A stretch of DNA of 64,000 nucleotides from a virus: IMG/VR virus record IMGVR_UViG_3300032293_002041, positions 164,973-228,972 of that record, one strand, 5' to 3'. Below, piece by piece: positions 1 to 64,000 of the stretch; the stretch's first letter is position 1, and the number at the start of each line of letters is the position of its first letter. Position numbers and translations under genes: made by a program. Under the pieces are notes generated by a model, which saw only the letters and a program-made list of their open reading frames with translations, was not told the origin of the DNA and did no database searches.

Positions 1-243
1 ATTAACAATATTATTAACTTTTTGTGCAGCATCTGGGATACCTAGTTCGTATTGCAAAACTCCTCCAACTAGAGACCCATATTCTGGTTCAGAAACTATA
101 ACTTTATATATCTCTTTGGGGATTGATTGTTGTAAATTTTTAAGCGATTTATTAAAAGCTTGATCTATGGTATCTCTAATAGATGATAAAATCATGTTTT
201 CTATGTCTGAATTGGATTCCAATAACTTCATTTCCAATCTCAT
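1..243 (-). CDS. Partial hypothetical virion-region protein (N-terminal 81 codons)
   Basis: An open frame starts with ATG at 243 and runs off the left edge of the window. The visible part begins MRLEMKLLESNSDIENMIL and is largely helical and charged. Its start overlaps the stop of the upstream gene in an ATGA arrangement, so the two are translationally coupled and probably function together in the virion. I do not recognise the family. The position after fibre genes and a Cys-rich protein suggests a tail or connector component, but that is context only. Confidence 0.6.
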   Translation of the reverse strand, partial: MRLEMKLLESNSDIENMILSSIRDTIDQAFNKSLKNLQQSIPKEIYKVIVSEPEYGSLVGGVLQYELGIPDAAQKVNNIVN

Positions 244-770
244 GCTCTGCTCCACATAGTTATGATATATCTGTTATTTCCAAGACCACATGGTTGGGGA
301 TCTCCGGCTATAGCGTATGAATAGTCTCCATAGTTCTGTATATTAGTATCCATTGTCATAAATTGAGAATTTTTAAGCTTTGGTAATAATGATATGTTAC
401 AGACAGTTTGTACTGATCCATCAGGAATATTGATAGCGTCTTTATGGCTCCAATTGAACCAATATTTACTATCAAAAAGAACCGCTAAATAAACGCTTTC
501 GGTTTTTGCTTTGTCTAATAATCCGTAACCATTACATACTGGACAGATACTATCTGGAGCAAAGGATCGTGGGCCGGTTCCATTATATTGATTGAGTGAT
601 CGTTGAGAAATTGGGTCAAAAATACAGTTATTACATAATGACCTACTTGAAGAACCATAATTCAGTGTGCATGGAACTGTAAGGGCATTATCAACCAATA
701 GCGCATCTATTGCCTTATTAAAAGTATCTTTGAACAATGGAGAAATTAGAGATTCAAAAGGGTTGGCCAT
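240..770 (-). CDS. Hypothetical virion protein with a CxxC...CxxC site
   Basis: This 176-residue protein contains a CNNC motif near residue 47 and CPVCNGYG near residue 76, a spacing that suits a structural zinc site. No signal peptide or membrane segment is visible. It lies downstream of the Mtd-type fibre gene, and a GTGTAT element sits just before it at 805-810. The downstream partial gene overlaps its stop codon. I do not recognise the family. Head-tail adaptor or baseplate roles are possible from context only. Confidence 0.6.
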   Translation of the reverse strand: MANPFESLISPLFKDTFNKAIDALLVDNALTVPCTLNYGSSSRSLCNNCIFDPISQRSLNQYNGTGPRSFAPDSICPVCNGYGLLDKAKTESVYLAVLFDSKYWFNWSHKDAINIPDGSVQTVCNISLLPKLKNSQFMTMDTNIQNYGDYSYAIAGDPQPCGLGNNRYIITMWSRA

Positions 771-804
771 AATAATATTCCTATTTAAATTAAGTTACTA
801 TTAA

Positions 805-810
805 ATACAC
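805..810 (-). promoter_or_regulatory. Candidate late promoter element (GTGTAT)
   Basis: The minus strand reads ATGTGTATTTAATAG about 38 bases before the ATG of the Cys-rich protein gene, in the gap after the Mtd fibre gene. Confidence 0.4.
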
Positions 811-819
811 ATTATGCTT

Positions 820-1758
820 TTACCAACCAGAATGTGGTATTCTATGCCATGAATTAGTTGAAATACAAATATATAAATATGAAGAATCCCAATAAATTTG
901 ACCAGCTGCTCCAGAAGTATTGCTACTGGATATCGTTTTTTTTTCAAAAATATTTTCTAAGCCAAGTAATCCAGAAGCATAGTGATTATGAGTAGATAAA
1001 GAATACGACCCTACTGGTTGTGGAACGTACCCTATAGCATCGGTAATATCTGCAAAATTAAGAATAAGATTCCCAACTCTATTATTTAATGAAGTGACCC
1101 CGCTATTACCGCTTGAATAAATAGTTACAGTATTTGTATAATCATCAAAGAGTATTGAAGTATAGCCACTACCAATAATTTTTAGATTATCTCCAATATT
1201 GTAAGAGATAGTATTATCTCCTCCATCTCCAATTGATAATGAATGAGAATGCCCACTCAAAGCATAATTCCCACTTCCTTGTTTGTTGTCTAAAATAGTT
1301 TGAAGTCCACTAATGTTTGATATGATATGATTGTGATCAACTAAACTAAAATTTCCTGTTCTCTGAGGAATATATCCTAATGCATCAACAACATCATTTC
1401 TGCTTAATGAAGCACCACCGCTACCTAAGCTGCTAATAGTTAGAGTATTTGTATAACCATCATATATCACATCAGTGCCACCAGAACCAACAATATTAAA
1501 TGGTTCATTTTCTGATAAATTAATTTCTATTCTTTGTTCAATGCCGTCGTAAATGCCTAAATTAATAGATGGAAAAAATATGGATGATGGATCAACTCTC
1601 AAATAATCTAGTTCTGACCAAATACCACTACCATCTCCAATTTTTAGTTTATTGGTATCTGTTTCATAGCCAGCTTCGCCTAAAGCTAGTACTGGATTGG
1701 TTTCTAGCCAACCAGATGAATTTGCTCGTCGTAATCTTATTCTTGTAAAATCACTCAT
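820..1758 (-). CDS. Tail fibre protein with Mtd-type N-terminal domain
   Basis: Residues 1-53 (RIRLRRANSSGWLETNPVL followed by GEAGYETDTNKLKIGDG) match the major tropism determinant N-terminal domain, a small beta fold found at the base of many phage receptor-binding proteins. The shaft carries H-x-H motifs (DHNH, GHSH, THNH) typical of trimeric phage fibres. The C-terminus has the pattern AGQIYWDSSYLYIC followed by a Trp-rich end, common at phage fibre tips. The 312-residue protein probably forms a short trimeric fibre. Its start overlaps the stop of the upstream LamG gene by four bases. Confidence 0.8.
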   Translation of the reverse strand: MSDFTRIRLRRANSSGWLETNPVLALGEAGYETDTNKLKIGDGSGIWSELDYLRVDPSSIFFPSINLGIYDGIEQRIEINLSENEPFNIVGSGGTDVIYDGYTNTLTISSLGSGGASLSRNDVVDALGYIPQRTGNFSLVDHNHIISNISGLQTILDNKQGSGNYALSGHSHSLSIGDGGDNTISYNIGDNLKIIGSGYTSILFDDYTNTVTIYSSGNSGVTSLNNRVGNLILNFADITDAIGYVPQPVGSYSLSTHNHYASGLLGLENIFEKKTISSSNTSGAAGQIYWDSSYLYICISTNSWHRIPHSGW

Positions 1759-4121
1759 AGTTTTTTAACTCCAAAAATCAGACCAGTAATTTGTGGTACT
1801 GTCCAATTTTGATTAGTTACTGGATTATGATTTGAATAATATTCTGTTGTTCTATAGGTAGTTTTGTTGACATTTGTGATCGGTCCAATTTCAGCGTAAT
1901 CGTCTCGTTGAACCTTAAAAGACTCTGTAGGAGCATCAAAATTACTAGGATATCGATTAAAATTATACGAAATTCTATAGTTATCCAGATATCCGCCCTT
2001 TCCTATAGTTAGTAATCCAGGAATTGACGCACCATCACCATTACGAGTAAAAGTACTAGTAATATTTCTTAAAGAACAATTATTGGGAATAGTATATAGC
2101 TTATTAGTAAAAACTCCAGTAGTTTCACATGAATTAAGTTCGTTACTTGCATTATTTGGATCATCAAAAATACTATGATCAACTCCTGATACTCCATTCA
2201 AATAACAAATTAAGCGATATGAAGAATCTTTGACCAATGCAACATGATGCCAAACTCCAGTAGTAGCAATTTCTGGAAAATATAGCCTATTGATAGTAGG
2301 TCTATTAGCTCCACTATAAATTATTCCACTAATATCAAGATCAAAGGTATATTTAAAATTCCCATTATCAGTAGAATTTGGAGGCATTTTAGTCTTATCA
2401 AAGAAAGAAATTTTATTGCCAGAATTAGTAAAATAAACCCATGATTCTATGGTAATTTGGTATTGCTCAATATCGGGATGATCTAAATAAATGTAAGAGT
2501 TTGCATTGGGAAAATATAAGCTGCCGCTACCGAATTTGGATTGATCAAAAGATACTGCTGCTGATCCTGTTGGATATATACTTCTACCATAAGTATTATT
2601 ATCAATAATAGGATTACTTTCGCCCCTCAATAGTAAAGACACAGATCCTTCATATGGGTCAGTAACTCCAGATCGAAATACATTAACGTATTTAGTATCC
2701 AAATAACTTTTACGGGCATTATTATATATTTTCATGCCTCCTATGCCATCACTAAATGTTTCTCTCCATAGAGACGCAGCGTCCGCTGGATTTATAGTAG
2801 GAAAATTTAAATTTCTAGGACTAAAAGCTACAGCGTCTATATTTCCACTATTAATTGTTTCTATAGAATTAGAATCTCCATCAGACAATAAAAAAGCTTT
2901 GCGATGACTAATTTCGACTGTATTAAATGGACTTACACCTACCGACACAGTACTATTAGCTGTCCAATCCTTAATACCATCGCTCCTGCCACTATTATCT
3001 CTAATTTCATTATTTGCTCCAGGAACTAATGGAACTATTCTCACAGTCGAACCAAGCCAAAATGCAGGAACATCAGTATCGTCGATAAGAGTAATATCAT
3101 CTAGTAATAAAGTTTTTCCTCTCATATAATAATTCATATCCATACCAAATAGTGGCAGCACGACTCCATCATGTCGATAAACTATAAGACCATTCAAAAT
3201 ACTGCTAGAATAAGTACGATTATAGAATCTAATATTATCATATTCGAATCCGCTGATTGGCAACTCTAAGCTCCAGTCTTGTCTAGCTATTTCAATATCA
3301 TTATTAATGAGCGGTAAGTCAACACCCTCTGCTCTCATAGATATATAGCTTTGATTAGAATCGGAGTTATCTATTAAGAATTCAGAATGTAGCCATCTTA
3401 GAATCGGAATATTTCCTCCTTTATTAGCTGAGATTATGCGATTATCATTAGTATGACTAGCATTAGTATGAGCAATAACCAATATTGAACTATCAAAGAT
3501 TTGGCTAATTCTATAATCAGATGCTGTACCCTGTAAATTAAGATCAAAAATACCAAGAGTAGTATTATTTTGCTGAATTTCTAGACCCAGGGTAGTTTTT
3601 TCTCCAGCTATTTCTAGTAGGGTTTCTCCTGTAACTTTTACCACATTAACTACTAATCCAGTAGTATTTCCACTACATAGACTAAATAACAAGTGTCTAT
3701 GAGGATAAGCCGAATAGCTAGCGTGTTTATTTTCTAGACCAAGTGACCTGAAACCAAAATATGTTTTGTTTCCAGAAGGAGGAGAAAATCCGCTAAGTTG
3801 TAAGTATGTTGGATATTCTACAGTACTACTTTCAACTTCAATATTTGATAATGCTAAAAATCCTGCTGGAGTACCAAAACCGGGATATGAAGGAATTGTT
3901 CCATAAGACGACTCAATGTAGGATGATGGCAATATACCATTATTAGGAGAACAATAGGAATAGTTTACGCCAATATAATTGCCATTAGGATTGACTGAAG
4001 TTGTAGTATATCCTCCAAATGCATATTTGGGAAATTGTGAAAATTGTGATGACCAATACGCACTATCCAACTTATTAAATGTTGTGCCTCGGTCAAATCC
4101 TTCGAAAAATAGTGTGGCCAT
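1755..4121 (-). CDS. Tail adhesin with C-terminal LamG/concanavalin-like domain
   Basis: The protein has 788 residues. The N-terminal two thirds is a beta-rich Ser/Asn/Tyr-rich region that I cannot assign. From about residue 500 a laminin-G/concanavalin-A-like domain is visible: the pattern GSGSLYFPNANSYIYLDHP, then ITIESWVYF, GVWHHVALVKD and a final LDNYRISYNFNRYP. Such domains bind carbohydrate, so the protein is a likely host-surface adhesin. A GGAG ribosome site lies six bases before the ATG. The end overlaps the next gene by four bases. Confidence 0.75.
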   Translation of the reverse strand: MATLFFEGFDRGTTFNKLDSAYWSSQFSQFPKYAFGGYTTTSVNPNGNYIGVNYSYCSPNNGILPSSYIESSYGTIPSYPGFGTPAGFLALSNIEVESSTVEYPTYLQLSGFSPPSGNKTYFGFRSLGLENKHASYSAYPHRHLLFSLCSGNTTGLVVNVVKVTGETLLEIAGEKTTLGLEIQQNNTTLGIFDLNLQGTASDYRISQIFDSSILVIAHTNASHTNDNRIISANKGGNIPILRWLHSEFLIDNSDSNQSYISMRAEGVDLPLINNDIEIARQDWSLELPISGFEYDNIRFYNRTYSSSILNGLIVYRHDGVVLPLFGMDMNYYMRGKTLLLDDITLIDDTDVPAFWLGSTVRIVPLVPGANNEIRDNSGRSDGIKDWTANSTVSVGVSPFNTVEISHRKAFLLSDGDSNSIETINSGNIDAVAFSPRNLNFPTINPADAASLWRETFSDGIGGMKIYNNARKSYLDTKYVNVFRSGVTDPYEGSVSLLLRGESNPIIDNNTYGRSIYPTGSAAVSFDQSKFGSGSLYFPNANSYIYLDHPDIEQYQITIESWVYFTNSGNKISFFDKTKMPPNSTDNGNFKYTFDLDISGIIYSGANRPTINRLYFPEIATTGVWHHVALVKDSSYRLICYLNGVSGVDHSIFDDPNNASNELNSCETTGVFTNKLYTIPNNCSLRNITSTFTRNGDGASIPGLLTIGKGGYLDNYRISYNFNRYPSNFDAPTESFKVQRDDYAEIGPITNVNKTTYRTTEYYSNHNPVTNQNWTVPQITGLIFGVKKL

Positions 4122-4164
4122 AATTAACTCCAGTGTTTAATATTTAATACCCCGTTAGGATAGT

Positions 4165-5550
4165 CTATGGAACAAAGTGAATAGTTTGAGACTGTATATA
4201 TGGTTCACAATCGTCGCAGTTGTATGGTAAAGAATATTCTGATGGAACAAATCTTCCTTTATATTTAGCCATTTTTGTATATATAAATTGGTCAATATAT
4301 CCAGCAAAACCATCAAGTGAAGTTCCAGCATCATAGTGAGGAGGCTTAATATCTGACGCAATATAAAAATCGTGATTATCAAGTTTTGGATTGAAGCTTG
4401 TAACTTTAGTACCTTTATTAATACCATCAACAAATAATCTCATAGTATTATCAGCTCGTGATACTGCAATATGTTTCCATCCTGTAGTAAGAACAATATT
4501 AGTAGCAGTGATGCTACTATCTTCATAGATATATGTTTGAGAACCACTATTATAGTAATCTGTATAAAAATTGAAGTATAAAGTATTATTATATTTTCGC
4601 AACTGTACATAGCTATTATTATCTGTAAAATATCCTTCTTTATTTTTAATACTAAAAATTGTTCCACTAATATTGTTAGAGGAACCTTTTACAAACATTT
4701 CTATGGTAAAATCTCCGCTAGGAGTCCAATTTATATTTTCATAAGCGCCAACTATAATGTGAGCATACTCGGGAGGATTATCATTATTAAAAGGTTCTCC
4801 ATACTCTATTCCGTCTGTATACAAACTATATCCACCATATTTATAATCGCCCGATGTTATAGATAGTGATCCCCCGGTTGGGACCATCGCCTGCATATTA
4901 ATATTATTACATGAATAATCCACATAGTCACCATCAAAAGGTAGATAAAGAGACATATCACAATAATTAAGCAATAATGCTGAGGGCATAATAGTAACAT
5001 AGTTTGAAAAATTACCTGTACCTACAGCATTCGAGGCTGATACTCTGAATTTATAGTTGGTTAGATTTTCTAGTCCAGTGACAAAAACACTAGTATCTAA
5101 AGATATTCCGTCATTATAAATATTCCAAGAAGTGAAGGTTCCTGTAGAATACTCAACAATATAATCTATTAGAGGAGATCTATTAGCATATGGAGCAGTC
5201 CATGACAGGGTGGCGGTTCCGTCGTCTCCGAGCCCTGCTAAGTTTGTTGGAGGTTCTGGAGGGGCTGGAGGAGGATAATAGGTCAAAATATCAACACATA
5301 ATAAGCTATTTGTTAATTTTTCTTTAGGAGTAGTATAAGTTAAGATATCCTGAGCCAAATAAGTATGAAACATTTCGGGTTTGACTGTTTGATATGTTAG
5401 TATATCTGTACCAATAAACGTAACCGTGGTTGATTTTGTCGGTATAGTATAACTAAAAATATCTTCACCAAGATATGAATATTTTAATCTGTATATTTCT
5501 CTATCGCGAGATGGTATTGGATACCCAAAGAATGGTGGTAGTATCATCAT
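4165..5550 (-). CDS. Fn3-LamG tail adhesin with an N-terminal DILTY repeat
   Basis: Residues 1-90 contain four copies of a short unit built on DI(L/F)(T/S)Y separated by 15-18 residues, ending in a proline-rich linker YPPPAPPEPP. Next comes a fibronectin type III domain (about 98-190, with PTNLAGLGDDGTATLSWTAP and NYKFRVSASNAVG). A LamG-like carbohydrate-binding fold ends the protein (WTPSGDFTIEMFVKG, GWKHIAVSRADNTMRLFVDG). This is probably a virion adhesin. GGAGG precedes the start, and the ATG overlaps the stop of the upstream collagen-like gene. Confidence 0.75.
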   Translation of the reverse strand: MMILPPFFGYPIPSRDREIYRLKYSYLGEDIFSYTIPTKSTTVTFIGTDILTYQTVKPEMFHTYLAQDILTYTTPKEKLTNSLLCVDILTYYPPPAPPEPPTNLAGLGDDGTATLSWTAPYANRSPLIDYIVEYSTGTFTSWNIYNDGISLDTSVFVTGLENLTNYKFRVSASNAVGTGNFSNYVTIMPSALLLNYCDMSLYLPFDGDYVDYSCNNINMQAMVPTGGSLSITSGDYKYGGYSLYTDGIEYGEPFNNDNPPEYAHIIVGAYENINWTPSGDFTIEMFVKGSSNNISGTIFSIKNKEGYFTDNNSYVQLRKYNNTLYFNFYTDYYNSGSQTYIYEDSSITATNIVLTTGWKHIAVSRADNTMRLFVDGINKGTKVTSFNPKLDNHDFYIASDIKPPHYDAGTSLDGFAGYIDQFIYTKMAKYKGRFVPSEYSLPYNCDDCEPYIQSQTIHFVP

Positions 5551-6698
5551 GGTCCTCCATTAGCATCTGTCGTATCTCCTGATAGTATTATAGTATCCGA
5601 AGTAGTTTTTACTAATGTAGCAACAGAGTATCTGCCTACCAATTTATCGTGGCCCATTCTATTAACTAGTTGAGAGCCTGAAAATCTTACTTGTCCAGAT
5701 CCCATCTGAGCCACCAAGCAATTGAAACCTACATTTAGAGAGCCAGTAAAACTAATATTTATAGCTGAAATATTATTATTAAAACTTAATACTTTACCAT
5801 TATCATTTTGGGTTATTATATAGTTATTAGTACTCTGATTATTTAATGAAGCAGAGAATCTTGTTAGGGTGCCGTCTCCAAGCGATTGTGTTCCAGTAAA
5901 ATTATTTCCGCCTTCCAGTTTAGCAAATTCAGACGAATCTCTCGTCGCAATATCTCCTAGTCCAAGAGTGAGTCTTTGTGCTTCTGCGTCAGCATCATTT
6001 ATTAGTATTTTACCAGCTTCCGTAATGCTTAATAATCCGTATTGATCAACACCTGTTCCATAAATAATAGCTCCAGAATGAACTGATAGATTACCTAGTT
6101 TTGTTAATCTAGAACTATAGGCCTGTATATCACTTCCAATTTCTAGTCCAGTAGTTGATATAATTAAATTATTAAGATCTTGATCATTATATTGTAATGA
6201 TATCTGCTGACCAGCTACCAATAATCCAGCAACTCTATCATCAACATTTTCTGCGAAACTATTAATATCACTAGTATTATGTCGATGTCCTATTAATGAA
6301 TAACTATTACTAATAATATCTGAACTAATATTAATCGTATTAGAACCAGCATTGAAAGCAACAGAAGTACCTCCTTGTCCAACAATATTTAATGTTTCGC
6401 CGGGTAATATTTCAATGTCTCCAACCACTAATTTATTTAATCCGCTGCCCGCTGGACCAACTGGACCGATAGCTCCGCTTGGTCCTGGTGGACCAGCTGG
6501 TCCGATTTCTCCACGTAATCCGCTAGGCCCAATAAGTCCTTGCAAACCTCGTTCTACGTAAACAACACTAACTGTATTATCAAAACCATCATTAATATTT
6601 ACATTTGTAGAAATAACGTTATTACTATCAGAACCATCTACTGACTGGTTGATAATTAATACTTTATTTGGCGGTTGTATGATATTAATAGATGCCAT
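5547..6698 (-). CDS. Collagen-like tail fibre protein
   Basis: Residues 1-51 form a beta-rich anchor domain that resembles the start of the 4061-residue protein encoded just upstream. Twelve Gly-X-Y triplets follow (about 52-87, for example [19 protein letters not shown]), a collagen-like triple-helix stretch. Then comes a fibre shaft with an H-x-H motif (GHRHNTSD). The C-terminal domain (from about 280) has a beta pattern seen at phage fibre tips ([29 protein letters not shown]). It is expected to be a trimeric tail fibre. Only one triplet has proline in the Y position. Confidence 0.8.
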
Positions 6699-6710
6699 AA
6701 TTATAGATTG

Positions 6711-9700
6711 TTAAAGAAGGTTAATAGTTTTGATATCAAATCCTGTCTCGTCAAAAATCATTAGCTCAAAAGATTCTTCGTTTCTCCAATCAAAATTAGT
6801 ATTATTTGTTAGGACTATTTGCCAAGAATCAGTAGATGCATCATAGGTGTCTAACATATTTGGAGCAGATAATTGTCTATTGAAGTTGCATATCTCTCCA
6901 TTGATCATTACTTCTGGTTTATTATTGTAGATAGGCCTTAATCCACCATCAGTATTAAATGTCAGGCTCCAGGATCCGTTATTATTAACAATTCCTGAAT
7001 CTATAACTGTTTGTGGTAGATTAATTTTAAGAGGTTTATTTATATACAGAGGATATAATCTACTATATGTTTTTGGTGTTAGGCTAGTTCCAGAAAAAAC
7101 AGGCATTCCAGTATTTTCTACCGAAATAATCTTGTATGAGTAATCTCGATATAAGCCTGTTGGTGTTCCAGTTATTGAAAATAGCCAGTAACCTTCTTTG
7201 GAATAAGTGGGTTCTGCTATGTTGATTTGATTACTCCATATCCTATTAACTTGAGTAATTCCGGAAACAGCTAAAGATCCACTATAATTTACAGAGTTTG
7301 GACCATTAAATGAAACATATAATAATGAACTATCTCCTGATGATACTATAGTTTTATAGTTATATGGAGCTATGTTAGAGCATGTTGATATTGATCCTTG
7401 AGTTATGTCAACATTTTCTCCAGTAATAAATGGTATATTTTTATGTTTAATAGTTAAAGTGTTATCATCTATACTTAATAATATACTACGATATGAAATA
7501 TAAGCTTGACTATTAGTAATTGCTGGAGAACCACCTCTGTTATACGGGATTCTAATGAATGAACCGCTGAAATTTACAGGTTCCAGTAATAGCGATGTTG
7601 GTGGTATGGTGTCTTCAGCAAAAGTAATTCTAACAGCATCACCTGATGCAAATCCATACGTGTTTGCTCCAATACTAATGTTAATATATTGATTTGTGGG
7701 TTGAGTATTTCCTGGATGACTATAAGAAAGAGCAATTGGATTATTAATATTTTCGATTTCTTTTGTAATAAACCCTGTGGCGTGAGGGTTGTAACTTAGT
7801 GTCGTCCAGTTAGAGTTGTCTGGTAGCTGATAGTAAGGCACTGGTATGGGGTATTCGTTGAAAGGTATGTATCCTCCAACTAAAATTCCTTCGTATCCAG
7901 AAATTGAAACTCCACTTAAGCATGATATTTTATTATTAATAATACCGTCTATCATTACTGGTGGGAAGCTATTTTGTGTTATGGTACCGTTCTTGGTTCC
8001 TCCTTTGTGGATCCAGAAATATTCATTTTGAGCATATCTAAGGGCATTATAGCGATATGTCGGAAATGTTGCGGGATTGTTGTTGAGGAAAAGTGAGAAA
8101 ACAGTACCATAGGCTTCGCTGTGATTAAAAGCTATTGCCTGATTACTACCTACTTGAGAATTTTGATAAACAGAATTAGTTAAAAGATTAGTAATTCTAT
8201 AATTAATAGTAGTATCTCGTTTATTATCTTGTAGGTCTCTTTGCTCAGCTGTGTTACCATAAGCACATCTACTACCAACATAGTATTGCTGATTATTATA
8301 TGCAAAAGGAGCTTCGGACGCTGGAGCTGGGTCAGTTAATTCTACAATTGGAGCTGGTAACAATATGCCACTAATGCGTAAATATCCAGTTTCCCAGCAA
8401 TTATATGTTTTTACTGTATAGATATGATTTGATATACCACTTGTGTATTGGTTGTTTAATTGAACTATATTAAGTCCAGTTAATGAAGCATCAGAGTTAC
8501 TAAAAATACCAGAAACTGGTATAGAAGCAGAATAATCGGGTCTCATTCTACCAAACAGCCCATATCCTGATTCATCTAGAATTTGAAATGATGTCTTATT
8601 GGAGAACGAGCCGCATCCGAGTATAGATTTAGTTGTATTAGAATCTAAAGAGCCATTAAATTTTTGTAGATCATATGTTGGCACATTCTCTACTTTTCTT
8701 TCTCTGACTAGTCTTCCGCTGCCTGTTGTAAAAGTTTGTCCAGGAACTTCTACATAATAGTTTGGAGAAGAGTATTTTAAGGAATAAAAACCATTTTTAT
8801 TGCCAGTGGGATTATAATCAAATTCTAAATATAGATTATTGCCCTCTGAAATATTAGATATTGGTAGTTGTCTTGAAAATTGTAAATAAACCTTATAGTC
8901 TAATTCTTCATAGTTGCCTCCACTATAGTAGAATTCGCATGTCTGACATTGATTATGAGGTAGTATACTAGTACAATTCAATGAACCAGAATATGCTGGG
9001 GGCCAATAAGTAGTAATATTGGGATAATTTCCTTTGTCGATTGGTCTGGTTCCTTGCGGAGGACTAACCGTTTCTCCTGCGACCATGTTTCTAATAGGAG
9101 TATATTTAGGTTTCTCGTCATCAAAATATACGGTAAGATTAAGTGGAGAAGGTGGGTTGGCAGATGATATATCTTGAAATGTAAAGATTCTTTGTGTTGA
9201 TTTATTCCTTGCGTCAAATACCTTAAGACCGAACTGCTGGCTATAAAGCGACCCATTAGCAAATGTCGTTGGATTCCCGGTGAAAGTAATAATTCCACTA
9301 GACAAGTTGTTCCATGGTGCGGACGGATTACCTCCAGAGAAAGATATCGCATAACTCAAACCAGGAGGTAATGTTCCACTCACCATCCATCCGGTTATTC
9401 CTGTTGGAATAGCACAAGACTCTCTATTTGTAGGACCAAATATATAAGAAATATTAATTGGTGAATTACATAAGGGAGATAGCTGTATTGGGTTCTGGTC
9501 TTGTTGAGAGCCGCTGATCCTAATGACTGGAGGAGTATGAGAAAACCCGTTGTCTTCTAATGAAGTATACAGAATACTAGCGCCTATTTTATCTGAGGTT
9601 AAATAAATATCTTGAATAGTATCTGTATCAATTGCCAAAATAGAAAATGGCTTTATTCCTTCTTGGCCACACAAAGGAAGTCCCTTAAACTTAAAGTTCC

Positions 9701-12700
9701 AAGATTTATCAATAGGATTCCATGTCCTATATTGAAGACATGTATTTTGTTGCTCTAGTCCAATACTAGGATTATATCCAGAACACATAGACGGTAATCC
9801 TGACAACAAAATTGTTGGCGGGAAATTTGGATTTTCAAGACCAAAAATAGTTTTAAATGTTATATCCCACGGAGATCCTTCAACAATTGTATAACTTGGA
9901 TAAGAAATTCCAGTAATCTTAATTGGAAGTCCTCCAATACTAAAGCTATCCAATTCTATGAGACTTAATTTACCAACAGCCTGAATTTTATCAGTAGCTA
10001 TTCCTTTACATTTTGCAGTTATGGTTGAGAACTGGCTGCTAGATAGCGAAGTTCCAGTATTTGAGATATCTATATCAATATCCCACCTATCTACAATAGG
10101 CTCTCCAGAATAGGAATACTCCCAAAGATTAAAATTAGGATCATATTTACGATAGTATCGTGACAAATTAATAGTATTTTCTTTTAAGTTGATAGGGATG
10201 GTTACAGAAGGATAAGTATCGACATCTGCTTGTTTAATATCAAACGTGTTTTGATATGCTTTATTAGGAACAGAATAAATAGTTGATTGTATATTATCTA
10301 AATACTCAGTTTGGGTAAATAATAAATTAACAGATCTTGTTGCTACTGACTGAGTATCATCAGCATAAATATTAATAGTTTTAGGACCGATATTATCTGT
10401 AACTTTTCCAAAAGTATCTGTTTTACCAATAGCTTCAACATTCCATCTATAGTTGATAGCATCATATGTGTAGTTCAAAGAATATTCTAATGGTTGATTT
10501 TCATATGTTCCTATATTTGGTAGATTACCTAGTCTTACTGTAGGATGAATATCTGATCTGTGAGATAATATTCCATTAACTAGGTTAAACTGTATTGACC
10601 ACATCTCTTGCTTATCATAGACCAATGGCTGTGTTAATGCTGATGTATTAATTTGAAAATTTTTATATAAAGTCAAGTTAATATTTTTATTGTATGTATA
10701 TTGCGTCCATGTAATAACAGAATTTTCATCAATAACTGGCTGAAATATTGATATTCCTATATTTTTATTAGGATAATATCCAGTATTGCCGGTCAATGCT
10801 ACAGTTACTTTATATCTATCTGCTGTGCTATATTCATAGTTTATGGACTCAACTCCATAATAGTTTTGAGCCTCTGCTAGTGTTACTGTTAAACTTGTTT
10901 CTTCTTGATTAACAGCTGCTGGCACATAAAAATAAAAAGAACTAGATTGGGAACTATTGTCTATATTTAAATAAATATTATCATCAAGACCGACAGGATT
11001 TAATTGATAAGAAGGAGCATACTGAGATGGGCCTAGTATATGTATTTCTCCAGTGCTAGTTGATAAAATATTATCGACACTATCTTTAAGATATAAGACT
11101 GGATAATATATTCCAGTAATAGATCCTGGATATCCATAAATAATCTTAGTTTCATCATTACTCAAATCATTGTCCTCACCTATTGTAAAACTTGAACCAG
11201 GAAAACCAGACATTGTAATAGTATAAGTTTCTGGTAAATATTTGATATCATATACTAATGACCAATTATCTGGTCCATTAGCATAAACATATGATGGTAA
11301 TGCTTCTCTGATTTGTGGAATAAACTGAATATTGATACTTTTACTTACTGTATCAAATCCGGTTTCGTCGCTAACTTTAATAATCATATCTCTATTACTT
11401 AGTATTTCTGTAATATCTGTTATAATAATATTAATTATCCATATTTTATCAATAGGATTATATATGATATTATCATTGTCAATACTATAATTGGCTATAC
11501 CAAATATATTTACTCTTGGTGCAGACTTTGAGAGGCTCTGAGACCATTTTTCTGAACCATTTTTAGTTTGTATTCTTAGATAAACTGGTTTAGAGAACGT
11601 ATGAGGTATATCTAAAGAGTTAGATTCTAATATGGAAGAATATGTTTGTCCGTAATCTAATGAGTAATCAAGGCCTATTATTTCTATATTGTTAGGATTT
11701 AAATATAGTAGCTGAGTATTTATCTGATTATGAAGAGTTGCTGTATAACCACTATATATCGGAAGGCTTGAATTATTTAAATGAATTAGATGCTTCCATC
11801 TCTTTGATTGATCATTGTATGAATTTATTCCAAGAGCAAATAAGCTATTGTCTGTTCCGGATACGTTTATGGAACCATTAGAGACTATAAAATCATTATT
11901 TATATTTGGATTTTTATTACTTTTAAGATTATAGTCACTATCTATTATATAGACTAAACCACTGACGCCAAAATATGCAGCATTGTATGGAATAGTAATT
12001 GTAAAATTATACGGGTCAATTTTATCTGTAATGTAATATGATCCATTTAGTAAGGGAGCGCCATCTGAAAAATCAAAGTAGAATTTTTTATTTGTTCCCC
12101 AAGGTCTTATATATCCCTTATTGTCGTTTGTGATATTACTAGTTTTACCAATATTGCTTCTATCAATAATATCAGAAATATTATTAAAGTCTGTGTTCTC
12201 AAACCCCTTAATGTTTATGCAGATAGTGCCAGATTGGCATGAGCTAGAGCCTACGCCTATTGTGAATACTCCAGTTTTTGGAGCTGAGACAAAGTTGCCG
12301 TCGTTATCCATGGGCCATTCTGCTGTTGAACCGCCATAAGAATGGTAGTAGATATTATTAAAATATGGAATATTACAAAAACCAGAGCATGATCCGATAA
12401 AAGATAGTGATCCAACATTTGGAAGTTCAGTATCCCAGGCTAGTCCAAAGCTATCAGAGTATCGGTATTGGTTTCTTCTATATAAGTCGTTTCCGTCTTG
12501 ATTAAGTGGCTCAATATTTTTAGAGCCATTCATAGCTATGCCACTAAAAAGTGTTTGACTTGCGTTGATGCGTAAAATCTGACAGTATTGACTAATTGAA
12601 TTTGTGTTAAAGTTATTAGATCCATTAAATGTTGTAATTTTTATTTGATCATCGGCATTAAGATATGCTTTTGGAGTAGAAAGTCCATTGATAATAATAA

Positions 12701-15700
12701 TGTTTCCATTATAGTATGTTCTATTGTTTTGTTGTCTATTGTATGGTACGCAAAGATTTTGATTTACAGTTATAATTGGTAGGGTATAGAATGAAGATGC
12801 TATGCCAGTATCCATAATCCAATCAATACTTCTCGATAATGCTATTATTCCAGATGATGCAGAATAGCTGCTGATGTAGATGTATCTATCTGACCATCCA
12901 GATAATGATGAATATATTCTTTGATTCTGATATAGTGATAATCCTGTACTTGTAGTTAATATACTTTGTCCAGAATATACTGTTCCGTTAAATGATATTC
13001 CTGAAATAACTGAGTCTACTCTTACCGGTTGCTGGACACTACCGAGAGAAGAACATCCCAAAATCATATTCCTTTGTAAATTAAATACTTGTGCAGAGTC
13101 ACAGTCATAAAAAGAATTGTTTCCACTCACTATAGTTGAGTTAAAATTAAATCCATTTGTTGAATAAGATGCTCTGATTGGTTGCTCAAAATAGTCTGGT
13201 TTACTATTTTCTTTTAGGAGATAGTTTTGGTTATCATTAATAGTTATTTGATTTCCGGTAATTGCAAGAATGTCAAATAAGTTATTTTTAGGTTTGCGAT
13301 TACTATTGTTGTTTATACATGAATCGAACTGAACCGGTATTTGATTTAAGATTTTAGCATTTAGTATTTGATATCCATGATTTTTATCTAGGTTCAATAT
13401 CATACTGCCTGTAGATGACAGACCAGAATCTGGGTACCACGATAAATTATTAACCATAAAAGATGAAGTGCCATCGTATCCGCTAAAAAATGTATGAGCA
13501 GTGTCTGTGGGAATGTCTCCTTGATTAGTGCTAGTATAATTTATAAATATACTATCTTCATTAGATTCTATATTAGTATGCTGATCAGGACTAATAATAA
13601 TATCATTACATCCGGCTTCAGTATAAAAAGAAACAATTCCTGTAACGTAATGACCCGTAGATGCTATGTATTGAGAAGTTTCAGAAGAAAATCCTTTAAT
13701 ATATGATTGTGATATAAAAGATGGGCATACACCAGACACATACCCACTTGCAAAATACTGAAATCCACTGGGATAATATTCGTCATTAGTAGGTAAAACG
13801 CCCGTATAGGTTATTAATCCAGATCGTGATGTTCCTTGATATCTTGTATCTAAAAGAATTCGCTTACCAATATTATTTATGGTGATAGCTGTATAAGTTA
13901 TTATTCCAGATAGTGATTCTCCTTGATATCTTGTGTCTAAAAGAATTCGCTTCCCAATATTATTTACAGTAATAGTCGTATTAATTCCAGTCCCAGTAAA
14001 GGGGATATCAAATATAAGAGAATTCTCTCCAGTATTAACAACCCTAGCCTCGTCATTCCATTCAGAAAGAGAAGATATAAATCTAACACCGGAGATATAT
14101 TGTAGATCTGGGGGTGTTATACCAGAAATGACATACGATCCACTGCTTACATATCCGGTAATCTCTACTACAGATTCTAAAATTCCAGTAACTGAAGCTA
14201 ATGATAGACCGCTAGTTGTCGATAATGGCATTCCGACAATGAGAGTATTGAGGTCGCCAAGTACTGAAGTACACTCACTTATTATATTACTATTATTAAT
14301 CAGTACTCCGCTAAATTTATTTGAAGCAGAATCCTGGTTTCCGCTAAAAACTATTCTATCAAATGTGATAAAATTCTGACCAGTATTAGCGACTCTCGAT
14401 TGATTATTCCATTCAGAAAGAGAAGACACAAACCTAATACCGGAAATATATTGTAGGTCTGGAAATGTCATACTAGCAACACAAAGACGATTTGATCCAC
14501 TACTTGTATATCCATTGATTTCTACTAGAGAATTTAAAATTCCCGTAATCGTAGCTGATGATAAACCGTTCGTTGCAGACAAAGACATTCCCGTATAGAT
14601 AGTATCTAGCCTACCCAGCAAGGTGGTTGTAGGATAGTACAGACTAAATGAAGCACATTCACTTATTATATTGCTATTATTAATTAACACTCCACTGAAA
14701 CTATTAGACGCAGTTTCAAATCTGAGATGAGGTGAATAGCCACCAGCCGTATCAAATTTTCCTATAACCGATCCTGATGGCATATTTTCTGATATAGTGA
14801 CTGCAGATAGGTTAAGATTTGTTATTTTTAATGGACTATCGTCATCAATTGACTGGATACTATAATTAAAAATATTTAAACCAGATTCATTAATATGTAT
14901 ATCAAAAATATCATATGCTGCTAGGACACTGTTATAAAAAACATTCACTTTTAGAGACAAAACACCAGTATCTGATAGAGACGGAGTTCCGCTAAATATT
15001 CTCTGTCCACCATTAAAACTAAGCCACGATGGTAATCCAGAATTATTGCTTAAACATCCAGAATAAGACTTGGATCCGGCAAAAGTTTCGTCACTGAAAG
15101 TCCCTGTGGGAACCATAAAGACCCAGGGTTCATCAACTGTCAAATATTGATCATCTATAGGGTTCATTAAAAATGGACTTTCATCCACATTTAATATTCC
15201 AATCGTAAATCGTTTTTCTAAAAATTGTGAAGACCTGTCGGTTGTTCTGACTCTAACGGTATAAGCAGACTTTGCTTCAAAATTAAACGATTCTCTAGCA
15301 ACTAAATAGTCTCCACTAATAGCGAAAGAAGCATTATCAGCATCTCCATAGCCGCAAACCAAAGAATATGAGAATGGTGTAGAAGGGAGTGTTATATTTT
15401 CTAAATATTTATTGTATATACTAAGAGTGCTAGTACCATCTTCGGACGGATATTGAGTATAGATACCATCATATTTTTTGAATCTAGTGGCCGATTTAGC
15501 GTATGTACCATTAAAACTTCTTTTATTATGTAATGTTAGTAGTCCTGAATTCAACGAACCAGGAGCTACCTTAACAGGTGTTCCGCTAAAGTTTTGTGGT
15601 ACTCCAGTAATTTTAAACGCTATTGTGGGTTGACCGCAATATGTTGCTGGATATGCCCCAGATATTCTGGTTAGTGCTTGTTGCCCATAACCATCGATAT

Positions 15701-18700
15701 TCACATATAGTTTTGAGCACGAACTTAGATAATGATCTGTGTATGAGTTGAAAGTTAAAACAGATGGACTATTGACACTAGAAGAATTAAATGTTCCGGT
15801 AAAAGGAACATTGAAAGTAACGCTTCCGCTAGTGAGCGCAACGATGATTCCTGTCTGTTCTGCTATAGTAGGGTATAATGACTCGTATGGTCTAAATCTA
15901 ACTTTCATACCAGTATGTAATATGGTCATCGCATTGAGTGGCATATTATACATATCAGGTGAATTTGTATATAGATATCCTCCAGAAATTATTATAGAGC
16001 CAGAGCTATCTATAAGTGATTTACTATTAGGATCTATGACTATTTCGTCTCCTGTTAGATACCCACTTGCAAAATTTTCACTAACTCTAAAATGATCTTG
16101 ATCAATAATATCTAAAACTGTATATTGTTTTGAGATTGGATTATGAAATAATCCCGATGAAAAAGTTAAGCTAGCTAAACATCCTGTTGTCATGCCGTGA
16201 TTATACGAAGTAACTTTAATTCTATAGTCATTAGAATTTTGTAAGAATGATCCACTAAATACTGGTTTTTCTATAGTAAGTATAGTATTTCCATCATTAG
16301 TTTTTACATAGCTACCAGTAGAGCTAATGAATTCTGGTATATATTTATATATTGAATCAATATTTTGTGCTGACACGCCAAAGGATTTGACTGGAGGAGC
16401 AGTTACTTCTAGGTTTTGAATAATAGTATTATCTGCCAGCTTATAGTGATAATAGTGTCTTCTCTGTTGTGAGTCGTTATATATCTCTTTTTTAGCATGA
16501 TTTTTAAGAGATGAAGTAACATTCACAGTTTGGGCTGGATTAGAAGGGTTTCTGAAAGTTGTATTCTTGATGATTCCACTATCAAAAACTACTAGAGCCG
16601 CACCTGTACCTGCTGCTTTGTTCATTAGAACTTCTAAAGAATAAGCAATTGTTTTATCTTTTGGTAAAATAATACTAGGACTCATATCTGTCCAGCTACC
16701 ATTTGTTTCTGAACTATTGAGACCTAATGCTATAGTTGAATATTGTCCTTGAGTTATAGTTTGTCCGTTATCAAATTCAGCAAAAGCACCAAAGCTTAAT
16801 TGATTTTCACTCCATGTATATCCATAATTACCGGCTGCTATTGATTTATTTTTAAGTGTTTTAGAACCATAGTTTAAGGCAACGCTATTATTACCAGAAA
16901 CAATATTATTTGTTCCCACAGCTAAGCTATTATTATTAAATACTTTATTACTAGTACCAATAGCTGCTGAGCTATTAACTAAAAATGAACCACTATTTGA
17001 TGATCCTATGTGTAAACTAGCATTATTTTCTATAATAATTGCAGTATCATCTGCTTTTTGTCTTATGATAGAATCACTAATTGTTCTACTAGGATCGCTA
17101 GTGCGATTATCAAACCGGGGTATATAGTCAGGTGTCCCATCTAAATTATCAAACTCAACTTTTTCATACGTGAACAATCCTGTCATATTACCAGCATCAG
17201 TGAAATAATCTGAATTACGACCATGCAATAAGTCAACATTAAGATTTTCAACCATCCTACTATTATTTCCAACGTTAATTGGAGCATTTGACTGTCCAGC
17301 GATAGGGGTGATAACTATCTGATCTCGAATTTGAATTCCATTAACAAATGTTTTAACCCCACTAATAACCTGGTTATCAGTTCTGCTAACATAAAGAGTA
17401 TCTGCTTTTCCTCTTAATAATATTACATTAATATCTCCGCTAACATTGTTGCTGATATAAATTGCATTTTGATCACCTCCATCAACATCTCCTATGAAGC
17501 CGTTTTCACCTCCACTAATTTCTCCACCACTACTACTAATATTTGTGATTAGCTTTAATTCTCTATCAGCTGGATAAAATGCTAATATTCCAGTTTTTGG
17601 GATAAATCCACCATACAAAAATGTGAATCCTCTAGGATCACTAGGAAGTATGGATGCTGAATTTGTTCCTATAGTTGGAAGATTATCTCTTATAGTTAAA
17701 TCATCTCCATTAAGATTCACGTCACCATTTACTGTAAATGATCCATTGATAGTATCTCCAGTTGTGCTAACAGGACGATATCCTAAAGAATATACAATAT
17801 CTCCATAGTTCATATTATCGCCAAGAGCGACCATGCCTCTATCATTAACATAAACTTTAGTATAAGTTCCTGGCTCAACTGAAGATGGTACAATATTAAG
17901 ATTTATAAATCCAGTTAGATTTCCTGCATTTGTAAAATATGAACTATTATTACCATCTAATAAATCTGCATCTAAACCTGAATCTTGTCCATCATTACCA
18001 GGATGCCAAGGAGTATATCCAAGAATACTAATAATATCAGATTGAGTTAAATTAGTCCCAGATACTACTCTGCCTTTATCGTCCGTAATGATCTTAGAGT
18101 AAGTGCCTGGTGTTCCGGTAACAGATAATGAGATAGAATTATTCTCAACCAGTATGTCTGATGATCCACCAATATTAAGAACAACTGAACCACTGGGCAG
18201 AGTTAAAGATCCTCCTCCTGTTAATCCTGATCCTGCCACTATATCTATTGTTGTTCCACTTAATAAGATTCTTCCAGTAGCCAATGGAAAAGATGTAATT
18301 TTAAAGCCATCATAGTATAATAATCTATTGCTATTAAAGGTTTGATTATTAGTTCCACCCTTATCTATTGGAACAACTCCGGTAATATTACCGATACTAA
18401 GTTCAACCTTGCGAACAATAGTGTCGTCTACAACTATTTGATTATATTCATTAATAGCAAGTCCACCACCAGCATTAATTCCTAAAGTAACTGTATTATC
18501 TACTAGCTCTCTATATAATCCAGAGCCACTAAAAACGCCAGTAACAGCGTTAGCATTAGAACTATTCAATAAATCTTCGAAAGTATAGTTAGAACTGGAT
18601 AATTTATTTCCATCATAATAAATAATATTTCCGCTACTAAACGAAGTATTATTTGTTCCTCCGCTATTAATAGGTAAAATCTCAAAAGATACTCCGTCTT

Positions 18701-18896
18701 GCCCTGCTGGTCCAGCCGGACCTTGTGCTCCAGTATCTCCCTGCGGACCTTTCTCTATGGAAACTAGATTTAATCTATTGAATCTAGTATCAGATATGAT
18801 TACATTGGTGGTTATAACACTTTCTGGGTCTCTTTCTTGTGTTATGACCAGATATTTTAATGGCTGAATTTCTTCTTCTACTCTTACTATGCTCAT
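6711..18896 (-). CDS. Giant 4061-residue multidomain tail fibre/adhesin
   Basis: This is the largest gene in the window. Residues 1-50 form the anchor domain shared with the 383-residue collagen-like fibre, followed by six collagen triplets (GPQGDTGAQGPAGPAG). Shaft repeats with the DADLLDG pattern follow, then a stretch like the YadA head (about 650-700, repeated SVALNYG/SIAAGNYG units). Cadherin- or He_PIG-like Ig domains are recognisable near 1250 (SGLPSWLSFNGGQRIFSGTP) and near 3180 (SGTLPPGLSYAISFSGGNP). Two internal tandem duplications lie near residues 1400-1630 and 1635-1700. The rest is beta-rich and Ser/Gly/Tyr-rich. It presumably forms a very long fibre or a whisker-like adhesin. 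Its start overlaps the stop of the preceding gene. Confidence 0.8.
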   Translation of the reverse strand: MSIVRVEEEIQPLKYLVITQERDPESVITTNVIISDTRFNRLNLVSIEKGPQGDTGAQGPAGPAGQDGVSFEILPINSGGTNNTSFSSGNIIYYDGNKLSSSNYTFEDLLNSSNANAVTGVFSGSGLYRELVDNTVTLGINAGGGLAINEYNQIVVDDTIVRKVELSIGNITGVVPIDKGGTNNQTFNSNRLLYYDGFKITSFPLATGRILLSGTTIDIVAGSGLTGGGSLTLPSGSVVLNIGGSSDILVENNSISLSVTGTPGTYSKIITDDKGRVVSGTNLTQSDIISILGYTPWHPGNDGQDSGLDADLLDGNNSSYFTNAGNLTGFINLNIVPSSVEPGTYTKVYVNDRGMVALGDNMNYGDIVYSLGYRPVSTTGDTINGSFTVNGDVNLNGDDLTIRDNLPTIGTNSASILPSDPRGFTFLYGGFIPKTGILAFYPADRELKLITNISSSGGEISGGENGFIGDVDGGDQNAIYISNNVSGDINVILLRGKADTLYVSRTDNQVISGVKTFVNGIQIRDQIVITPIAGQSNAPINVGNNSRMVENLNVDLLHGRNSDYFTDAGNMTGLFTYEKVEFDNLDGTPDYIPRFDNRTSDPSRTISDSIIRQKADDTAIIIENNASLHIGSSNSGSFLVNSSAAIGTSNKVFNNNSLAVGTNNIVSGNNSVALNYGSKTLKNKSIAAGNYGYTWSENQLSFGAFAEFDNGQTITQGQYSTIALGLNSSETNGSWTDMSPSIILPKDKTIAYSLEVLMNKAAGTGAALVVFDSGIIKNTTFRNPSNPAQTVNVTSSLKNHAKKEIYNDSQQRRHYYHYKLADNTIIQNLEVTAPPVKSFGVSAQNIDSIYKYIPEFISSTGSYVKTNDGNTILTIEKPVFSGSFLQNSNDYRIKVTSYNHGMTTGCLASLTFSSGLFHNPISKQYTVLDIIDQDHFRVSENFASGYLTGDEIVIDPNSKSLIDSSGSIIISGGYLYTNSPDMYNMPLNAMTILHTGMKVRFRPYESLYPTIAEQTGIIVALTSGSVTFNVPFTGTFNSSSVNSPSVLTFNSYTDHYLSSCSKLYVNIDGYGQQALTRISGAYPATYCGQPTIAFKITGVPQNFSGTPVKVAPGSLNSGLLTLHNKRSFNGTYAKSATRFKKYDGIYTQYPSEDGTSTLSIYNKYLENITLPSTPFSYSLVCGYGDADNASFAISGDYLVARESFNFEAKSAYTVRVRTTDRSSQFLEKRFTIGILNVDESPFLMNPIDDQYLTVDEPWVFMVPTGTFSDETFAGSKSYSGCLSNNSGLPSWLSFNGGQRIFSGTPSLSDTGVLSLKVNVFYNSVLAAYDIFDIHINESGLNIFNYSIQSIDDDSPLKITNLNLSAVTISENMPSGSVIGKFDTAGGYSPHLRFETASNSFSGVLINNSNIISECASFSLYYPTTTLLGRLDTIYTGMSLSATNGLSSATITGILNSLVEINGYTSSGSNRLCVASMTFPDLQYISGIRFVSSLSEWNNQSRVANTGQNFITFDRIVFSGNQDSASNKFSGVLINNSNIISECTSVLGDLNTLIVGMPLSTTSGLSLASVTGILESVVEITGYVSSGSYVISGITPPDLQYISGVRFISSLSEWNDEARVVNTGENSLIFDIPFTGTGINTTITVNNIGKRILLDTRYQGESLSGIITYTAITINNIGKRILLDTRYQGTSRSGLITYTGVLPTNDEYYPSGFQYFASGYVSGVCPSFISQSYIKGFSSETSQYIASTGHYVTGIVSFYTEAGCNDIIISPDQHTNIESNEDSIFINYTSTNQGDIPTDTAHTFFSGYDGTSSFMVNNLSWYPDSGLSSTGSMILNLDKNHGYQILNAKILNQIPVQFDSCINNNSNRKPKNNLFDILAITGNQITINDNQNYLLKENSKPDYFEQPIRASYSTNGFNFNSTIVSGNNSFYDCDSAQVFNLQRNMILGCSSLGSVQQPVRVDSVISGISFNGTVYSGQSILTTSTGLSLYQNQRIYSSLSGWSDRYIYISSYSASSGIIALSRSIDWIMDTGIASSFYTLPIITVNQNLCVPYNRQQNNRTYYNGNIIIINGLSTPKAYLNADDQIKITTFNGSNNFNTNSISQYCQILRINASQTLFSGIAMNGSKNIEPLNQDGNDLYRRNQYRYSDSFGLAWDTELPNVGSLSFIGSCSGFCNIPYFNNIYYHSYGGSTAEWPMDNDGNFVSAPKTGVFTIGVGSSSCQSGTICINIKGFENTDFNNISDIIDRSNIGKTSNITNDNKGYIRPWGTNKKFYFDFSDGAPLLNGSYYITDKIDPYNFTITIPYNAAYFGVSGLVYIIDSDYNLKSNKNPNINNDFIVSNGSINVSGTDNSLFALGINSYNDQSKRWKHLIHLNNSSLPIYSGYTATLHNQINTQLLYLNPNNIEIIGLDYSLDYGQTYSSILESNSLDIPHTFSKPVYLRIQTKNGSEKWSQSLSKSAPRVNIFGIANYSIDNDNIIYNPIDKIWIINIIITDITEILSNRDMIIKVSDETGFDTVSKSINIQFIPQIREALPSYVYANGPDNWSLVYDIKYLPETYTITMSGFPGSSFTIGEDNDLSNDETKIIYGYPGSITGIYYPVLYLKDSVDNILSTSTGEIHILGPSQYAPSYQLNPVGLDDNIYLNIDNSSQSSSFYFYVPAAVNQEETSLTVTLAEAQNYYGVESINYEYSTADRYKVTVALTGNTGYYPNKNIGISIFQPVIDENSVITWTQYTYNKNINLTLYKNFQINTSALTQPLVYDKQEMWSIQFNLVNGILSHRSDIHPTVRLGNLPNIGTYENQPLEYSLNYTYDAINYRWNVEAIGKTDTFGKVTDNIGPKTINIYADDTQSVATRSVNLLFTQTEYLDNIQSTIYSVPNKAYQNTFDIKQADVDTYPSVTIPINLKENTINLSRYYRKYDPNFNLWEYSYSGEPIVDRWDIDIDISNTGTSLSSSQFSTITAKCKGIATDKIQAVGKLSLIELDSFSIGGLPIKITGISYPSYTIVEGSPWDITFKTIFGLENPNFPPTILLSGLPSMCSGYNPSIGLEQQNTCLQYRTWNPIDKSWNFKFKGLPLCGQEGIKPFSILAIDTDTIQDIYLTSDKIGASILYTSLEDNGFSHTPPVIRISGSQQDQNPIQLSPLCNSPINISYIFGPTNRESCAIPTGITGWMVSGTLPPGLSYAISFSGGNPSAPWNNLSSGIITFTGNPTTFANGSLYSQQFGLKVFDARNKSTQRIFTFQDISSANPPSPLNLTVYFDDEKPKYTPIRNMVAGETVSPPQGTRPIDKGNYPNITTYWPPAYSGSLNCTSILPHNQCQTCEFYYSGGNYEELDYKVYLQFSRQLPISNISEGNNLYLEFDYNPTGNKNGFYSLKYSSPNYYVEVPGQTFTTGSGRLVRERKVENVPTYDLQKFNGSLDSNTTKSILGCGSFSNKTSFQILDESGYGLFGRMRPDYSASIPVSGIFSNSDASLTGLNIVQLNNQYTSGISNHIYTVKTYNCWETGYLRISGILLPAPIVELTDPAPASEAPFAYNNQQYYVGSRCAYGNTAEQRDLQDNKRDTTINYRITNLLTNSVYQNSQVGSNQAIAFNHSEAYGTVFSLFLNNNPATFPTYRYNALRYAQNEYFWIHKGGTKNGTITQNSFPPVMIDGIINNKISCLSGVSISGYEGILVGGYIPFNEYPIPVPYYQLPDNSNWTTLSYNPHATGFITKEIENINNPIALSYSHPGNTQPTNQYINISIGANTYGFASGDAVRITFAEDTIPPTSLLLEPVNFSGSFIRIPYNRGGSPAITNSQAYISYRSILLSIDDNTLTIKHKNIPFITGENVDITQGSISTCSNIAPYNYKTIVSSGDSSLLYVSFNGPNSVNYSGSLAVSGITQVNRIWSNQINIAEPTYSKEGYWLFSITGTPTGLYRDYSYKIISVENTGMPVFSGTSLTPKTYSRLYPLYINKPLKINLPQTVIDSGIVNNNGSWSLTFNTDGGLRPIYNNKPEVMINGEICNFNRQLSAPNMLDTYDASTDSWQIVLTNNTNFDWRNEESFELMIFDETGFDIKTINLL
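13799..13990 (-). repeat. Tandem duplication inside the giant fibre gene (about 95-bp unit)
   Basis: Two adjacent units both encode NIGKRILLDTRYQG followed by a variable (S/T)...SG(I/L)ITYTG segment. The DNA copies are nearly identical over the stretch reading cttgatatcttgt(a/g)tctaa, with scattered third-position changes. This indicates a recent in-frame duplication of a beta-strand repeat. Confidence 0.8.
13990..14710 (-). repeat. Duplicated 100-residue module inside the giant fibre gene
   Basis: Two successive modules share the blocks SGVLINNSNIISEC, GMxLSxTxGLSxAxxTGIL, PDLQYISGxRFxSSLSEWN and ARVxNTG. The copies have diverged more than the shorter duplication next to them, and the loop between the blocks differs in length. 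The arrangement suggests a beta-domain duplicated in tandem. Confidence 0.75.
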
Positions 18897-19336
18897 GAGC
18901 TACACGTTCCACAATCATTCTGTACATTGCTATCACAACCAAAAACATCATCCCCTGGCACATTTCTTGAAATTAATCCTATATTTCCTTGAAGAATACG
19001 AAATATTTTTTTACCACCACCAGTATATAAATCATTAGGTTCTTGTAATTCAAAATCATATCTAGCAGATCCGAAGGAGTAGATAGCAGTTTGAGATGCT
19101 GGTATTTTTAGTATGATCTTACCGATCTTAGGATCAATAGTGAACTCATATTCTGCTGTTCTATTATTTGTTGAGAAAGTTCTTATGTTTGGTTGTGGTG
19201 CTTGGTCCTCTATCCATCTTATTCTAGCACACCAATTAGTAATATCTATTGGAATATTTTGATCATCTCTATATTCAAAAGCAATTACAAATGCTGTGCC
19301 TTTTTCTATAGTAAAATTATAGTCAGCTGCTGGCAT
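18893..19336 (-). CDS. Baseplate/fibre-anchor protein, BppU-N-like (copy 1)
   Basis: The 147-residue protein has the pattern FTIEKGTAFVIAFEYRDDQN, then IDITNWCARIRWI and a C-terminal ARYDFELQEPNDLYTGGGKK. This resembles the small beta-sandwich domains at the N-terminus of phage baseplate upper proteins that connect receptor-binding proteins. A clear paralog is encoded at 32425-32832, so the fibre block is bracketed by the two copies. The C-terminal tail is Cys-rich (CDSNVQNDCGTCSS) and unlike the paralog. The role is inferred. Confidence 0.6.
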   Translation of the reverse strand: MPAADYNFTIEKGTAFVIAFEYRDDQNIPIDITNWCARIRWIEDQAPQPNIRTFSTNNRTAEYEFTIDPKIGKIILKIPASQTAIYSFGSARYDFELQEPNDLYTGGGKKIFRILQGNIGLISRNVPGDDVFGCDSNVQNDCGTCSS

Positions 19337-19351
19337 GTTAATAGTCCTTGT

Positions 19352-19867
19352 TTATGAATAGAAAAATCTTGATCGATAGTCGTAATTCTGTATGTATCGT
19401 GGATCAAACTTATTGCCAACAAATGGGCTAAATACCGCCCTAATAGCCGTTGCTTCTTTAACGTCCCAGTGAGAAGTTAGTTCTTCGTATGCTGCACACG
19501 GGCCTTGCTCTATAATCATTTTAAGTCCAGCTAAACTACCGCCAACACTTAAACTAATCGGTCCTAGGGCAGCCCTGATGCCTTCCATAGCAGCTCTGGT
19601 TCTTAAGTTGCTTTGGTCAATAATGCAGGCGGTTTTCAAAGAAACTAGGCTAATGAAGATGCTGTCATCTAGTGTTGTTGGGTCTGGGGTGATTTGTGGG
19701 GTTACTACATTAACAGAATATTTATTATCTAATGATACGTCAAATTGGACATATTTAGCAGATACTGTGATAGCCTGTAGTAGTCTCTCGTCGCTAAAAA
19801 CTGGAGTTTCAGAATAATCGTCAATTAAAGTGCGTACAATAATTGGAATTTCAATAGACCAGCTCAT
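19352..19867 (-). CDS. Putative neck/head-tail connector protein
   Basis: The 171-residue protein begins MSWSIEIPIIVRTLIDDYSE and continues with FSDERLLQAITVSAKYVQFDV, an N-terminal helical pattern seen in phage head-completion and neck adaptor proteins. The middle contains GIRAALGPISLSVGGS. No catalytic motif is visible. It sits in the structural operon with a GTGTAT element upstream at 19906-19911. The connector assignment rests on fold-level resemblance and is weak. Another virion role is possible. Confidence 0.45.
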   Translation of the reverse strand: MSWSIEIPIIVRTLIDDYSETPVFSDERLLQAITVSAKYVQFDVSLDNKYSVNVVTPQITPDPTTLDDSIFISLVSLKTACIIDQSNLRTRAAMEGIRAALGPISLSVGGSLAGLKMIIEQGPCAAYEELTSHWDVKEATAIRAVFSPFVGNKFDPRYIQNYDYRSRFFYS

Positions 19868-19905
19868 AATTTGATCCTTTTATGGGTATTTGTGGCTGTT
19901 CTTTA

Positions 19906-19911
19906 ATACAC
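19906..19911 (-). promoter_or_regulatory. Candidate late promoter element (GTGTAT)
   Basis: The minus strand reads GGGTGTATTAAAGAAC about 40 bases before the ATG of the neck-like protein gene. Confidence 0.4.
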
Positions 19912-19927
19912 CCAACCACCACTTAAA

Positions 19928-20221
19928 TTAGCGAGGAATTACACTATTATTCGGTGGTCTAGAAAACATTAATCCCTGTAAAATTATAGATGGATTATTT
20001 CCAAGAATTTCTAAAACTCTATCCTCTATTTGTTTTTGAGTATAGTCACCAATAACGTCGTATTCTTGATCTTTCCATAAAACTAATGGAGTTAGATATG
20101 GGTCTATATGACACAGCACAGTTTTTTTAGAATTATGATCAACCACAATAAGATCCAGATGATCAATTTCCTGTATCGCCCCGACGTGGTTTGTGATAGT
20201 GATTTTATTAATTAGTTCCAT
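19928..20221 (-). CDS. Hypothetical protein (97 residues)
   Basis: A small soluble protein of mixed charge, beginning MELINKITITNHVGAIQEID, with no Cys pairs, membrane segment or recognisable motif. It has its own upstream GTGTAT element (20245-20250) and a GGAG ribosome site. I do not recognise it. Its place between fibre-associated genes suggests a virion or assembly protein. Confidence 0.55.
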   Translation of the reverse strand: MELINKITITNHVGAIQEIDHLDLIVVDHNSKKTVLCHIDPYLTPLVLWKDQEYDVIGDYTQKQIEDRVLEILGNNPSIILQGLMFSRPPNNSVIPR

Positions 20222-20244
20222 AATAGAGCTCCTTGTGACGATAT

Positions 20245-20250
20245 ATACAC
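20245..20250 (-). promoter_or_regulatory. Candidate late promoter element (GTGTAT)
   Basis: The minus strand reads AAGTGTATATATCGTC about 25 bases before the ATG of the 97-residue protein gene. Confidence 0.4.
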
Positions 20251-20281
20251 TTTGTACAAATAAATAGTGAGAGGTGTTTAA

Positions 20282-20599
20282 TTATATGACTGATGTTTCT
20301 ACCCATAAGCCAGTATTTTCATCCAAAGTGTATCCTTCGCCGGGATAAGGTGGAACAAAAGCGCCCTCTGGAAAATTTATGTCTTCACGGAAAATGTAAC
20401 CTACACCAGCATAATTTTTCCTATATGGTATTTCTCCATTTATATGTACTCCCTTTATAGTATTATATGATGTACGCTTGCAAACTTGATTTCTAATATT
20501 GGAATAGTAAATCTCCCAATCAAAATCTAAAGATTCATTATTTCCAACAATAACTTCTGTTACCACATTATTTTCATCTAAAAAAGCGTAGTGTGCCAT
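20282..20599 (-). CDS. Small conserved phage protein (MAHYAFLDENN family)
   Basis: The start MAHYAFLDENNVVTEVIVGN, the middle block RKNYAGVGYIF and the end FVPPYPGEGYTLDENTGLWV match a small protein common beside tail-fibre genes of T4-type and marine phages. Its biochemical role is not established; it is probably virion-associated. The stop-to-start spacing with the Gly-rich adhesin gene upstream is one base, so they are cotranscribed. Confidence 0.7.
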   Translation of the reverse strand: MAHYAFLDENNVVTEVIVGNNESLDFDWEIYYSNIRNQVCKRTSYNTIKGVHINGEIPYRKNYAGVGYIFREDINFPEGAFVPPYPGEGYTLDENTGLWVETSVI

Positions 20600-20600
20600 A

Positions 20601-21473
20601 TTAATAAAAACTCACTGTGTCTGTTCCGGCGGTAATAGTCACTATTCTATCGCTACCAGAAATTGTTGATGAATACGTTAAACCCACGCCAATAATTATA
20701 TTTAAAGTTGAATTAAATTTTAAGATTACTACTCCAGACCCTCCAGAGCCTCCAGTAACATTGGTACTACCGCCACCGCCACCACCACCAGTATTTGTGC
20801 TTCCAGCACTACCATTAGTTTGACCTGTTGCCGATCCTCCTCTACCACCGCCCCCAGAGCCACCAACAGCAAAATTGCCAGCGTTTGCTGAACCTCCACC
20901 ACCACCGCCACCATATGTGGAGCCTGTGCTTGTAGAAACCTTGCCCGCTCCTCCTGCACCTCCGCGAGTTCCAGCCGCAGTGGCTCCAGCGGCAGCACCA
21001 GCGCCGCCTCCTCCACCAGAAAAACCGGCTGCTGTCCCAACGGTTCCAACGTTGCCCTGACCCACAGACAAGCCGGGACCATTGGTTGCATAGCCGCCAC
21101 CGCCAGAAGAACCGGGATATCCCGGTCCATAAAGACCGGCAGTAGCACTAGCTACAACTCGTGTTCCACCAGAACCACCACCAACGCTAATTATATTGGC
21201 AAATGTGGATGGTGAGCCAAGGCTAGCTCTCGTATCCTGTGCTGTACTCGCAGAGCCTCCAGCACCAATAGTAACGCTATAAGCTGTTCCAAGCGTAATA
21301 ATAACTGCTTGTTCTTGAACACCTCCACCTCCTCCACCAGCACCATAAAATCCACCACCGCCACCACCGCCAACAATCAATGCAGTAATACTAGTGGGTG
21401 CAGTAACACCATTAATACCATATGGTACTGAGGCTATTGTTGCATTTCCAATAGAATAAATACCTTGATTCAT
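20601..21473 (-). CDS. Glycine-rich tail adhesin
   Basis: The 290-residue protein consists mainly of poly-glycine runs separated by short beta segments (SVTIGAGGS, FSGGGGGAG, YGGGGGGG, GGSGGSGVVILKF). This composition matches the Gly-rich domains of phage adhesins such as the S16 gp38 type, where packed polyglycine II helices present receptor-binding loops. It is probably a fibre-tip adhesin. The local high GC content follows from glycine codons. Its start overlaps the stop of the upstream 127-residue protein by one base. Confidence 0.75.
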   Translation of the reverse strand: MNQGIYSIGNATIASVPYGINGVTAPTSITALIVGGGGGGGFYGAGGGGGGVQEQAVIITLGTAYSVTIGAGGSASTAQDTRASLGSPSTFANIISVGGGSGGTRVVASATAGLYGPGYPGSSGGGGYATNGPGLSVGQGNVGTVGTAAGFSGGGGGAGAAAGATAAGTRGGAGGAGKVSTSTGSTYGGGGGGGSANAGNFAVGGSGGGGRGGSATGQTNGSAGSTNTGGGGGGGSTNVTGGSGGSGVVILKFNSTLNIIIGVGLTYSSTISGSDRIVTITAGTDTVSFY

Positions 21474-21856
21474 TATAGATCTGCCCCAAGTGCTGTAACG
21501 TGAGTTGCCTGAGATACTGACGTTGTTACTCTAACTGACCAAGAATTGCTCGGTAAAATCAAATTATTATATGTGGTGCTTACTCTAGTTTGTTGAACAG
21601 TAGCTGATCCTGTCGCTGCGGCTACTGTAACTTCATCAAATAGCCAGTAAGTTGTTCCGTCATGTAAAAATATTCTAACAATAGCAGCAGCACTAGTTGC
21701 TGCACATTTTACTATTATTTCTGCTATTCTCGTACCTGTGCTAGATCCTGTTATTAATGTTCCAACATTCGTTGGTGCTGTATAACTAGAATCTGCTGTT
21801 GCTATTGAAACTGCTGTCATTCTTGGAGTGACCGCAAAAACCGGACTAGCTGCCAT
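21473..21856 (-). CDS. Conserved small phage tail-associated protein
   Basis: The pattern (F)AVTPRMTAVSIATAD, then VGTLITGSSTGTRIAEIIVK, IVRIFLHDGTTYWLFDEV and a beta-rich end is shared by a family of about 120-150-residue proteins often found in phage tail-fibre loci. It looks like a single beta-sandwich domain. A GGAG ribosome site lies six bases before the ATG. The function is unknown. It may cap or connect the adjoining Gly-rich adhesin. Confidence 0.65.
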   Translation of the reverse strand: MAASPVFAVTPRMTAVSIATADSSYTAPTNVGTLITGSSTGTRIAEIIVKCAATSAAAIVRIFLHDGTTYWLFDEVTVAAATGSATVQQTRVSTTYNNLILPSNSWSVRVTTSVSQATHVTALGADL

Positions 21857-21865
21857 AATATTCTC

Positions 21866-22066
21866 CTATCTGAAATTAGACCACAAGTAAAGATTACTAC
21901 TATTTATTATATTAAGAGTGTTGGTTGGTGTCAAATTATTAGAACCAACTGTAAGATTATTAGTAAATGATCCGCTAGGAGCAGTTAATGGCCCACTAAC
22001 ATTAGTATTAACTCCACTAACGTTTATGTTTTGGGCTAGTATTGAATTATCGTATGCTTTTGTCAT
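21866..22066 (-). CDS. Short fibre-module protein (66 residues)
   Basis: The sequence (MTKAYDNSILAQNINVSG, SGPLTAPSGSFTNNLTVGSN, NIINSSNLYLW) consists of the beta-repeat vocabulary of the neighbouring fibre shafts, especially the SGNFT/SGSFTNNLTV blocks of the 663- and 902-residue fibres. It could be a free-standing short fibre segment or the remnant of a longer fibre gene cut by recombination. The GC-rich island begins just beyond it. Confidence 0.5.
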   Translation of the reverse strand: MTKAYDNSILAQNINVSGVNTNVSGPLTAPSGSFTNNLTVGSNNLTPTNTLNIINSSNLYLWSNFR

Positions 22067-22126
22067 TTTATGTATTGATTGTTAAAGTATAGGTTTTTGA
22101 GGAACTCGACGAGTTGTTTCATTGGG

Positions 22127-23146
22127 CTATATAAATGACGACGGCGTGAATGTTGTTCCGTTTGGGTATCGACAGCCGTCCGTAATCAGAAGTTCATCGA
22201 TATAGCCGGGAAGAGCATATACGCCAGCGTCAGACAACGCACCGACCGTCAGGGCACCGCTTGCTGTGCCAATGGTTCCAGAGCCAGACGAAACATTTGC
22301 GGACGCCACCTGAGTGCCGTTCTTGTAGAGCCGGAAGAAGCCGCCATCCCGCACAACAGCGATGTGAACCCACTGGTTCAGCGGCAGGGCGGCGGGGTCC
22401 ACAAGCTCCACAAACGGAGTATTCCCTGTATTGAAAACAGAAAAACCCAAATTGTTGTTTTCGGTTTGTGAGTTTATATAGAGATTCCAGTGCCGTGCAT
22501 TTCCTAAATTGTCGCGACCAACTATGCCACGATAATCATTTTCAGCCGTCACATAAATCCAGCACTCCACAGTGCAGTCACCGTGCATGATGTCCCAAGT
22601 TGAACCGCTGCCGTACTGAAGTCGCCTTGTTGTGGCATTGCCAAACGCTGACCCGACAAACAGCGAATGAGTGCCGCCCTTTGTCTGGTCCGTTGACCGC
22701 GCTGGACCCGACCCTGTCTGGCTGGCTGTTAGCCCCTGCGCGATATCGTCCAAGCTCGTATCGAAGGTCAGCAACAGTCGTGCGGGAAACGGTGTCGCCG
22801 CACTACTTGCGGCCGTATATGCCCCGACGCCTACGCTGTTGATAGCCGCCACGCGGAATCGATATGCTGTACCGTTGGTAAGTCCTGTGACTGTCGCACT
22901 CGTCGCAGTCGATGTCGCCGTCATAAACGTCGTCCATGTCGCACCGTTGTCGGAACTGTACTGCTTCGTGTAATCTGTAATTGGAGTTTGAGGTAGTACA
23001 GTCGGAACTGACCAAGAGAGCAACACCTGCTCATTCCTACCGGTTGCAGTCAAACCCGTAGGAGCAGGAGGAACCAACAGAGATCGCAAAACAGAATCTG
23101 ATGTATCTCCAGAAAGTAAAGTTGTTTGTATTTTTGAAAGAGGCAT
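22127..23146 (-). CDS. Fn3-LamG tail adhesin within a GC-rich island
   Basis: Residues 1-30 (MPLSKIQTTLLSGDTSDSVL) are encoded by AT-rich DNA, and the rest by visibly GC-rich DNA. The body is one fibronectin type III domain (about 30-118, PTGLTATGRNEQVLLSWSVP and AYRFRVAAINSVG) followed by a LamG/concanavalin-like domain (WDIMHGDCTVECWIYV, NQWVHIAVVRDGGFFRLYKNG, ALPGYIDELLITDG). The Fn3 domain is a close relative of one in the 663-residue fibre 1 kb upstream. It is a likely carbohydrate-binding adhesin. The composition break inside the gene indicates a chimeric origin. Confidence 0.75.
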   Translation of the reverse strand: MPLSKIQTTLLSGDTSDSVLRSLLVPPAPTGLTATGRNEQVLLSWSVPTVLPQTPITDYTKQYSSDNGATWTTFMTATSTATSATVTGLTNGTAYRFRVAAINSVGVGAYTAASSAATPFPARLLLTFDTSLDDIAQGLTASQTGSGPARSTDQTKGGTHSLFVGSAFGNATTRRLQYGSGSTWDIMHGDCTVECWIYVTAENDYRGIVGRDNLGNARHWNLYINSQTENNNLGFSVFNTGNTPFVELVDPAALPLNQWVHIAVVRDGGFFRLYKNGTQVASANVSSGSGTIGTASGALTVGALSDAGVYALPGYIDELLITDGCRYPNGTTFTPSSFI

Positions 23147-23191
23147 AATGGTTATTTAAATAAAGGTTGTAATTAGTAGGTTTATGATAAT

Positions 23192-23197
23192 ATACAC
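23192..23197 (-). promoter_or_regulatory. Candidate late promoter element (GTGTAT)
   Basis: The minus strand reads TAGTGTATATTATCATAA about 47 bases before the Fn3-LamG gene, in the AT-rich gap inside the GC-rich island. Confidence 0.45.
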
Positions 23198-23213
23198 TAT
23201 ATTGTTACTACTC

Positions 23214-23312
23214 CTATGAGATGCTCAGTGTGGCGGTGCCGCGGTCGCTTGGTGTATACAAGGGTAGGGTGCCGATTGTGTCGCAGATTAGGAATTCGAT
23301 TAAGTGTTTCAC
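23214..23312 (-). CDS. Tiny coupled gene downstream of the oxygenase (32 residues)
   Basis: A GTG start overlaps the TGA stop of the oxygenase gene (GTGA), with GGAG six bases before it, and the frame encodes MKHLIEFLICDTIGTLPLYT and 12 further residues. The DNA has the GC-rich composition of the island. I do not recognise the product. It could be a genuine micro-protein coupled to the oxygenase or the tail of an imported gene. Confidence 0.35.
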   Translation of the reverse strand: MKHLIEFLICDTIGTLPLYTPSDRGTATLSIS

Positions 23313-23851
23313 GTCGCACTCCAAGCAGCCGGATCGACCATGAAGCGCCACGACCAGACGACTCGCTTGACGTTGCCATTAACTTGGGAAACGCCATGAA
23401 TCTGTTCCGACAGAAGATAGACCAGCGCGTCTCCTTCCCGCTGCTCTCGCTCCACGCCGTCAACGCTCACTACGCCGCCTGACGCTGGAGCGGAAAGCAA
23501 TGCGTTTACGCCGACACACACCAGACCGTCCTGCCGGAAATGATGGTCAACGTGTTCTGGAAACTCTCCGCCTGGAAGGAGAACACCAACCGTCATACCG
23601 TCTAGGAATCGCTGAAGCGAGCCCCCCAGCATCGGGAACCGCTCCCTGATACGGCCATGCACCTGATAGGCGACTTCGGGGAATCCGCCAGCCTCCACCA
23701 CCGCGTTGCTGTTTGAGATTTTACGCAACAAATACGACTCGCCGTCCGCAGTTCTTGCGTCTCCAAGGCACTCCTCATTGGTGTCGCACCACGCCAGCAG
23801 TGAGGCTCGTTCGCTCTCGCTAACAAAATTGCTTAGAAGAATAACGCTCAT
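23309..23851 (-). CDS. 2-oxoglutarate/Fe(II)-dependent oxygenase, prolyl-4-hydroxylase-like
   Basis: The 180-residue protein shows the double-stranded beta-helix signature: H100-x-D102 in PGGEFPEHVDHHF, a distal H152 in EGDALVYLLSEQIHGV, and basic residues K162/R163 placed to bind the 2-oxoglutarate carboxylate. The block GGVVSVDG between them also fits the family. Such enzymes hydroxylate protein side chains or other substrates. Related genes occur in T4-like cyanophages near tail-fibre genes. It is embedded between two fibre genes, so fibre modification is an attractive inference, but the substrate is unknown. The gene is GC-rich and probably imported. Its start overlaps the stop of the upstream fibre gene. 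Confidence 0.85.
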   Translation of the reverse strand: MSVILLSNFVSESERASLLAWCDTNEECLGDARTADGESYLLRKISNSNAVVEAGGFPEVAYQVHGRIRERFPMLGGSLQRFLDGMTVGVLLPGGEFPEHVDHHFRQDGLVCVGVNALLSAPASGGVVSVDGVEREQREGDALVYLLSEQIHGVSQVNGNVKRVVWSWRFMVDPAAWSAT

Positions 23852-25842
23852 TAGTTGCAGTCCTGTTCAAGAGTGATTGACGCAAACGGCCCCGTCCCAA
23901 CGGCATTGACGGCAGCAACTTGGAACAAGCCTGTGGGCGCGTGGTTGTCGATAAAACCGCCCGTATAAGACCCTGCGGGCCGGGTTCCGCTGGACGGAGC
24001 CACACTGGTCGTCGCTCCGCTACCGATTCGCCAAACGTATCCCGTAATTGCCGACCCGCCGTTAGACACTGGTGTGTTCCACATAGTATCGTTAGACGAA
24101 CATCCCCAGTAGCTGTCGGCATTTCGCAGTGAAGTCGGAGCATCAGGAACGCTCGCCGAATTCGGCATCACGGCACTCGATGCCGCCGAGTAGCTTCCTG
24201 TTCCGATGCCATTCGTCGCCGCCACACGGAATACATACGAAGTACCGTTGGTCAACCCTGTTATTGTAGCATTCGTAGCTGTCGATGCAGTCGCAGAAAA
24301 GGTCGTCCACGTTGTTCCGCTATTTGTGCTGTACTGTTCGAGATAGTCTGTGATCGGAGCCTGCGATATCACACCCGATGGCGCAGTCCATGATAGTGAT
24401 ACCTGACCGTTGCCAGCGGTAGCCACAAGGTTAGTCGGAGCAGCAGGTAAAAACAAGTTCCACTTAGTAGTATCATCACTAGTTATAATAGCTGTTGTTC
24501 CGCTAATAGAAACATTGATTCCGCTTCCAGCAATTATATTAGTAATTGGCAACAAACCGCTAACACTACTATTAAAATTAGTAATATCACTAACCGTATG
24601 AGAGTGTCCACTAACACTAACATTAACATTATTAAGTTGTAATGTTTGGGTAAAGTTGCCACTATTAGCACTTATATCTCCAACTACATGCAGTTTGCTG
24701 GTTGGCAGAACTGTTCCAATACCAATATTTCCTGAAGATGTTATTCTTAGTCTTTCTGAGAGTCCAACATTAAAGCTAGTAAAAGTTTCTGGACTATTAT
24801 CATTATTATTAATGGTAAATTGACCAGTCTTATATTTAGCAATATCCACTGACGTATTTGTGGTCCCAGATACATTATTTGTAACTAATCTTAATATGCT
24901 TCCAGCGCTAGAAGAATTATTTAAATTATTAATATCTAGATATCTTAATGAATTTATGTTTTCTCCGCCCACAACAACATTACCATCGGTATTTATTTTA
25001 AATCTATCATATCCAGAGCTGGCTATAGCTAATGATTTGCCAGATGGAAAATAAAACCCTGTTGAAAGATCGTTCGACGAACTAATGGCTGGATTTGAAA
25101 CTGATCCTGGAGTTATACCGGTTAAGGTAGCGATTGCTGTTGTTCCATAACCAACTCCCCAAAAAGTTAAACCACTAGCTGGAGCTTCGGTAAAAACTAT
25201 GTTTGATCCACTAATACTATATGATAAAATTGGTTCTTGGGCTACTCCACCAACATAAATTCCTAAAGTATTTGAGCTAACAGGATAATAGGCTGTTCCG
25301 CTGACTGATAATTCAAACGATGTGGACGAGTTATTAAAAGATGAACTAATATTATCTAGTTTAACATAGTTATTAGAACTAATAGAGGGTAGTAAAGTAA
25401 TGTATTCTAGAACTGTTCCGGATGGTACGCTATTAACTAGACCGACAGAATTACCATCTGTTGCAATAAAATCGCTACCACTTAATAATTTAACACCATT
25501 TTGAAATAAATCTAAATAACCAACAGAATAACCTTCAGAAATATTAAAAGAAGATAGTATTCCTGTAGTAATAATATTTCCCCTTGCTGCCGCCGATCCT
25601 CCACCGCCACTTGCTGTACTATTAATAGTATAAATACCACTATTTGAACTTACAGTAATATTGCTACCAGCAACTATATTAGTAACTGGTAGTAATCCGC
25701 TAACAGAACTGTTAAAATCCGTTATATTAGAAGATGTATGAGTATGTCCAATCAAGCTAACGCCAGTACCGTTAATCTGTAAACTTTGAGTAAAATTACC
25801 ACTGTCAGCTATGATATTATTAACTTCAAATTGTGTACTCAT
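23851..25842 (-). CDS. Tail fibre protein with H-x-H shaft and C-terminal Fn3 domains
   Basis: The 663-residue protein has a shaft with GHTHTSSNITDFNSSVSGLL near residue 35 and a second copy GHSHTVSDITNFNSSVSGLL near 415. Between them lies a chaperone-tail-like block (SGYDRFKINTDGNVVVGG, RLRITSSGNIGIGT) common in phage fibres. From about 465 an Fn3 domain (PTNLVATAGNGQVSLSWTAP) and a second Fn3-like segment follow, both encoded by GC-rich DNA. The gene looks like an AT-rich fibre joined to an imported GC-rich C-terminus. It overlaps the oxygenase start by one base. Confidence 0.8.
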   Translation of the reverse strand: MSTQFEVNNIIADSGNFTQSLQINGTGVSLIGHTHTSSNITDFNSSVSGLLPVTNIVAGSNITVSSNSGIYTINSTASGGGGSAAARGNIITTGILSSFNISEGYSVGYLDLFQNGVKLLSGSDFIATDGNSVGLVNSVPSGTVLEYITLLPSISSNNYVKLDNISSSFNNSSTSFELSVSGTAYYPVSSNTLGIYVGGVAQEPILSYSISGSNIVFTEAPASGLTFWGVGYGTTAIATLTGITPGSVSNPAISSSNDLSTGFYFPSGKSLAIASSGYDRFKINTDGNVVVGGENINSLRYLDINNLNNSSSAGSILRLVTNNVSGTTNTSVDIAKYKTGQFTINNNDNSPETFTSFNVGLSERLRITSSGNIGIGTVLPTSKLHVVGDISANSGNFTQTLQLNNVNVSVSGHSHTVSDITNFNSSVSGLLPITNIIAGSGINVSISGTTAIITSDDTTKWNLFLPAAPTNLVATAGNGQVSLSWTAPSGVISQAPITDYLEQYSTNSGTTWTTFSATASTATNATITGLTNGTSYVFRVAATNGIGTGSYSAASSAVMPNSASVPDAPTSLRNADSYWGCSSNDTMWNTPVSNGGSAITGYVWRIGSGATTSVAPSSGTRPAGSYTGGFIDNHAPTGLFQVAAVNAVGTGPFASITLEQDCN

Positions 25843-28547
25843 GGTATAAAGTCTACTAGTTTAGTGTTGAAAGATTGAATATATGTATCGGCCAAGTATC
25901 CTCCAACTTCAGTTAAAGATATACTACTGACCCAATTAATATCTTGACTTGATCCACCTTGAACCTGAATCAAAAGATAAACCCCACTAATCAAAGATCT
26001 AACATCCCAAGAAGAGTCTGTTTCTCCGAGGGTTGTTTTAACTGGAGTTCCAATTATAGATGGAGAATTAATATCATTAACTACTAATCCTTCTAGTTTA
26101 TAAGCAGCATTATCTGGTTCCGATAAACAACGTCCTACGATATTAGCGCAAAAAGAATATGTTTTATTTGGTTTCAAAAATACTCCACTACTATTATTGT
26201 TCTGTAAACTGGTCCATGAGGATGTTGACGTTTGATTTCTTAGTACGTACTGACTAAATTGAGCATCTCCATCGGTCTCAAATTTTCCGTTGGATATAAT
26301 AGTTTGTCCAGAAGAATATATTAAAGCATTATTTCCAATAGACACTCCACTCTGACTAACTGAGAAACTACTAGAAGTCCCAGAAGGATTCACCATTAAT
26401 CTATTTCCATCGAAAGTCAATGATCCTTCAGCATCTATACCAGTACTTGAGCCATCGCTTGTTAGTACTCTATTATTTGAGTAATTATTTATTGATACTC
26501 CACCGCCACCTCCGGTATGGTTGATAGTATAGGTACCACCGGAATTAGAAATATATATTCCTGTTCCGGATATTATCTCTTTAACGGAAATTAAACCACT
26601 CACTGAGCTATCAAAATTGGTTATATCAGATGCTATATGAGAATGACCACTAATGCTAACTGTCGTGCCATTTTGTTTTAAAACAGTAAAATCCCCGCTA
26701 GGACCAGATATTGATCCTGTAAAAGAAGCACCGGATAAATTAGCTTTACCAGCTAAAGTATTAGTAATCGTTGTGCTAAAATTAGCATCATTTCCCAAGG
26801 CGGTTGCTAATTCATTTAAGGTATCTAATGTTGATGGGGCAGAGTTAACAAGATTGGTGATTTCTGTTCGAACAAATTCTGTGCTAGCTATCTGGTTTGT
26901 ATTAGTTCCACTATTTGCTGTTGGGGCTAAAGGAATTCCTGTAAAAGTTGGACTATTATTAAATACTAATAATCCAGAACCAGTTTCATCAGATATGATA
27001 GAAATTAACTGAGAAGAAGTTGTGCTAGAAAACTGATTTAAGGTCCCTGTTAATGGGGCATAAACTCCGTTAACTAATCCACTAACAGAGGAATTAAAGT
27101 TAGTTATGTCACTAGAGCTATGAGTATGACCATTAAGACTAACACCCGTATTATTTACAGTTAGATTTGTAAAATTTCCACTAGTAGAATTTATTAAGCC
27201 ATTAGATGTAAGTCCATTAACAAAATTATGAATTGCATTAACTGTTCGATTATTGTCCGTATGTAAGTATTGAGAGTGATCATCGTCACCCAACCCGAAT
27301 AAACTTCCATGATCATTCTGAGTAACTCCAGCAACAGTACTAATTACGGCTACTCTTATATCAAGAATACTAAGTAAAGTACATTTAGGAACATTTGTAT
27401 AGCTGTTGCTATCAGCAGCAAATATTAATCGATAAAGAGGTTTAACTTCGCTTAATGGAAGATTAGTAAGATTAACATCGCCCCAAGAGTTATGATTCTC
27501 AGCCGATCCTTGATTACTATCTACCCTCTGACCCATAATACTAATTATGGGATCGTCAATCTGATTAGTTGCAAGAATCCATACTGCAAAGTATCTCTTT
27601 GCTCCACCGGAACTAACATCGGGAATTGTCCAAGTTCCACCACTTAATAAGTTATATTGTGGTCCATTAGCACCATATTTAACAGGGTAGTCTGTTGCGA
27701 TATTCTTAACCCACTGACCAGTAGTTCCTTCGTGATAATAAACGGGAATTTGAGCAATTGGACTTAATTCTTGACAGAACGGATCAGCACTAGAACTATC
27801 AGTAATATTTATCTCAATATCTTCTTGATAAAGAGTACCATTACCAATTGATATAGTTGCATGACTATTACTAGACCCATTTCCGCCTAAAACATAATTA
27901 CCAATACTCAAACCGTCAACATATTGTGCGCCAAAAGTATAATGAATCCACTTATGAGTGCTAGTGTCCATCACAATACCATGACGTTCTTCAGCAAAGA
28001 AAGTCATTTGTCCACTAGGACCAACTCCACTGTTCCAAGCTACGTATGCGATAGGAATATCAGTAGAAAAATCAAAGCTTGTAGTTTTATTTGATATTTG
28101 ATTATTATTAGTGTCAAAATGAATATAATTAATTTGGGTAAGATTTGGTATAGTTAAACTATCACCACTAGTTTTAACAACTTTAATACCCTTATTATAA
28201 TAACTATACGAACTTCCTGTGGGTTCTATTCTAAATATATTTCCACTAACACTAATTCTACTATCAGTTCTATTAACAAATCCTTGAGGCTGTTGACTAT
28301 CAACATGAACTAAGTTTGTGGAAGCAACAGTATAAATACCGCTATTATTAGTAATAGATATATCATATCCAGCTGTTATATTCTGATTGACTCCACTAAG
28401 TTGTGTCCAAACCGAAGTACCATCTCCTATCTTAAAGACTTTATTAGTTAAATCATACCCTGGCTCTCCACTAGCTAATACAGGATTAACATCGCTCCAT
28501 TGAGCTGCTGTTCCTTTACGAAATGTGATTAGGTCATTAACGGCCAT
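25839..28547 (-). CDS. Long tail fibre with Mtd-type N-terminal domain
   Basis: Residues 1-52 match the Mtd N-terminal domain (ITFRKGTAAQWSDVNPVLAS, then YDLTNKVFKIGDGTSVW). The shaft includes HGSLFGLGDDDHSQYLH near residue 420 and two H-x-H repeats (GHTHSSSDITNFNSSVSGL and GHSHIASDITNFDSSVSGL). The C-terminal 130 residues form a beta domain with YVLRNQTSTSSWTSLQNN. It is probably a trimeric receptor-binding fibre. The stop overlaps the next fibre gene by four bases. A GTGTAT element precedes the gene at 28587-28592. Confidence 0.8.
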   Translation of the reverse strand: MAVNDLITFRKGTAAQWSDVNPVLASGEPGYDLTNKVFKIGDGTSVWTQLSGVNQNITAGYDISITNNSGIYTVASTNLVHVDSQQPQGFVNRTDSRISVSGNIFRIEPTGSSYSYYNKGIKVVKTSGDSLTIPNLTQINYIHFDTNNNQISNKTTSFDFSTDIPIAYVAWNSGVGPSGQMTFFAEERHGIVMDTSTHKWIHYTFGAQYVDGLSIGNYVLGGNGSSNSHATISIGNGTLYQEDIEINITDSSSADPFCQELSPIAQIPVYYHEGTTGQWVKNIATDYPVKYGANGPQYNLLSGGTWTIPDVSSGGAKRYFAVWILATNQIDDPIISIMGQRVDSNQGSAENHNSWGDVNLTNLPLSEVKPLYRLIFAADSNSYTNVPKCTLLSILDIRVAVISTVAGVTQNDHGSLFGLGDDDHSQYLHTDNNRTVNAIHNFVNGLTSNGLINSTSGNFTNLTVNNTGVSLNGHTHSSSDITNFNSSVSGLVNGVYAPLTGTLNQFSSTTSSQLISIISDETGSGLLVFNNSPTFTGIPLAPTANSGTNTNQIASTEFVRTEITNLVNSAPSTLDTLNELATALGNDANFSTTITNTLAGKANLSGASFTGSISGPSGDFTVLKQNGTTVSISGHSHIASDITNFDSSVSGLISVKEIISGTGIYISNSGGTYTINHTGGGGGVSINNYSNNRVLTSDGSSTGIDAEGSLTFDGNRLMVNPSGTSSSFSVSQSGVSIGNNALIYSSGQTIISNGKFETDGDAQFSQYVLRNQTSTSSWTSLQNNNSSGVFLKPNKTYSFCANIVGRCLSEPDNAAYKLEGLVVNDINSPSIIGTPVKTTLGETDSSWDVRSLISGVYLLIQVQGGSSQDINWVSSISLTEVGGYLADTYIQSFNTKLVDFIP

Positions 28548-28586
28548 TATGTAAGCTTCCTAATATTGGGTGGTTCATTAAATATA

Positions 28587-28592
28587 ATACAC
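28587..28592 (-). promoter_or_regulatory. Candidate late promoter element (GTGTAT)
   Basis: The minus strand reads GGGTGTATTATATTTAATG about 40 bases before the 902-residue fibre gene. Confidence 0.45.
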
Positions 28593-28642
28593 CCAAGGCC
28601 ATTTTTAGCAAACCGATTGGTTTTATAGCTAATATTAAACAA

Positions 28643-30403
28643 TCAAGGAATATAATCTATACTTAATGAGGCAGAATAGGTGGAGTAGGTGTCAGAGGAT
28701 ATCACAGCAATAGGAGCACTTGGTGGAGACGGTTGGCTTGCTCCACTAGGGGTCATCTCAACAGTTTGTATAGTATATCCAGTTCCATCAGGAAGACCAT
28801 CAATAGATAAGTCTATTGGAATACCGTCGCCTATTAAGTATTCTTGGGAAAAATATCTATCATTTCCAGCATCAACTAAAAGCCTGTGACCATAAGCATC
28901 TTCATTAATTGCTGATGGCGGCGGTATATAGATACTACCAATATCGGGGCTACCAGACGGAGAGCCAGATGGGGCGGCAATATCCAAATTTGGAGTTTCC
29001 TCTGTAATAGCATAAAAATCGCTGAAATTGGTCACTTTTGCACAAATAGTTTTTGTGCTAAAACTGGGGGCTTGTGCGCCACTTAATATTGTGGTGTCTA
29101 CTACTTTTTGATTAGCTTCTTTATGTAAGATTCTTACCTTATTAAAGGTAGCAAGAGATGTGGTACTAGGCAATGTAAAACACACCGTTATATCACCAGA
29201 ATGTGCTGCGGTGGTAGAGAGATTGTACTTAGCTAATGTATTGCTAAGATAAAAATTAGCCGGAAGTGATGGTGGACCATATTGAGGTAGAGGAGAAACT
29301 ACTGTAGTTCCAGTAGATGATATATTACTAAAATTGAAAGCTACTCCAACATCATTAACAACATCTGTTACCTTTGGAATTACTATATTATTGCCTGTAC
29401 TTGTGGGTGATGATACATTAATTATTTTAACTGTACCATCTCCAATAGCGCTAGCATTGACCTCAAGAGGCGTTGTATCACTTTGTGTGGCAAATTTCCA
29501 GTAACCCTTATTGGTACCATTGCCCTTATAGTAAGCTGCTTTATACCATTCATTCTCGGATGGTATCCAATATAAAGCATCACCATTCTTATGTATGATG
29601 CCCGTGGATGCGTTGTTTAAAGTATATGCCCCAGTCTCTAATGATCCATAATTATTATGTAGCCAATTACAATATCTAGCTAAACTAAACCAACTTAAAA
29701 AGTATACTGGTTTATTTCCATAATTAGACTTAACCGAATAAGTATATGATCCAGATGAGCCGCTTCTGGTGATTCCTCCAACTCTTTCGGAACTCATTTG
29801 AGTAGAATATAATGATCTTGGATCAGATGCTGCAACAGTATTCAAAAAAGAACAATAGACATCATTTGTAAGAGTATATTTTCCAATCATAAAAGAATAA
29901 GAAACGGCCCCATATCCATTGGTATCGGCAGTATTTCCAGCATCTCCAACTGTAACAAATCCAGATAGAGATAGGGGGTTAGCTGAGGTGGCTATTCTTC
30001 CTCCCCAGTCTTGATCTTGTGGCTTTCCTTTATTTTTATTGGAATTCTGAACAAATCTTGGAGGATTAACTGATCCTCCAGCTACTGTTTTAGTATATCT
30101 TGTTGCTTTTGTTGCATCATAACCAGCAATCTTGGATGCCCATCCATCTAGATCTCCTCCTCTGATAGCTTTAAAACTATTACCTGGACTATCTACCCAT
30201 TCAAAACAATTTCCTGTTTGATCAAATGTTCCATAATAACTAGGAGCACCATTGCTTCCGACGCTGGTGAAATTGTTTCCACCATTCCATTTTGCTGCTC
30301 CTCCTATAGCAGCAGCGTTATATCCGCTAATGATATCATTTCGTAAAAGAGCTTTACCTTCTTTAAAATTTAATTTGCTTCCAAAACTAAAAAATGATAC
30401 CAT
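28643..30403 (-). CDS. Formylglycine-enzyme/C-type-lectin-fold protein with permuted halves
   Basis: The 586-residue protein contains both halves of an FGE-sulfatase (SUMF1-type) fold in reversed order. Residues about 47-141 look like the usual C-terminal half (APSYYGTFDQTGNCFEWVD, KAIRGGDLDGW, QDWGGRIATS). Residues about 149-313 look like the usual N-terminal half (FVTVGDAGNTADTNGYGAVS, FMIGKYTLTNDVYCSFLN, YWIPSENEWYKAAYYKGNG). The remainder is beta-rich and ends like a cell-surface protein. In phages this fold acts as a ligand-binding domain rather than an enzyme. Its place between two Mtd-type fibres supports a receptor-binding role. Permutation is inferred from motif order. Confidence 0.7.
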   Translation of the reverse strand: MVSFFSFGSKLNFKEGKALLRNDIISGYNAAAIGGAAKWNGGNNFTSVGSNGAPSYYGTFDQTGNCFEWVDSPGNSFKAIRGGDLDGWASKIAGYDATKATRYTKTVAGGSVNPPRFVQNSNKNKGKPQDQDWGGRIATSANPLSLSGFVTVGDAGNTADTNGYGAVSYSFMIGKYTLTNDVYCSFLNTVAASDPRSLYSTQMSSERVGGITRSGSSGSYTYSVKSNYGNKPVYFLSWFSLARYCNWLHNNYGSLETGAYTLNNASTGIIHKNGDALYWIPSENEWYKAAYYKGNGTNKGYWKFATQSDTTPLEVNASAIGDGTVKIINVSSPTSTGNNIVIPKVTDVVNDVGVAFNFSNISSTGTTVVSPLPQYGPPSLPANFYLSNTLAKYNLSTTAAHSGDITVCFTLPSTTSLATFNKVRILHKEANQKVVDTTILSGAQAPSFSTKTICAKVTNFSDFYAITEETPNLDIAAPSGSPSGSPDIGSIYIPPPSAINEDAYGHRLLVDAGNDRYFSQEYLIGDGIPIDLSIDGLPDGTGYTIQTVEMTPSGASQPSPPSAPIAVISSDTYSTYSASLSIDYIP

Positions 30404-30442
30404 GAGTTTCTCCTAATTATATATTGCTTAGTCTATTTAGTA

Positions 30443-32152
30443 TCAAGGAGTTCCACCATCTATGGAGCAGTAGTGCAGGACTGTGGGGGTCGATGCGCTG
30501 GCTCCACTGATTCTGGTGAGACCGTCTAATACTGTGCCACTGGTTGATAAATTAATAGTGGTTGTACCGAGAGTAAATCCACTATAGGCTAATTTACTAA
30601 GAGCAATCGAAGCATTAGATGCTATGTCGCTATCAGTAATAGATCCACTAAGGTTTAATTTGCTATATTGAATAGCGGCAGTACTACTAATGTCTGAGTT
30701 AACAATGCTACCAGATAGACTTAACTTATTATACGCTATATTACCAGCCAACATTGTGCTAGTAACGGTGCCGGTATCTGTTGTATATATCCCGTTTGTG
30801 ACTGTGCTAGCGTTACCACTTAAGCTACCAAGAAAATATCCGCTAGTATAAATATTACCACCAGTAAATTCCCATCTATTAGCCGATGTGTTCCACACAA
30901 CTGACTTTGTATCAGATCCAGTATAAACCTCCATACCTCCAGTATTAAGTCCACTAGTATTAACTCTAACAATATTATCTCCAATTTCTACTACGGTACT
31001 ATTAACTGTCGTTGTAGTTCCTTGAACCACCAAGTCGCCGCCAACAGTAACATTACCAGTAGTAGTAATAGTATTAATAGCTGTTATACTCTTATTAGAA
31101 TCAAGCACCAATGCTCTACTAGCGCTAGCAGTACCTGCACTTACTCCAGAAAGATAGGCTAATTCATTCAGGGTCGCTTTAGTTGAAGCATCTGTAATAT
31201 TACTCCAGGTATGAGTATGTCCAACAAGAGATACTCCCGTTGTATCAATATACATTTTGTCGTATACTTCATCATATGTAAGTTGTATGCCCGTTCTTCC
31301 AACTACTTCGGTGGTTGCAATATTACCGAGATCAGTAATAAAAGAACTAGGAATACCTGTAACCCTAATAGTCTGGACTCCTCCACTATTAGATATTCCA
31401 ATACCGCTTCCTTGCACTAGGCTCTTTACTCCTAGTAATCCGCTAACCCCACTAGCAAAATTAGTAATATCGTTAACAACATGAGAATGTCCAGCTAATG
31501 AGTAATCTCCACTATTAAATGTAGATATGGTACCTAGACCAAGCGTTGTTCGTGCAGAAGCAGCATCAGCATCATCTATTAAACTGCGACCAAAGCTAGT
31601 AATAACTCCAGTAGTATAAGTGTCGCTACTAGTAGTATAAATATAATTATCACTAGTTGTGGTTAGTGATGCTATGCTTGCTAATCCAGAATCATATGCT
31701 TGAATATTACTGCCGATAGTTAATCCAGTAACAGATATTGTTACAATATTTGTGCCAGTATTATATGACAGATCAATATTATTGCCTTCAGCTAATCCAC
31801 TATTAACAATATTCATTACTTGACTTAGGCTAACTGCAGCTAGAGATATTCTATTATCAACAGCGTTATTAAAGTCATTCATCTGACTAGATGTTATACC
31901 GCTAACACTAATAGTAACGGTTTCACCATTTGCTGAAGGATTTACATATATCCCACTATTCCCAACGAATCCAGTCGGAACAACTGCCGCATACTTAAGA
32001 GTATTCCATGCTGTTGATCCATCTCCAATCTTAAACCGACCTGTGTCTGTTTCATAGCCAATTTCGCCAGCATATAAAACCTGATTTGTCCATTGATTAA
32101 CCCCTGCGGCTGCTGTGCCTCTTCTGAACTGAATTCTTGTATTAACTGGCAT
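30443..32152 (-). CDS. Tail fibre protein with Mtd-type N-terminal domain
   Basis: Residues 3-55 form the clearest Mtd N-terminal domain of the window (RIQFRRGTAAAGVNQWTNQV, GEIGYETDTGRFKIGDGSTAW). The shaft has H-x-H motifs (GHSHVVNDITNFASGVSGLL, GHTHTWSNITDAS) and repeats such as GSIVNSDISSTAAIQYSKLN/GSITDSDIASNASIALSKL, typical of trimeric beta-helical fibres. It ends in CSIDGGTP. It lies downstream of the 83-residue protein and upstream of the permuted lectin-fold protein, in one transcription unit. Confidence 0.8.
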   Translation of the reverse strand: MPVNTRIQFRRGTAAAGVNQWTNQVLYAGEIGYETDTGRFKIGDGSTAWNTLKYAAVVPTGFVGNSGIYVNPSANGETVTISVSGITSSQMNDFNNAVDNRISLAAVSLSQVMNIVNSGLAEGNNIDLSYNTGTNIVTISVTGLTIGSNIQAYDSGLASIASLTTTSDNYIYTTSSDTYTTGVITSFGRSLIDDADAASARTTLGLGTISTFNSGDYSLAGHSHVVNDITNFASGVSGLLGVKSLVQGSGIGISNSGGVQTIRVTGIPSSFITDLGNIATTEVVGRTGIQLTYDEVYDKMYIDTTGVSLVGHTHTWSNITDASTKATLNELAYLSGVSAGTASASRALVLDSNKSITAINTITTTGNVTVGGDLVVQGTTTTVNSTVVEIGDNIVRVNTSGLNTGGMEVYTGSDTKSVVWNTSANRWEFTGGNIYTSGYFLGSLSGNASTVTNGIYTTDTGTVTSTMLAGNIAYNKLSLSGSIVNSDISSTAAIQYSKLNLSGSITDSDIASNASIALSKLAYSGFTLGTTTINLSTSGTVLDGLTRISGASASTPTVLHYCSIDGGTP

Positions 32153-32180
32153 AATTGATGTACCTTTTTAAAAGTGTTTA

Positions 32181-32432
32181 TTACGGCGTACCACAATCAA
32201 ACTCATAATGGTCTAAATAATAATCAACACCATCAATTCCATACTTCTTAATTTTATCAAATGATATATTGTCTGGTAAATCGCTAACTAAAATTTTTTC
32301 GGTATTTACAATTTCCAAATCATATGTTTCATATCTTTCAATATCAATATTGTTTATGTTACTTAAAAAACTAGTTTCTACTGTGACAGTAGTAATAGCT
32401 GGATCAATAATTTCTACAACAAAATCACTCAT
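32181..32432 (-). CDS. Small fibre-locus protein (83 residues)
   Basis: An acidic, beta-rich protein beginning MSDFVVEIIDPAITTVTVET and ending DYYLDHYEFDCGTP. The N-terminal strand pattern faintly recalls the anchor domains of the two collagen-like fibres, so it may be a stand-alone anchor or adaptor. It overlaps the upstream BppU-like gene by eight bases. I do not recognise a family. Confidence 0.5.
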   Translation of the reverse strand: MSDFVVEIIDPAITTVTVETSFLSNINNIDIERYETYDLEIVNTEKILVSDLPDNISFDKIKKYGIDGVDYYLDHYEFDCGTP

Positions 32433-32832
32433 GATTACAGTCCAGTGCTATGGCTGATTGACTATTTCTCTTTAAGAGATTAATAGTTCCAAATAATAGT
32501 CTGATAGTATACTTTCCGCCTCCAGTATACAAATCATTAGGAGACTGAAGTTCTAGGTCATATTTGGCTGTATTAAAATTAAAACCATTAGTTGTATCTA
32601 CCGGAATAAGTAAAGTTAACTTGCCAGCAGCTTCATCTATTGTGAATTTATACACACTATAGTCTAGGTTATCTGTAGAAAATGTTTGTGTGGTACCATT
32701 ATTTGTTTTCCATATTAATCTAGCACACCAATTAGTAAGATTAATAGGATTTCCTTCACTATCCTTATAAATTAGTGCTATTCTAAATGAGGTCCCCTGT
32801 TCTATTGAGAAATCATATTTTGATGCTGCCAT
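32425..32832 (-). CDS. Baseplate/fibre-anchor protein, BppU-N-like (copy 2)
   Basis: This 135-residue protein is a paralog of the one encoded at 18893-19336, sharing YDFSIEQGTSFRIALIYKD, LTNWCARLIWKT, KFTIDEAAGKLTLLIP and YDLELQSPNDLYTGGGK. The fold is expected to be a small beta-sandwich that links fibres to the baseplate. It is the first gene after the capsid gene and heads the fibre block, with a GTGTAT element upstream at 32885-32890. Confidence 0.6.
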   Translation of the reverse strand: MAASKYDFSIEQGTSFRIALIYKDSEGNPINLTNWCARLIWKTNNGTTQTFSTDNLDYSVYKFTIDEAAGKLTLLIPVDTTNGFNFNTAKYDLELQSPNDLYTGGGKYTIRLLFGTINLLKRNSQSAIALDCNHE

Positions 32833-32884
32833 ATTTATGGACCATGGGGTTAAATTGGCTCAGTATATAGTATACTATTATGAA

Positions 32885-32890
32885 ATACAC
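32885..32890 (-). promoter_or_regulatory. Candidate late promoter element (GTGTAT) before the fibre block
   Basis: On the minus strand the sequence reads GGTGTATTTCATAATAG, about 55 bases before the start of the BppU-like gene and just downstream of a terminator-like hairpin. The same core recurs before other late units. Promoter identity is inferred from recurrence and position. Confidence 0.45.
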
Positions 32891-32920
32891 CTACGCTAGA
32901 TAAGAAGTATATATAAATAG

Positions 32921-32949
32921 AAAAGGACTGGTATTGCTACCAGCCCTTA
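32921..32949 (-). terminator. Rho-independent terminator after the capsid gene
   Basis: On the minus strand AAGGGCTGGTA-GCAA-TACCAGTCC forms a nine-pair hairpin with one G-U pair and a four-base loop, followed by TTTTCTATTT. It lies about 30 bases after the capsid stop codon and before the fibre block, so it should limit read-through from the capsid gene. Confidence 0.75.
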
Positions 32950-32978
32950 TTCTATAAACTATTGATTAGGCTTTAAGA

Positions 32979-33989
32979 TTATAGGGAGCCTAGTAGTACT
33001 CTACGGTTATCTAGAACAGCAAAGCCCTGCTCGGCCCATCCGTAGAAGCCAGCTCTCTTTTGACGATGAAGGGTGTCATCCTCAAAAATCTGAACTTGCT
33101 CACGAACTGGCATAATGAAACTGTCTGTCTTGCGAAGATCAAGACCAACAACAATCTCATTCTTGCTTCCTGGTAGAGTGCCACTGAGAACGTCGCTATA
33201 GAATAGCTGGTACTCTTGGCCTTCACCAAGTTCATCAAGATCGTGTAGGTTTACGCCGAATACACGATTAAGGGTTCCGTCAGCAGCTGTATAGATTTCT
33301 CTACGAGTTGTTTCGTCAACTTGATCGATACCCCAATTACGGATATCTTCCATTGACTCTGGTGAAACGTAAAGGTCTGTTAGCATACCACGGTTATTTG
33401 AAGCACTGTTACCGCCACCATTTCGACGCATAACTGTCTTCATAAGACTTACTAGACGCTTGGTAAATAAACCAGCTGAAGCATCGCTATCGTAAACAAC
33501 AATGTTACGATCAACGCCAGCAGCTAGTAGAGTGTGCCAACCGTCATCATTCATCTTCTTAACAAACGAGCTCTCTAGAACTTCCATAGCACGACCAACA
33601 ACGTCCCAACGAGCATCACGAGCATACTTTAGGAGGTAATCAATTGAGGCTCCGATGTCATAGGTTGGAACCATGACGTAATCGCCTTCAACGTGACGCT
33701 CTGGAATATGTCCGTGGTTAGGAATTGTATAGGCAACGAAGTCTTTTTCGGTGCCGGGAGCTAGGAAATCAAGAGGAAACTCTGGTGTGGCACTTTGAGC
33801 AAGTTGAATTGGCTCGAAGATACCATCTAGAATATCTCCACTTAATAGAGCTTGTCTTAGTGGTAACTCTAGAGCTTTTGCAAACTCTGAGTTAGCAGCT
33901 AGTGCAACTTCTCTATTTGGTGAACCAGAACGAACAAGTAGATCGGTAAGCTCTGGTGTTGGCTGAAATGCTTTTGTATTACCTGACAT
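32979..33989 (-). CDS. Major capsid protein
   Basis: The 336-residue protein sits in the canonical order portal, protease/scaffold, decoration, capsid. The length and pattern suit an HK97-fold capsid protein: an N-terminal helical arm, EFPLDFLAPGTEKDFVAYTI, then GASIDYLLKYARDARWDVVG, LYVSPESMEDIRNW and a beta-rich P domain ending QKRAGFYGWAEQGFAVLDNR. Strong AGGGAG ribosome site, terminator directly downstream, and comparatively GC-rich codons all fit high expression. Identity rests on context and fold-like pattern. Confidence 0.85.
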   Translation of the reverse strand: MSGNTKAFQPTPELTDLLVRSGSPNREVALAANSEFAKALELPLRQALLSGDILDGIFEPIQLAQSATPEFPLDFLAPGTEKDFVAYTIPNHGHIPERHVEGDYVMVPTYDIGASIDYLLKYARDARWDVVGRAMEVLESSFVKKMNDDGWHTLLAAGVDRNIVVYDSDASAGLFTKRLVSLMKTVMRRNGGGNSASNNRGMLTDLYVSPESMEDIRNWGIDQVDETTRREIYTAADGTLNRVFGVNLHDLDELGEGQEYQLFYSDVLSGTLPGSKNEIVVGLDLRKTDSFIMPVREQVQIFEDDTLHRQKRAGFYGWAEQGFAVLDNRRVLLGSL

Positions 33990-34016
33990 TTTTTTCTCCC
34001 TTGTTAAAGCTTTTAA

Positions 34017-34466
34017 TCAAGTTATGTTTACTGATAATTTAACGTAACCATCAGCGTCTGCGCTGCTCAAGAACTGACCAATCTTGACACTGTTGGTACT
34101 ACTTGTGCCAACTAGGCCACTTACCCCAACATATGCATCGACACCGGCAGTTGGCGAACCAGTTACCATATTAGTAGTAACTTGTCCTTGACGAAGTAGG
34201 GCAACCTTGCCGCCGACCTGTACTTCATCTTTGTGCCAGTTGATGTGCTGTCTGGTTAAGTCATAATTTACAACATCATTGAGTAGGATGCCTAGTGGCT
34301 TGGATCCACTTACAGTAGGTGCATAGCGAACGACAGCGTTAGCGTCGTCCATTGATACGCCAGAACCAGCTGTAACAACAGATACCACACCACCTCTTTC
34401 GGCAACCGTGTTCATGAAAAAAGAGATATCTGATAATGCTTCGATACGATCTGCTTTAAGAGCCAT
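34017..34466 (-). CDS. Head decoration/capsid-stabilising protein
   Basis: The 149-residue protein is encoded directly before the capsid gene, the position of lambda gpD-type decoration proteins. It is beta-rich, with Gly/Val/Ser-rich stretches (VVSVVTAGSGVSMDD, VQVGGKVALLRQGQV, AGVDAYVGVSGLVG). The pattern of a parameter-like beta domain (PLGILLNDVVNYD) is common in such proteins. It probably binds the mature capsid exterior. Confidence 0.65.
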   Translation of the reverse strand: MALKADRIEALSDISFFMNTVAERGGVVSVVTAGSGVSMDDANAVVRYAPTVSGSKPLGILLNDVVNYDLTRQHINWHKDEVQVGGKVALLRQGQVTTNMVTGSPTAGVDAYVGVSGLVGTSSTNSVKIGQFLSSADADGYVKLSVNIT

Positions 34467-34467
34467 G

Positions 34468-35280
34468 TTATTCTCCCTTGTTAAGTTTTTTACCTAGTCT
34501 AGCACAAACGAATTCAACTAACTCTGCGCGAGTTGTGTTAACAGAAGACTGGGCATCGCTGCCAACACTAAGATTAACGCTTTCTTCAGCTTCTACAGTT
34601 TCAAGAACTGAAGAATCTACAGGAACTTCAGATGATGCCTTGTTCTTGTCTTTCTTCTTCATATCCTCTTCGTCTTTGTCATCCTTCTTGATCTTATCGA
34701 GCCAAGGAGGAAGTTTACCAGCAAAGAGGGATGTCATAGCATCAAAAGCATCGTCGCTGAGAGATTCAAACTTAGATAGTGTAGCTTCTGATGTTTCTTC
34801 ATCAAAGCCATAGCTAAGAAGAGCAGCTTTTCTTTTTGTCTTCTTTTCTTTCTTGGCCATCATTTCTTCTTTCAAAGCCATTTCTTTTTCTTTCTTGGCC
34901 ATCATTTCTTCTTTGTCAGTCATCATGGCTTCTTTCATTTTATAAGCAGCAATGGCTTCTAGAGCAATTGAAAGCTCGCTCTTAGTCTTTTTCATTTCTT
35001 CATCTTTAGATTCCATCTCTTCTTTCATTTTCTTTTTAGCTGCTTCTGTCTCTTCTTCTTTATCTTTTTCTTCTTTTAGTTTCTTAGCTAGAGTTTCATA
35101 TTCGCTCTTAAGAGTTTCTAGTTCTGAAGACAAAGCAGCAATGGACTCATCCTTGACGCTAATAGCGGCTTCTAATTCGGTTGTTTGGTCAGCTACTTCT
35201 GCTACTACTGGAGCAGAATTTTCGGCAGTGGAAGCTACGGCTTCGGGCTTGACTTCTACTACTTCTGTGTTTGAACTCAT
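34468..35280 (-). CDS. Nested in-frame scaffold protein (alternative product)
   Basis: Codon 274 of the protease gene is an ATG preceded by GGAG at nine bases (TGGAGAATAATATTATG). A GTGTAT element lies about 40 bases further upstream at 35319-35324. Starting here would give a 270-residue protein, MSSNTEVVEVKPEA..., that contains the whole coiled-coil scaffold but no protease. Phage lambda uses the same logic with Nu3 inside C. The internal start is inferred, not proven. Confidence 0.55.
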   Translation of the reverse strand: MSSNTEVVEVKPEAVASTAENSAPVVAEVADQTTELEAAISVKDESIAALSSELETLKSEYETLAKKLKEEKDKEEETEAAKKKMKEEMESKDEEMKKTKSELSIALEAIAAYKMKEAMMTDKEEMMAKKEKEMALKEEMMAKKEKKTKRKAALLSYGFDEETSEATLSKFESLSDDAFDAMTSLFAGKLPPWLDKIKKDDKDEEDMKKKDKNKASSEVPVDSSVLETVEAEESVNLSVGSDAQSSVNTTRAELVEFVCARLGKKLNKGE

Positions 35281-36099
35281 AATATTATTCTCCACGTTAG
35301 AGGTTGACTGATTGTAAGATACACCTGCTATTGATAAATCGTCATTTTTTTCTGTAAATAATTTATCAACTATGTCTTTTGTAAAAATAACACTATCTGG
35401 ATTAGCGGGTTTTTCAACAAATCCCTTACCAGAAAATGTAATATTTCTTAATACTCTACCTATCTTATAGTCTTCATGTTCTCCAAGACCACCATATGCT
35501 CTTAGAAATTTTGTTAAATAGGCTGTGCTATCATTTCTAGGTAATGTTTTATATTCTCCAGTTGTTTTATTGATTAAGCCATAATCAAAACCCTTGAAGA
35601 AGCATTCCATGCTAACAAATTTATTTCCTGATTCAATATCAGCAATAAGTTTATCTGCCCTATCTTTAAGTTCTGGACTACTAAAAGCTCTATAAATTAC
35701 TGATCCTGTTAAAATGTGATATTTTTCTGGAAGACTATCCATTGCAGTAGTTTCATCAATAAGAGAGCCATCTTCTGTAATTGGCCAATTACTGGTTATG
35801 TGACCGATTATAACACTTTCATCATGCTCTAGATTAGTGGGCTTATCCTCTGGAGTATTTCTAGCTAACCAGACTTCTGCTTTATCAAATATATCATCAT
35901 TTTTATTCCAAGAAGAACTAACTAGAATAGACTGAACATAATATAAGTCAGAATCATTAAGAGATGCGAGAGTTTTGAACTCTTTCCTTTTTAAAACGTC
36001 ATTTAAGCATGGCTCTGCCACAGAAGCATAACAAATTGATGCAGATGTGGAGATTTTAGCCTCTAGTCCGTCTGCTATTTCTTGGGCAAATATTTTCAT
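34468..36099 (-). CDS. Prohead protease fused to scaffold
   Basis: The 543-residue protein has an N-terminal protease (about 1-230) with His92 in NLEHDESVIIGH and Ser163 in KFVSMECFF, the catalytic arrangement of phage prohead serine proteases. From about 290 it becomes a highly charged coiled coil rich in Lys/Glu/Met (repeated KEEMMAKKEKE units), typical of an internal scaffold. The C-terminus is acidic. It should process the scaffold and capsid N-termini during head maturation. An internal start (see the nested scaffold entry) could make the scaffold separately. Confidence 0.85.
   Translation of the reverse strand: MKIFAQEIADGLEAKISTSASICYASVAEPCLNDVLKRKEFKTLASLNDSDLYYVQSILVSSSWNKNDDIFDKAEVWLARNTPEDKPTNLEHDESVIIGHITSNWPITEDGSLIDETTAMDSLPEKYHILTGSVIYRAFSSPELKDRADKLIADIESGNKFVSMECFFKGFDYGLINKTTGEYKTLPRNDSTAYLTKFLRAYGGLGEHEDYKIGRVLRNITFSGKGFVEKPANPDSVIFTKDIVDKLFTEKNDDLSIAGVSYNQSTSNVENNIMSSNTEVVEVKPEAVASTAENSAPVVAEVADQTTELEAAISVKDESIAALSSELETLKSEYETLAKKLKEEKDKEEETEAAKKKMKEEMESKDEEMKKTKSELSIALEAIAAYKMKEAMMTDKEEMMAKKEKEMALKEEMMAKKEKKTKRKAALLSYGFDEETSEATLSKFESLSDDAFDAMTSLFAGKLPPWLDKIKKDDKDEEDMKKKDKNKASSEVPVDSSVLETVEAEESVNLSVGSDAQSSVNTTRAELVEFVCARLGKKLNKGE
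35319..35324 (-). promoter_or_regulatory. Candidate late promoter element inside the protease gene
   Basis: The minus strand reads AGGTGTATCTTACAATC about 40 bases before the internal ATG of the nested scaffold. The location makes sense if the scaffold has its own transcript. Confidence 0.35.
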
Positions 36100-36102
36100 T
36101 TT

Positions 36103-38313
36103 TCAAACCTCTTTCTCTAATAAAGAAGAGTACACCATAGAATAAAATGAAGCTTTGGCCTGTTTGTGTTCATCAACAGTTAAATCTTTATTTAAGTCAG
36201 CCTTTAGTTCTTTTAACCATACACTATAACCCAATATTATCTGATTCTTATCGAGTGTATCAAGGCTTGTTAGAGAGCTAGTTACTTTATCTGGATCAAT
36301 GGGGGAAAATGGGTCAATAGAAAATAGTATTTTCGTTTTAATCAAATCTAATTCTTTAGTTTCTTCACTTGATAGGCTTCTTAAATTTTTCTTATTGTAG
36401 AAATCTAATAGCAATGGATTAATAATTTGACTAATCTTGTCTTGTGCTTCCGAAGCCCATAATAATAGTTTAGCTCCAGTCTGTGGTTTGAAGACTTTAG
36501 TTTTTCTCTGTTCGGAATCCTTAGAATTTTTTGGTCGTCCTTGTCCGGGAGTTCCTGGCAAAGATTCTGGCGAATCGTTTGCCAACTTCGTTGGGGGAAG
36601 GGGTGCAGCGGGCATTTTCATTTGTAGAGCTGGTGTCTCGCCACTTTTCTTTTTATCAAGCTCTAAACCAACTTGACTAGGTGTGACTGTTCCAGTTTGA
36701 AGAGCTATTTTCTTAAGAGCATTTTCTACTTGTGGATCAAACCATGGACCAGATTTTCTGACCATTCTGTCACTCTTTCTTTCTCTGTTCTCTCTATTAA
36801 GTCTTGATTTTTCCATATCAGGATCAAGACCAAATCTAGATTGTATAATTTCATCAGAGACAAGATTTCTGTCTGCTAGCTGTACTAGTAATGCTTTCTC
36901 AGTATCTTCATTACTTAGATCCATACGATCAAATTCAATTTTAGCACCATATCTAAAACCCATAGCTTTTTGAACTAACTCAATTTCTTTTTCCCAGAAT
37001 TCTACTAATACATCTCTACCATATTGTAATCTTTGTGTTAATGTTTTAAGACTAATGAAGTTGTTAGTTGTTCCAGCAGCACCGAAGGTTCCTGTTAATG
37101 TTGGAGGAATACCTAGTCCAGCATAAACACTATTAAGATGAGGAACATACTTTCCTTCGCCTAAAAATTGATGAACATTAGTTTTAGATTCAAGTAGCTC
37201 TATATCTGGACCCCATACTAAATCCATTGTTCCACCACCAACATTATTTCCTAATAATTGAGCTAACTTTGCAGTAGCTGCTTTTGTAGGGGCAATTTTA
37301 TGCTCAAGACTACCTAGTTTAAAAATACGAATATTAGAAATAGCACCATCTAGTGCTGCCATATCAGCAAGTTTGAGTTTTTCTATAACTGTGATATCAT
37401 CCATAATAGCATATACCATTGGAAAAGCCCAGCTCTGCCAGTCATCTTTTTTATAATGGAATACTAATGTTTTGTCTGGATCTAATGGATATGGTAGTCT
37501 GCTCTTAGCTGCATCAAGAATCTGGGCTGGTAGTGATGCTACAACTGCTTTTTCTGCATCACTTTTTGGGTTGTTTACAAACTTTCTTAGTTCAGCTGGT
37601 AAGATTAATTGATATGATTTTTGTTGTACAAAAGAGGCTAGTGGGCCAGCAGCTATGTCAACAAAGATTGGATCGATGAAAGTATATTTCCAAGGAATTT
37701 CTCTTTTTTCTAGTTGTATCTCTGATAAATCTTGTATCTGAAGATCTGGTTTTGCTACTGCTTGATATAGTTTTTCTGATACTTTAAGACTTAATTTTCC
37801 AGTTTGCCTATTAATTACAACATTACCTGTCTTATAGAGATTATTTAAGAATCTTTCGCTTCTATCCTTGCCTCTTACTTTTTTAAACCACTGCCTATAG
37901 AATCTTTCTATTCTTTTGTTTTTATGAACCAGTCTTATTCCCTGAGCAGCAAAGTCTCCCATCAAATCGATAACATTTTTTACTAAACCAACTCTTTGAT
38001 AAATATCTTCTGCTTTTCTAAGAATGAGCTTTATTTCACGAGGTACGGCTTCATCTGGACGAAAGTAGTCGTAATCGCTTCTTGTCAGTCCTGGTCTACC
38101 TGAAGTATTAGTATCAAGATTAGAATAGTCAAGACCATATCTTCTCATGGCACTGGCTTTTTGAATTAGAGAATATTCAGACATTGATTCTGAAGATTCC
38201 CTTAAAGCGGCCTTTTTACTATCTAGATCATCACCCCAAGCGACATATGCCTGTTCATCAATGGGTTGAGAGTTTTGAACAGCTTCGCTTTTGGGATATC
38301 TTTTTTTAGCCAT
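36103..38313 (-). CDS. Portal protein
   Basis: The 736-residue protein lies between the terminase and prohead protease genes. It has the pattern of phage portals: ILRKAEDIYQRVGLVKNVID near 100, the wing/stem stretch DKTLVFHYKKDDWQSWAFPM, then VPHLNSVYAGLGIPPTLTGT and a helical crown (LTQRLQYGRDVLVEFWEKEI). The C-terminal 200 residues are Lys/Pro-rich and extended. It forms the dodecameric DNA entry channel of the head. A GTGTAT element sits before it at 38361-38366. Confidence 0.9.
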   Translation of the reverse strand: MAKKRYPKSEAVQNSQPIDEQAYVAWGDDLDSKKAALRESSESMSEYSLIQKASAMRRYGLDYSNLDTNTSGRPGLTRSDYDYFRPDEAVPREIKLILRKAEDIYQRVGLVKNVIDLMGDFAAQGIRLVHKNKRIERFYRQWFKKVRGKDRSERFLNNLYKTGNVVINRQTGKLSLKVSEKLYQAVAKPDLQIQDLSEIQLEKREIPWKYTFIDPIFVDIAAGPLASFVQQKSYQLILPAELRKFVNNPKSDAEKAVVASLPAQILDAAKSRLPYPLDPDKTLVFHYKKDDWQSWAFPMVYAIMDDITVIEKLKLADMAALDGAISNIRIFKLGSLEHKIAPTKAATAKLAQLLGNNVGGGTMDLVWGPDIELLESKTNVHQFLGEGKYVPHLNSVYAGLGIPPTLTGTFGAAGTTNNFISLKTLTQRLQYGRDVLVEFWEKEIELVQKAMGFRYGAKIEFDRMDLSNEDTEKALLVQLADRNLVSDEIIQSRFGLDPDMEKSRLNRENRERKSDRMVRKSGPWFDPQVENALKKIALQTGTVTPSQVGLELDKKKSGETPALQMKMPAAPLPPTKLANDSPESLPGTPGQGRPKNSKDSEQRKTKVFKPQTGAKLLLWASEAQDKISQIINPLLLDFYNKKNLRSLSSEETKELDLIKTKILFSIDPFSPIDPDKVTSSLTSLDTLDKNQIILGYSVWLKELKADLNKDLTVDEHKQAKASFYSMVYSSLLEKEV

Positions 38314-38360
38314 AATATTTTAATTCTATCATAATTAAACTGTAATAGGATTGATCTTTT

Positions 38361-38366
38361 ATACAC
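38361..38366 (-). promoter_or_regulatory. Candidate late promoter element before the portal gene
   Basis: The minus strand reads CAGTGTATAAAAGATC, about 50 bases before the portal ATG in the 55-base gap after the terminase gene. It shares the GTGTAT core and AT-rich 3' side of the other late elements. Confidence 0.45.
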
Positions 38367-38368
38367 TG

Positions 38369-40402
38369 TTATCTATAAATTCCTGTATAAAGATCATCGT
38401 CATTGGCGCCAGAAGTGAACCATTCTGGTCCTTTATACATATTACCTTTATGGGCAACAGTATCTCTAGCATTTCCACCAATAATATCATAAGTAACTCC
38501 TTGAAGAGTTCTAGACATTTGTCTAGCTAACATATTGGCTATTACTAAAGCGCTATATCGGTCTTTTCTTAATCTACCCTTTTTACCATTTGGCATTTTA
38601 ACCTCTGGAGTATCCCATCTGTCTCTTCCTCCAGAACCTGTACTAGTTTGGGTCATTACAATAGTGGTCAATTCATTCTTGAGTTCTTCTATTTCTAGAA
38701 TACATTCGCTTAGATTATCGTATATTGGTGTTAAATCTGCTCCTAGAATATCTTTACCTTCTTTATCTAGAGCTAATCCAAGAGTCAAAGAGTCGAATCT
38801 TGGAAAAACTAAAACCTTGTCTTCAAAGTCTTTTCTAAGTCCGTGATTAGCTTGTGCTGTCCAATCAGCCTTGGCAAATTGAACCAATTCAATAAGATGA
38901 AGCCCTGGTTGGGAATCTGTGTCTTTTGTTTTATTGTAGTCTATAATAGGCCATATAAGATTTTCGCCATCTTCTAGTTTTGATGGATCATGCAAAGCTT
39001 CTTCGATTGCGACACCACCACCCTGAGCATCCATACCTATTCTAGCACAAGGAAATGTTTTCATTAAATTTCTAACTTTCCTTGCACAAAATCCATAAAA
39101 ATCATATTCTTTTATTAGTCCAGTTTTTTGTCTTTCTTTAAAATTACTACGATTAGTTGTCCATACATATACTATTCTTGAATGATCAGGATGAACTTCC
39201 AAAACCACTATACTAAAATTGTCTTGTTCGGATGCTGGATCGATACCATAAACATACTGAAGGGAAGTATTGCCTGTGACTATTGGATCAAATATAATTG
39301 GTTTATTATTGATAGTGATTGGATTCGAGTCATTGGCTACACAACTCTCTATTAGGCTTCTTCTAAAGAACCCGTCACTGTCAGCTGTAAAACATGCAGC
39401 ATATTCCATATTATAGATACCAGTATGAATAGTAGCTTTTGCTCGTGCTACCTGTTTATCATCCATGAATCCTTTTGGGATAAGCTCATAGGGTATTCTA
39501 ATAATAGAATAATCTTGCCAGTTAAAATTACTAGGAACTTCGCCCTTAAATAGATCTTCTAGTTTTCTATTATCTCCTTTGCTTTCGATAATAGCTTTGT
39601 ATCTTTTCCAATAGCTAGCAAAGTGTTTGAAGTCGTAATCTGCAGTACCAGATATGATAGCTTGATTTCCCATTTTAGTATTGAGAGCAGATAATTCTTC
39701 GTTCCATAGTCCTGCTTCAGTCATAGCTTTTCGTTTAGCCTGTTCTTTTACGTTTTGTATTGGACTAGCGCTAACCGCAGCAAATCCTGATACTACTGTT
39801 TCGTAGATATCTGGACTAATAGACGCAAATTCATCTGCAATAATAATATGAGCACGTAAACCTCTAATCTTAGATCCGTCGCCCATTGGAACAGCTATTG
39901 TCCAGCTATCCCCTAGTCTAATGGTACATCTATCAACATCTCGTCGAGGGCCGTCTTCGTTGCCATTAAATATACTTCTTAATATGGGGCTTCCTCTCCA
40001 CATAGTTTCCATATATTCAAAAATGATTTTACTCTGTCTAAAGGCAGCACCAACAATAACTATTTTAGTTCCTGGATAAAAGGTGCATTTGAGCACCGAA
40101 TATAAAGCAAGAAGAAATGACTTACCCCAACCACGACTAGCTATATACATAGGGAATGGTCGATTCCAGAATTCTTGAAGTATAGCAACCTGCATCGGAT
40201 GAAGCTCAATGTTAAATAAAACCTTGCAAGTGGTACCAAGATACTTGGGGTTACGAAGCAGTCTAATAAGATGCAAATCAGGATTCTCTATATCCTTTTT
40301 AAGTCTATGGATCATGGGATTACTAGGAATGACGAGTTGTGATACGTCACCCAGATTTAACCATGCATCTTCAAATATTTTCTTTTGTGGATTGTCCTTC
40401 AA
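38369..40402 (-). CDS. terL: Terminase large subunit
   Basis: The 677-residue packaging motor has a Walker A motif SRGWGKS at 89-95 and Walker B HIIIADEF at 185-192 in the ATPase domain. The RNase-H-like nuclease has Asp388 in YGIDPA and Asp458 in RIGMDAQGG. It cuts concatemeric DNA and drives it through the portal. The only start that keeps the full N-terminus is a TTG with AAAAGG about nine bases upstream; a downstream ATG at codon 30 is the alternative. The gene overlaps the ERCC4 nuclease gene by 32 bases. Confidence 0.93.
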   Translation of the reverse strand: MKDNPQKKIFEDAWLNLGDVSQLVIPSNPMIHRLKKDIENPDLHLIRLLRNPKYLGTTCKVLFNIELHPMQVAILQEFWNRPFPMYIASRGWGKSFLLALYSVLKCTFYPGTKIVIVGAAFRQSKIIFEYMETMWRGSPILRSIFNGNEDGPRRDVDRCTIRLGDSWTIAVPMGDGSKIRGLRAHIIIADEFASISPDIYETVVSGFAAVSASPIQNVKEQAKRKAMTEAGLWNEELSALNTKMGNQAIISGTADYDFKHFASYWKRYKAIIESKGDNRKLEDLFKGEVPSNFNWQDYSIIRIPYELIPKGFMDDKQVARAKATIHTGIYNMEYAACFTADSDGFFRRSLIESCVANDSNPITINNKPIIFDPIVTGNTSLQYVYGIDPASEQDNFSIVVLEVHPDHSRIVYVWTTNRSNFKERQKTGLIKEYDFYGFCARKVRNLMKTFPCARIGMDAQGGGVAIEEALHDPSKLEDGENLIWPIIDYNKTKDTDSQPGLHLIELVQFAKADWTAQANHGLRKDFEDKVLVFPRFDSLTLGLALDKEGKDILGADLTPIYDNLSECILEIEELKNELTTIVMTQTSTGSGGRDRWDTPEVKMPNGKKGRLRKDRYSALVIANMLARQMSRTLQGVTYDIIGGNARDTVAHKGNMYKGPEWFTSGANDDDLYTGIYR

Positions 40403-40853
40403 TTTCGTAAACCTTTTTCATAATAGATAATGCCATCTTTTCCCCATTAGATGCTGAACCACAAAATAGTACCTTAATATTAAAAAATACTTGAAGTTCC
40501 ACTAGGTGTTTTAAAATAAAGTTTGGAGAGATTTTTATTTTGTCCCACATTTTTCTTGGAACATTTGAACCAACAGGATATGATAGTAGTTGGTCCATGC
40601 TAAACTCTAGGAGTAGAAAAGCATATTTAAATTGAGACATTCGTCCAACAACATCTTTGAATCTTTTTTCTGTGATATTTGTTGCTACTTCGCCAACACT
40701 CTTTTTTCTTTCAACGCACAGTATATTTTCTAGACCTTTAACCGAATAGTCTCCAGTATCTAGCTTTTCAGAAGCTGTTATGTGGTGATCAAAAGACCAA
40801 GGCTGTTGTTCTCTTGTGTCTACTATGATATGAAAATTATTGTAGTCTATCAT
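40371..40853 (-). CDS. ERCC4-type structure-specific nuclease
   Basis: The 160-residue protein shows the XPF/ERCC4 nuclease core: VDTREQQPW at 11-19, GDYSVKG at 34-40 and ERKKSVGEV at 48-56. These supply the acidic and lysine residues of the GDx-nERKx3D-type active site. Such enzymes cleave branched DNA. Next to the terminase it may trim replication intermediates before packaging. The long overlap with the terminase gene suggests coordinated expression. Confidence 0.8.
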   Translation of the reverse strand: MIDYNNFHIIVDTREQQPWSFDHHITASEKLDTGDYSVKGLENILCVERKKSVGEVATNITEKRFKDVVGRMSQFKYAFLLLEFSMDQLLSYPVGSNVPRKMWDKIKISPNFILKHLVELQVFFNIKVLFCGSASNGEKMALSIMKKVYEIEGQSTKENI

Positions 40854-41106
40854 TAGCTAGTATCTTGAAAAAGGTGGCTTCATATATGCTCTCCATACCT
40901 TTAATAAGATCATGATGATATTTGCACAATGTGATACCATTGTTAACATCAAATCTTAATCCTGGAAAATGTGCCCAGGTTTTGATATGGTGAGCATTTA
41001 ACTTTCTTTTTAATACACAATTTGGCCATCTACAATGATAATGGTCTCTTTTATATACTGCGCTTCGCCATTTTTTATATTGTGGATCGCCGAAATTTCT
41101 AAGCAT
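40837..41106 (-). CDS. HNH endonuclease
   Basis: The 89-residue protein has a zinc-binding HNH fold: C25 and C30 (CRWPNC), the HH pair at 39-40, N55/N56 in VNNGITLC, C61 and H64/H65. HNH proteins encoded next to terminases often assist DNA cutting at packaging in other phages. A free-standing homing nuclease is the alternative. It overlaps the dehydratase gene by eight bases and the ERCC4 gene by 17. Confidence 0.85.
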   Translation of the reverse strand: MLRNFGDPQYKKWRSAVYKRDHYHCRWPNCVLKRKLNAHHIKTWAHFPGLRFDVNNGITLCKYHHDLIKGMESIYEATFFKILANDRLQ

Positions 41107-42076
41107 TAGCTATATCACTTTGTATCATATCGTTTATTAAAGAAGTAAAAGAAGTTTCATTTAACCAGCCTAGTTGTAATTTTGCTTTAGATGGATCGCC
41201 TTTAAGGTAGTCTACTTCAGCTGGTCTAAATAATTCACTATTCACATTAACATGATCATCAGCATTGAGATTAACTGCTTTAAAAGCTAGATCAAGGAAT
41301 TCTTTAACGGAATGAGTTTCTCCAGTAGCTATAACATAGTCTTCTGGTTTTGGCTGCTGTAACATAAGCCACATAGCTTTGACATAGTCTTTGGCATGTC
41401 CCCAGTCTCGATGAGCATCTAGATTTCCTAATTGTAGTTTATCTTTAGTTTTGCCGTTGATTAATTGACCTATATATTTTGTAATTTTACGAGTAACAAA
41501 ATTTTCTCCTCGTCTTGGGCTTTCGTGATTAAATAGAATCCCGGAACATGCAAATATACCATATCCAGACCTGTAAATCTCTACCATATGGTAACTAGCT
41601 AACTTAGCTACCCCATAAGGACTTTGAGGAAGCATGGTAGTATTTTCATCCTGATATCTTTGTCCATTTTTCTCCACATAGTTTCTGCCAAACATCTCGC
41701 TAGTACTAGCTTGATAGAATTTTGTTAGTGGAGATAAATTCCTAATACCTTCTAAGATATTAATTACGCCCACGGCATTGATTTCAAAAGTTGTTGTTGG
41801 TTGGATGAAACTAGTTGCAACATGGCTTTGAGCGCCGAGGTTATAAAATTCTTCTGGTTTATATTGAGATATAACCCTGTTACATCCATAGGGATCTGTT
41901 AAATCAAATTCTTCTAGCTTAAAGTTTTCATGTTGCAAAATATGCTGGATTCGTTGAAAGTTATTGGTACTACTTCTTCTATGTAAACCAATAACATTAT
42001 ACCCTTTATATAGTAAAAGATCGGCTAGATAAGAACCGTCTTGTCCTGTAACGCCTGTAACTAATGCGGTTTTCAT
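41099..42076 (-). CDS. gmd: GDP-mannose 4,6-dehydratase
   Basis: The 325-residue short-chain dehydrogenase has the NAD(P) motif TGVTGQDGSYL at 7-17, the catalytic TSE at 125-127 and Y154-x-x-x-K158. The family blocks FYNLGAQSHVATSF and LFNHESPRRGENFVTRKIT are also clear. It converts GDP-mannose to GDP-4-keto-6-deoxymannose, the precursor of fucose, rhamnose and perosamine sugars. It lies within the packaging operon, far from the glycosyltransferase cluster it may feed. It is slightly shorter than the usual bacterial enzyme. Confidence 0.93.
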   Translation of the reverse strand: MKTALVTGVTGQDGSYLADLLLYKGYNVIGLHRRSSTNNFQRIQHILQHENFKLEEFDLTDPYGCNRVISQYKPEEFYNLGAQSHVATSFIQPTTTFEINAVGVINILEGIRNLSPLTKFYQASTSEMFGRNYVEKNGQRYQDENTTMLPQSPYGVAKLASYHMVEIYRSGYGIFACSGILFNHESPRRGENFVTRKITKYIGQLINGKTKDKLQLGNLDAHRDWGHAKDYVKAMWLMLQQPKPEDYVIATGETHSVKEFLDLAFKAVNLNADDHVNVNSELFRPAEVDYLKGDPSKAKLQLGWLNETSFTSLINDMIQSDIANA

Positions 42077-42903
42077 TGATTATCCTTTTGTGTAACGCTG
42101 TCTGGAGTTAAAAATGGCATATCCAATGTATTATCGGCATATTGGTGGTAGTCGTATAGTATGGTTTTCATCTTATCTGTGGCCATACTAATAATTTCCA
42201 TTTCTCTTCCTTCTCTTTCTCTGATCTCTTCGTCTTCCAACATGCGAATTAAACCGACCCAACTACTTTTACCGTCCTCTATTCTCTTGATTCTTTGTTC
42301 ACGAGTAGCTTTAAGATCTTTACTAATTTTTTGCTGTTCATTAAGAAGCTTTGTATATTCATTAGTATAATTAGCGATGCTGTTGCGGGCAAACGATAGT
42401 TGAGTTTCGAGATTAGCAAGTCTCGGTATATCTCGTTCATTCTCGGACTTAGCATACTCCTTATCAACCTCTCTCTGAAGTTTTTCGGTTTCTGAAATAT
42501 GACGCTTACGCTCTTTCATGCTTCTGTTGATTAGAATATCTATGGTTATGAATTGTTTAATTTGTAGTTCTTCTGCTGGTAGAACGTCTTCTCTAAATTG
42601 CTTTATAAGATTTGTCCACAAGCTTTCAAAGTATTCTAATTCTCCAGTATCAGCATCAAACTGTCTTTTAATTTCTCCCCAAAAATTTTTACTATGCAGT
42701 TTCTGTCTTAGTATTCTTTCATCAGTTTGTTCTGTGGGGTCTTTAGCTAGCTGATTCTCTGAGATGTATCTTTCTATGGGGGCTACACTACGATTTAGAT
42801 ATTCGGCAATATCTTCTAATGATGAGGTTGCCATATTATCTCTAATATATTTTTCTTCTTCTAAACTTAGTTGACCTCTTTTTTTTGGAGGCTTAGTACT
42901 CAT
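42073..42903 (-). CDS. Candidate terminase small subunit (HTH plus coiled coil)
   Basis: Residues about 10-55 (LSLEEEKYIRDNMATSSLED, IAEYLNRSVAPIERYISEN) form a helix-turn-helix of the kind used for DNA recognition. The rest is a long charged coiled coil with an acidic C-terminus. HTH plus helical oligomerisation domain upstream of the large terminase fits a small terminase subunit, though three genes lie between them. No other gene in the window is a better candidate. A transcription factor is possible. Confidence 0.5.
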   Translation of the reverse strand: MSTKPPKKRGQLSLEEEKYIRDNMATSSLEDIAEYLNRSVAPIERYISENQLAKDPTEQTDERILRQKLHSKNFWGEIKRQFDADTGELEYFESLWTNLIKQFREDVLPAEELQIKQFITIDILINRSMKERKRHISETEKLQREVDKEYAKSENERDIPRLANLETQLSFARNSIANYTNEYTKLLNEQQKISKDLKATREQRIKRIEDGKSSWVGLIRMLEDEEIREREGREMEIISMATDKMKTILYDYHQYADNTLDMPFLTPDSVTQKDNQ

Positions 42904-43558
42904 AGTTATGTTCCCTGAGTATCTCTTGAATAACAGAGTGAAGTTTTAACATATCTGCTTTGTAAATTTTTTCACCATATTTAAGTCTAAGATATGTTTC
43001 TCTACATGATGACGGTATATGCTTGTCTAACAACTCTATAATTTGTTGATTAAATACCATGTCTGGAATTTCTGCTTGTTTTTTAGAGGGTGTTTCATGG
43101 ACTTCTTCCATCCCAACTGGTTTCATAATATTCTTTTTAGAGTTATTACGAGTCTCCCAAGCGGAAAATAGTTCGCATTCATTTTTATCAGTATACTCAG
43201 AACATTGATTAATCGACACTTTGCAGTGAGCATCATATAATGGACAACTTAAGCATGGTTTATCTGGCCTTTGGTAGTTGTCTCTTTTATAGTTGAACAG
43301 TCTATTTCGCACATGGGTCCAAAGAAAGTTTTCTAGTGGACGACTGTTATCATATTTTTCTAGTCCTTCAAGAGCAAAGATCGCAGCTTGCTGTTTCATG
43401 TCTTCAAAACTATGGTAACCAAATTTAAATTTATGTCCTAATCTTTTACTAATATTATCTAATACGGCTAAAAACTGATCTTCTGTGACCCCCTTTGGGA
43501 GTTTAGAGAGATTCTTCTTTTTCGGTGTTTTCTGTGTTTTCTGTGTTTTCTTGGTCAT
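42893..43558 (-). CDS. Sigma-like transcription factor with a Cys-rich insert (late sigma candidate)
   Basis: Residues 47-92 (HSFEDMKQQAAIFALEGLEK, then RPLENFLWTHVRNRLFNYKR) match sigma70 region 2, the -10-binding and core-binding part, as in phage late sigma factors of the T4 gp55 type. The C-terminal ETYLRLKYGEKIYKADM resembles a reduced region 4. Between them lies a Cys-rich insert (Cys102, 105, 112, 119, 128) that could bind zinc. Its position at the head of the structural operon suits control of late genes. The N-terminus carries KTQ repeats that overlap the neighbouring gene. Confidence 0.7.
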   Translation of the reverse strand: MTKKTQKTQKTPKKKNLSKLPKGVTEDQFLAVLDNISKRLGHKFKFGYHSFEDMKQQAAIFALEGLEKYDNSRPLENFLWTHVRNRLFNYKRDNYQRPDKPCLSCPLYDAHCKVSINQCSEYTDKNECELFSAWETRNNSKKNIMKPVGMEEVHETPSKKQAEIPDMVFNQQIIELLDKHIPSSCRETYLRLKYGEKIYKADMLKLHSVIQEILREHNYEY

Positions 43559-43679
43559 ATATTAGTTGTGCTATGCTCTTTCCTTGAGGTAGTTTCAGGT
43601 CGTGATTTATATTAAGATCAGTACCAGAAGCTTTTACAGTCAATATGGAGGCTACAATATTCATTTCTGGATTACTCAT
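43503..43679 (-). CDS. Small protein overlapping the sigma-like gene (58 residues)
   Basis: The start chosen is ATG at 43679, with AAGGAG five bases before it. An upstream in-frame TTG also exists but lacks a ribosome site. The product begins MSNPEMNIVASILTVKASGT and ends in ENTENTENTEKEESL. The last 56 bases overlap the sigma-like gene in another frame. No family is recognised. As first gene of the late operon behind a sigma70-type promoter it may act with the sigma-like factor. Confidence 0.6.
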   Translation of the reverse strand: MSNPEMNIVASILTVKASGTDLNINHDLKLPQGKSIAQLIYDQENTENTENTEKEESL

Positions 43680-43714
43680 TTTTTCTCCTTGCACAAAACT
43701 TGCCAAACACTAAT

Positions 43715-43742
43715 ATAATAAAGTGTTTACACTTTTCGTCAA
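43715..43742 (-). promoter_or_regulatory. Sigma70-type promoter with palindromic operator
   Basis: On the minus strand TTGACG (43737-43742) and TATTAT (43715-43720) are 16 bases apart, upstream of the 58-residue gene and the sigma-like gene. The spacer holds a perfect inverted repeat AAAGTGT-TT-ACACTTT (43720-43735), which looks like an operator for a dimeric repressor. The divergent gene at 43767 encodes a small DNA-binding protein. Confidence 0.6.
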
Positions 43743-43766
43743 CTTTAATTAGGAAAGTAATACTTT

Positions 43767-43991
43767 ATGGCAAATTATAAGAAGTGGACCAGTACTGAAA
43801 TTGATTATATACAGAGCAATCATACTCTGCTTTGTGACGAAGCTTTAGCTTCCAAGCTGAGTCAAATAACTGGTCAAAATGTAACAACAGCTATGGTTCG
43901 TCGTCAAAGAAGAAAGCTGGCTCTGAAGAAGGCCCGAGGACGACCAAAGAAGAATAAGATTATTGAGAATAATAGTGTTATTTCTAGTTGA
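43767..43991 (+). CDS. Small DNA-binding protein with Myb/SANT-like helices and an AT-hook
   Basis: The 74-residue protein begins MANYKKWTSTEIDYIQSNH and shows a three-helix Myb/SANT-like pattern (residues 5-52, with W7 and recognition-type helix TAMVRRQRRKLAL). It is followed by ARGRPKKNK, an AT-hook that binds the minor groove of AT-rich DNA. It is transcribed away from the structural operon, and a palindrome lies in the shared intergenic region. A regulator of this boundary is likely. A terminator follows. Confidence 0.7.
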   Translation: MANYKKWTSTEIDYIQSNHTLLCDEALASKLSQITGQNVTTAMVRRQRRKLALKKARGRPKKNKIIENNSVISS

Positions 43992-44013
43992 TATTTTTTA
44001 ATTGTTATTCAAT

Positions 44014-44058
44014 TAATAATAGTTCCAGGTGGCATGATGCTGTCTGGAATTATTTTTT
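44014..44058 (+). terminator. Rho-independent terminator after the AT-hook gene
   Basis: The arms AATAAT...TTCCAG and CTGGAATTATT pair around a 15-base loop, with a small bulge, followed by a run of six T. It lies 25 bases after the stop codon and before the glycan cluster. Confidence 0.7.
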
Positions 44059-44072
44059 GTAGTTAGGAAATT

Positions 44073-45020
44073 ATGGCTAATAAAATTGCAGTATTATTAT
44101 GGTTATATCATACTGACTTATGGGATGAGTTTTACTCAAAGCTATATCCTATTAAGGATCATATTCACCTGTATCTTGGATTAGAACAATCTTCTGATTC
44201 TGTGTCTATTGTCGATGTTGCTAAGGATTCTTTTCCTGATTTGCATATTTCCTTCCATGACAATTGCGGAGGAGATATTCTTCCGTTCGTACGACAAATA
44301 TCAAATCTACCAAAATCTCATGAGATATTTCTAAAATTACACTCTAAAAAAAGCAGCTTATGTAGATATGTCAATTGGAGATCGGTTTTATTGCAGAGCT
44401 ATATTGGGGATGGTGGTAGGTTTTTGAAAAATACTTCTAGGTTTCATGATCAAAGAACTGGATCCGTTTGTAATAAATCGCTACTAATGCATAATCATGA
44501 AAATACTAATTCAGCAAAAATTCAAGAATTATGTAGTATCTTGAATATAGATTATAACTCATATGGCAATGGAGACTTTTGTGCTGGTAGTATGTTCTTT
44601 GGGAGGACGAGTCTTTTTCAAAAGTATTTTAATAAAAATAGCATATTAGTATTAGAAAAGCTGTTAAGCGAAGAAAAGGGAAGGGTCGATGATAGAAAAG
44701 AAGGAAAGTATTGTCATAGCTTAGAAAGAATTTTTGGCTATTTGGTGAGAGATAGTAACTTAAATATAAAATACTCAATAGAAGATGCTGTTAAAATTCT
44801 TAATCCTCTTGCTCCTGATAAGAAGCTACATATGATTAGATTAGACAATAATGAATGCTATATACAAGAAGATACTTGTGTTTATGGTAATATCTTATCT
44901 GAAACAGATTCTTCAATAGTTATTAGATGGCTGCATTTAAAACCAGTAATAACTAGAGAATATAAAAAACTTAATAATAACACACTAGTAAAATTAAATG
45001 ACAAATCAATGGATATCTAG
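44073..45020 (+). CDS. RgpF-like (rhamnan synthesis F) glycan protein
   Basis: The 315-residue protein has the pattern of the rhamnan-synthesis protein F domain: SFHDNCGGDILPFVRQI (compare NRGRDI-PF in the family), EIFLKLHSKKS, then a Trp-Arg-containing block and GDFCAGSMFFGR. Such proteins act as glycosyltransferases in cell-wall and O-antigen rhamnan synthesis. It opens the glycan cluster, with AGGA six bases before the ATG. The C-terminal 80 residues are unassigned. A role in building a deoxyhexose-containing glycan fits the dehydratase in region 1. Confidence 0.75.
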   Translation: MANKIAVLLWLYHTDLWDEFYSKLYPIKDHIHLYLGLEQSSDSVSIVDVAKDSFPDLHISFHDNCGGDILPFVRQISNLPKSHEIFLKLHSKKSSLCRYVNWRSVLLQSYIGDGGRFLKNTSRFHDQRTGSVCNKSLLMHNHENTNSAKIQELCSILNIDYNSYGNGDFCAGSMFFGRTSLFQKYFNKNSILVLEKLLSEEKGRVDDRKEGKYCHSLERIFGYLVRDSNLNIKYSIEDAVKILNPLAPDKKLHMIRLDNNECYIQEDTCVYGNILSETDSSIVIRWLHLKPVITREYKKLNNNTLVKLNDKSMDI

Positions 45021-45870
45021 TAGTTATACTAAAAGAAAAGTGAATGAATTATGCTATCTAATCCCATCAGATTTTGATTGGGAGTTTTATATAGAAGCAC
45101 ATAAAGATTTACAAATAGCTGGAATAAAAGATGAACAAGCTGCTATGGAGCACTATGTCTTGTTTGGAGCAGCGGAACACAGAATTTCTGCTAGACAAGA
45201 CTATTATTTAGATGATATTATTAATCTTTATGATCAGCGAGATAGTGCTATCGTAGTATTTATACAGTGGTATAAGGCCGACGAAGAAACAAAAAATAAT
45301 ATGATATATTGTTTGAAGAAAAATATAATAAATAAGCATATAAAAACTGTTCATATCTTCGAAGAGAGTTGCTTAGATTTTATGGATTATTTGGATAAAG
45401 ATGAGATGCTAAAGGTCAAATATTCTAATGTATCTAGTAGATTAACCTATAAGGGATGGCTGGACTACTCTATAAAACAATATCCAAAAGACATAAAAGT
45501 ATTAATCAATTCTGATATCTATTTAGATGATAAAATTAGCATATTAAAGAAACTATTGTGGCGACACGATATTATGTATGCCTCGTCCAGGATAGATCAG
45601 GCAAAGTCTGGAGACTTAATAGAAAGCAGAGAAACTTTTGAAGAAAATTCTCCTCCAATAAATCCGTTATATTCTCAGGATTGTTGGATTTTTAGAGATA
45701 GGTTGATCGATTTTGATGCTGACTACTATTTAGGATATGAGAATTGTGATCGCAAGCTTAGGGAAAGTCTGGTATCTTCTGGTGGAAAGCTTGTGAATCT
45801 TTACAAGTTAATAAATTGCATACATGTTGATTACAGAGCTAAAAAAAATAGAAATAGATACGAGCTATAG
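44998..45870 (+). CDS. Predicted glycosyltransferase with an N-terminal FY...HY...G module
   Basis: Residues about 25-65 (DWEFYIEAHKDLQIAG, then AAMEHYVLFGAAEHR) form a short helical module commonly attached to bacterial glycosyltransferases of surface-polysaccharide clusters. The rest (VVFIQWYKADEETKNNMIYC, DIKVLINSDIYLDD) has a GT-A-like pattern with an NSD segment in place of a typical DxD. The 290-residue protein overlaps the preceding gene by 23 bases. The exact sugar cannot be inferred. Confidence 0.65.
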   Translation: MTNQWISSSYTKRKVNELCYLIPSDFDWEFYIEAHKDLQIAGIKDEQAAMEHYVLFGAAEHRISARQDYYLDDIINLYDQRDSAIVVFIQWYKADEETKNNMIYCLKKNIINKHIKTVHIFEESCLDFMDYLDKDEMLKVKYSNVSSRLTYKGWLDYSIKQYPKDIKVLINSDIYLDDKISILKKLLWRHDIMYASSRIDQAKSGDLIESRETFEENSPPINPLYSQDCWIFRDRLIDFDADYYLGYENCDRKLRESLVSSGGKLVNLYKLINCIHVDYRAKKNRNRYEL

Positions 45871-46554
45871 CTTAACTGGTTTTTCTATTTGAATAAAATT
45901 GCTCCTAGTCTGGTATTTATTTTGATCAAAATGATCCCATAATCCATTGTGATAATGTACCAACTTAAACTGTTTCCATTCATTGCTGGAAAAGTTTTCG
46001 CAGCATACTGCCTTTTTAGGAAATTCAATTGGGGATTTAGTTCTTCTATTTATGTGCATATCGCTTATATCTTTTGGTTGATTATTTTTTGCTTGTAGAG
46101 ATAAAATTTCATCAACTATACTATCTTGTTTATATGCTGAGATCAAACCATCAATAATTTTATTATGACCTTTTATGGTTGAGAATCCACAAGATCCTAT
46201 ATTGTCAATAAATACTGGATCTTTGTTTGTTAGCTTAACCATATCATCTGGAGAGAATCCGTAATTCATAACGTCATAATCGCTCCATGCTCCATCAAAA
46301 AGACCGTAGGCGAACCATCGAGAATAACATAATTCTAAATACTCGTATCCGTTAATTGAATATTTATAGAGATTAGAGGAATAATCCTTTAGATCCAATT
46401 GATCATAAAAAGGATGTTTCTTTGAGTCGTCTAGAGAAAGAACTATGGGATCCCATCCATTATCTGACCATGACTTTTCCCAAAGCTCTATGAGCTTACA
46501 AGAATCTCTGCTAAACTCTGTATCTAGAGATTGATAAAAACAAGTAATTTGCAT
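45865..46554 (-). CDS. Hypothetical glycan-cluster protein, possible glycosyltransferase
   Basis: The start ATG at 46554 comes one base after the stop of the upstream minus-strand gene, so the two are coupled; a longer TTG start overlapping that gene is less likely. The 229-residue product begins MQITCFYQSLDTEFSRDSCK. It includes LELCYSRWFAYGLFDGAWSD and YDVMNYGFSPDDM, which recall glycosyltransferases of the GT-A type with an SDYD in place of DxD. It is convergent with the preceding gene, whose end it overlaps by six bases. Confidence 0.55.
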   Translation of the reverse strand: MQITCFYQSLDTEFSRDSCKLIELWEKSWSDNGWDPIVLSLDDSKKHPFYDQLDLKDYSSNLYKYSINGYEYLELCYSRWFAYGLFDGAWSDYDVMNYGFSPDDMVKLTNKDPVFIDNIGSCGFSTIKGHNKIIDGLISAYKQDSIVDEILSLQAKNNQPKDISDMHINRRTKSPIEFPKKAVCCENFSSNEWKQFKLVHYHNGLWDHFDQNKYQTRSNFIQIEKPVKL

Positions 46555-46555
46555 A

Positions 46556-47641
46556 TTATTTTTTATGAATAATGTAATAGTTGTATAGTCTTTGTATCTG
46601 TTCGATTGAAAGACGCTGGTCAGCACTTGTGCTAAAGTTTCCAATTAATTTGTTTGGCAGATAGTTTCTATTGATGAATTTCCATAATAATATATCTTCT
46701 GGACTGTCTATATGACTATTTATGTTATTGTCTATGAAAATTTTTATTCCATAGTCATAGGCCAGATCGGGCATTCCGTCTTGGATTTTCTTCAATATAA
46801 ATATCTTGGCAAAATTGATAAATGTTTGAAGATTATGATTTCCTGTTGCATATAATGCTGTTCCTCCGTTTATGTGGGTCATCATGTAAGAGGAGGCCTT
46901 GCATGGGATTATTCCATCGTATATGGATCCCGATATCCAAAAACCATTAGAGTTTAATACAAAGTTTTTAAGTTTATCTAACCAACCATTTGTAAAAAAA
47001 CAGTCTGTTTCTAATAAAAGAGTGGTATTGTGTTTTTGGCATAACTCTATAGCTTTAAAAAACATAATATTTGGCCCGGACTTTGTTCCATACTCTGGTA
47101 TTTTATCCAGAATCAATTCTGAATTTTTTATATATAAGTCTTCTTCTGGAGATAGTTTCAAATTAATAATATTGATATTGTTAAATATAGGATCTAGAAT
47201 ATGAATTTGTAATCTACTTGTCTCGACTTCTTGATTCAGTAGAATTATAAAAGATATATCCTTAGCTTCTTCTGGTTTAGTGTTTTCTTTTATTCTATTA
47301 ATTAAACTACTATAAGAACCATCTAAGATCTCTCTGGTAGTTAAAAGTAAGCATATGCATTCTAACTTATTTGAAGCAAACTTCATTTCTGTTAACGACA
47401 TATGAGTTAAAAGAGATGTATTATCTATTTCCTTAATTTCTTTCTCTTCTATATTTTTAAATCTATTTTCTTTCTTCCCAAATTTGTAATAGTGGTTGTA
47501 CAACCTTTCTTTAAGAGAGGTGTTCGATAGATACTTGCAATATGACAAGGTGTCTGGGTATTCTGAAGCATAGAATTCATAATCAAAAGAACTATCTATG
47601 TGGTCTTCCGATATCCACACTTTGTGAGAATTATTTGTCAT
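46556..47641 (-). CDS. Predicted glycosyltransferase with an FY...HY...G module
   Basis: Residues about 18-60 (FDYEFYASEYPDTLSY, then ERLYNHYYKFGKKENR) repeat the helical module seen in two other proteins of the cluster. The main domain has TTLLLETDCFFTNGWLDKLK, a GT-A metal-site-like ETD in a hydrophobic strand, and later HINGGTALYATGNHNLQTF. The 361-residue protein is transcribed on the minus strand against most of the cluster, together with the downstream coupled gene. Confidence 0.65.
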   Translation of the reverse strand: MTNNSHKVWISEDHIDSSFDYEFYASEYPDTLSYCKYLSNTSLKERLYNHYYKFGKKENRFKNIEEKEIKEIDNTSLLTHMSLTEMKFASNKLECICLLLTTREILDGSYSSLINRIKENTKPEEAKDISFIILLNQEVETSRLQIHILDPIFNNINIINLKLSPEEDLYIKNSELILDKIPEYGTKSGPNIMFFKAIELCQKHNTTLLLETDCFFTNGWLDKLKNFVLNSNGFWISGSIYDGIIPCKASSYMMTHINGGTALYATGNHNLQTFINFAKIFILKKIQDGMPDLAYDYGIKIFIDNNINSHIDSPEDILLWKFINRNYLPNKLIGNFSTSADQRLSIEQIQRLYNYYIIHKK

Positions 47642-47732
47642 TTGAGCAATTATTCTTGCCTGAGATATGAAATTGATTACTATATTATAGCAATAATCTT
47701 TATTCTGTCAAAAGAGTTAATGGTTGACTAGC

Positions 47733-50066
47733 ATGGATATTCTTACTTTTTATCAAAACCATAAAATAAACAAAGACTTTGATGAGATACTATATCAATC
47801 GAGATATCCTGAGACTATAGATTTTTATCAACCTTATTGTAATGAAAATAATATAAATGATAAGCACAGACTATATTTTCATTACCATTTATATGGTAAA
47901 CAGACAAAAACCCATAGTGGTTTTAATAGACTAATAGATTTTTACCTATTCAATAAGATTGATGAATTTTTTGATGAAATTCTATATCAAAGTATGTATC
48001 CAGAAACAAAAGACTTCTATCAGCCAGAATGCCGTAATAATGATATAGATGAAAAACATAGGCTATATTTTCATTTTAAAAACTACAACAGAAATGCTTT
48101 TCAAAAAATAGATGATTATTGTCTTGTAGAAGAATGTTCTAGTATTTCTAATTATGGAGTTCATTTATTTCCATATGAGTCAACAGAATTACAGGATGTT
48201 TCTGCTAGACAAAGTACCGCAATCAATTCATATGTATCACACAAAATACCAGAGATACAAATTATTAGCTTTGGTAAAAATAATCCTAATATATCAGATG
48301 TAGAGTATGTATCAATTAAGGACATAAATCATCAAGGAATAAAATGCGATAGAGACTATTACTTTTTAGGAGATATACTGGAGTACGGCTTAACTATTAC
48401 AAAGCCTGACGACTATATCATATATACGAATTCAGACTGCTTTATTAAAGATAGGTTTTATAGTTTCATATTAACTAGTAGCTATGACTATATTGAATTT
48501 TTTAGACTAGAAACAACAAATGATAGAATCATTGGTCAAAACAAGGATGGTATAGATGGCTTTGCTATTAAACATAGTTTATTACAAAAGCTATTTGATA
48601 AAAATATTCTACCCAAAGATCTGATTCTTGGCGCCCCTTACTGGGATGCTATTGTTTCAAGCATAGCTAGAAAATATATAGATAATAAGTATCAAGATAC
48701 TAGCAGATTGTATCATACTAAACATATCCCCAGATGGAGCTTTGGAGAACTGGACTATGCTGGCAAGCATAATCTTTCTATACTGAATAAAATATACGAT
48801 AGTGGTATTATTAATTGTAGAAAAGCTGAAATAAAATCTGATAATTTAGTAATTAGGATATTTGATAGTAAAACAAATTTTGTTGATGCTAAAAAAATAA
48901 TCTCTAATGAAAGATTTGGAAATAATAAAATAAAAACATTTGACTATAACTATTTATTTCTTCAAAAGGGTATTTCTCTTTTGACTGATGAAAATCTAGG
49001 AACCACTGCTGGAACTCGGTATTTAGTTAATGAAAGCAATATTCAATCAGTTATAGATGAAGAGTTAAGTAAATACAAGAGATACGTTATACTAGAAGAA
49101 AATCAGCAACTATGTGAATCCACACAGTTTATTCCTTCTCAAAAAGATCCGGTGTTAGGAATAGTTCTATGCTTTTTTGGAAATGATGATCTTAGAATTA
49201 AATCAGTAAAAAGAGCCCTGGTGGAATTTCAAAAACAAACTATTTGGAAAAAATCTAAAGTAGTTTTTATAGAGTTGATAGATAATGGTATTAGTAATTT
49301 TGATTTTTCAGATCACGCTAATGTATCTCATTTACAAATAAAATCTAAAGAATCAAATAAAAACTTGTTCCAGAAAGAGTGTCTTTGGAATATAGGAGCT
49401 AATTATATATCAAAAAGCGTGGATAATTTCATTTTTATAGACGCTGATACTTTTCCTCAACATAAAAAACTGTTTGCTAAAACCAACAAAATATTACGTC
49501 ACGATCCAAACACAGTATTTCAACTTGGTAACTGTTTGATTACCCAAAAAGAAGATGGAGAAATCACAAGACTTCAATGGTTATGGAATAGTTTCTCTAA
49601 GCTTAAAGCTACAGAGTCCTATTGTTTTAATCCCTGCGGAGGATTTGGAATTTCTAAGAAAGTATTTAATCAAATAAATGGATTCAATCCATATGGATTA
49701 TTATACGGTGGAGACATATTATTTGTTTATGAAATAGATAAAAGGTCTCGTGTTATATGGAATTACGAGATGAATTATATGAATATATTTAAGAATATGA
49801 GTAGAGAGTTAGACACTAGGAATATTATTGTCAAAAATGAAGAGTCTCCATTGATTCATTGTTGGCATGGAGATCACGAACAAAGACCATATCGAATCTG
49901 GGGATTAGTATTCAACGAACTAGAATTTAATAAAGACGAAATAAGACTTGATGAGGATGGGCTGTTATCTTGGTCTGATGATGAAAGTCAATTAAAATAT
50001 AGCAAGTTTTTTCAAAATAAGAAACACATTACAGATATCAAAACTCATAGAAAACTATATTTATGA
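47733..50066 (+). CDS. Large protein with tandem N-terminal modules and two glycosyltransferase-like domains
   Basis: The start chosen is ATG at 47733; a TTG three codons earlier is possible. The first 130 residues hold two copies of a unit with FDEILYQSxYPETxDFYQP and KHRLYFHY, a diverged form of the cluster's FY...HY...G module. A first GT-like domain includes YIIYTNSDCFIKDRFYSFIL. The second, from about residue 480, has VDNFIFIDADTFPQHK with a DxD metal site and CGGFGISKKVFNQINGF and GLLYGGDILF, as in GT2 galactosyltransferase-type enzymes. It probably adds two linkages of one glycan. Confidence 0.75.
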   Translation: MDILTFYQNHKINKDFDEILYQSRYPETIDFYQPYCNENNINDKHRLYFHYHLYGKQTKTHSGFNRLIDFYLFNKIDEFFDEILYQSMYPETKDFYQPECRNNDIDEKHRLYFHFKNYNRNAFQKIDDYCLVEECSSISNYGVHLFPYESTELQDVSARQSTAINSYVSHKIPEIQIISFGKNNPNISDVEYVSIKDINHQGIKCDRDYYFLGDILEYGLTITKPDDYIIYTNSDCFIKDRFYSFILTSSYDYIEFFRLETTNDRIIGQNKDGIDGFAIKHSLLQKLFDKNILPKDLILGAPYWDAIVSSIARKYIDNKYQDTSRLYHTKHIPRWSFGELDYAGKHNLSILNKIYDSGIINCRKAEIKSDNLVIRIFDSKTNFVDAKKIISNERFGNNKIKTFDYNYLFLQKGISLLTDENLGTTAGTRYLVNESNIQSVIDEELSKYKRYVILEENQQLCESTQFIPSQKDPVLGIVLCFFGNDDLRIKSVKRALVEFQKQTIWKKSKVVFIELIDNGISNFDFSDHANVSHLQIKSKESNKNLFQKECLWNIGANYISKSVDNFIFIDADTFPQHKKLFAKTNKILRHDPNTVFQLGNCLITQKEDGEITRLQWLWNSFSKLKATESYCFNPCGGFGISKKVFNQINGFNPYGLLYGGDILFVYEIDKRSRVIWNYEMNYMNIFKNMSRELDTRNIIVKNEESPLIHCWHGDHEQRPYRIWGLVFNELEFNKDEIRLDEDGLLSWSDDESQLKYSKFFQNKKHITDIKTHRKLYL

Positions 50067-50815
50067 ATATTGTAACCGTATTTGATTATGATTTGAAAGA
50101 CATTAATAATCAGACTATGCTAAGGATGTTTCTTGGAGGCATTTTAGAGCATTGCCTTAATTTTCCATACAAGATATGGATTATTACTAGTCAAGTTGAT
50201 GCTATAGATAGTATGTTTAATAGTTCTTCGATAAGAACAATAAGAGCAAAAAACAATAAATATGATATTCCGTCAAACATGCCCAATATCAAATATAAGC
50301 TATATAATTTATGTAATTTAAATTTTGAGTTTATCTATTTAGATTGTGATACGTATGTTAATAGTGATTTGTCTTATCTTTGGGATAAAAGAAAAGATAA
50401 GCCATTCACATCAACTGTGCATCAAAAAAATATCGAAGGACATACTTCAGATAAAAGTGACTTTATGAACTCTGGATTGCAAATAGTCTCAGACCCGGAC
50501 TTTTTGGATTATGACAAACTCTATGAACTTGCACAACAACTAAACTTTAAGTTTGACGTGCCAGGCACAGACCAGGCATTGCTAGATGTTTATTGTAGAA
50601 AAATAGGATACAATTTTGTTCATAAAGACATAGGGTGTGAATACAATTCTTGTGCTGGCTATGGATTAGTTGATATTGATGATGAATATAACTTCAATAT
50701 TACCTATAAAAATAAAGATACAGAGTATGCGGTAAAAATTAATCATTACTGGAATGAGTTCAAACCATGGGTGATAAATTGTCCTATTTTCAAATTTTAT
50801 AAAGAGACTATTTAG
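50063..50815 (+). CDS. GT8-like glycosyltransferase
   Basis: The 250-residue protein shows the family 8 pattern: FEFIYLDCDTYVNSDLSYLW with the DxD metal site (DCD), an NSGLQIVSD block and GTDQALLDVYCR near residue 170. These enzymes are retaining transferases that use UDP-sugars. The ATG overlaps the stop of the preceding gene (ATGA), and its own stop overlaps the next start, so the cluster is translated as a coupled operon. Confidence 0.75.
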   Translation: MNIVTVFDYDLKDINNQTMLRMFLGGILEHCLNFPYKIWIITSQVDAIDSMFNSSSIRTIRAKNNKYDIPSNMPNIKYKLYNLCNLNFEFIYLDCDTYVNSDLSYLWDKRKDKPFTSTVHQKNIEGHTSDKSDFMNSGLQIVSDPDFLDYDKLYELAQQLNFKFDVPGTDQALLDVYCRKIGYNFVHKDIGCEYNSCAGYGLVDIDDEYNFNITYKNKDTEYAVKINHYWNEFKPWVINCPIFKFYKETI

Positions 50816-51726
50816 TGTTAGAAATATTATTAAATGAATATGCAGATACTAATAGATACATAAACAATATCAAACATAATTATGTTTTACCCAATAATGA
50901 TATCTCAAGTATTTTTTTCTACAGAATAGATTGCTTAGGAGGAGTTCCGCTAGTAGTTTTTTTATACGATGTTTACGGATTAGACGGCATTGAAAGATAC
51001 AAAAAAATATCTTTAAATCATTGTTTGCATATTCATAATGGAATTTATCCTTTAGATGCTACTATTATAGAAAGTTTTTGTAAGTATTATGTAGAAACTC
51101 TTAAAAACTGTACTTACATAGGATGCTGGGATAAGGGATATATTCCAGAGTTATATTTAATAGATAAATACTGTAAAGGTAAGGCTGTGGACAAGCCATA
51201 TAATAGTGGTCACGAAGGAAACACCATTTGGTTCAATAAAGACAACTGGTATGAAAAACTAAGAGATAAAAAAATACTAGTAATATCTAGTCATTGTGAA
51301 TCCATGAAACAACAGTGGCTATCCAATAGCTTATTTAAAAGCCACAACAAGAACATCAAAAACGAAGAAACTGGGGTTGAGCTAGTTTTTGTTAAGCCCC
51401 CAATGTCTGCCTGTGGATTGTCTCCAAATGCCTCCTGGATTGAGAGCTTGGATATTTTTAAAAAAGATGTTGATATGGCGCTACAAACTTTTGATTTAGA
51501 TTTGGCCCTAGTTAGTTGCGGAGGATACAGCGCCCCGATATGTAACTATATTCATAGCAAATATAATAAAAGTGTATTTTATATTGGAGGAGCTTTGCAG
51601 TTATATTTTAGTATTATTGGTAATAGATGGATCAAACAACCATTTATAAACGAATATTGGACTAGGCTCTCTGAAGATGAAATACCAAATAATTTCAAGT
51701 CAATAGAAAACGGATGTTATTTTTAA
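50815..51726 (+). CDS. GT-D-like polysaccharide-cluster protein
   Basis: A GTG start overlaps the previous TAG by one base. The 303-residue product ends with a highly characteristic block: ALVSCGGYSAPICNYI, VFYIGGALQLYFSIIGNRW and NEYWTRLSEDEIPNNFKS followed by ENGCYF. This is shared by proteins found in many bacterial surface-glycan clusters and resembles the GT-D fold of DUF1792-type glycosyltransferases. A transferase role is likely but the donor and acceptor are unknown. Confidence 0.65.
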   Translation: MLEILLNEYADTNRYINNIKHNYVLPNNDISSIFFYRIDCLGGVPLVVFLYDVYGLDGIERYKKISLNHCLHIHNGIYPLDATIIESFCKYYVETLKNCTYIGCWDKGYIPELYLIDKYCKGKAVDKPYNSGHEGNTIWFNKDNWYEKLRDKKILVISSHCESMKQQWLSNSLFKSHNKNIKNEETGVELVFVKPPMSACGLSPNASWIESLDIFKKDVDMALQTFDLDLALVSCGGYSAPICNYIHSKYNKSVFYIGGALQLYFSIIGNRWIKQPFINEYWTRLSEDEIPNNFKSIENGCYF

Positions 51727-51733
51727 CAAAAAT

Positions 51734-52249
51734 ATGAATACTATTTATGAACCATATTGGTTTAATTATCAAGATTTTTATAAGTTTGTTAGTACACACA
51801 ACTATAAAACATTTGTAGAACTTGGCGTATGGCTTGGACATTCTGTTAGTTTTTTAGCGAAGCACTTGGAATATGGTTCTGTTATTTATGCTATTGACCT
51901 ATTCGATGATAGTTACGCCCATAAGAACTATGATCATTTAAATGGGTTAAGATATGAGTTATTTAAGAAAAATACAGCAGAGTATAAACATATAATAAAA
52001 CCTATACACTCTTGTAGTTGGGTCGCCGCAGATATGTTCGAAAATCAGTCTGTAGATTTCGTGTTTATAGATGCTGATCACTCTTACGAGTCAGTATGTA
52101 AGGACATAGACGGTTGGTTGAGCAAGATAAAAAAGGGAGGCATCTTGGCTGGGCACGATTATTTTAATGCAGACGGCGTAAAGCTAGCTGTAGATACAAA
52201 ACTAAATGACGTTAAAATATATGGTTCTTGTTGGTATAAATATATTTAA
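51734..52249 (+). CDS. Class I SAM-dependent methyltransferase
   Basis: The 171-residue protein has motif I as FVELGVWLGHSVSFLA, a following acidic AIDLFDDS, and VDFVFIDADHSYESVCKDID with KKGGILAGHDY, the pattern of the Methyltransf_24 family. It transfers a methyl group from S-adenosylmethionine. Inside this cluster a sugar O-methyltransferase acting on the glycan is the natural guess. Confidence 0.8.
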   Translation: MNTIYEPYWFNYQDFYKFVSTHNYKTFVELGVWLGHSVSFLAKHLEYGSVIYAIDLFDDSYAHKNYDHLNGLRYELFKKNTAEYKHIIKPIHSCSWVAADMFENQSVDFVFIDADHSYESVCKDIDGWLSKIKKGGILAGHDYFNADGVKLAVDTKLNDVKIYGSCWYKYI

Positions 52250-52266
52250 CTTTTAAGTGATTAATT

Positions 52267-53148
52267 ATGGACAAAATACTATGGCATTACTTTTGTAGAA
52301 ATTTTTTAAACGATAAATACACAAAATATTTATTGATTAGCATTCATAGTTTAATAGAAACCGGTAAAGTTGACCCAAAAGATATTTTCATTTCTTTGGA
52401 TGGGCCACCAAATTTTGAAAACACGTATCTGCAAAAAATTATGGATTATGGAGTGAATATAACAAATGCGCCAAGATACAAAAATCATTCTAAAGCTACC
52501 AATCTATGCAGAGTTATAAAAGAAAATAGGGATATTGATAAAATAGTTCAAATTGATTGTGATACAATCATTACAGATAGCGACATTATTAATAAGATAT
52601 CAGATTTGGATGGAGCAGTAAATCATACTACAATAAACTGGCCAATTGCCAAGGTATTTGATAGTAGAGACGGATTGAAACATCCAACTTTTGGAGCAGA
52701 ACATTTTGTTGGGTCATCTGATCATTCTAGAAATTTATTGTTCTCTATTCGCAAGAACAATCAAGCACGATATGAGGCTTTTAAAGATTTTATGGAGCTA
52801 ATGTTCGACATGGACTTGGAAGCTACTATAGAAAAGTTAAAGACTGAAAGTAGAATGTTTGTGGGATATGCTTTTGTATTGAGTCCTAAGATTATACCGG
52901 AAAAATTTTTAAAGTTCATTTCAATATTAGACTTATTCTTCGGTGATGACGAGATGATATTTACTCTGGCTAGAGAGTATTGCGGTATTGAATATCATGA
53001 TATTAATAAAAATGGGAGAATAGTAACTGGGGCTGTTACCATGGAGGATTTTAATAGATATAAAGGAATAGTACATTTTCCAGTAAAAGATGAAGAAATT
53101 ATAGAACCAATAAATAAAATGGCTGAAGAAATATTGTGTGAGGAATAG
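52267..53148 (+). CDS. Predicted GT-A glycosyltransferase
   Basis: The 293-residue protein contains DKIVQIDCDTIITDSDIINK, a GT-A metal site DCD at the end of a hydrophobic strand, near residue 98. The N-terminal KYLLISIHSLIETGKVDPKD resembles the donor-binding half of family 8 and related transferases. The following YKGIVHFPVK is like the conserved His of GT8 enzymes. The donor sugar cannot be inferred. Confidence 0.65.
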   Translation: MDKILWHYFCRNFLNDKYTKYLLISIHSLIETGKVDPKDIFISLDGPPNFENTYLQKIMDYGVNITNAPRYKNHSKATNLCRVIKENRDIDKIVQIDCDTIITDSDIINKISDLDGAVNHTTINWPIAKVFDSRDGLKHPTFGAEHFVGSSDHSRNLLFSIRKNNQARYEAFKDFMELMFDMDLEATIEKLKTESRMFVGYAFVLSPKIIPEKFLKFISILDLFFGDDEMIFTLAREYCGIEYHDINKNGRIVTGAVTMEDFNRYKGIVHFPVKDEEIIEPINKMAEEILCEE

Positions 53149-53152
53149 TAAT

Positions 53153-53773
53153 ATGAAGATAACAAGAGATCGAAGTCCCTTTTTCTTTGTACACACCTAT
53201 AAAAACTTAGGAACCACTGTTATTTCACAGCTGCATGAGGAATACAGAGTTAGGTTTTTTGGAAATAAGACATTAGATACTTGGGAAATTGAAAATGAAG
53301 AATCATTAGATCATGAAACAAAAGCAAATTTGTTTAAGGAAAAAGATAAACTTATATCTATAGATCATATCAAAATCGATGAATTGCTAAGTTTGGGAAT
53401 TCTGGACGAATGGGATCTGAATAATAGAAGATTTTTGTCTATTGTTAGGGAACCGATAAGTAGATTCTTATCTATGTGTAATTACTTAAAAAAACATCCA
53501 AAAGAAATGATGAGATATTTAAAACCTTGGCATAAACAAACTTCGTCTTTTGAATCAGCTCATCCTATTGATGTTACTTTAATGCTGATGGAAAAACCAA
53601 AATTGATAGAACAGTGGTTTGAGCAATTTAATCTTAAAATAACACTAGATAAAAAACTCAATGTTAGTAACAAACAATATTTTGTTGATGATATTTGTAA
53701 AGAAGACTTAGAAAAAATAAAGAAATTTTTTGAAGACGATTTTAAGCTTTATGAAAAATTAAAAAATAAATAG
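53153..53773 (+). CDS. Sulfotransferase family protein (1)
   Basis: The start chosen is ATG at 53153 with AGGA upstream; a GTG five codons earlier overlaps the previous gene. The 206-residue product has HTYKNLGTTVISQL near residue 14, which matches the 5'-phosphosulfate loop of PAPS-dependent sulfotransferases (compare HIPKTGGTS). It also has FLSIVREPISRFLSM, the 3'-phosphate-binding motif. It should transfer sulfate from PAPS to a carbohydrate. It is rather short for the family. Confidence 0.75.
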   Translation: MKITRDRSPFFFVHTYKNLGTTVISQLHEEYRVRFFGNKTLDTWEIENEESLDHETKANLFKEKDKLISIDHIKIDELLSLGILDEWDLNNRRFLSIVREPISRFLSMCNYLKKHPKEMMRYLKPWHKQTSSFESAHPIDVTLMLMEKPKLIEQWFEQFNLKITLDKKLNVSNKQYFVDDICKEDLEKIKKFFEDDFKLYEKLKNK

Positions 53774-53784
53774 GGTCTTGTATT

Positions 53785-54633
53785 ATGAAAATAGCATTCT
53801 TTGGAGCTTCAATAACTCAGCAAAAAACTGGCTATGTTAGCTTTTTTAAGAATCTGAATCAGAATTATTTTGTTAGTCAATTCGGATATGGAGGTATGAA
53901 TATTAGTGATGCGGGGGTTTGTTATATAGATGGGGTAATTCGGTCAAATCCTAATTATTGTTTTTTAGATTGGTTTAGTCCAGAATGCTATAGACCTCCA
54001 AAAAAGATCGATATATACGTTGATGTTTTAGTGGAAAAATTATTAACTATTGATTGTTATCCTATTTTCTTGTTCTTCTATAGGAAAGATATGGATCGTG
54101 GGTGGTTTGATATGTTTGAGCATTTAAAAAGCTATGGGCAAAAATATTCTATAAATAGTATTGATTTATCAAAACTGGAAAATGCTTCTGATTATCTGAG
54201 AGATTCTATTCATACTAATGATCTTGGATCAGAAAAGTATGGGTCAATTATTAGTGAAACATTTCATAATATGACTTTTCAAAAAAACTTTATTATTCCA
54301 GAGAAAAATAGATTGAGCAGAATAACCTCTATCAATTTGGGAATTGTGGCTAAAGAGTATGTTAAGCTTAAAAGTTCTGGATTTTCTAGTATTGTGGGAA
54401 TTTTACAAAAAGTGGGGCCTTATAGTGGTGGGGTCATTTGTATTAGTGGAGGTAAAGAGAGTATGGTGGATTTGAAAGATAAGTGGTCAGAAAGATATGA
54501 ACGGAAAACTATTAAGTTTAATATTGATACATTTTGTGGCGAGTTGGTTGTGAAGGTGTCAGAATCTAATAAGTTGGTGTGGGAAGAGCTATTTTATACG
54601 GGCGATCCTATTGAGTTGGTGGAATATGTATGA
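53785..54633 (+). CDS. SGNH-fold esterase or acyltransferase
   Basis: The 282-residue protein starts MKIAFFGASITQQ, which supplies the nucleophile Ser9 of SGNH block I. Gly37 in FGYGGMN matches block II, and D140-x-x-H143 in LRDSIHTNDLG supplies the acid and base of block V. The usual block III Asn is not obvious. SGNH enzymes add or remove acetyl groups on polysaccharides. The C-terminal 110 residues form an additional beta domain. In this cluster O-acylation or de-acylation of the glycan is likely. Confidence 0.75.
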   Translation: MKIAFFGASITQQKTGYVSFFKNLNQNYFVSQFGYGGMNISDAGVCYIDGVIRSNPNYCFLDWFSPECYRPPKKIDIYVDVLVEKLLTIDCYPIFLFFYRKDMDRGWFDMFEHLKSYGQKYSINSIDLSKLENASDYLRDSIHTNDLGSEKYGSIISETFHNMTFQKNFIIPEKNRLSRITSINLGIVAKEYVKLKSSGFSSIVGILQKVGPYSGGVICISGGKESMVDLKDKWSERYERKTIKFNIDTFCGELVVKVSESNKLVWEELFYTGDPIELVEYV

Positions 54634-55333
54634 AAACATGATTTTTATATGTGGGTGTGGTCATTCTGGTACTACCATTTTAAATAAGATAATGAGTAAT
54701 CATAGAAATATTTATGGATTAGATTATGAGACTGGAATTTTTGTAAAATATAAGGGTGAAAAGCTAAATAGTGAAATTGATAAGTTAGATAAACAAAGAA
54801 AGTTATGCAAGAAAAGGTGGGTGTGTGAGAAGACTCCGGGACATGTTTATCATATAGATAATATATTTCAATTGGTAAGGTCTCCGAAAGTTATTGTGCT
54901 GGTGAGAGATGGACGAGATGTTGTGTGTAGTTTGCATAAAAGATATAGCAATTTTGAGTTTAGCATTAACAGATGGATAAAAGATAATCAGGAGTGGTTA
55001 AATAGTGAACATGGGGGCGAGTTACATGTGCTAAAATATGAAGACTTCGTGAAAAGACCTGGGGCTGAGCTTAGAAAGATATGTTCTTATCTAGAAGAAG
55101 ACTATGATGATGAAATGTTAAACTATCCTAAAGAAGAATTAGTATTACCAGAAGATATCTTTGACAAAGAAATTAGCGGAGAATATCATAGACTATTGAG
55201 ATTATATCAAATCAATCAGAATCTATATGATGGAAGCAAAAGATATTTGAAAGATCTTAATAAGGAGCAGATGAATCAGTTGTTTCTGAATGAATCTTTC
55301 GTGACTCTGATGACAAAATTAGGATACCTCTGA
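54626..55333 (+). CDS. Sulfotransferase family protein (2)
   Basis: The frame could start at ATG 54626 or 54638. The protein shows MIFICGCGHSGTTILNKIM, the PAPS 5'-phosphosulfate loop (GCGHSGTT), and KVIVLVRDGRDVVCSL, the 3'-phosphate motif, followed by HVLKYEDFVKRPGAEL. This is the Sulfotransfer_3-type layout. It overlaps the SGNH gene by eight bases. It is unrelated in detail to the preceding sulfotransferase, so the cluster may sulfate two positions. Confidence 0.85.
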   Translation: MYENMIFICGCGHSGTTILNKIMSNHRNIYGLDYETGIFVKYKGEKLNSEIDKLDKQRKLCKKRWVCEKTPGHVYHIDNIFQLVRSPKVIVLVRDGRDVVCSLHKRYSNFEFSINRWIKDNQEWLNSEHGGELHVLKYEDFVKRPGAELRKICSYLEEDYDDEMLNYPKEELVLPEDIFDKEISGEYHRLLRLYQINQNLYDGSKRYLKDLNKEQMNQLFLNESFVTLMTKLGYL

Positions 55334-55360
55334 TAAAAACTCAAGAGTGGTATGCTGCTG

Positions 55361-55385
55361 GTCGATAATAGTAGTGTGGAAATCG
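55361..55385 (+). promoter_or_regulatory. Degenerate copy of the early promoter spacer
   Basis: The sequence gtcgataata followed by agtgtgga matches the spacer and start of the -10 region of the cassette promoters at 62414-62442 and 63100-63128. Neither hexamer is intact here. It looks like a decayed cassette end between the glycan cluster and the first early-type gene. Confidence 0.35.
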
Positions 55386-55416
55386 GTCAATTTACTTTAT
55401 TAAACGGGGATTTTTT

Positions 55417-55713
55417 ATGAAAAAGGCTTTAGTTCTAGCATCATTAGTCCTAGGTATTGGTGCAGGAGAGACTTGTATGGGAGGTGATTGGGTGCCGATG
55501 ACTCAGGTAGTTCAAAAGGTGGAATATGTTCCATACTACTATTCTGTTCCGGCTGTAACTATGGTTCCGTTGGTTACTTATTATGCTCCGGTGGTAAAGT
55601 ATGAGAATGTGATGGTGGAAACTCAGAGTTGGTGTCTTTTAAAGAAATATCAGATGGTAACGGTGCCAAAAGTAGTTTATGTTCCTATAAGCCAGGGGCC
55701 TTATAGGTACTAG
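55417..55713 (+). CDS. Small secreted Val/Pro/Tyr-rich protein
   Basis: The 98-residue protein begins with a signal peptide (MKKALVLASLVLGIGAGETC, cleavage likely near residue 22). The mature part alternates Val, Pro and Tyr (YVPYYYSVPAVTMVPLVTYY). Similar short secreted proteins are, in my recollection, frequent in Planctomycetota, which hints at the host. Its role is unknown; it might act in the envelope. GGGG precedes the ATG. A terminator-like hairpin follows at 55826. Confidence 0.65.
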   Translation: MKKALVLASLVLGIGAGETCMGGDWVPMTQVVQKVEYVPYYYSVPAVTMVPLVTYYAPVVKYENVMVETQSWCLLKKYQMVTVPKVVYVPISQGPYRY

Positions 55714-55825
55714 GGGCTATCATTATAGATTAGGTATTACATTTGTTTTAAGACCTACCTACTATTTGTCCACCTCCTGGGATTTTCCGAATACTTCTGC
55801 ATATACCATAAAAAACCAGAAAAAC

Positions 55826-56000
55826 CCCCTAACCCTATGGTACGTAGGCACTTAGGGGCTATATGATGGGCAAAATTTGACGTAAGTGCTTATGCTGTAT
55901 GGATTTATGACTAATTTGAAGAATTTTTGTGTTTGGCATGAAATTATATTTGAAAAAATCCAAAGATTTCTCTTGAAAGTGTCGATAAATACTGTATAAT
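55826..56000 (+). repeat. Cassette A: terminator-like hairpin plus promoter
   Basis: A nested hairpin joins CCCCTAA (55826-55832) and TTAGGGG (55852-55858). The half-unit GACGTAAGTGCTTATG follows at 55879, and then a promoter with TTGAAA (55973-55978) and TATAAT (55995-56000), spacer 16. The GC-rich core of the other cassettes is absent. The stretch 55714-56040 has no gene; this cassette fills most of it. It shares the segment TTTGGCATGAAATTATATTT with cassette I. Confidence 0.75.
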
Positions 56001-56040
56001 GAAAGCACAAGAGAACAAGAGACAAAAAGAGGACAAGAAA

Positions 56041-56274
56041 ATGGAAAACCTGATCGTTCTGAACACTGTGGCTGAGTTGATTGAGTTCCTTGACAACACC
56101 AGCCTTGATACCTTGGTTGGACGGGTTGCTTTTGCTTCCGATCTTCTCGATCATGTTCGTGCGAGCGGATACAACCAGATTGCAATCGACGACGAACTGG
56201 GCTTTATGGACGATGGTGGTTGGATCGAGATTGACGAGATGGGTTATGTTGTGGATGATTTTGCGGTCAACTGA
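56041..56274 (+). CDS. Small acidic early protein, paralog of the 79-residue protein
   Basis: An upstream ATG at 55999 lies inside the -10 box, so translation starts at ATG 56041 after GAGG. The 77-residue product contains AELIEFLDNTSLDTLVGRVA and a C-terminal DDGGWIEIDEMGYVVDDF. It is a paralog of the protein at 56657-56896. It is acidic and soluble. Function unknown. Confidence 0.75.
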   Translation: MENLIVLNTVAELIEFLDNTSLDTLVGRVAFASDLLDHVRASGYNQIAIDDELGFMDDGGWIEIDEMGYVVDDFAVN

Positions 56275-56288
56275 TTATCTGTACAGTA

Positions 56289-56317
56289 TTGACAACGCCC
56301 ACCAAACACAGTAGGAT
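56289..56317 (+). promoter_or_regulatory. Sigma70-type promoter
   Basis: TTGACA (56289-56294) and TAGGAT (56312-56317) are 17 bases apart. The expected transcription start falls at or next to the ATG at 56324, so a transcript from here would be nearly leaderless. AGGA inside the -10 box would serve as ribosome site on read-through transcripts. Confidence 0.55.
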
Positions 56318-56323
56318 ACAGAC

Positions 56324-56473
56324 ATGACAATTCAAGTTCAAAACACGATTCGCCGCTTAGTTGCTCGACATGGATATTCTGCTACGTTTGTACAGCACAT
56401 GGGCGAGGGTATCTGTCTGTACAGTATCGGTGGCATCATGTATCGCATTCGTGGTGACGGTACGATTCTGTAA
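56324..56473 (+). CDS. Small hypothetical early protein (49 residues)
   Basis: The product, MTIQVQNTIRRLVARHGYSA to IRGDGTIL, is basic at its N-terminus and has no recognisable family. AGGA lies seven bases before the ATG. A promoter sits directly in front and cassette B begins one base after the stop codon. Confidence 0.6.
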   Translation: MTIQVQNTIRRLVARHGYSATFVQHMGEGICLYSIGGIMYRIRGDGTIL

Positions 56474-56618
56474 GACGTAAAGCCTTACGACGTAAGGAGT
56501 TATGGTTTGCCGGGCGGGCCGAATTCGACGTAACTACTTATGAAACATAGACTTACGACAACCTTACGAAATTGTAAGGAAACTTTTCGCTTGCAAGCTA
56601 AAGAATCTTCTGTATAAT
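56474..56618 (+). repeat. Cassette B: stem-loops, GC core and promoter
   Basis: The order is GACGTAAAGCCTTACGACG (with CCTTAC-GAC-GTAAGG hairpin), the GC core GGGCGGGCCG at 56512-56521, the second half-unit GACGTAACTACTTATG, the hairpin CCTTAC (56562-56567)/GTAAGG (56574-56579), and the promoter TTGCAA (56591-56596)/TATAAT (56613-56618), spacer 16. Confidence 0.85.
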
Positions 56619-56656
56619 GTCGATATAAGAGTAAGAGACAACAAGAGGACAAGAAA

Positions 56657-56896
56657 ATGATCACCATCAACAACCGCGACGAACTGAACAACCTCCTCTA
56701 CGGAGAGGGTTCCACCATGCCCGACACTCTTGTTGGGATTGCTCGCATCGGTGGTGAGTTGCTGTCTGAGGCTCTGACTCACGATCTGAGGGATGGTACC
56801 TTCCACATCGGAGATTTCTTTCCCTGTGGTGATGAGGGTGAGGGGATCACCGTTGACCGGGACGGAAACATTCTGGAAGATTTTCTTTACTACTAA
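56657..56896 (+). CDS. Small acidic early protein, paralog of the 77-residue protein
   Basis: The 79-residue product shares ELxxxL, DTLVGxxA and a C-terminal D-rich IxVDxxGxxxxDF pattern with the protein at 56041. It has a single Cys (PCGDEGEG). AGAGGACAAGAAA before the ATG is the ribosome site. The pair looks like a local duplication. Function unknown. Confidence 0.75.
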   Translation: MITINNRDELNNLLYGEGSTMPDTLVGIARIGGELLSEALTHDLRDGTFHIGDFFPCGDEGEGITVDRDGNILEDFLYY

Positions 56897-56900
56897 GGTA

Positions 56901-56930
56901 TTGACAACGGAATAGCCGATACTGTATAAT
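56901..56930 (+). promoter_or_regulatory. Sigma70-type promoter
   Basis: A perfect TTGACA (56901-56906) and a perfect TATAAT (56925-56930) are separated by 18 bases, upstream of the 49-residue zinc-site gene. Confidence 0.75.
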
Positions 56931-56962
56931 AGAACCAACACAAGAGAAAAGGAAAAAGAAAC

Positions 56963-57112
56963 ATGGAAAACGTCGTTACCGTCTACTTCACTTCTGACTG
57001 CTGCAATTGCGAAATGACCTTTGCTCAGGCCGATTACGGTATCTGCCCTAGCTGTGGAGAACACTGCGAGGTTATCGGGGAGGAAGTATCCGAAGATAAT
57101 GGGGAGTATTGA
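56963..57112 (+). CDS. Tiny zinc-ribbon-like protein (49 residues)
   Basis: The product begins MENVVTVYFTSDCCNCEMTF and continues through ICPSCGEHCEV. The CCNC and CPSC pairs fit a one-zinc ribbon. The C-terminus is acidic (EEVSEDNGEY). Such mini-proteins may bind nucleic acid or host protein, but no family is assigned. It has its own promoter, and cassette C follows six bases later. Confidence 0.7.
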   Translation: MENVVTVYFTSDCCNCEMTFAQADYGICPSCGEHCEVIGEEVSEDNGEY

Positions 57113-57117
57113 GGCTT

Positions 57118-57298
57118 GACGTAAAGCCTTATGTGGTAAAGACTTACGACTTGCCGGGCGGGCCGAATTCGACGTAAGTACTTGACAGATAACGACTTAC
57201 GACAATTGGCACGGTATTTGCTATGAGAAACCTTACGAAAATGTAAGGAAAGTTTTCTACTGTAGGGTATTGACGTTGGACGATAATGTATGTATAAT
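57118..57298 (+). repeat. Cassette C: stem-loops, GC core and promoter
   Basis: The left half-unit GACGTAAAGCCTTATG to CTTACGAC is followed by the GC core at 57156-57165, the right half-unit GACGTAAGTACTTGAC to CTTACGAC, a segment ttggcacggtatttgct, the hairpin CCTTAC (57231-57236)/GTAAGG (57243-57248), and the promoter TTGACG (57270-57275)/TATAAT (57293-57298), spacer 17. The spacer holds GACGATAAT. Confidence 0.85.
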
Positions 57299-57335
57299 GA
57301 TGACACAAGAGAACGGTAACGCAAAGGAAAAGAAA

Positions 57336-57554
57336 ATGAGCAATGTATCTTTCGACATGGTGATGGCTGGCGTTCGACAGGTGTTCGGCAAGGAATCGTA
57401 TCGTGTTCGCGTCGTCCACTCTGGTGCGTATACGCGAGTCGAGTCAAAAGAGATGCTTCACTCTGTCACGATCAAGTCGAATGATACGATCATGGAAAAG
57501 CTGAATGAGCTGTTCTATGATGTGGTGTGTGAAGATTGTGCGTCGGGCATCTAG
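57336..57554 (+). CDS. Small hypothetical early protein (72 residues)
   Basis: The start ATG at 57336 follows AGGA by eight bases; an earlier in-frame TTG lies in the promoter and is discounted. The product begins MSNVSFDMVMAGVRQVFGKE and ends FYDVVCEDCASGI. A CEDC pair lies at the C-terminus. No family is recognised. It is the first gene after cassette C. Confidence 0.7.
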   Translation: MSNVSFDMVMAGVRQVFGKESYRVRVVHSGAYTRVESKEMLHSVTIKSNDTIMEKLNELFYDVVCEDCASGI

Positions 57555-57556
57555 GC

Positions 57557-57586
57557 TTGACAAGACAGTAGCGTATACGGTATAAT
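57557..57586 (+). promoter_or_regulatory. Sigma70-type promoter
   Basis: TTGACA (57557-57562) and TATAAT (57581-57586) with spacer 18, starting three bases after the stop of the previous gene. Confidence 0.75.
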
Positions 57587-57614
57587 ACCACCAACACAAG
57601 AAAGAGAGTTGAGT

Positions 57615-57773
57615 ATGTTTGAAATCGGAGAAAATGTTCGTTGCGGTGGTGTTGTGGGTCAGATTGTTGGCGTTCGATATGATCGACACGATCATGTCGC
57701 AACATGGACGATTGCTGTGAATCACAGTGACGAAGTCATTACTGCGGAAACTAACGAAATAGAAACCCTCTAA
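57615..57773 (+). CDS. Small SH3/KOW-like early protein (52 residues)
   Basis: The product begins MFEIGENVRCGGVVGQIVGV and continues RHDHVATWTIAV. The pattern EIG(E/D/N)xVxxxG...G.I...Y/F is shared with four other proteins in this region (58189, 59877, 61543 and, more loosely, 62038) and suggests a small beta-barrel. Function unknown. Confidence 0.7.
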   Translation: MFEIGENVRCGGVVGQIVGVRYDRHDHVATWTIAVNHSDEVITAETNEIETL

Positions 57774-57792
57774 GCAAGAGAAAGAGAAAAAG

Positions 57793-58008
57793 ATGCTTCA
57801 GACCAACTGCAAAACTGTGACGAACAACCTTGACAAGATTTTCGCTGCTATGCGAGCTGGCAAGTATCACTGTGTGATCGACCCAAGGGGTAATGCTCAT
57901 GTGGGCCTTATCAACAGCATCATGCGTGAAGATGGTAGCGGAAAGAATTGGATCGTGACGGTGACCAGCCGTACAGTAAGTGAAAAGGTGTTCATTCACG
58001 CTTCGTGA
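57793..58008 (+). CDS. Small hypothetical early protein (71 residues)
   Basis: The product begins MLQTNCKTVTNNLDKIFAAM and contains GKYHCVIDPRGNAHVGLINS. It has no promoter of its own; it follows the previous gene by 19 bases with a purine-rich ribosome site. The stop codon overlaps the start of cassette D. No family is recognised. Confidence 0.65.
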   Translation: MLQTNCKTVTNNLDKIFAAMRAGKYHCVIDPRGNAHVGLINSIMREDGSGKNWIVTVTSRTVSEKVFIHAS

Positions 58009-58163
58009 CGTAAACCCCTACCCTATAAGCACTTAGGGCTAGGCGGGCGGGCCGATTTTGACGTAAGTGTTTGCCATATAACGACTTACGGCAACCTTGC
58101 AGTATTGTAAGAAAACTTTTTCTGCTGTAGGCTATTGACATTTGACGATAATAGATGTATAAT
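58007..58163 (+). repeat. Cassette D: stem-loops, GC core and promoter
   Basis: The left half begins GACGTAAACCCCTACCCTA and pairs CCCTA with TAGGG. The GC core is at 58045-58054. The right half is GACGTAAGTGTTTGCC to CTTACGGC. The promoter is TTGACA (58135-58140)/TATAAT (58158-58163), spacer 17 with GACGATAATA. The first base of the cassette lies inside the stop codon of the preceding gene. Confidence 0.85.
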
Positions 58164-58188
58164 GATAGCACAAGAAAGAGGTGAGATG

Positions 58189-58350
58189 ATGGATTTCGAA
58201 ATTGGCAATAAGGTGATGGTAGGTGGGATTCAGGACAAGGGTACGATCATCGGATGGTTCTTCGATGAGGGGAATATGTGGGTTGTGCAGTTCCCCAACG
58301 GTCTGACCATCGACTGTTTTGAGCAAGAGCTGACCAAGATTGGCTCTTGA
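58189..58350 (+). CDS. Small SH3/KOW-like early protein (53 residues)
   Basis: Two adjacent ATG codons at 58186 and 58189 are possible; the second has the better spacing from GAGG. The product begins MDFEIGNKVMVGGIQDKGTI and continues GWFFDEGNMWVVQFPNG. It aligns with the proteins at 57615 and 59877. The TGA stop lies inside the next promoter's -35 box. Confidence 0.75.
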   Translation: MDFEIGNKVMVGGIQDKGTIIGWFFDEGNMWVVQFPNGLTIDCFEQELTKIGS

Positions 58351-58375
58351 CAAGTACCTAACCCCTAGCTACAAT
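58347..58375 (+). promoter_or_regulatory. Sigma70-type promoter overlapping a stop codon
   Basis: TTGACA (58347-58352) contains the TGA stop (58348-58350) of the upstream gene. TACAAT lies at 58370-58375, spacer 17. Confidence 0.7.
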
Positions 58376-58400
58376 TCAATCACAAGAAAGAGAGAAACTA

Positions 58401-58514
58401 ATGATTACGGTTATCGAATACGTTCAGCTGTTTGCCTTGATTGCTTTTGCTGGTTTCATTTCGTATACTGTTCACGAAGTGGCTAATGCTATCGATTCCA
58501 TTCTTCACGACTGA
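58401..58514 (+). CDS. Tiny membrane protein (37 residues)
   Basis: The product begins MITVIEYVQLFALIAFAGFI and ends YTVHEVANAIDSILHD. It has one clear membrane segment (about 5-21) and a polar tail. AAGAAAGAGAGA precedes the ATG. Such micro-proteins may alter the host membrane; no family is recognised. Confidence 0.65.
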   Translation: MITVIEYVQLFALIAFAGFISYTVHEVANAIDSILHD

Positions 58515-58521
58515 GGGAACT

Positions 58522-58716
58522 ATGTCTCTGAAACATTGCTCATCGCAGGGGAACGTTATGATTGCCAAAACTCTATCTGGTACTGACGTTACCATAAACG
58601 ACAGCGATATCGTTATTGTGGACGGTAAGCCCGTTATCGTGTTTTTCGTTGTTGACAGCAACGGACAGCATGGTATATTCAATCAGAACCAGTTGACCGA
58701 TTACAAAGAGGTTTGA
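58522..58716 (+). CDS. Small hypothetical early protein (64 residues)
   Basis: Starts at 58522 (GAGG five bases before) and 58558 (AGGGG seven bases before) are both possible. The product contains MIAKTLSGTDVTINDSDIVI and PVIVFFVVDSNGQHGIF, a beta-rich domain with a small SH3-like look. It follows the tiny membrane gene by seven bases and overlaps the region before the next gene. Confidence 0.6.
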   Translation: MSLKHCSSQGNVMIAKTLSGTDVTINDSDIVIVDGKPVIVFFVVDSNGQHGIFNQNQLTDYKEV

Positions 58717-58718
58717 GT

Positions 58719-59018
58719 ATGACACACAGTGAAGCAGTGAAGATGGTTCGTGGTAAGACCAATAAGGATACTCGCAAGGTTGGCAACAACACCTATGCCT
58801 ACATCCAGGCCGATGGTAGCGTTGCAATAGAGTTGCATGGTACGAATGTCGTGGTGATTTATCCCGACGATACTGTTATGCTCAATAGTGGTGGATGGCA
58901 TACGCACACCACTAAGAAGCGTATCAATCAGTATTCACCCGTACAGGTATGCCAGAAGAACTATGAATGGTACCTGAAAGATGGCACACCATTTGAGGAT
59001 CGTATGGTAGTGAGTTGA
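58719..59018 (+). CDS. Conserved phage protein (99 residues)
   Basis: The start ATG at 58719 has GAGG seven bases before it. The product shows SEAVKMVRGKTNKDTRKVGN, then AIELHGTNVVVIYPDDTVML, LNSGGWHTHTTKKRINQY and YLKDGTPFEDRM. I recognise this pattern as a family common in diverse phages, of unknown function. Cassette E starts inside its stop codon. Confidence 0.75.
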   Translation: MTHSEAVKMVRGKTNKDTRKVGNNTYAYIQADGSVAIELHGTNVVVIYPDDTVMLNSGGWHTHTTKKRINQYSPVQVCQKNYEWYLKDGTPFEDRMVVS

Positions 59019-59172
59019 TATAAAGCCTTGACCGTAAAGAACTTACGGCGAGGCGGGCGGGCCGGGATCGACGTAAGTGCTTACCCCATAAGGACTTACA
59101 GTAACCTTACAGCATTGTAAGAAAACTTTTCTATCGTAAAGCATTGACAATGGACGATAATATGTGTAGAAT
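59017..59172 (+). repeat. Cassette E: stem-loops, GC core and promoter
   Basis: The left half runs GATATAAAGCCTTGACCG to CTTACGGC. The GC core is at 59055-59064. The right half is GACGTAAGTGCTTACC to GGACTTACAG. The promoter is TTGACA (59144-59149)/TAGAAT (59167-59172), spacer 17 with GACGATAATA. Confidence 0.85.
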
Positions 59173-59197
59173 CATAGGACAAGAAAGAGAGTTTCAA

Positions 59198-59398
59198 ATG
59201 GAAAAGTCGGTTTCGGTTCAAGGTTTTACTCGTTCGCTCCCCACCATCTATCTGTACGACCATGTGGTCCGTCTGAAAAGTGGTGCATCCTACAGGGTGT
59301 CTCGATGCCATTCGCATCGTGAAGTGTACCAATACATGCGTTCACTAGGCTACGATCCTAAGGATATTGTGAGCGTCACTTCGGTGACCCCTAAGTAG
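59198..59398 (+). CDS. Small early protein, MEKSVSV paralog 1
   Basis: The start ATG at 59198 lies 26 bases after the -10 box. The 66-residue product begins MEKSVSVQGFTRSLPTIYLY and is closely related to the protein at 60671, sharing MEKSVSVxxFTRSLPxIY, the V(R)xKxGxxYxxSRC block and a YxxMRSxGxDxK end. The basic character suggests nucleic-acid or protein binding. Function unknown. Confidence 0.75.
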   Translation: MEKSVSVQGFTRSLPTIYLYDHVVRLKSGASYRVSRCHSHREVYQYMRSLGYDPKDIVSVTSVTPK

Positions 59399-59404
59399 AG
59401 GGGC

Positions 59405-59432
59405 TTGACGCGGGGGAAAAGTTTGGTAGAAT
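59405..59432 (+). promoter_or_regulatory. Sigma70-type promoter
   Basis: TTGACG (59405-59410) and TAGAAT (59427-59432), spacer 16 (cgggggaaaagtttgg). The spacer end aaaagtttgg recurs in the promoter at 61737. Confidence 0.7.
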
Positions 59433-59455
59433 ACAAAAAAGAGAAAGAGAGAAAA

Positions 59456-59638
59456 ATGAATCCCAACTACTTCCAGCCCACCTTTGAGCAGATGAACACC
59501 AGTACCATTCGGCTTTGGCTGTATGAAGCACAGGTTAGACTGCCCGAATCTACCGGAGCGGTGAGAGATATCCTGTGTGAGGGAATCAAGGGTGCTGCAA
59601 CTGAGCTTCTGTACAGATACAGGCAAGCAAAGGGTTGA
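59456..59638 (+). CDS. Small hypothetical early protein (60 residues)
   Basis: The product begins MNPNYFQPTFEQMNTSTIRL and is mostly helical, ending LLYRYRQAKG. The purine-rich AAAGAGAGAAAA precedes the ATG. No family is recognised. Cassette F starts within its stop codon. Confidence 0.65.
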   Translation: MNPNYFQPTFEQMNTSTIRLWLYEAQVRLPESTGAVRDILCEGIKGAATELLYRYRQAKG

Positions 59639-59836
59639 CGCAAAGCCTTACGGCGTAAGCACTTACGTCGAGCCGGGCGGGCCGCTTTTGACGCAAGTCG
59701 TTATGCTGCAACACTTTACGCTCATCTAGCAAATACTGTGCCAAACCCAAACAAAATGACGCAAAGTTTTGTCAAAATCTCTTGACAATAAAATCTCTAG
59801 ATTTCTCTTGCAAACTCAAGATTGCTCTGGTATAAT
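59637..59836 (+). repeat. Cassette F: stem-loops, GC core and promoter
   Basis: The left half is the best stem of the set: GACGCAAAGCCTTA (59637-59650), loop CGGCG, TAAGCACTTACGTC (59656-59669). The GC core is at 59675-59684. The segment agcaaatactgtgccaaa is the reverse complement of a segment in cassette C. The promoter is TTGCAA (59808-59813)/TATAAT (59831-59836), spacer 17. At 200 bp it is the longest cassette. Confidence 0.85.
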
Positions 59837-59876
59837 GACGATATAAGAGATAGAGAAGAAAGAAAGAGAGAAAAGA

Positions 59877-60023
59877 ATGTACGAGATTGGTGATAAGGTT
59901 GTGGTGAATGGATCGGTTGGAAAGATTGTTTCCTATCACTATGATGAGGGAAACGTGTGGACGGTTAGGATGCTCGGTGGGCAGCACTGGGATTTTTGCG
60001 AAAGCGAAATGTCTCCCGCTTGA
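59877..60023 (+). CDS. Small SH3/KOW-like early protein (48 residues)
   Basis: The product begins MYEIGDKVVVNGSVGKIVSY and continues HYDEGNVWTVRMLGG. It is a paralog of the proteins at 57615 and 58189. The TGA stop lies in the next -35 box. Confidence 0.75.
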   Translation: MYEIGDKVVVNGSVGKIVSYHYDEGNVWTVRMLGGQHWDFCESEMSPA

Positions 60024-60048
60024 CAGGAGTTGAGAAAATCGCTACAAT
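60020..60048 (+). promoter_or_regulatory. Sigma70-type promoter overlapping a stop codon
   Basis: TTGACA (60020-60025) contains the TGA stop (60021-60023) of the previous gene. TACAAT lies at 60043-60048, spacer 17. Confidence 0.7.
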
Positions 60049-60073
60049 GCACTCACAAGAAAGAGAGAAAGAA

Positions 60074-60454
60074 ATGAAAGAAAAGTTCCCTATCATCGAA
60101 AATGCCAAGCGTCAAGCCCGTATGATCTTCAAGGGTATCGCTGTGCCGATGCTTGTGGAAATCCCTGACGATAAGGTTGTGGACGATGTCGATTACGTTT
60201 ACGGTGTGACTGACCACAAGCGTTACGTTGTGAGCGAAAAGGTTCTCAAGTTCAATCGTACCGCACTGAAGAACATTGGCAAGGTTCGCAAGGAAAAGGC
60301 TGACCCCCGATATGTGGGGGGTGAAGATACCATGATCGTTCCGGTTGGCAAGCCGGGAAGTCGTGAGCGTGTTGAAGAACTGACCAGACAGTACGCTGCC
60401 ATTGCTGCTTGTGGTGAAGAAATCAGCCCGTTCAGCTTCAAGGGCGATGAATGA
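60074..60454 (+). CDS. Hypothetical early protein (126 residues)
   Basis: The start ATG at 60074 follows a GAGAGAAAG stretch. The product begins MKEKFPIIENAKRQARMIFK and has VDYVYGVTDHKRYVVSEKVL and PRYVGGEDTMIVPVGKPGSR. It is basic overall. I do not recognise the family. It is among the longer genes of the early region. Confidence 0.7.
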   Translation: MKEKFPIIENAKRQARMIFKGIAVPMLVEIPDDKVVDDVDYVYGVTDHKRYVVSEKVLKFNRTALKNIGKVRKEKADPRYVGGEDTMIVPVGKPGSRERVEELTRQYAAIAACGEEISPFSFKGDE

Positions 60455-60485
60455 ACTATCACTACTGCACAAAAGCATAGCAGTT

Positions 60486-60642
60486 GACGTAAAGCGTTAC
60501 CCTATAAAGACTTAGGGCAAACGCGGCCCGCCTCGCGAAGCGTAAGTGCTTGTGGGGTAATGACTTACGATAACCTTACGATATTGCAAGGAAAGTTTTT
60601 CTGGCCTAAGCTATTGACAAATGACGATAATACTGGTATAAT
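60486..60642 (+). repeat. Cassette G: stem-loops, inverted GC core and promoter
   Basis: The left half is GACGTAAAGCGTTACCCTA to CTTAGGGC. The GC core is present in the opposite orientation, CGGCCCGCC at 60524-60532, followed by CGCGAAGCG. The right half is GTAAGTGCTTGTGG to GACTTACGAT. The promoter is TTGACA (60614-60619)/TATAAT (60637-60642), spacer 17 with GACGATAATA. Confidence 0.85.
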
Positions 60643-60670
60643 GATAGAAGAAAGAAAGAGAGAGTTGAAG

Positions 60671-60871
60671 ATGGAAAAGTCAGTTTCAGTCAAGAGTTTC
60701 ACCCGTTCGCTGCCTCCGATCTATACCCACGATTTCATCGTGCGTATGAAAGACGGGAAAGCCTATAAGCTTTCTCGTTGTGGCTCGAATCGTCAAGCCT
60801 ACGAAATCATGCGTTCAAATGGTTTCGATACCAAGGAAATCGTGAGGGTTGACGCCGCCCCTAAGAAGTAG
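60671..60871 (+). CDS. Small early protein, MEKSVSV paralog 2
   Basis: The start ATG at 60671 follows AGAGAGTTGAAG. The 66-residue product begins MEKSVSVKSFTRSLPPIYTH and is a paralog of the protein at 59198. Its last residues DAAPKK replace TSVTPK in the paralog. Both follow cassettes with near-identical promoters, which suggests gene and cassette were copied together. Confidence 0.75.
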   Translation: MEKSVSVKSFTRSLPPIYTHDFIVRMKDGKAYKLSRCGSNRQAYEIMRSNGFDTKEIVRVDAAPKK

Positions 60872-60943
60872 GGGTTGAGTGTCGTCTCTCCTAATCCTTC
60901 GGATTTGCGGCTGTTGGGTATAGTCAGCCTAAAGACTGGCCTA

Positions 60944-60972
60944 TTGACAAGCCGATAACTATAGTATAGAAT
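60944..60972 (+). promoter_or_regulatory. Sigma70-type promoter
   Basis: TTGACA (60944-60949) and TAGAAT (60967-60972), spacer 17 (agccgataactatagta). The gap before it (60872-60943) holds small inverted repeats such as AATCCTTCGGATT. Confidence 0.7.
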
Positions 60973-60990
60973 GGTGCAAAAAGGGGAGAC

Positions 60991-61182
60991 ATGGTAGGTG
61001 ATTTTATTCTGGTGTGGGCTTGGCTGGGGCTTATGCTTTTTGTTTTGGGGTGTGTCTACTTTCTCTCTATTGTGGGGGAAGTTTGGCAGAGAATAAATGA
61101 GTATGAGGCTATGAGGGCCAGGGGTTTTACTCTTATGAAAGATGATAAGGGTGATGATTTCTGGGTGGGATACGGGGATTGA
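60991..61182 (+). CDS. Small membrane protein (63 residues)
   Basis: The product begins MVGDFILVWAWLGLMLFVLG and has one long membrane segment (about 5-29), then a charged C-terminal part with VWQRINEYEAMRARGF. GGGGAG precedes the ATG. It probably sits in the inner membrane with a cytoplasmic tail. Confidence 0.7.
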   Translation: MVGDFILVWAWLGLMLFVLGCVYFLSIVGEVWQRINEYEAMRARGFTLMKDDKGDDFWVGYGD

Positions 61183-61206
61183 CCGAATAACAATGGAGAT
61201 ACAAGG

Positions 61207-61317
61207 ATGTATCAATTTGATTTTGTTAGTGTCGCTTTCGGCTATATTTGTGGTATCGTACTGTATGCTAGTATGTCAAATATCATGTATATGGAGGAAA
61301 ATGATGAAAGTGAGTGA
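61207..61317 (+). CDS. Tiny membrane protein (36 residues)
   Basis: The product MYQFDFVSVAFGYICGIVLY... ends MEENDESE, with one membrane segment and an acidic tail. GGAG lies eight bases before the ATG. A longer overlapping frame (ATG 61142 or 61193) also has hydrophobic content, but this frame has the better ribosome site. Confidence 0.5.
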   Translation: MYQFDFVSVAFGYICGIVLYASMSNIMYMEENDESE

Positions 61318-61381
61318 CTACATATTGTGGGGGGTGTGTTTTATAATCGGCTGCACCATGACGTATCTCCTTCACCAGTAA
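61304..61381 (+). CDS. Tiny membrane protein (25 residues)
   Basis: The product begins MKVSDYILWGVCFIIGCTMT, a single membrane segment. GGAGG lies six bases before the ATG, inside the preceding 36-codon gene, so the two are coupled. Alternatively this is the C-terminus of a 62-79 residue two-segment membrane protein in the same frame. Confidence 0.45.
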   Translation: MKVSDYILWGVCFIIGCTMTYLLHQ

Positions 61382-61515
61382 GGATTTACGACCAGTCCGG
61401 CCCGCCCCGCGAAGCGTAAGTGCTTATGTTGCAACACTTTACGACAAACTTACAGCATTGTAAGGAAACTTTACTGCTGAAGGGTATTGACAGTTGACGA
61501 TAATAGGTATAGAAT
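61378..61515 (+). repeat. Cassette H: short left half, inverted GC core and promoter
   Basis: The left half is reduced to GTAAGGATTTACGACC. The GC core is inverted, CGGCCCGCC at 61398-61406, followed by CGCGAAGCG as in cassette G. The right half is GTAAGTGCTTATGTTG to CACTTTACGAC. The promoter is TTGACA (61487-61492)/TAGAAT (61510-61515), spacer 17 with GACGATAATA. Confidence 0.85.
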
Positions 61516-61542
61516 GGTAGGACAAGAAAGAAAGGGAGTCAA

Positions 61543-61740
61543 ATGCTAGAAGTTGGGAATAAGGTTTCGGTGCTGCTGCCATACTGGGTTCAAGTCCATG
61601 ATCGCGTTGAGCCATATGTTAACGCTACGGTTGTGAAGGTTTCCGAAAACACCGTCACAGTAGAATATGATGCTCCAGATACATGGAGTGGTAAGGCATG
61701 TCTGGTTGTTAATGATCTAGGCCGGATTTCCAAGATTTGA
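61543..61740 (+). CDS. Small SH3/KOW-like early protein (65 residues)
   Basis: The product begins MLEVGNKVSVLLPYWVQVHD and contains VNATVVKVSENTVTVEYDAP. It is a likely further member of the small beta-barrel family of this region. The TGA stop lies in the next -35 box. Confidence 0.7.
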   Translation: MLEVGNKVSVLLPYWVQVHDRVEPYVNATVVKVSENTVTVEYDAPDTWSGKACLVVNDLGRISKI

Positions 61741-61764
61741 CAACAGGGAAAAGTTTGGTAGAAT
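61737..61764 (+). promoter_or_regulatory. Sigma70-type promoter overlapping a stop codon
   Basis: TTGACA (61737-61742) contains the TGA stop (61738-61740) of the previous gene. TAGAAT lies at 61759-61764, spacer 16. Confidence 0.7.
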
Positions 61765-61789
61765 ACCAACACAAGAAAGAGAGAGCAGA

Positions 61790-61969
61790 ATGACGAATAC
61801 TTTCTACTGTTTGCAATGTGATGCTGATTGTGGGCCTTTTAAGCATTGTTGTGCTTGCGAGGACAATCCTGAGATGCAGAATGTTCAACATCCCGGCTTC
61901 ACCTCTAGTGCGGAAATTCAGCAGGAAATCGACGCAGAAGATTTCTGGTACGAGTATGATCAGCGTTGA
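61790..61969 (+). CDS. Small Cys-rich zinc-site protein (59 residues)
   Basis: The product begins MTNTFYCLQCDADCGPFKHC and continues CACEDNPE. Two CxxC-type pairs suggest a zinc site. The C-terminus is acidic and Tyr/Trp-rich (DAEDFWYEYDQR). The TGA stop lies in the next -35 box. Function unknown. Confidence 0.7.
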   Translation: MTNTFYCLQCDADCGPFKHCCACEDNPEMQNVQHPGFTSSAEIQQEIDAEDFWYEYDQR

Positions 61970-61994
61970 CAGAGTTGATTAGGCTTGGTAGAAT
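61966..61994 (+). promoter_or_regulatory. Sigma70-type promoter overlapping a stop codon
   Basis: TTGACA (61966-61971) contains the TGA stop (61967-61969). TAGAAT lies at 61989-61994, spacer 17. A second TATAAT at 62007-62012 could give an additional start. Confidence 0.7.
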
Positions 61995-62037
61995 AAGCCC
62001 ATACTCTATAATAGAAGAACAAGAAAGAGAGAACAGA

Positions 62038-62259
62038 ATGAAGAACGAACTCAATGATGGAGAACTGGTTCAGTGTGACAATAAGTGGTTTGGCCGGGTG
62101 TGTGATTTTGCTCGCACCGAAGATGGCGAGATTGTTGCATACTACGTGGTTCCTCTTGACGACAGAGAGAACACATGGGTTGACAGCGATAACATTGTTT
62201 CCTATGCTGCTCTTCGTGCAGCTTTTGGCCCGATTGACTATATCGAAAAGTCTCTCTAA
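62038..62259 (+). CDS. Small early protein (73 residues), possible beta-barrel
   Basis: The start ATG at 62038 follows AAGAAAGAGAGAAC. The product begins MKNELNDGELVQCDNKWFGR and includes GEIVAYYVVPLDDRENTWVD. It is acidic and has the same ...V..DG..G.V look as the small SH3-like proteins, but with weaker similarity. Function unknown. Confidence 0.65.
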   Translation: MKNELNDGELVQCDNKWFGRVCDFARTEDGEIVAYYVVPLDDRENTWVDSDNIVSYAALRAAFGPIDYIEKSL

Positions 62260-62267
62260 AAATCCTT

Positions 62268-62442
62268 GACATAAACCCTTGCTGCGTAAACACTTACGAC
62301 GAGCGGGGCGGGCCGCGTTCGCTGTAACTCTTTATTTACCAACACTTTACGGTAACTGCAAAATTTTTCATCTTTGGCACGAAATTATATTTTGGAATTT
62401 TCCAAGTTTCTGCTTGACGCTGGTCGATAATAAGTGTAGAAT
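62268..62442 (+). repeat. Cassette I: stem-loops, GC core and promoter
   Basis: The left half is GACATAAACCCTTGCTGCG to CTTACGAC. The GC core is at 62306-62315. The right half is GCTGTAACTCTTTATT to CACTTTACGG, followed by TTTGGCACGAAATTATATTT, also found in cassette A. The promoter is TTGACG (62414-62419)/TAGAAT (62437-62442), spacer 17 with GTCGATAATA. Confidence 0.85.
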
Positions 62443-62479
62443 GACAGCATCACGAACGGAAACCACAAGGAACAGAATC

Positions 62480-62653
62480 ATGCTGAACTTCGACGAGATC
62501 AACGACATTCTGAACGACATGGCCGAAGCGGGTATTGTTGAGCCGATGGTCGAGCCGATTGACGATCCCAGCGTGGAAGTCAATTTTTGGGATTGGGCAG
62601 ACATTGTTGGTGCTGTTGAAGATTTTGTCCCAGAGGAGTATGATCATGCTTAG
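62480..62653 (+). CDS. Small acidic early protein (57 residues)
   Basis: The product begins MLNFDEINDILNDMAEAGIV and ends VEDFVPEEYDHA; it is strongly acidic. AAGGAACAGAATC precedes the ATG. It shares its 3' end with the start of the next tiny membrane gene. Function unknown. Confidence 0.65.
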   Translation: MLNFDEINDILNDMAEAGIVEPMVEPIDDPSVEVNFWDWADIVGAVEDFVPEEYDHA

Positions 62654-62720
62654 TACGATTGCTTTTGTTGTTGCATACGTTGGCCTGTTTTACATCACCA
62701 CCATCATGAGGGATTGGTAA
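62646..62720 (+). CDS. Tiny membrane protein (24 residues)
   Basis: The product MLSTIAFVVAYVGLFYITTI plus MRDW is a single membrane segment. GAGGAG lies seven bases before the ATG, inside the end of the preceding gene, and its stop overlaps the start of the next gene (TAATG). This three-gene coupling supports real expression. Confidence 0.55.
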   Translation: MLSTIAFVVAYVGLFYITTIMRDW

Positions 62721-62980
62721 TGAGTTACGAGTATGACGATTTCGAGGATTTTTTCAGTGCGGATTCTGACCCTAATGGAGACGGCGATTACGATCCGTCG
62801 TATGACGATGATTCGTTTGATGATAGTATGGATGGTGATGCTGAATCTGCGTTGGCTTCCGCTGGATGGGGAACAGATGAGGATTACGGCTGTTATGGGG
62901 ACGATGGAGTAGAGGATTTCCACTCTGATGAGGCTGTAGGGTTTGTTGATTATAATGAAGATGGCCCATACGACGACTGA
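62720..62980 (+). CDS. Extremely acidic protein (86 residues), DNA-mimic candidate
   Basis: The start ATG at 62720 overlaps the previous stop. The product begins MSYEYDDFEDFFSADSDPNG. About 32 of 86 residues are Asp or Glu, and there is no Lys or Arg. Such composition is typical of phage DNA-mimic or inhibitor proteins, but low-complexity acidic proteins have other roles too. A second acidic gene begins at 63945. Confidence 0.7.
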   Translation: MSYEYDDFEDFFSADSDPNGDGDYDPSYDDDSFDDSMDGDAESALASAGWGTDEDYGCYGDDGVEDFHSDEAVGFVDYNEDGPYDD

Positions 62981-62988
62981 GCCATTCG

Positions 62989-63128
62989 CCCTAAACCCTT
63001 TGTGCGAAAGCACTTAGGGTCAGCGGGGCGGGCCGCTTTTGACGTAAGTCCTTGAAGCTAATAGACTTAGGATAAAAAAGAATTTTTTAAGATACCCTCT
63101 TGCATTGGTCGATAATATATGGTAGACT
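62989..63128 (+). repeat. Cassette J: stem-loop, GC core and promoter
   Basis: CCCTAA (62989-62994) pairs with TTAGGG (63014-63019). The GC core is at 63026-63035. The right half is GACGTAAGTCCTTG to GACTTAGG, followed by aaaaaagaatttttt. The promoter is weaker: TTGCAT (63100-63105)/TAGACT (63123-63128), spacer 17 with GTCGATAATA. Confidence 0.8.
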
Positions 63129-63170
63129 AGTGTGTAATCACTAACCAAACCCCCAGTAGGAAACTGTAAG

Positions 63171-63620
63171 ATGATCAACGTCAACCTCTCGCTCTCTCTC
63201 ACCTCTGCTCTCTCTCTGCTCCGCAACACCAGCATCTCCGACACTATTCGTGACGAAATCCAGAGAGCCATTGAAATCGGCTTGTCTCAGTGCGATAGCG
63301 ATGTCAAGCCTACTCGTCATATGAATCTGACTCTGAAAAGCGTCCCTGTCAAAGAGAAGATTCACTGCATTGCTGCCGTGAGAAACACTCTGCTGTGGGG
63401 TCTGAAAGACAGCAAGGATTTCGTTGACGTTGTGTTGGGTAAACTCGACCTTGAAAGCCCCGGCATCGAATCATATGACAGTGCTGGCTATTGGTCTCCC
63501 GTCTATAAGGGTGGAACCCCTAACACTCTGACTGAGCGTACCGAACTGGTCAAAGAGCTGGCAAAGCAGCTTAGTGAGATTGGGTGCGAGGTTTACACGG
63601 ACACTTACAACTGCACCTAA
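63171..63620 (+). CDS. Protein with ribosomal L7/L12 C-terminal-like domain
   Basis: In the 149-residue protein, residues about 51-91 (MNLTLKSVPVKEKIHCIAAV, RNTLLWGLKDSKDFVDVVLG) align with the L7/L12 C-terminal domain pattern FDVVL...KVAVIKAVRxxTGLGLKEAKDLV. Residues about 125-145 (RTELVKELAKQLSEIGCEVY) match its last helix-strand. In ribosomes this domain recruits translation factors. In a phage it may engage host translation factors. A long insertion (about 92-124) interrupts the domain. The N-terminal 50 residues are helical. Confidence 0.6.
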   Translation: MINVNLSLSLTSALSLLRNTSISDTIRDEIQRAIEIGLSQCDSDVKPTRHMNLTLKSVPVKEKIHCIAAVRNTLLWGLKDSKDFVDVVLGKLDLESPGIESYDSAGYWSPVYKGGTPNTLTERTELVKELAKQLSEIGCEVYTDTYNCT

Positions 63621-63763
63621 TTTAAACCCTTATGGCGTAAACACTTACGTCAAACGGGGCGGGCCGGATTTGCTGTAACTCCTTATGCTATAACACTTTA
63701 TATCAACCTTACGGTATTGCAAGAAAAATTTTCATTTGACAGCTAAAGTTTCTATGCTATACT
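63621..63763 (+). repeat. Cassette K: stem-loops, GC core and promoter
   Basis: The left half is AAACCCTTATGGCGTAAAC to CTTACGTC. The GC core is at 63657-63666. The right half is GCTGTAACTCCTTATG to CACTTTATATC. The promoter is TTGACA (63736-63741)/TATACT (63758-63763), spacer 16; here TCGATAATAG lies after the -10 box. Confidence 0.85.
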
Positions 63764-63793
63764 TGTCGATAATAGAGTAGAGGGAGAAACAGA

Positions 63794-63958
63794 ATGACGA
63801 CCGTGATGGTTTTCGATATCTGGACAGATGAGTTGCTGGACAGTGTGTCTGCTGCAACTTCATCCGAAGCGTGGAGTGAGGCGTGGGACAAGTGGGGTTG
63901 GCCCGATTGTATGGGTGCTGATGTTAGGTTTAAAGAGGTGAATGATGAGTCGGTATGA
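63794..63958 (+). CDS. Small Trp/acidic-rich early protein (54 residues)
   Basis: The product begins MTTVMVFDIWTDELLDSVSA and has AWSEAWDKWGWPDC, giving five Trp in 54 residues. It is acidic. Its end overlaps the start of the next gene by 14 bases. No family is recognised. Confidence 0.6.
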   Translation: MTTVMVFDIWTDELLDSVSAATSSEAWSEAWDKWGWPDCMGADVRFKEVNDESV

Positions 63959-64000
63959 TGACTGGAATGAGGACGATGATTCGGACGATGGCTATGATGC
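63945..64000 (+). CDS. Partial acidic protein at the window edge
   Basis: GAGG six bases before an ATG and the frame MSRYDDWNEDDDSDDGYD run off the right edge. The composition resembles the acidic protein at 62720. Only 18 codons are visible. Confidence 0.5.
   Translation, partial: MSRYDDWNEDDDSDDGYD

Follow-up and report, generated by a model that had tools for sequence, protein, structure and literature searches.

What could a tailed phage make with twelve adjacent glycan genes, two of them for sulfotransferases, and on which surface would the product be displayed? The genes lie at 44073-55333 of the window, our term for the whole stretch of 64,000 nucleotides analysed (bases 164973-228972 of a virus record of 228,972 bases). 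Our best explanation is a swappable, cytosolic island for glycan assembly and sulfation, whose acceptor is most likely the phage's own fibres; we give this reading a probability of about 0.5.

Source phage and its family

The window terminase (38369-40402) has 540 relatives among viral contigs, several of them on contigs of 190-230 kb, and is only about 22-33% identical to the terminases of named phages. The source phage is a member of a large family of uncultured aquatic tailed phages. For locus comparisons we kept 80 of the 540 relatives, 79-100% identical to the window terminase. A terminase scan of genome contigs returned just two short MAG contigs from conflicting phyla (Alphaproteobacteria and Flavobacteriales); these are probably binning errors, and we therefore assign no host from them. 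The family encodes a DUF1501 protein (E = 2e-101), with a second one in L236, a DUF1552 protein (L228), and subtilases with an N-terminal LExKxLLS-like motif, although the Pfam family of that motif (Planc_extracel, PF07595) stays below the cut-off, with a best E of 0.0098. DUF1501 and DUF1552 proteins and subtilases with such an N-terminus are typical of Planctomycetota, and hint at this phylum as the host of the family. The family also has core glycosyltransferases, at contig positions 63511 and 107835-113892. Core glycosyltransferases are likewise a trait of the 'Moraphages' (PMC12619734), a name that we weighed for this family; their predicted hosts, in contrast, are Bacteroidota.

Twelve genes with a probable role in glycan assembly, methylation and sulfation

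All twelve open reading frames of the preliminary description are present, ten on the plus and two on the minus strand:

44073-45020, plus: g01, RgpF-like glycosyltransferase (Pfam RgpF, E = 1e-11, 44.6 bits, cut-off 25)
44998-45870, plus: g02, predicted GT-A fold glycosyltransferase (AlphaFold 2 pLDDT 77, Foldseek matches to GT-A enzymes)
45865-46644, minus: g03, putative glycosyltransferase (no Pfam match; 35% homologue in hotspot-2 island L217)
46556-47641, minus: g04, putative glycosyltransferase with an N-terminal module as in g02 (sequence homologues)
47724-50066, plus: g05, putative two-domain glycosyltransferase of 780 aa (no Pfam match)
50063-50815, plus: g06, GT8-like glycosyltransferase (Glyco_transf_8, 1.8e-4, 21.6 bits, below the cut-off of 24.3)
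50815-51726, plus: g07, GT-D-like protein (Pfam GT-D-like, 2.4e-4, 21 bits, below the cut-off of 27)
51734-52249, plus: g08, SAM-dependent O-methyltransferase (Methyltransf_24, E = 9.7e-20)
52267-53148, plus: g09, putative GT-A transferase (QIDCDTII motif read in the sequence)
53138-53773, plus: g10, sulfotransferase (Sulfotransfer_2, E = 7.6e-5, 23.4 bits, marginal against the cut-off of 22)
53785-54633, plus: g11, predicted SGNH-fold esterase or acyltransferase (AlphaFold 2 model and Foldseek)
54611-55333, plus: g12, sulfotransferase (Sulfotransfer_3, E = 2.9e-21; Sulfotransfer_1, E = 4.2e-10)

Pfam confirms the RgpF-like and methyltransferase assignments of the preliminary description. Its GT8-like and GT-D-like calls keep a Pfam similarity, with scores under the cut-off, and of its 'GT2-like' call on g05 the reading frame stands and Pfam support is lacking. 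The N-terminal module of g02 reads FYxxxHxDL...HYxxxG, and its model, built with family homologues (L178, L217, L255 and L234) as the alignment, resembles chondroitin polymerase and GalNAc-transferases. The true start of g03 is probably the internal ATG at 46554; a start there abolishes the overlap of 89 bases with the gene next to it. The g04 product is 37% identical to a fusion protein of L217 and 31% to a protein of L237. For g05 there is only a weak partial viral match (25%, in the 434-kb viral contig L174) and none among phages; g09 has neither a Pfam match nor a homologue within the phage family. NCBIfam gave no name for any cluster gene tested, and PHROGs were uninformative apart from PHROG 3347, galactose-3-O-sulfotransferase, for g10 (0.0021).

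Of the two proposed sulfotransferases, g12 is clear and g10 passes the Pfam cut-off only barely. A PAPS-binding loop (CGHSGTT; HTYKNLGTT) and an R...S 3'-phosphate motif (RDGRDVVCS; REPISRFLS) can be read in both. By Pfam cut-off, 5'-PSB loop and 3'-phosphate motif together, g12 clearly and g10 marginally belong to the PAPS-dependent sulfotransferases. The sequence of g12 also matches sulfotransferases in the PDB, among them CurM ST (9e-5). That such enzymes are unusual in described phages was upheld, as tblastn of g10 and g12 against 50,697 phage records gave no match; as single-protein queries against viral contigs neither found a relative.

The SGNH assignment of g11 has no Pfam match, yet predicted fold and conserved residues agree with it. 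A low-confidence AlphaFold model (pLDDT 46.5) matches SGNH/GDSL hydrolases (E ~2e-6), with SGNH/GDSL esterases as the best Foldseek matches and the O-acetyltransferase PatB lower in the list. S9, D140 and H143 are conserved in a 37%-identical relative (L178), and on this low-confidence model they would supply the block I Ser and the block V Asp-x-x-His; the canonical block III Asn is not evident in the sequence. With no membrane acyltransferase partner, g11 is perhaps an esterase, and the proposed acylation of the glycan is doubtful.

Pfam and the predicted folds thus bear out a glycan-assembly cluster with the capacity for sulfation and methylation. The same does not hold for the deoxysugar that had been attributed to the glycan on account of the dehydratase gene at 41099 (gmd). 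This gene lies outside the cluster and belongs to the family core: it occurs at 69 of the 80 terminase loci, in relatives without the cluster, and none of the six genomes compared lacks it, whether they carry an island or not. Since no GDP-fucose-synthase-like partner was found in the genome of the window phage, and no dehydratase with a reductase or synthase is linked to the cluster, a GDP-deoxysugar pathway is not established.

A mobile island at a fixed site

The twelve genes are a mobile, cleanly bounded cargo island at one fixed site (hotspot 1), marked by the following features:

43767-43991, plus: left-border gene, conserved, 74 aa (in 50 of 80 terL loci)
44018-44054, plus: intrinsic-terminator-like hairpin at the left island edge (kept in the empty sites of relatives)
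55376-55395, plus: conserved promoter-like element GTGGAAATCGGTCAATTTAC at the right island edge, preceding the right-border gene
55417-55713, plus: right-border gene, 98-aa predicted secreted protein (adjoins the left-border gene in island-free relatives)

The two border genes are neighbours in the relatives L018/L097, L012/L096 and L026/L111. G001 lacks the island, and its flanking genes are about 95-97% identical to those of the window. Where the site is empty, in G001 and G002, the terminator hairpin, some 30-40 bases, GTGGAAATCGGTCAATTTAC and the next gene follow each other without interruption, whereas in the window the terminator stands to the left of the island and GTGGAAATCGGTCAATTTAC to its right. 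The element is identical in both empty sites and occurs once in the window.

Across the 80 terminase loci both flanking genes occur and the cluster genes are absent, save for weak methyltransferase matches. Similarly, the island genes are missing from most of six related genomes, in which the sole full-length relative is that of g01 (44%, in G008) and g08 has weak partial matches. Elsewhere, hotspot 1 carries a subtilase, GlmS-like and GDP-fucose-synthase-like enzymes, a glycosyltransferase-like protein without a Pfam match and, judged by its sequence, a homing-endonuclease-like gene.

A second hotspot and fibre operons

Seventeen relatives of g01 (37-44%) were found in viral contigs, and those mapped belong to the present phage family. 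Most of these loci lie beside a dCMP-deaminase-like gene, a position that we call hotspot 2; one follows a fibre gene (L184). Across 80 surveyed hotspot-2 loci the cargo amounts to 212 reading frames in 70 groups, many of which resemble glycosyltransferases, methyltransferases and nucleotide-sugar enzymes; among those tested, Pfam confirmed NeuB and cytidylyltransferase, DegT/FdtA, and UDP-galactopyranose mutase. Seven of the twelve island genes (g01, g02, g03, g04, g07, g08 and g11) have hotspot-2 homologues, including those of g07 in L234, L238, L190 and L237 and a 43% homologue of g08 in L234, and L217 combines counterparts of g01 and g03 with a g02-g04 fusion. On these sequence similarities, the window island resembles a hotspot-2 set placed in hotspot 1.

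Beyond the two of the window, 15 distinct sulfotransferase-like proteins are encoded on contigs of the family. Those tested from G004, G008 and L184 have Pfam support. Of the L179 pair one is confirmed and the other lacks a match, and the L255 protein scores below the cut-off. Some of the genes lie in hotspot 2 (L179, L180, L182, L237, L247 and L255), the others within operons of fibre genes. A Sulfotransfer_3 gene of G008 begins about 20 bases past a fibre gene, and a near copy adjoins a fibre-like gene in L252. Directly behind Ser-rich fibre genes, G004 encodes a GT25-sulfotransferase fusion and a Methyltransf_24 protein. In L184 the enzymes come behind and between fibre genes with collagen repeats: the RgpF-like gene and the end of one such fibre gene overlap, and two sulfotransferase genes follow. 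A GT2-family enzyme lies amid the fibre genes of G001, G002 and G003, and a gene with a sulfotransferase-like sequence, not recognised by Pfam, lies in the fibre locus of G002.

That sets of sulfotransferases and glycosyltransferases recur at three types of location bears on whether the island could be passenger DNA, a fragment of host exopolysaccharide genes without phage function. The cargo of the site varies between relatives and no close homologue of g05, g06, g09, g10 or g12 was found in the phage family, as such an origin would allow; however, all island frames are intact, the island's composition fits the AT-rich genome of the phage, and the family at large has kept homologues of seven of the genes in its hotspot-2 islands. 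We consider passenger DNA unlikely.

Still less probable, to the point of being remote, is glycosylation of the phage DNA itself, with hypermodified bases serving restriction evasion. Phage glycosyltransferases can modify DNA, according to work cited in PMC12619734, and the dCMP deaminase-like gene of hotspot 2 would suit such a pathway. Yet on inspection the gene list showed neither a hydroxymethylase nor another partner that modifies bases. This function is a poor fit for sulfotransferases, for SGNH enzymes and for glycosyltransferases swapped in so many types, and it suits the placement of the enzymes with fibre genes in relatives no better.

Possible acceptors of the glycan

The preliminary description had left two candidate targets, the fibres and the host surface. 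Because similar enzymes lie among the tail-fibre genes of relatives, the phage may decorate its own fibres. Several island glycosyltransferases would assemble a short glycan in the cytosol from host nucleotide sugars; g08 and the two PAPS-dependent sulfotransferases would decorate it, with PAPS supplied by the host, and g11 might add or trim acyl groups. The putative acceptors are fibre proteins, either Ser/Thr/Asn-rich or collagen-like, which would receive the glycan in the cytosol while still unassembled; an island swap would then give the virion a different coat of charged glycans. The structure of the glycan, its fibre acceptor and an effect on adsorption are what we infer here. For the fibre target, support comes from the sulfotransferases, glycosyltransferases and methyltransferases inside the fibre operons of relatives; the window island itself sits outside the fibre region, on the far side of the terminase-side genes, and most of it is encoded on the strand opposite to the fibre genes. 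Likewise, it shares with hypervariable host-recognition islands its several glycosyltransferases and the fact that near relatives either have or lack it at one fixed position, whereas a location among fibre or host-recognition genes is seen in G002, G003, G004, G008 and L184. None of the enzymes was recognised as a protein O-glycosyltransferase with a known specificity, and richness in Ser, Thr and Asn, common to phage fibres generally, counts against reading it as the mark of an acceptor.

The island could instead modify the host envelope, shutting out competing phages through an early change of capsule or O-chain that relies on the host's lipid carrier and flippase. Timing would be compatible with this, as one promoter is predicted within the island:

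47684-47711, minus: predicted consensus sigma-70 promoter before g04 (TTGACA-16-TATAAT, extended -10, 12/12 matches)

This promoter would permit early expression by host polymerase. The consensus pattern occurs six times in the window against 0.11 expected by chance, and the island adjoins a small-gene region with several such promoters. Cytosolic enzymes can, moreover, act on the host's lipid-linked intermediates, whose export is the work of host flippases, and a change of O-antigen or surface against superinfection is the prevailing reading of cyanophage and pelagimyophage glycosyltransferase clusters (PMC7824862; PMC7029224). Against this, neither the island nor the 212 hotspot-2 proteins include a flippase, polymerase, ligase, lipid-carrier transferase or gtrA-like protein, which weakens the host surface as a target, and envelope modification does not account for enzymes of these types lying inside the fibre operons of relatives. 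Hydropathy of the twelve island proteins revealed no convincing transmembrane segment (in g07 two adjacent windows are barely over the threshold), and none of the 212 hotspot-2 proteins has at least two hydrophobic segments. The polytopic flippase and polymerase and the lipid-carrier transferase of a Wzx/Wzy capsule or O-antigen system are thus missing from island and hotspot-2 cargo alike, and an exported polymer is disfavoured. Serotype conversion of the gtrABC type, with a membrane GtrA and GtrB/GtrC, was set aside as no multi-pass membrane protein is found among the twelve. Envelope modification is possible, and we would not bet on it. The lack of membrane export, together with the fibre-operon placement in relatives, makes fibre glycans the more likely target, favoured only moderately over the host surface.

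A bolder, quite tentative extension is that the family sulfates its own tail-fibre glycans through interchangeable cassettes, which would give the adsorption apparatus an antigen-like, charged variation while the fibre genes stay unchanged.

Relation to known systems

Mimivirus has collagen-like, glycosylated surface fibrils and a virus-encoded glycan machinery with GT25-family enzymes. Collagen-like fibres and GT25 are paralleled in L184 and G004; Mimivirus being a virus of eukaryotes, this may serve as an analogy only.

Glycan islands in large aquatic phages are already known; what is new here is the multi-hotspot organisation and the recurrent sulfotransferases, some of them fibre-linked. 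The host recognition cluster of pelagimyophages and cyanomyophages is hypervariable, rich in glycosyltransferases, mixed with tail-fibre genes and swapped between related phages (PMC7029224), as here. It differs in that the present genes occupy three kinds of site (two hotspots and the fibre operon) in another phage family, that the window island sits outside the fibre region, and that sulfotransferases, not mentioned for that cluster, are present. Capsular polysaccharide modification clusters of jumbo phages and cyanophages (PMC7824862) are similarly sporadic and polymorphic, with several glycosyltransferase families. They include sugar kinases and isomerases and, in contrast to the window island, supply their sugar precursors themselves; the window island has no such genes and adds sulfation, while no sulfotransferase is mentioned for those clusters.

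Virion decoration has a precedent in mycobacteriophages, whose own glycosyltransferases decorate virion proteins of capsid and tail tube (Freeman et al., 2023, as summarised in PMC12619734). By that summary the decoration is demonstrated; the present case, with many more enzymes and with sulfation, would extend it. Sulfotransfer_3 genes of other aquatic phages, OM43 phages and Synechococcus phage S-SRM01, are described in a part of PMC10580990 that calls their function unclear and draws no link to glycan islands or fibre genes. If the fibres are sulfated, such phage sulfotransferases would gain a function, phages would vary their surface chemistry by cassette swapping, and the reading of phage 'LPS' clusters would shift from a change of the host surface to decoration of the virion. 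The choice between the two can be tested by comparing island-carrying with island-free relatives, whose flanking genes are nearly the same.

The glycosyltransferase g02 and the putative glycosyltransferases g04 and g05 of the glycan island (window 44998-50066) carry an N-terminal module of the form FYxxxxxDL...HYxxxGxxExR, which occurs twice in g05. This module matched no Pfam family, and it is also present in many other glycosyltransferases of the phage family.

At the insertion site that holds this island in the window (hotspot 1), the cargo of the related loci L096 (7620-9227), L023, L041, L044, L081 and L100 includes secreted subtilases, several of which have an N-terminal LExKxLLS-type motif. 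At the second glycan-cargo site of the family (hotspot 2), the island of another relative (L234:1201-3746) contains genes for NeuB and a CMP-sugar transferase, of the nonulosonic-acid type.

The fibre region of the window encodes a protein with an FGE-sulfatase (C-type-lectin-like) domain (28643-30403; E=3.7e-11), and in the fibre locus of the relative G003 an alginate-lyase-family protein (L166:17593-18705; E=5.5e-47) adjoins glycan enzymes.

Perfect TTGACA/TATAAT promoters number six across the whole window, against 0.11 expected; four lie within 56900-60700, a region of small genes in which the GC content is raised to about 45%.

DUF1501 and DUF1552 proteins are encoded by phages of the family (L003:17895-19139, equivalent to G000:37895-39139; L236:7215-8600; L228:8718-9953), a hint that the host may belong to the Planctomycetota.

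A RecA/UvsX-like gene (L006:15397-17445, equivalent to G000:95397-97445) is interrupted at its Walker A motif by an intein-like insertion; its counterpart in the relative G008 encodes 337 aa without interruption.
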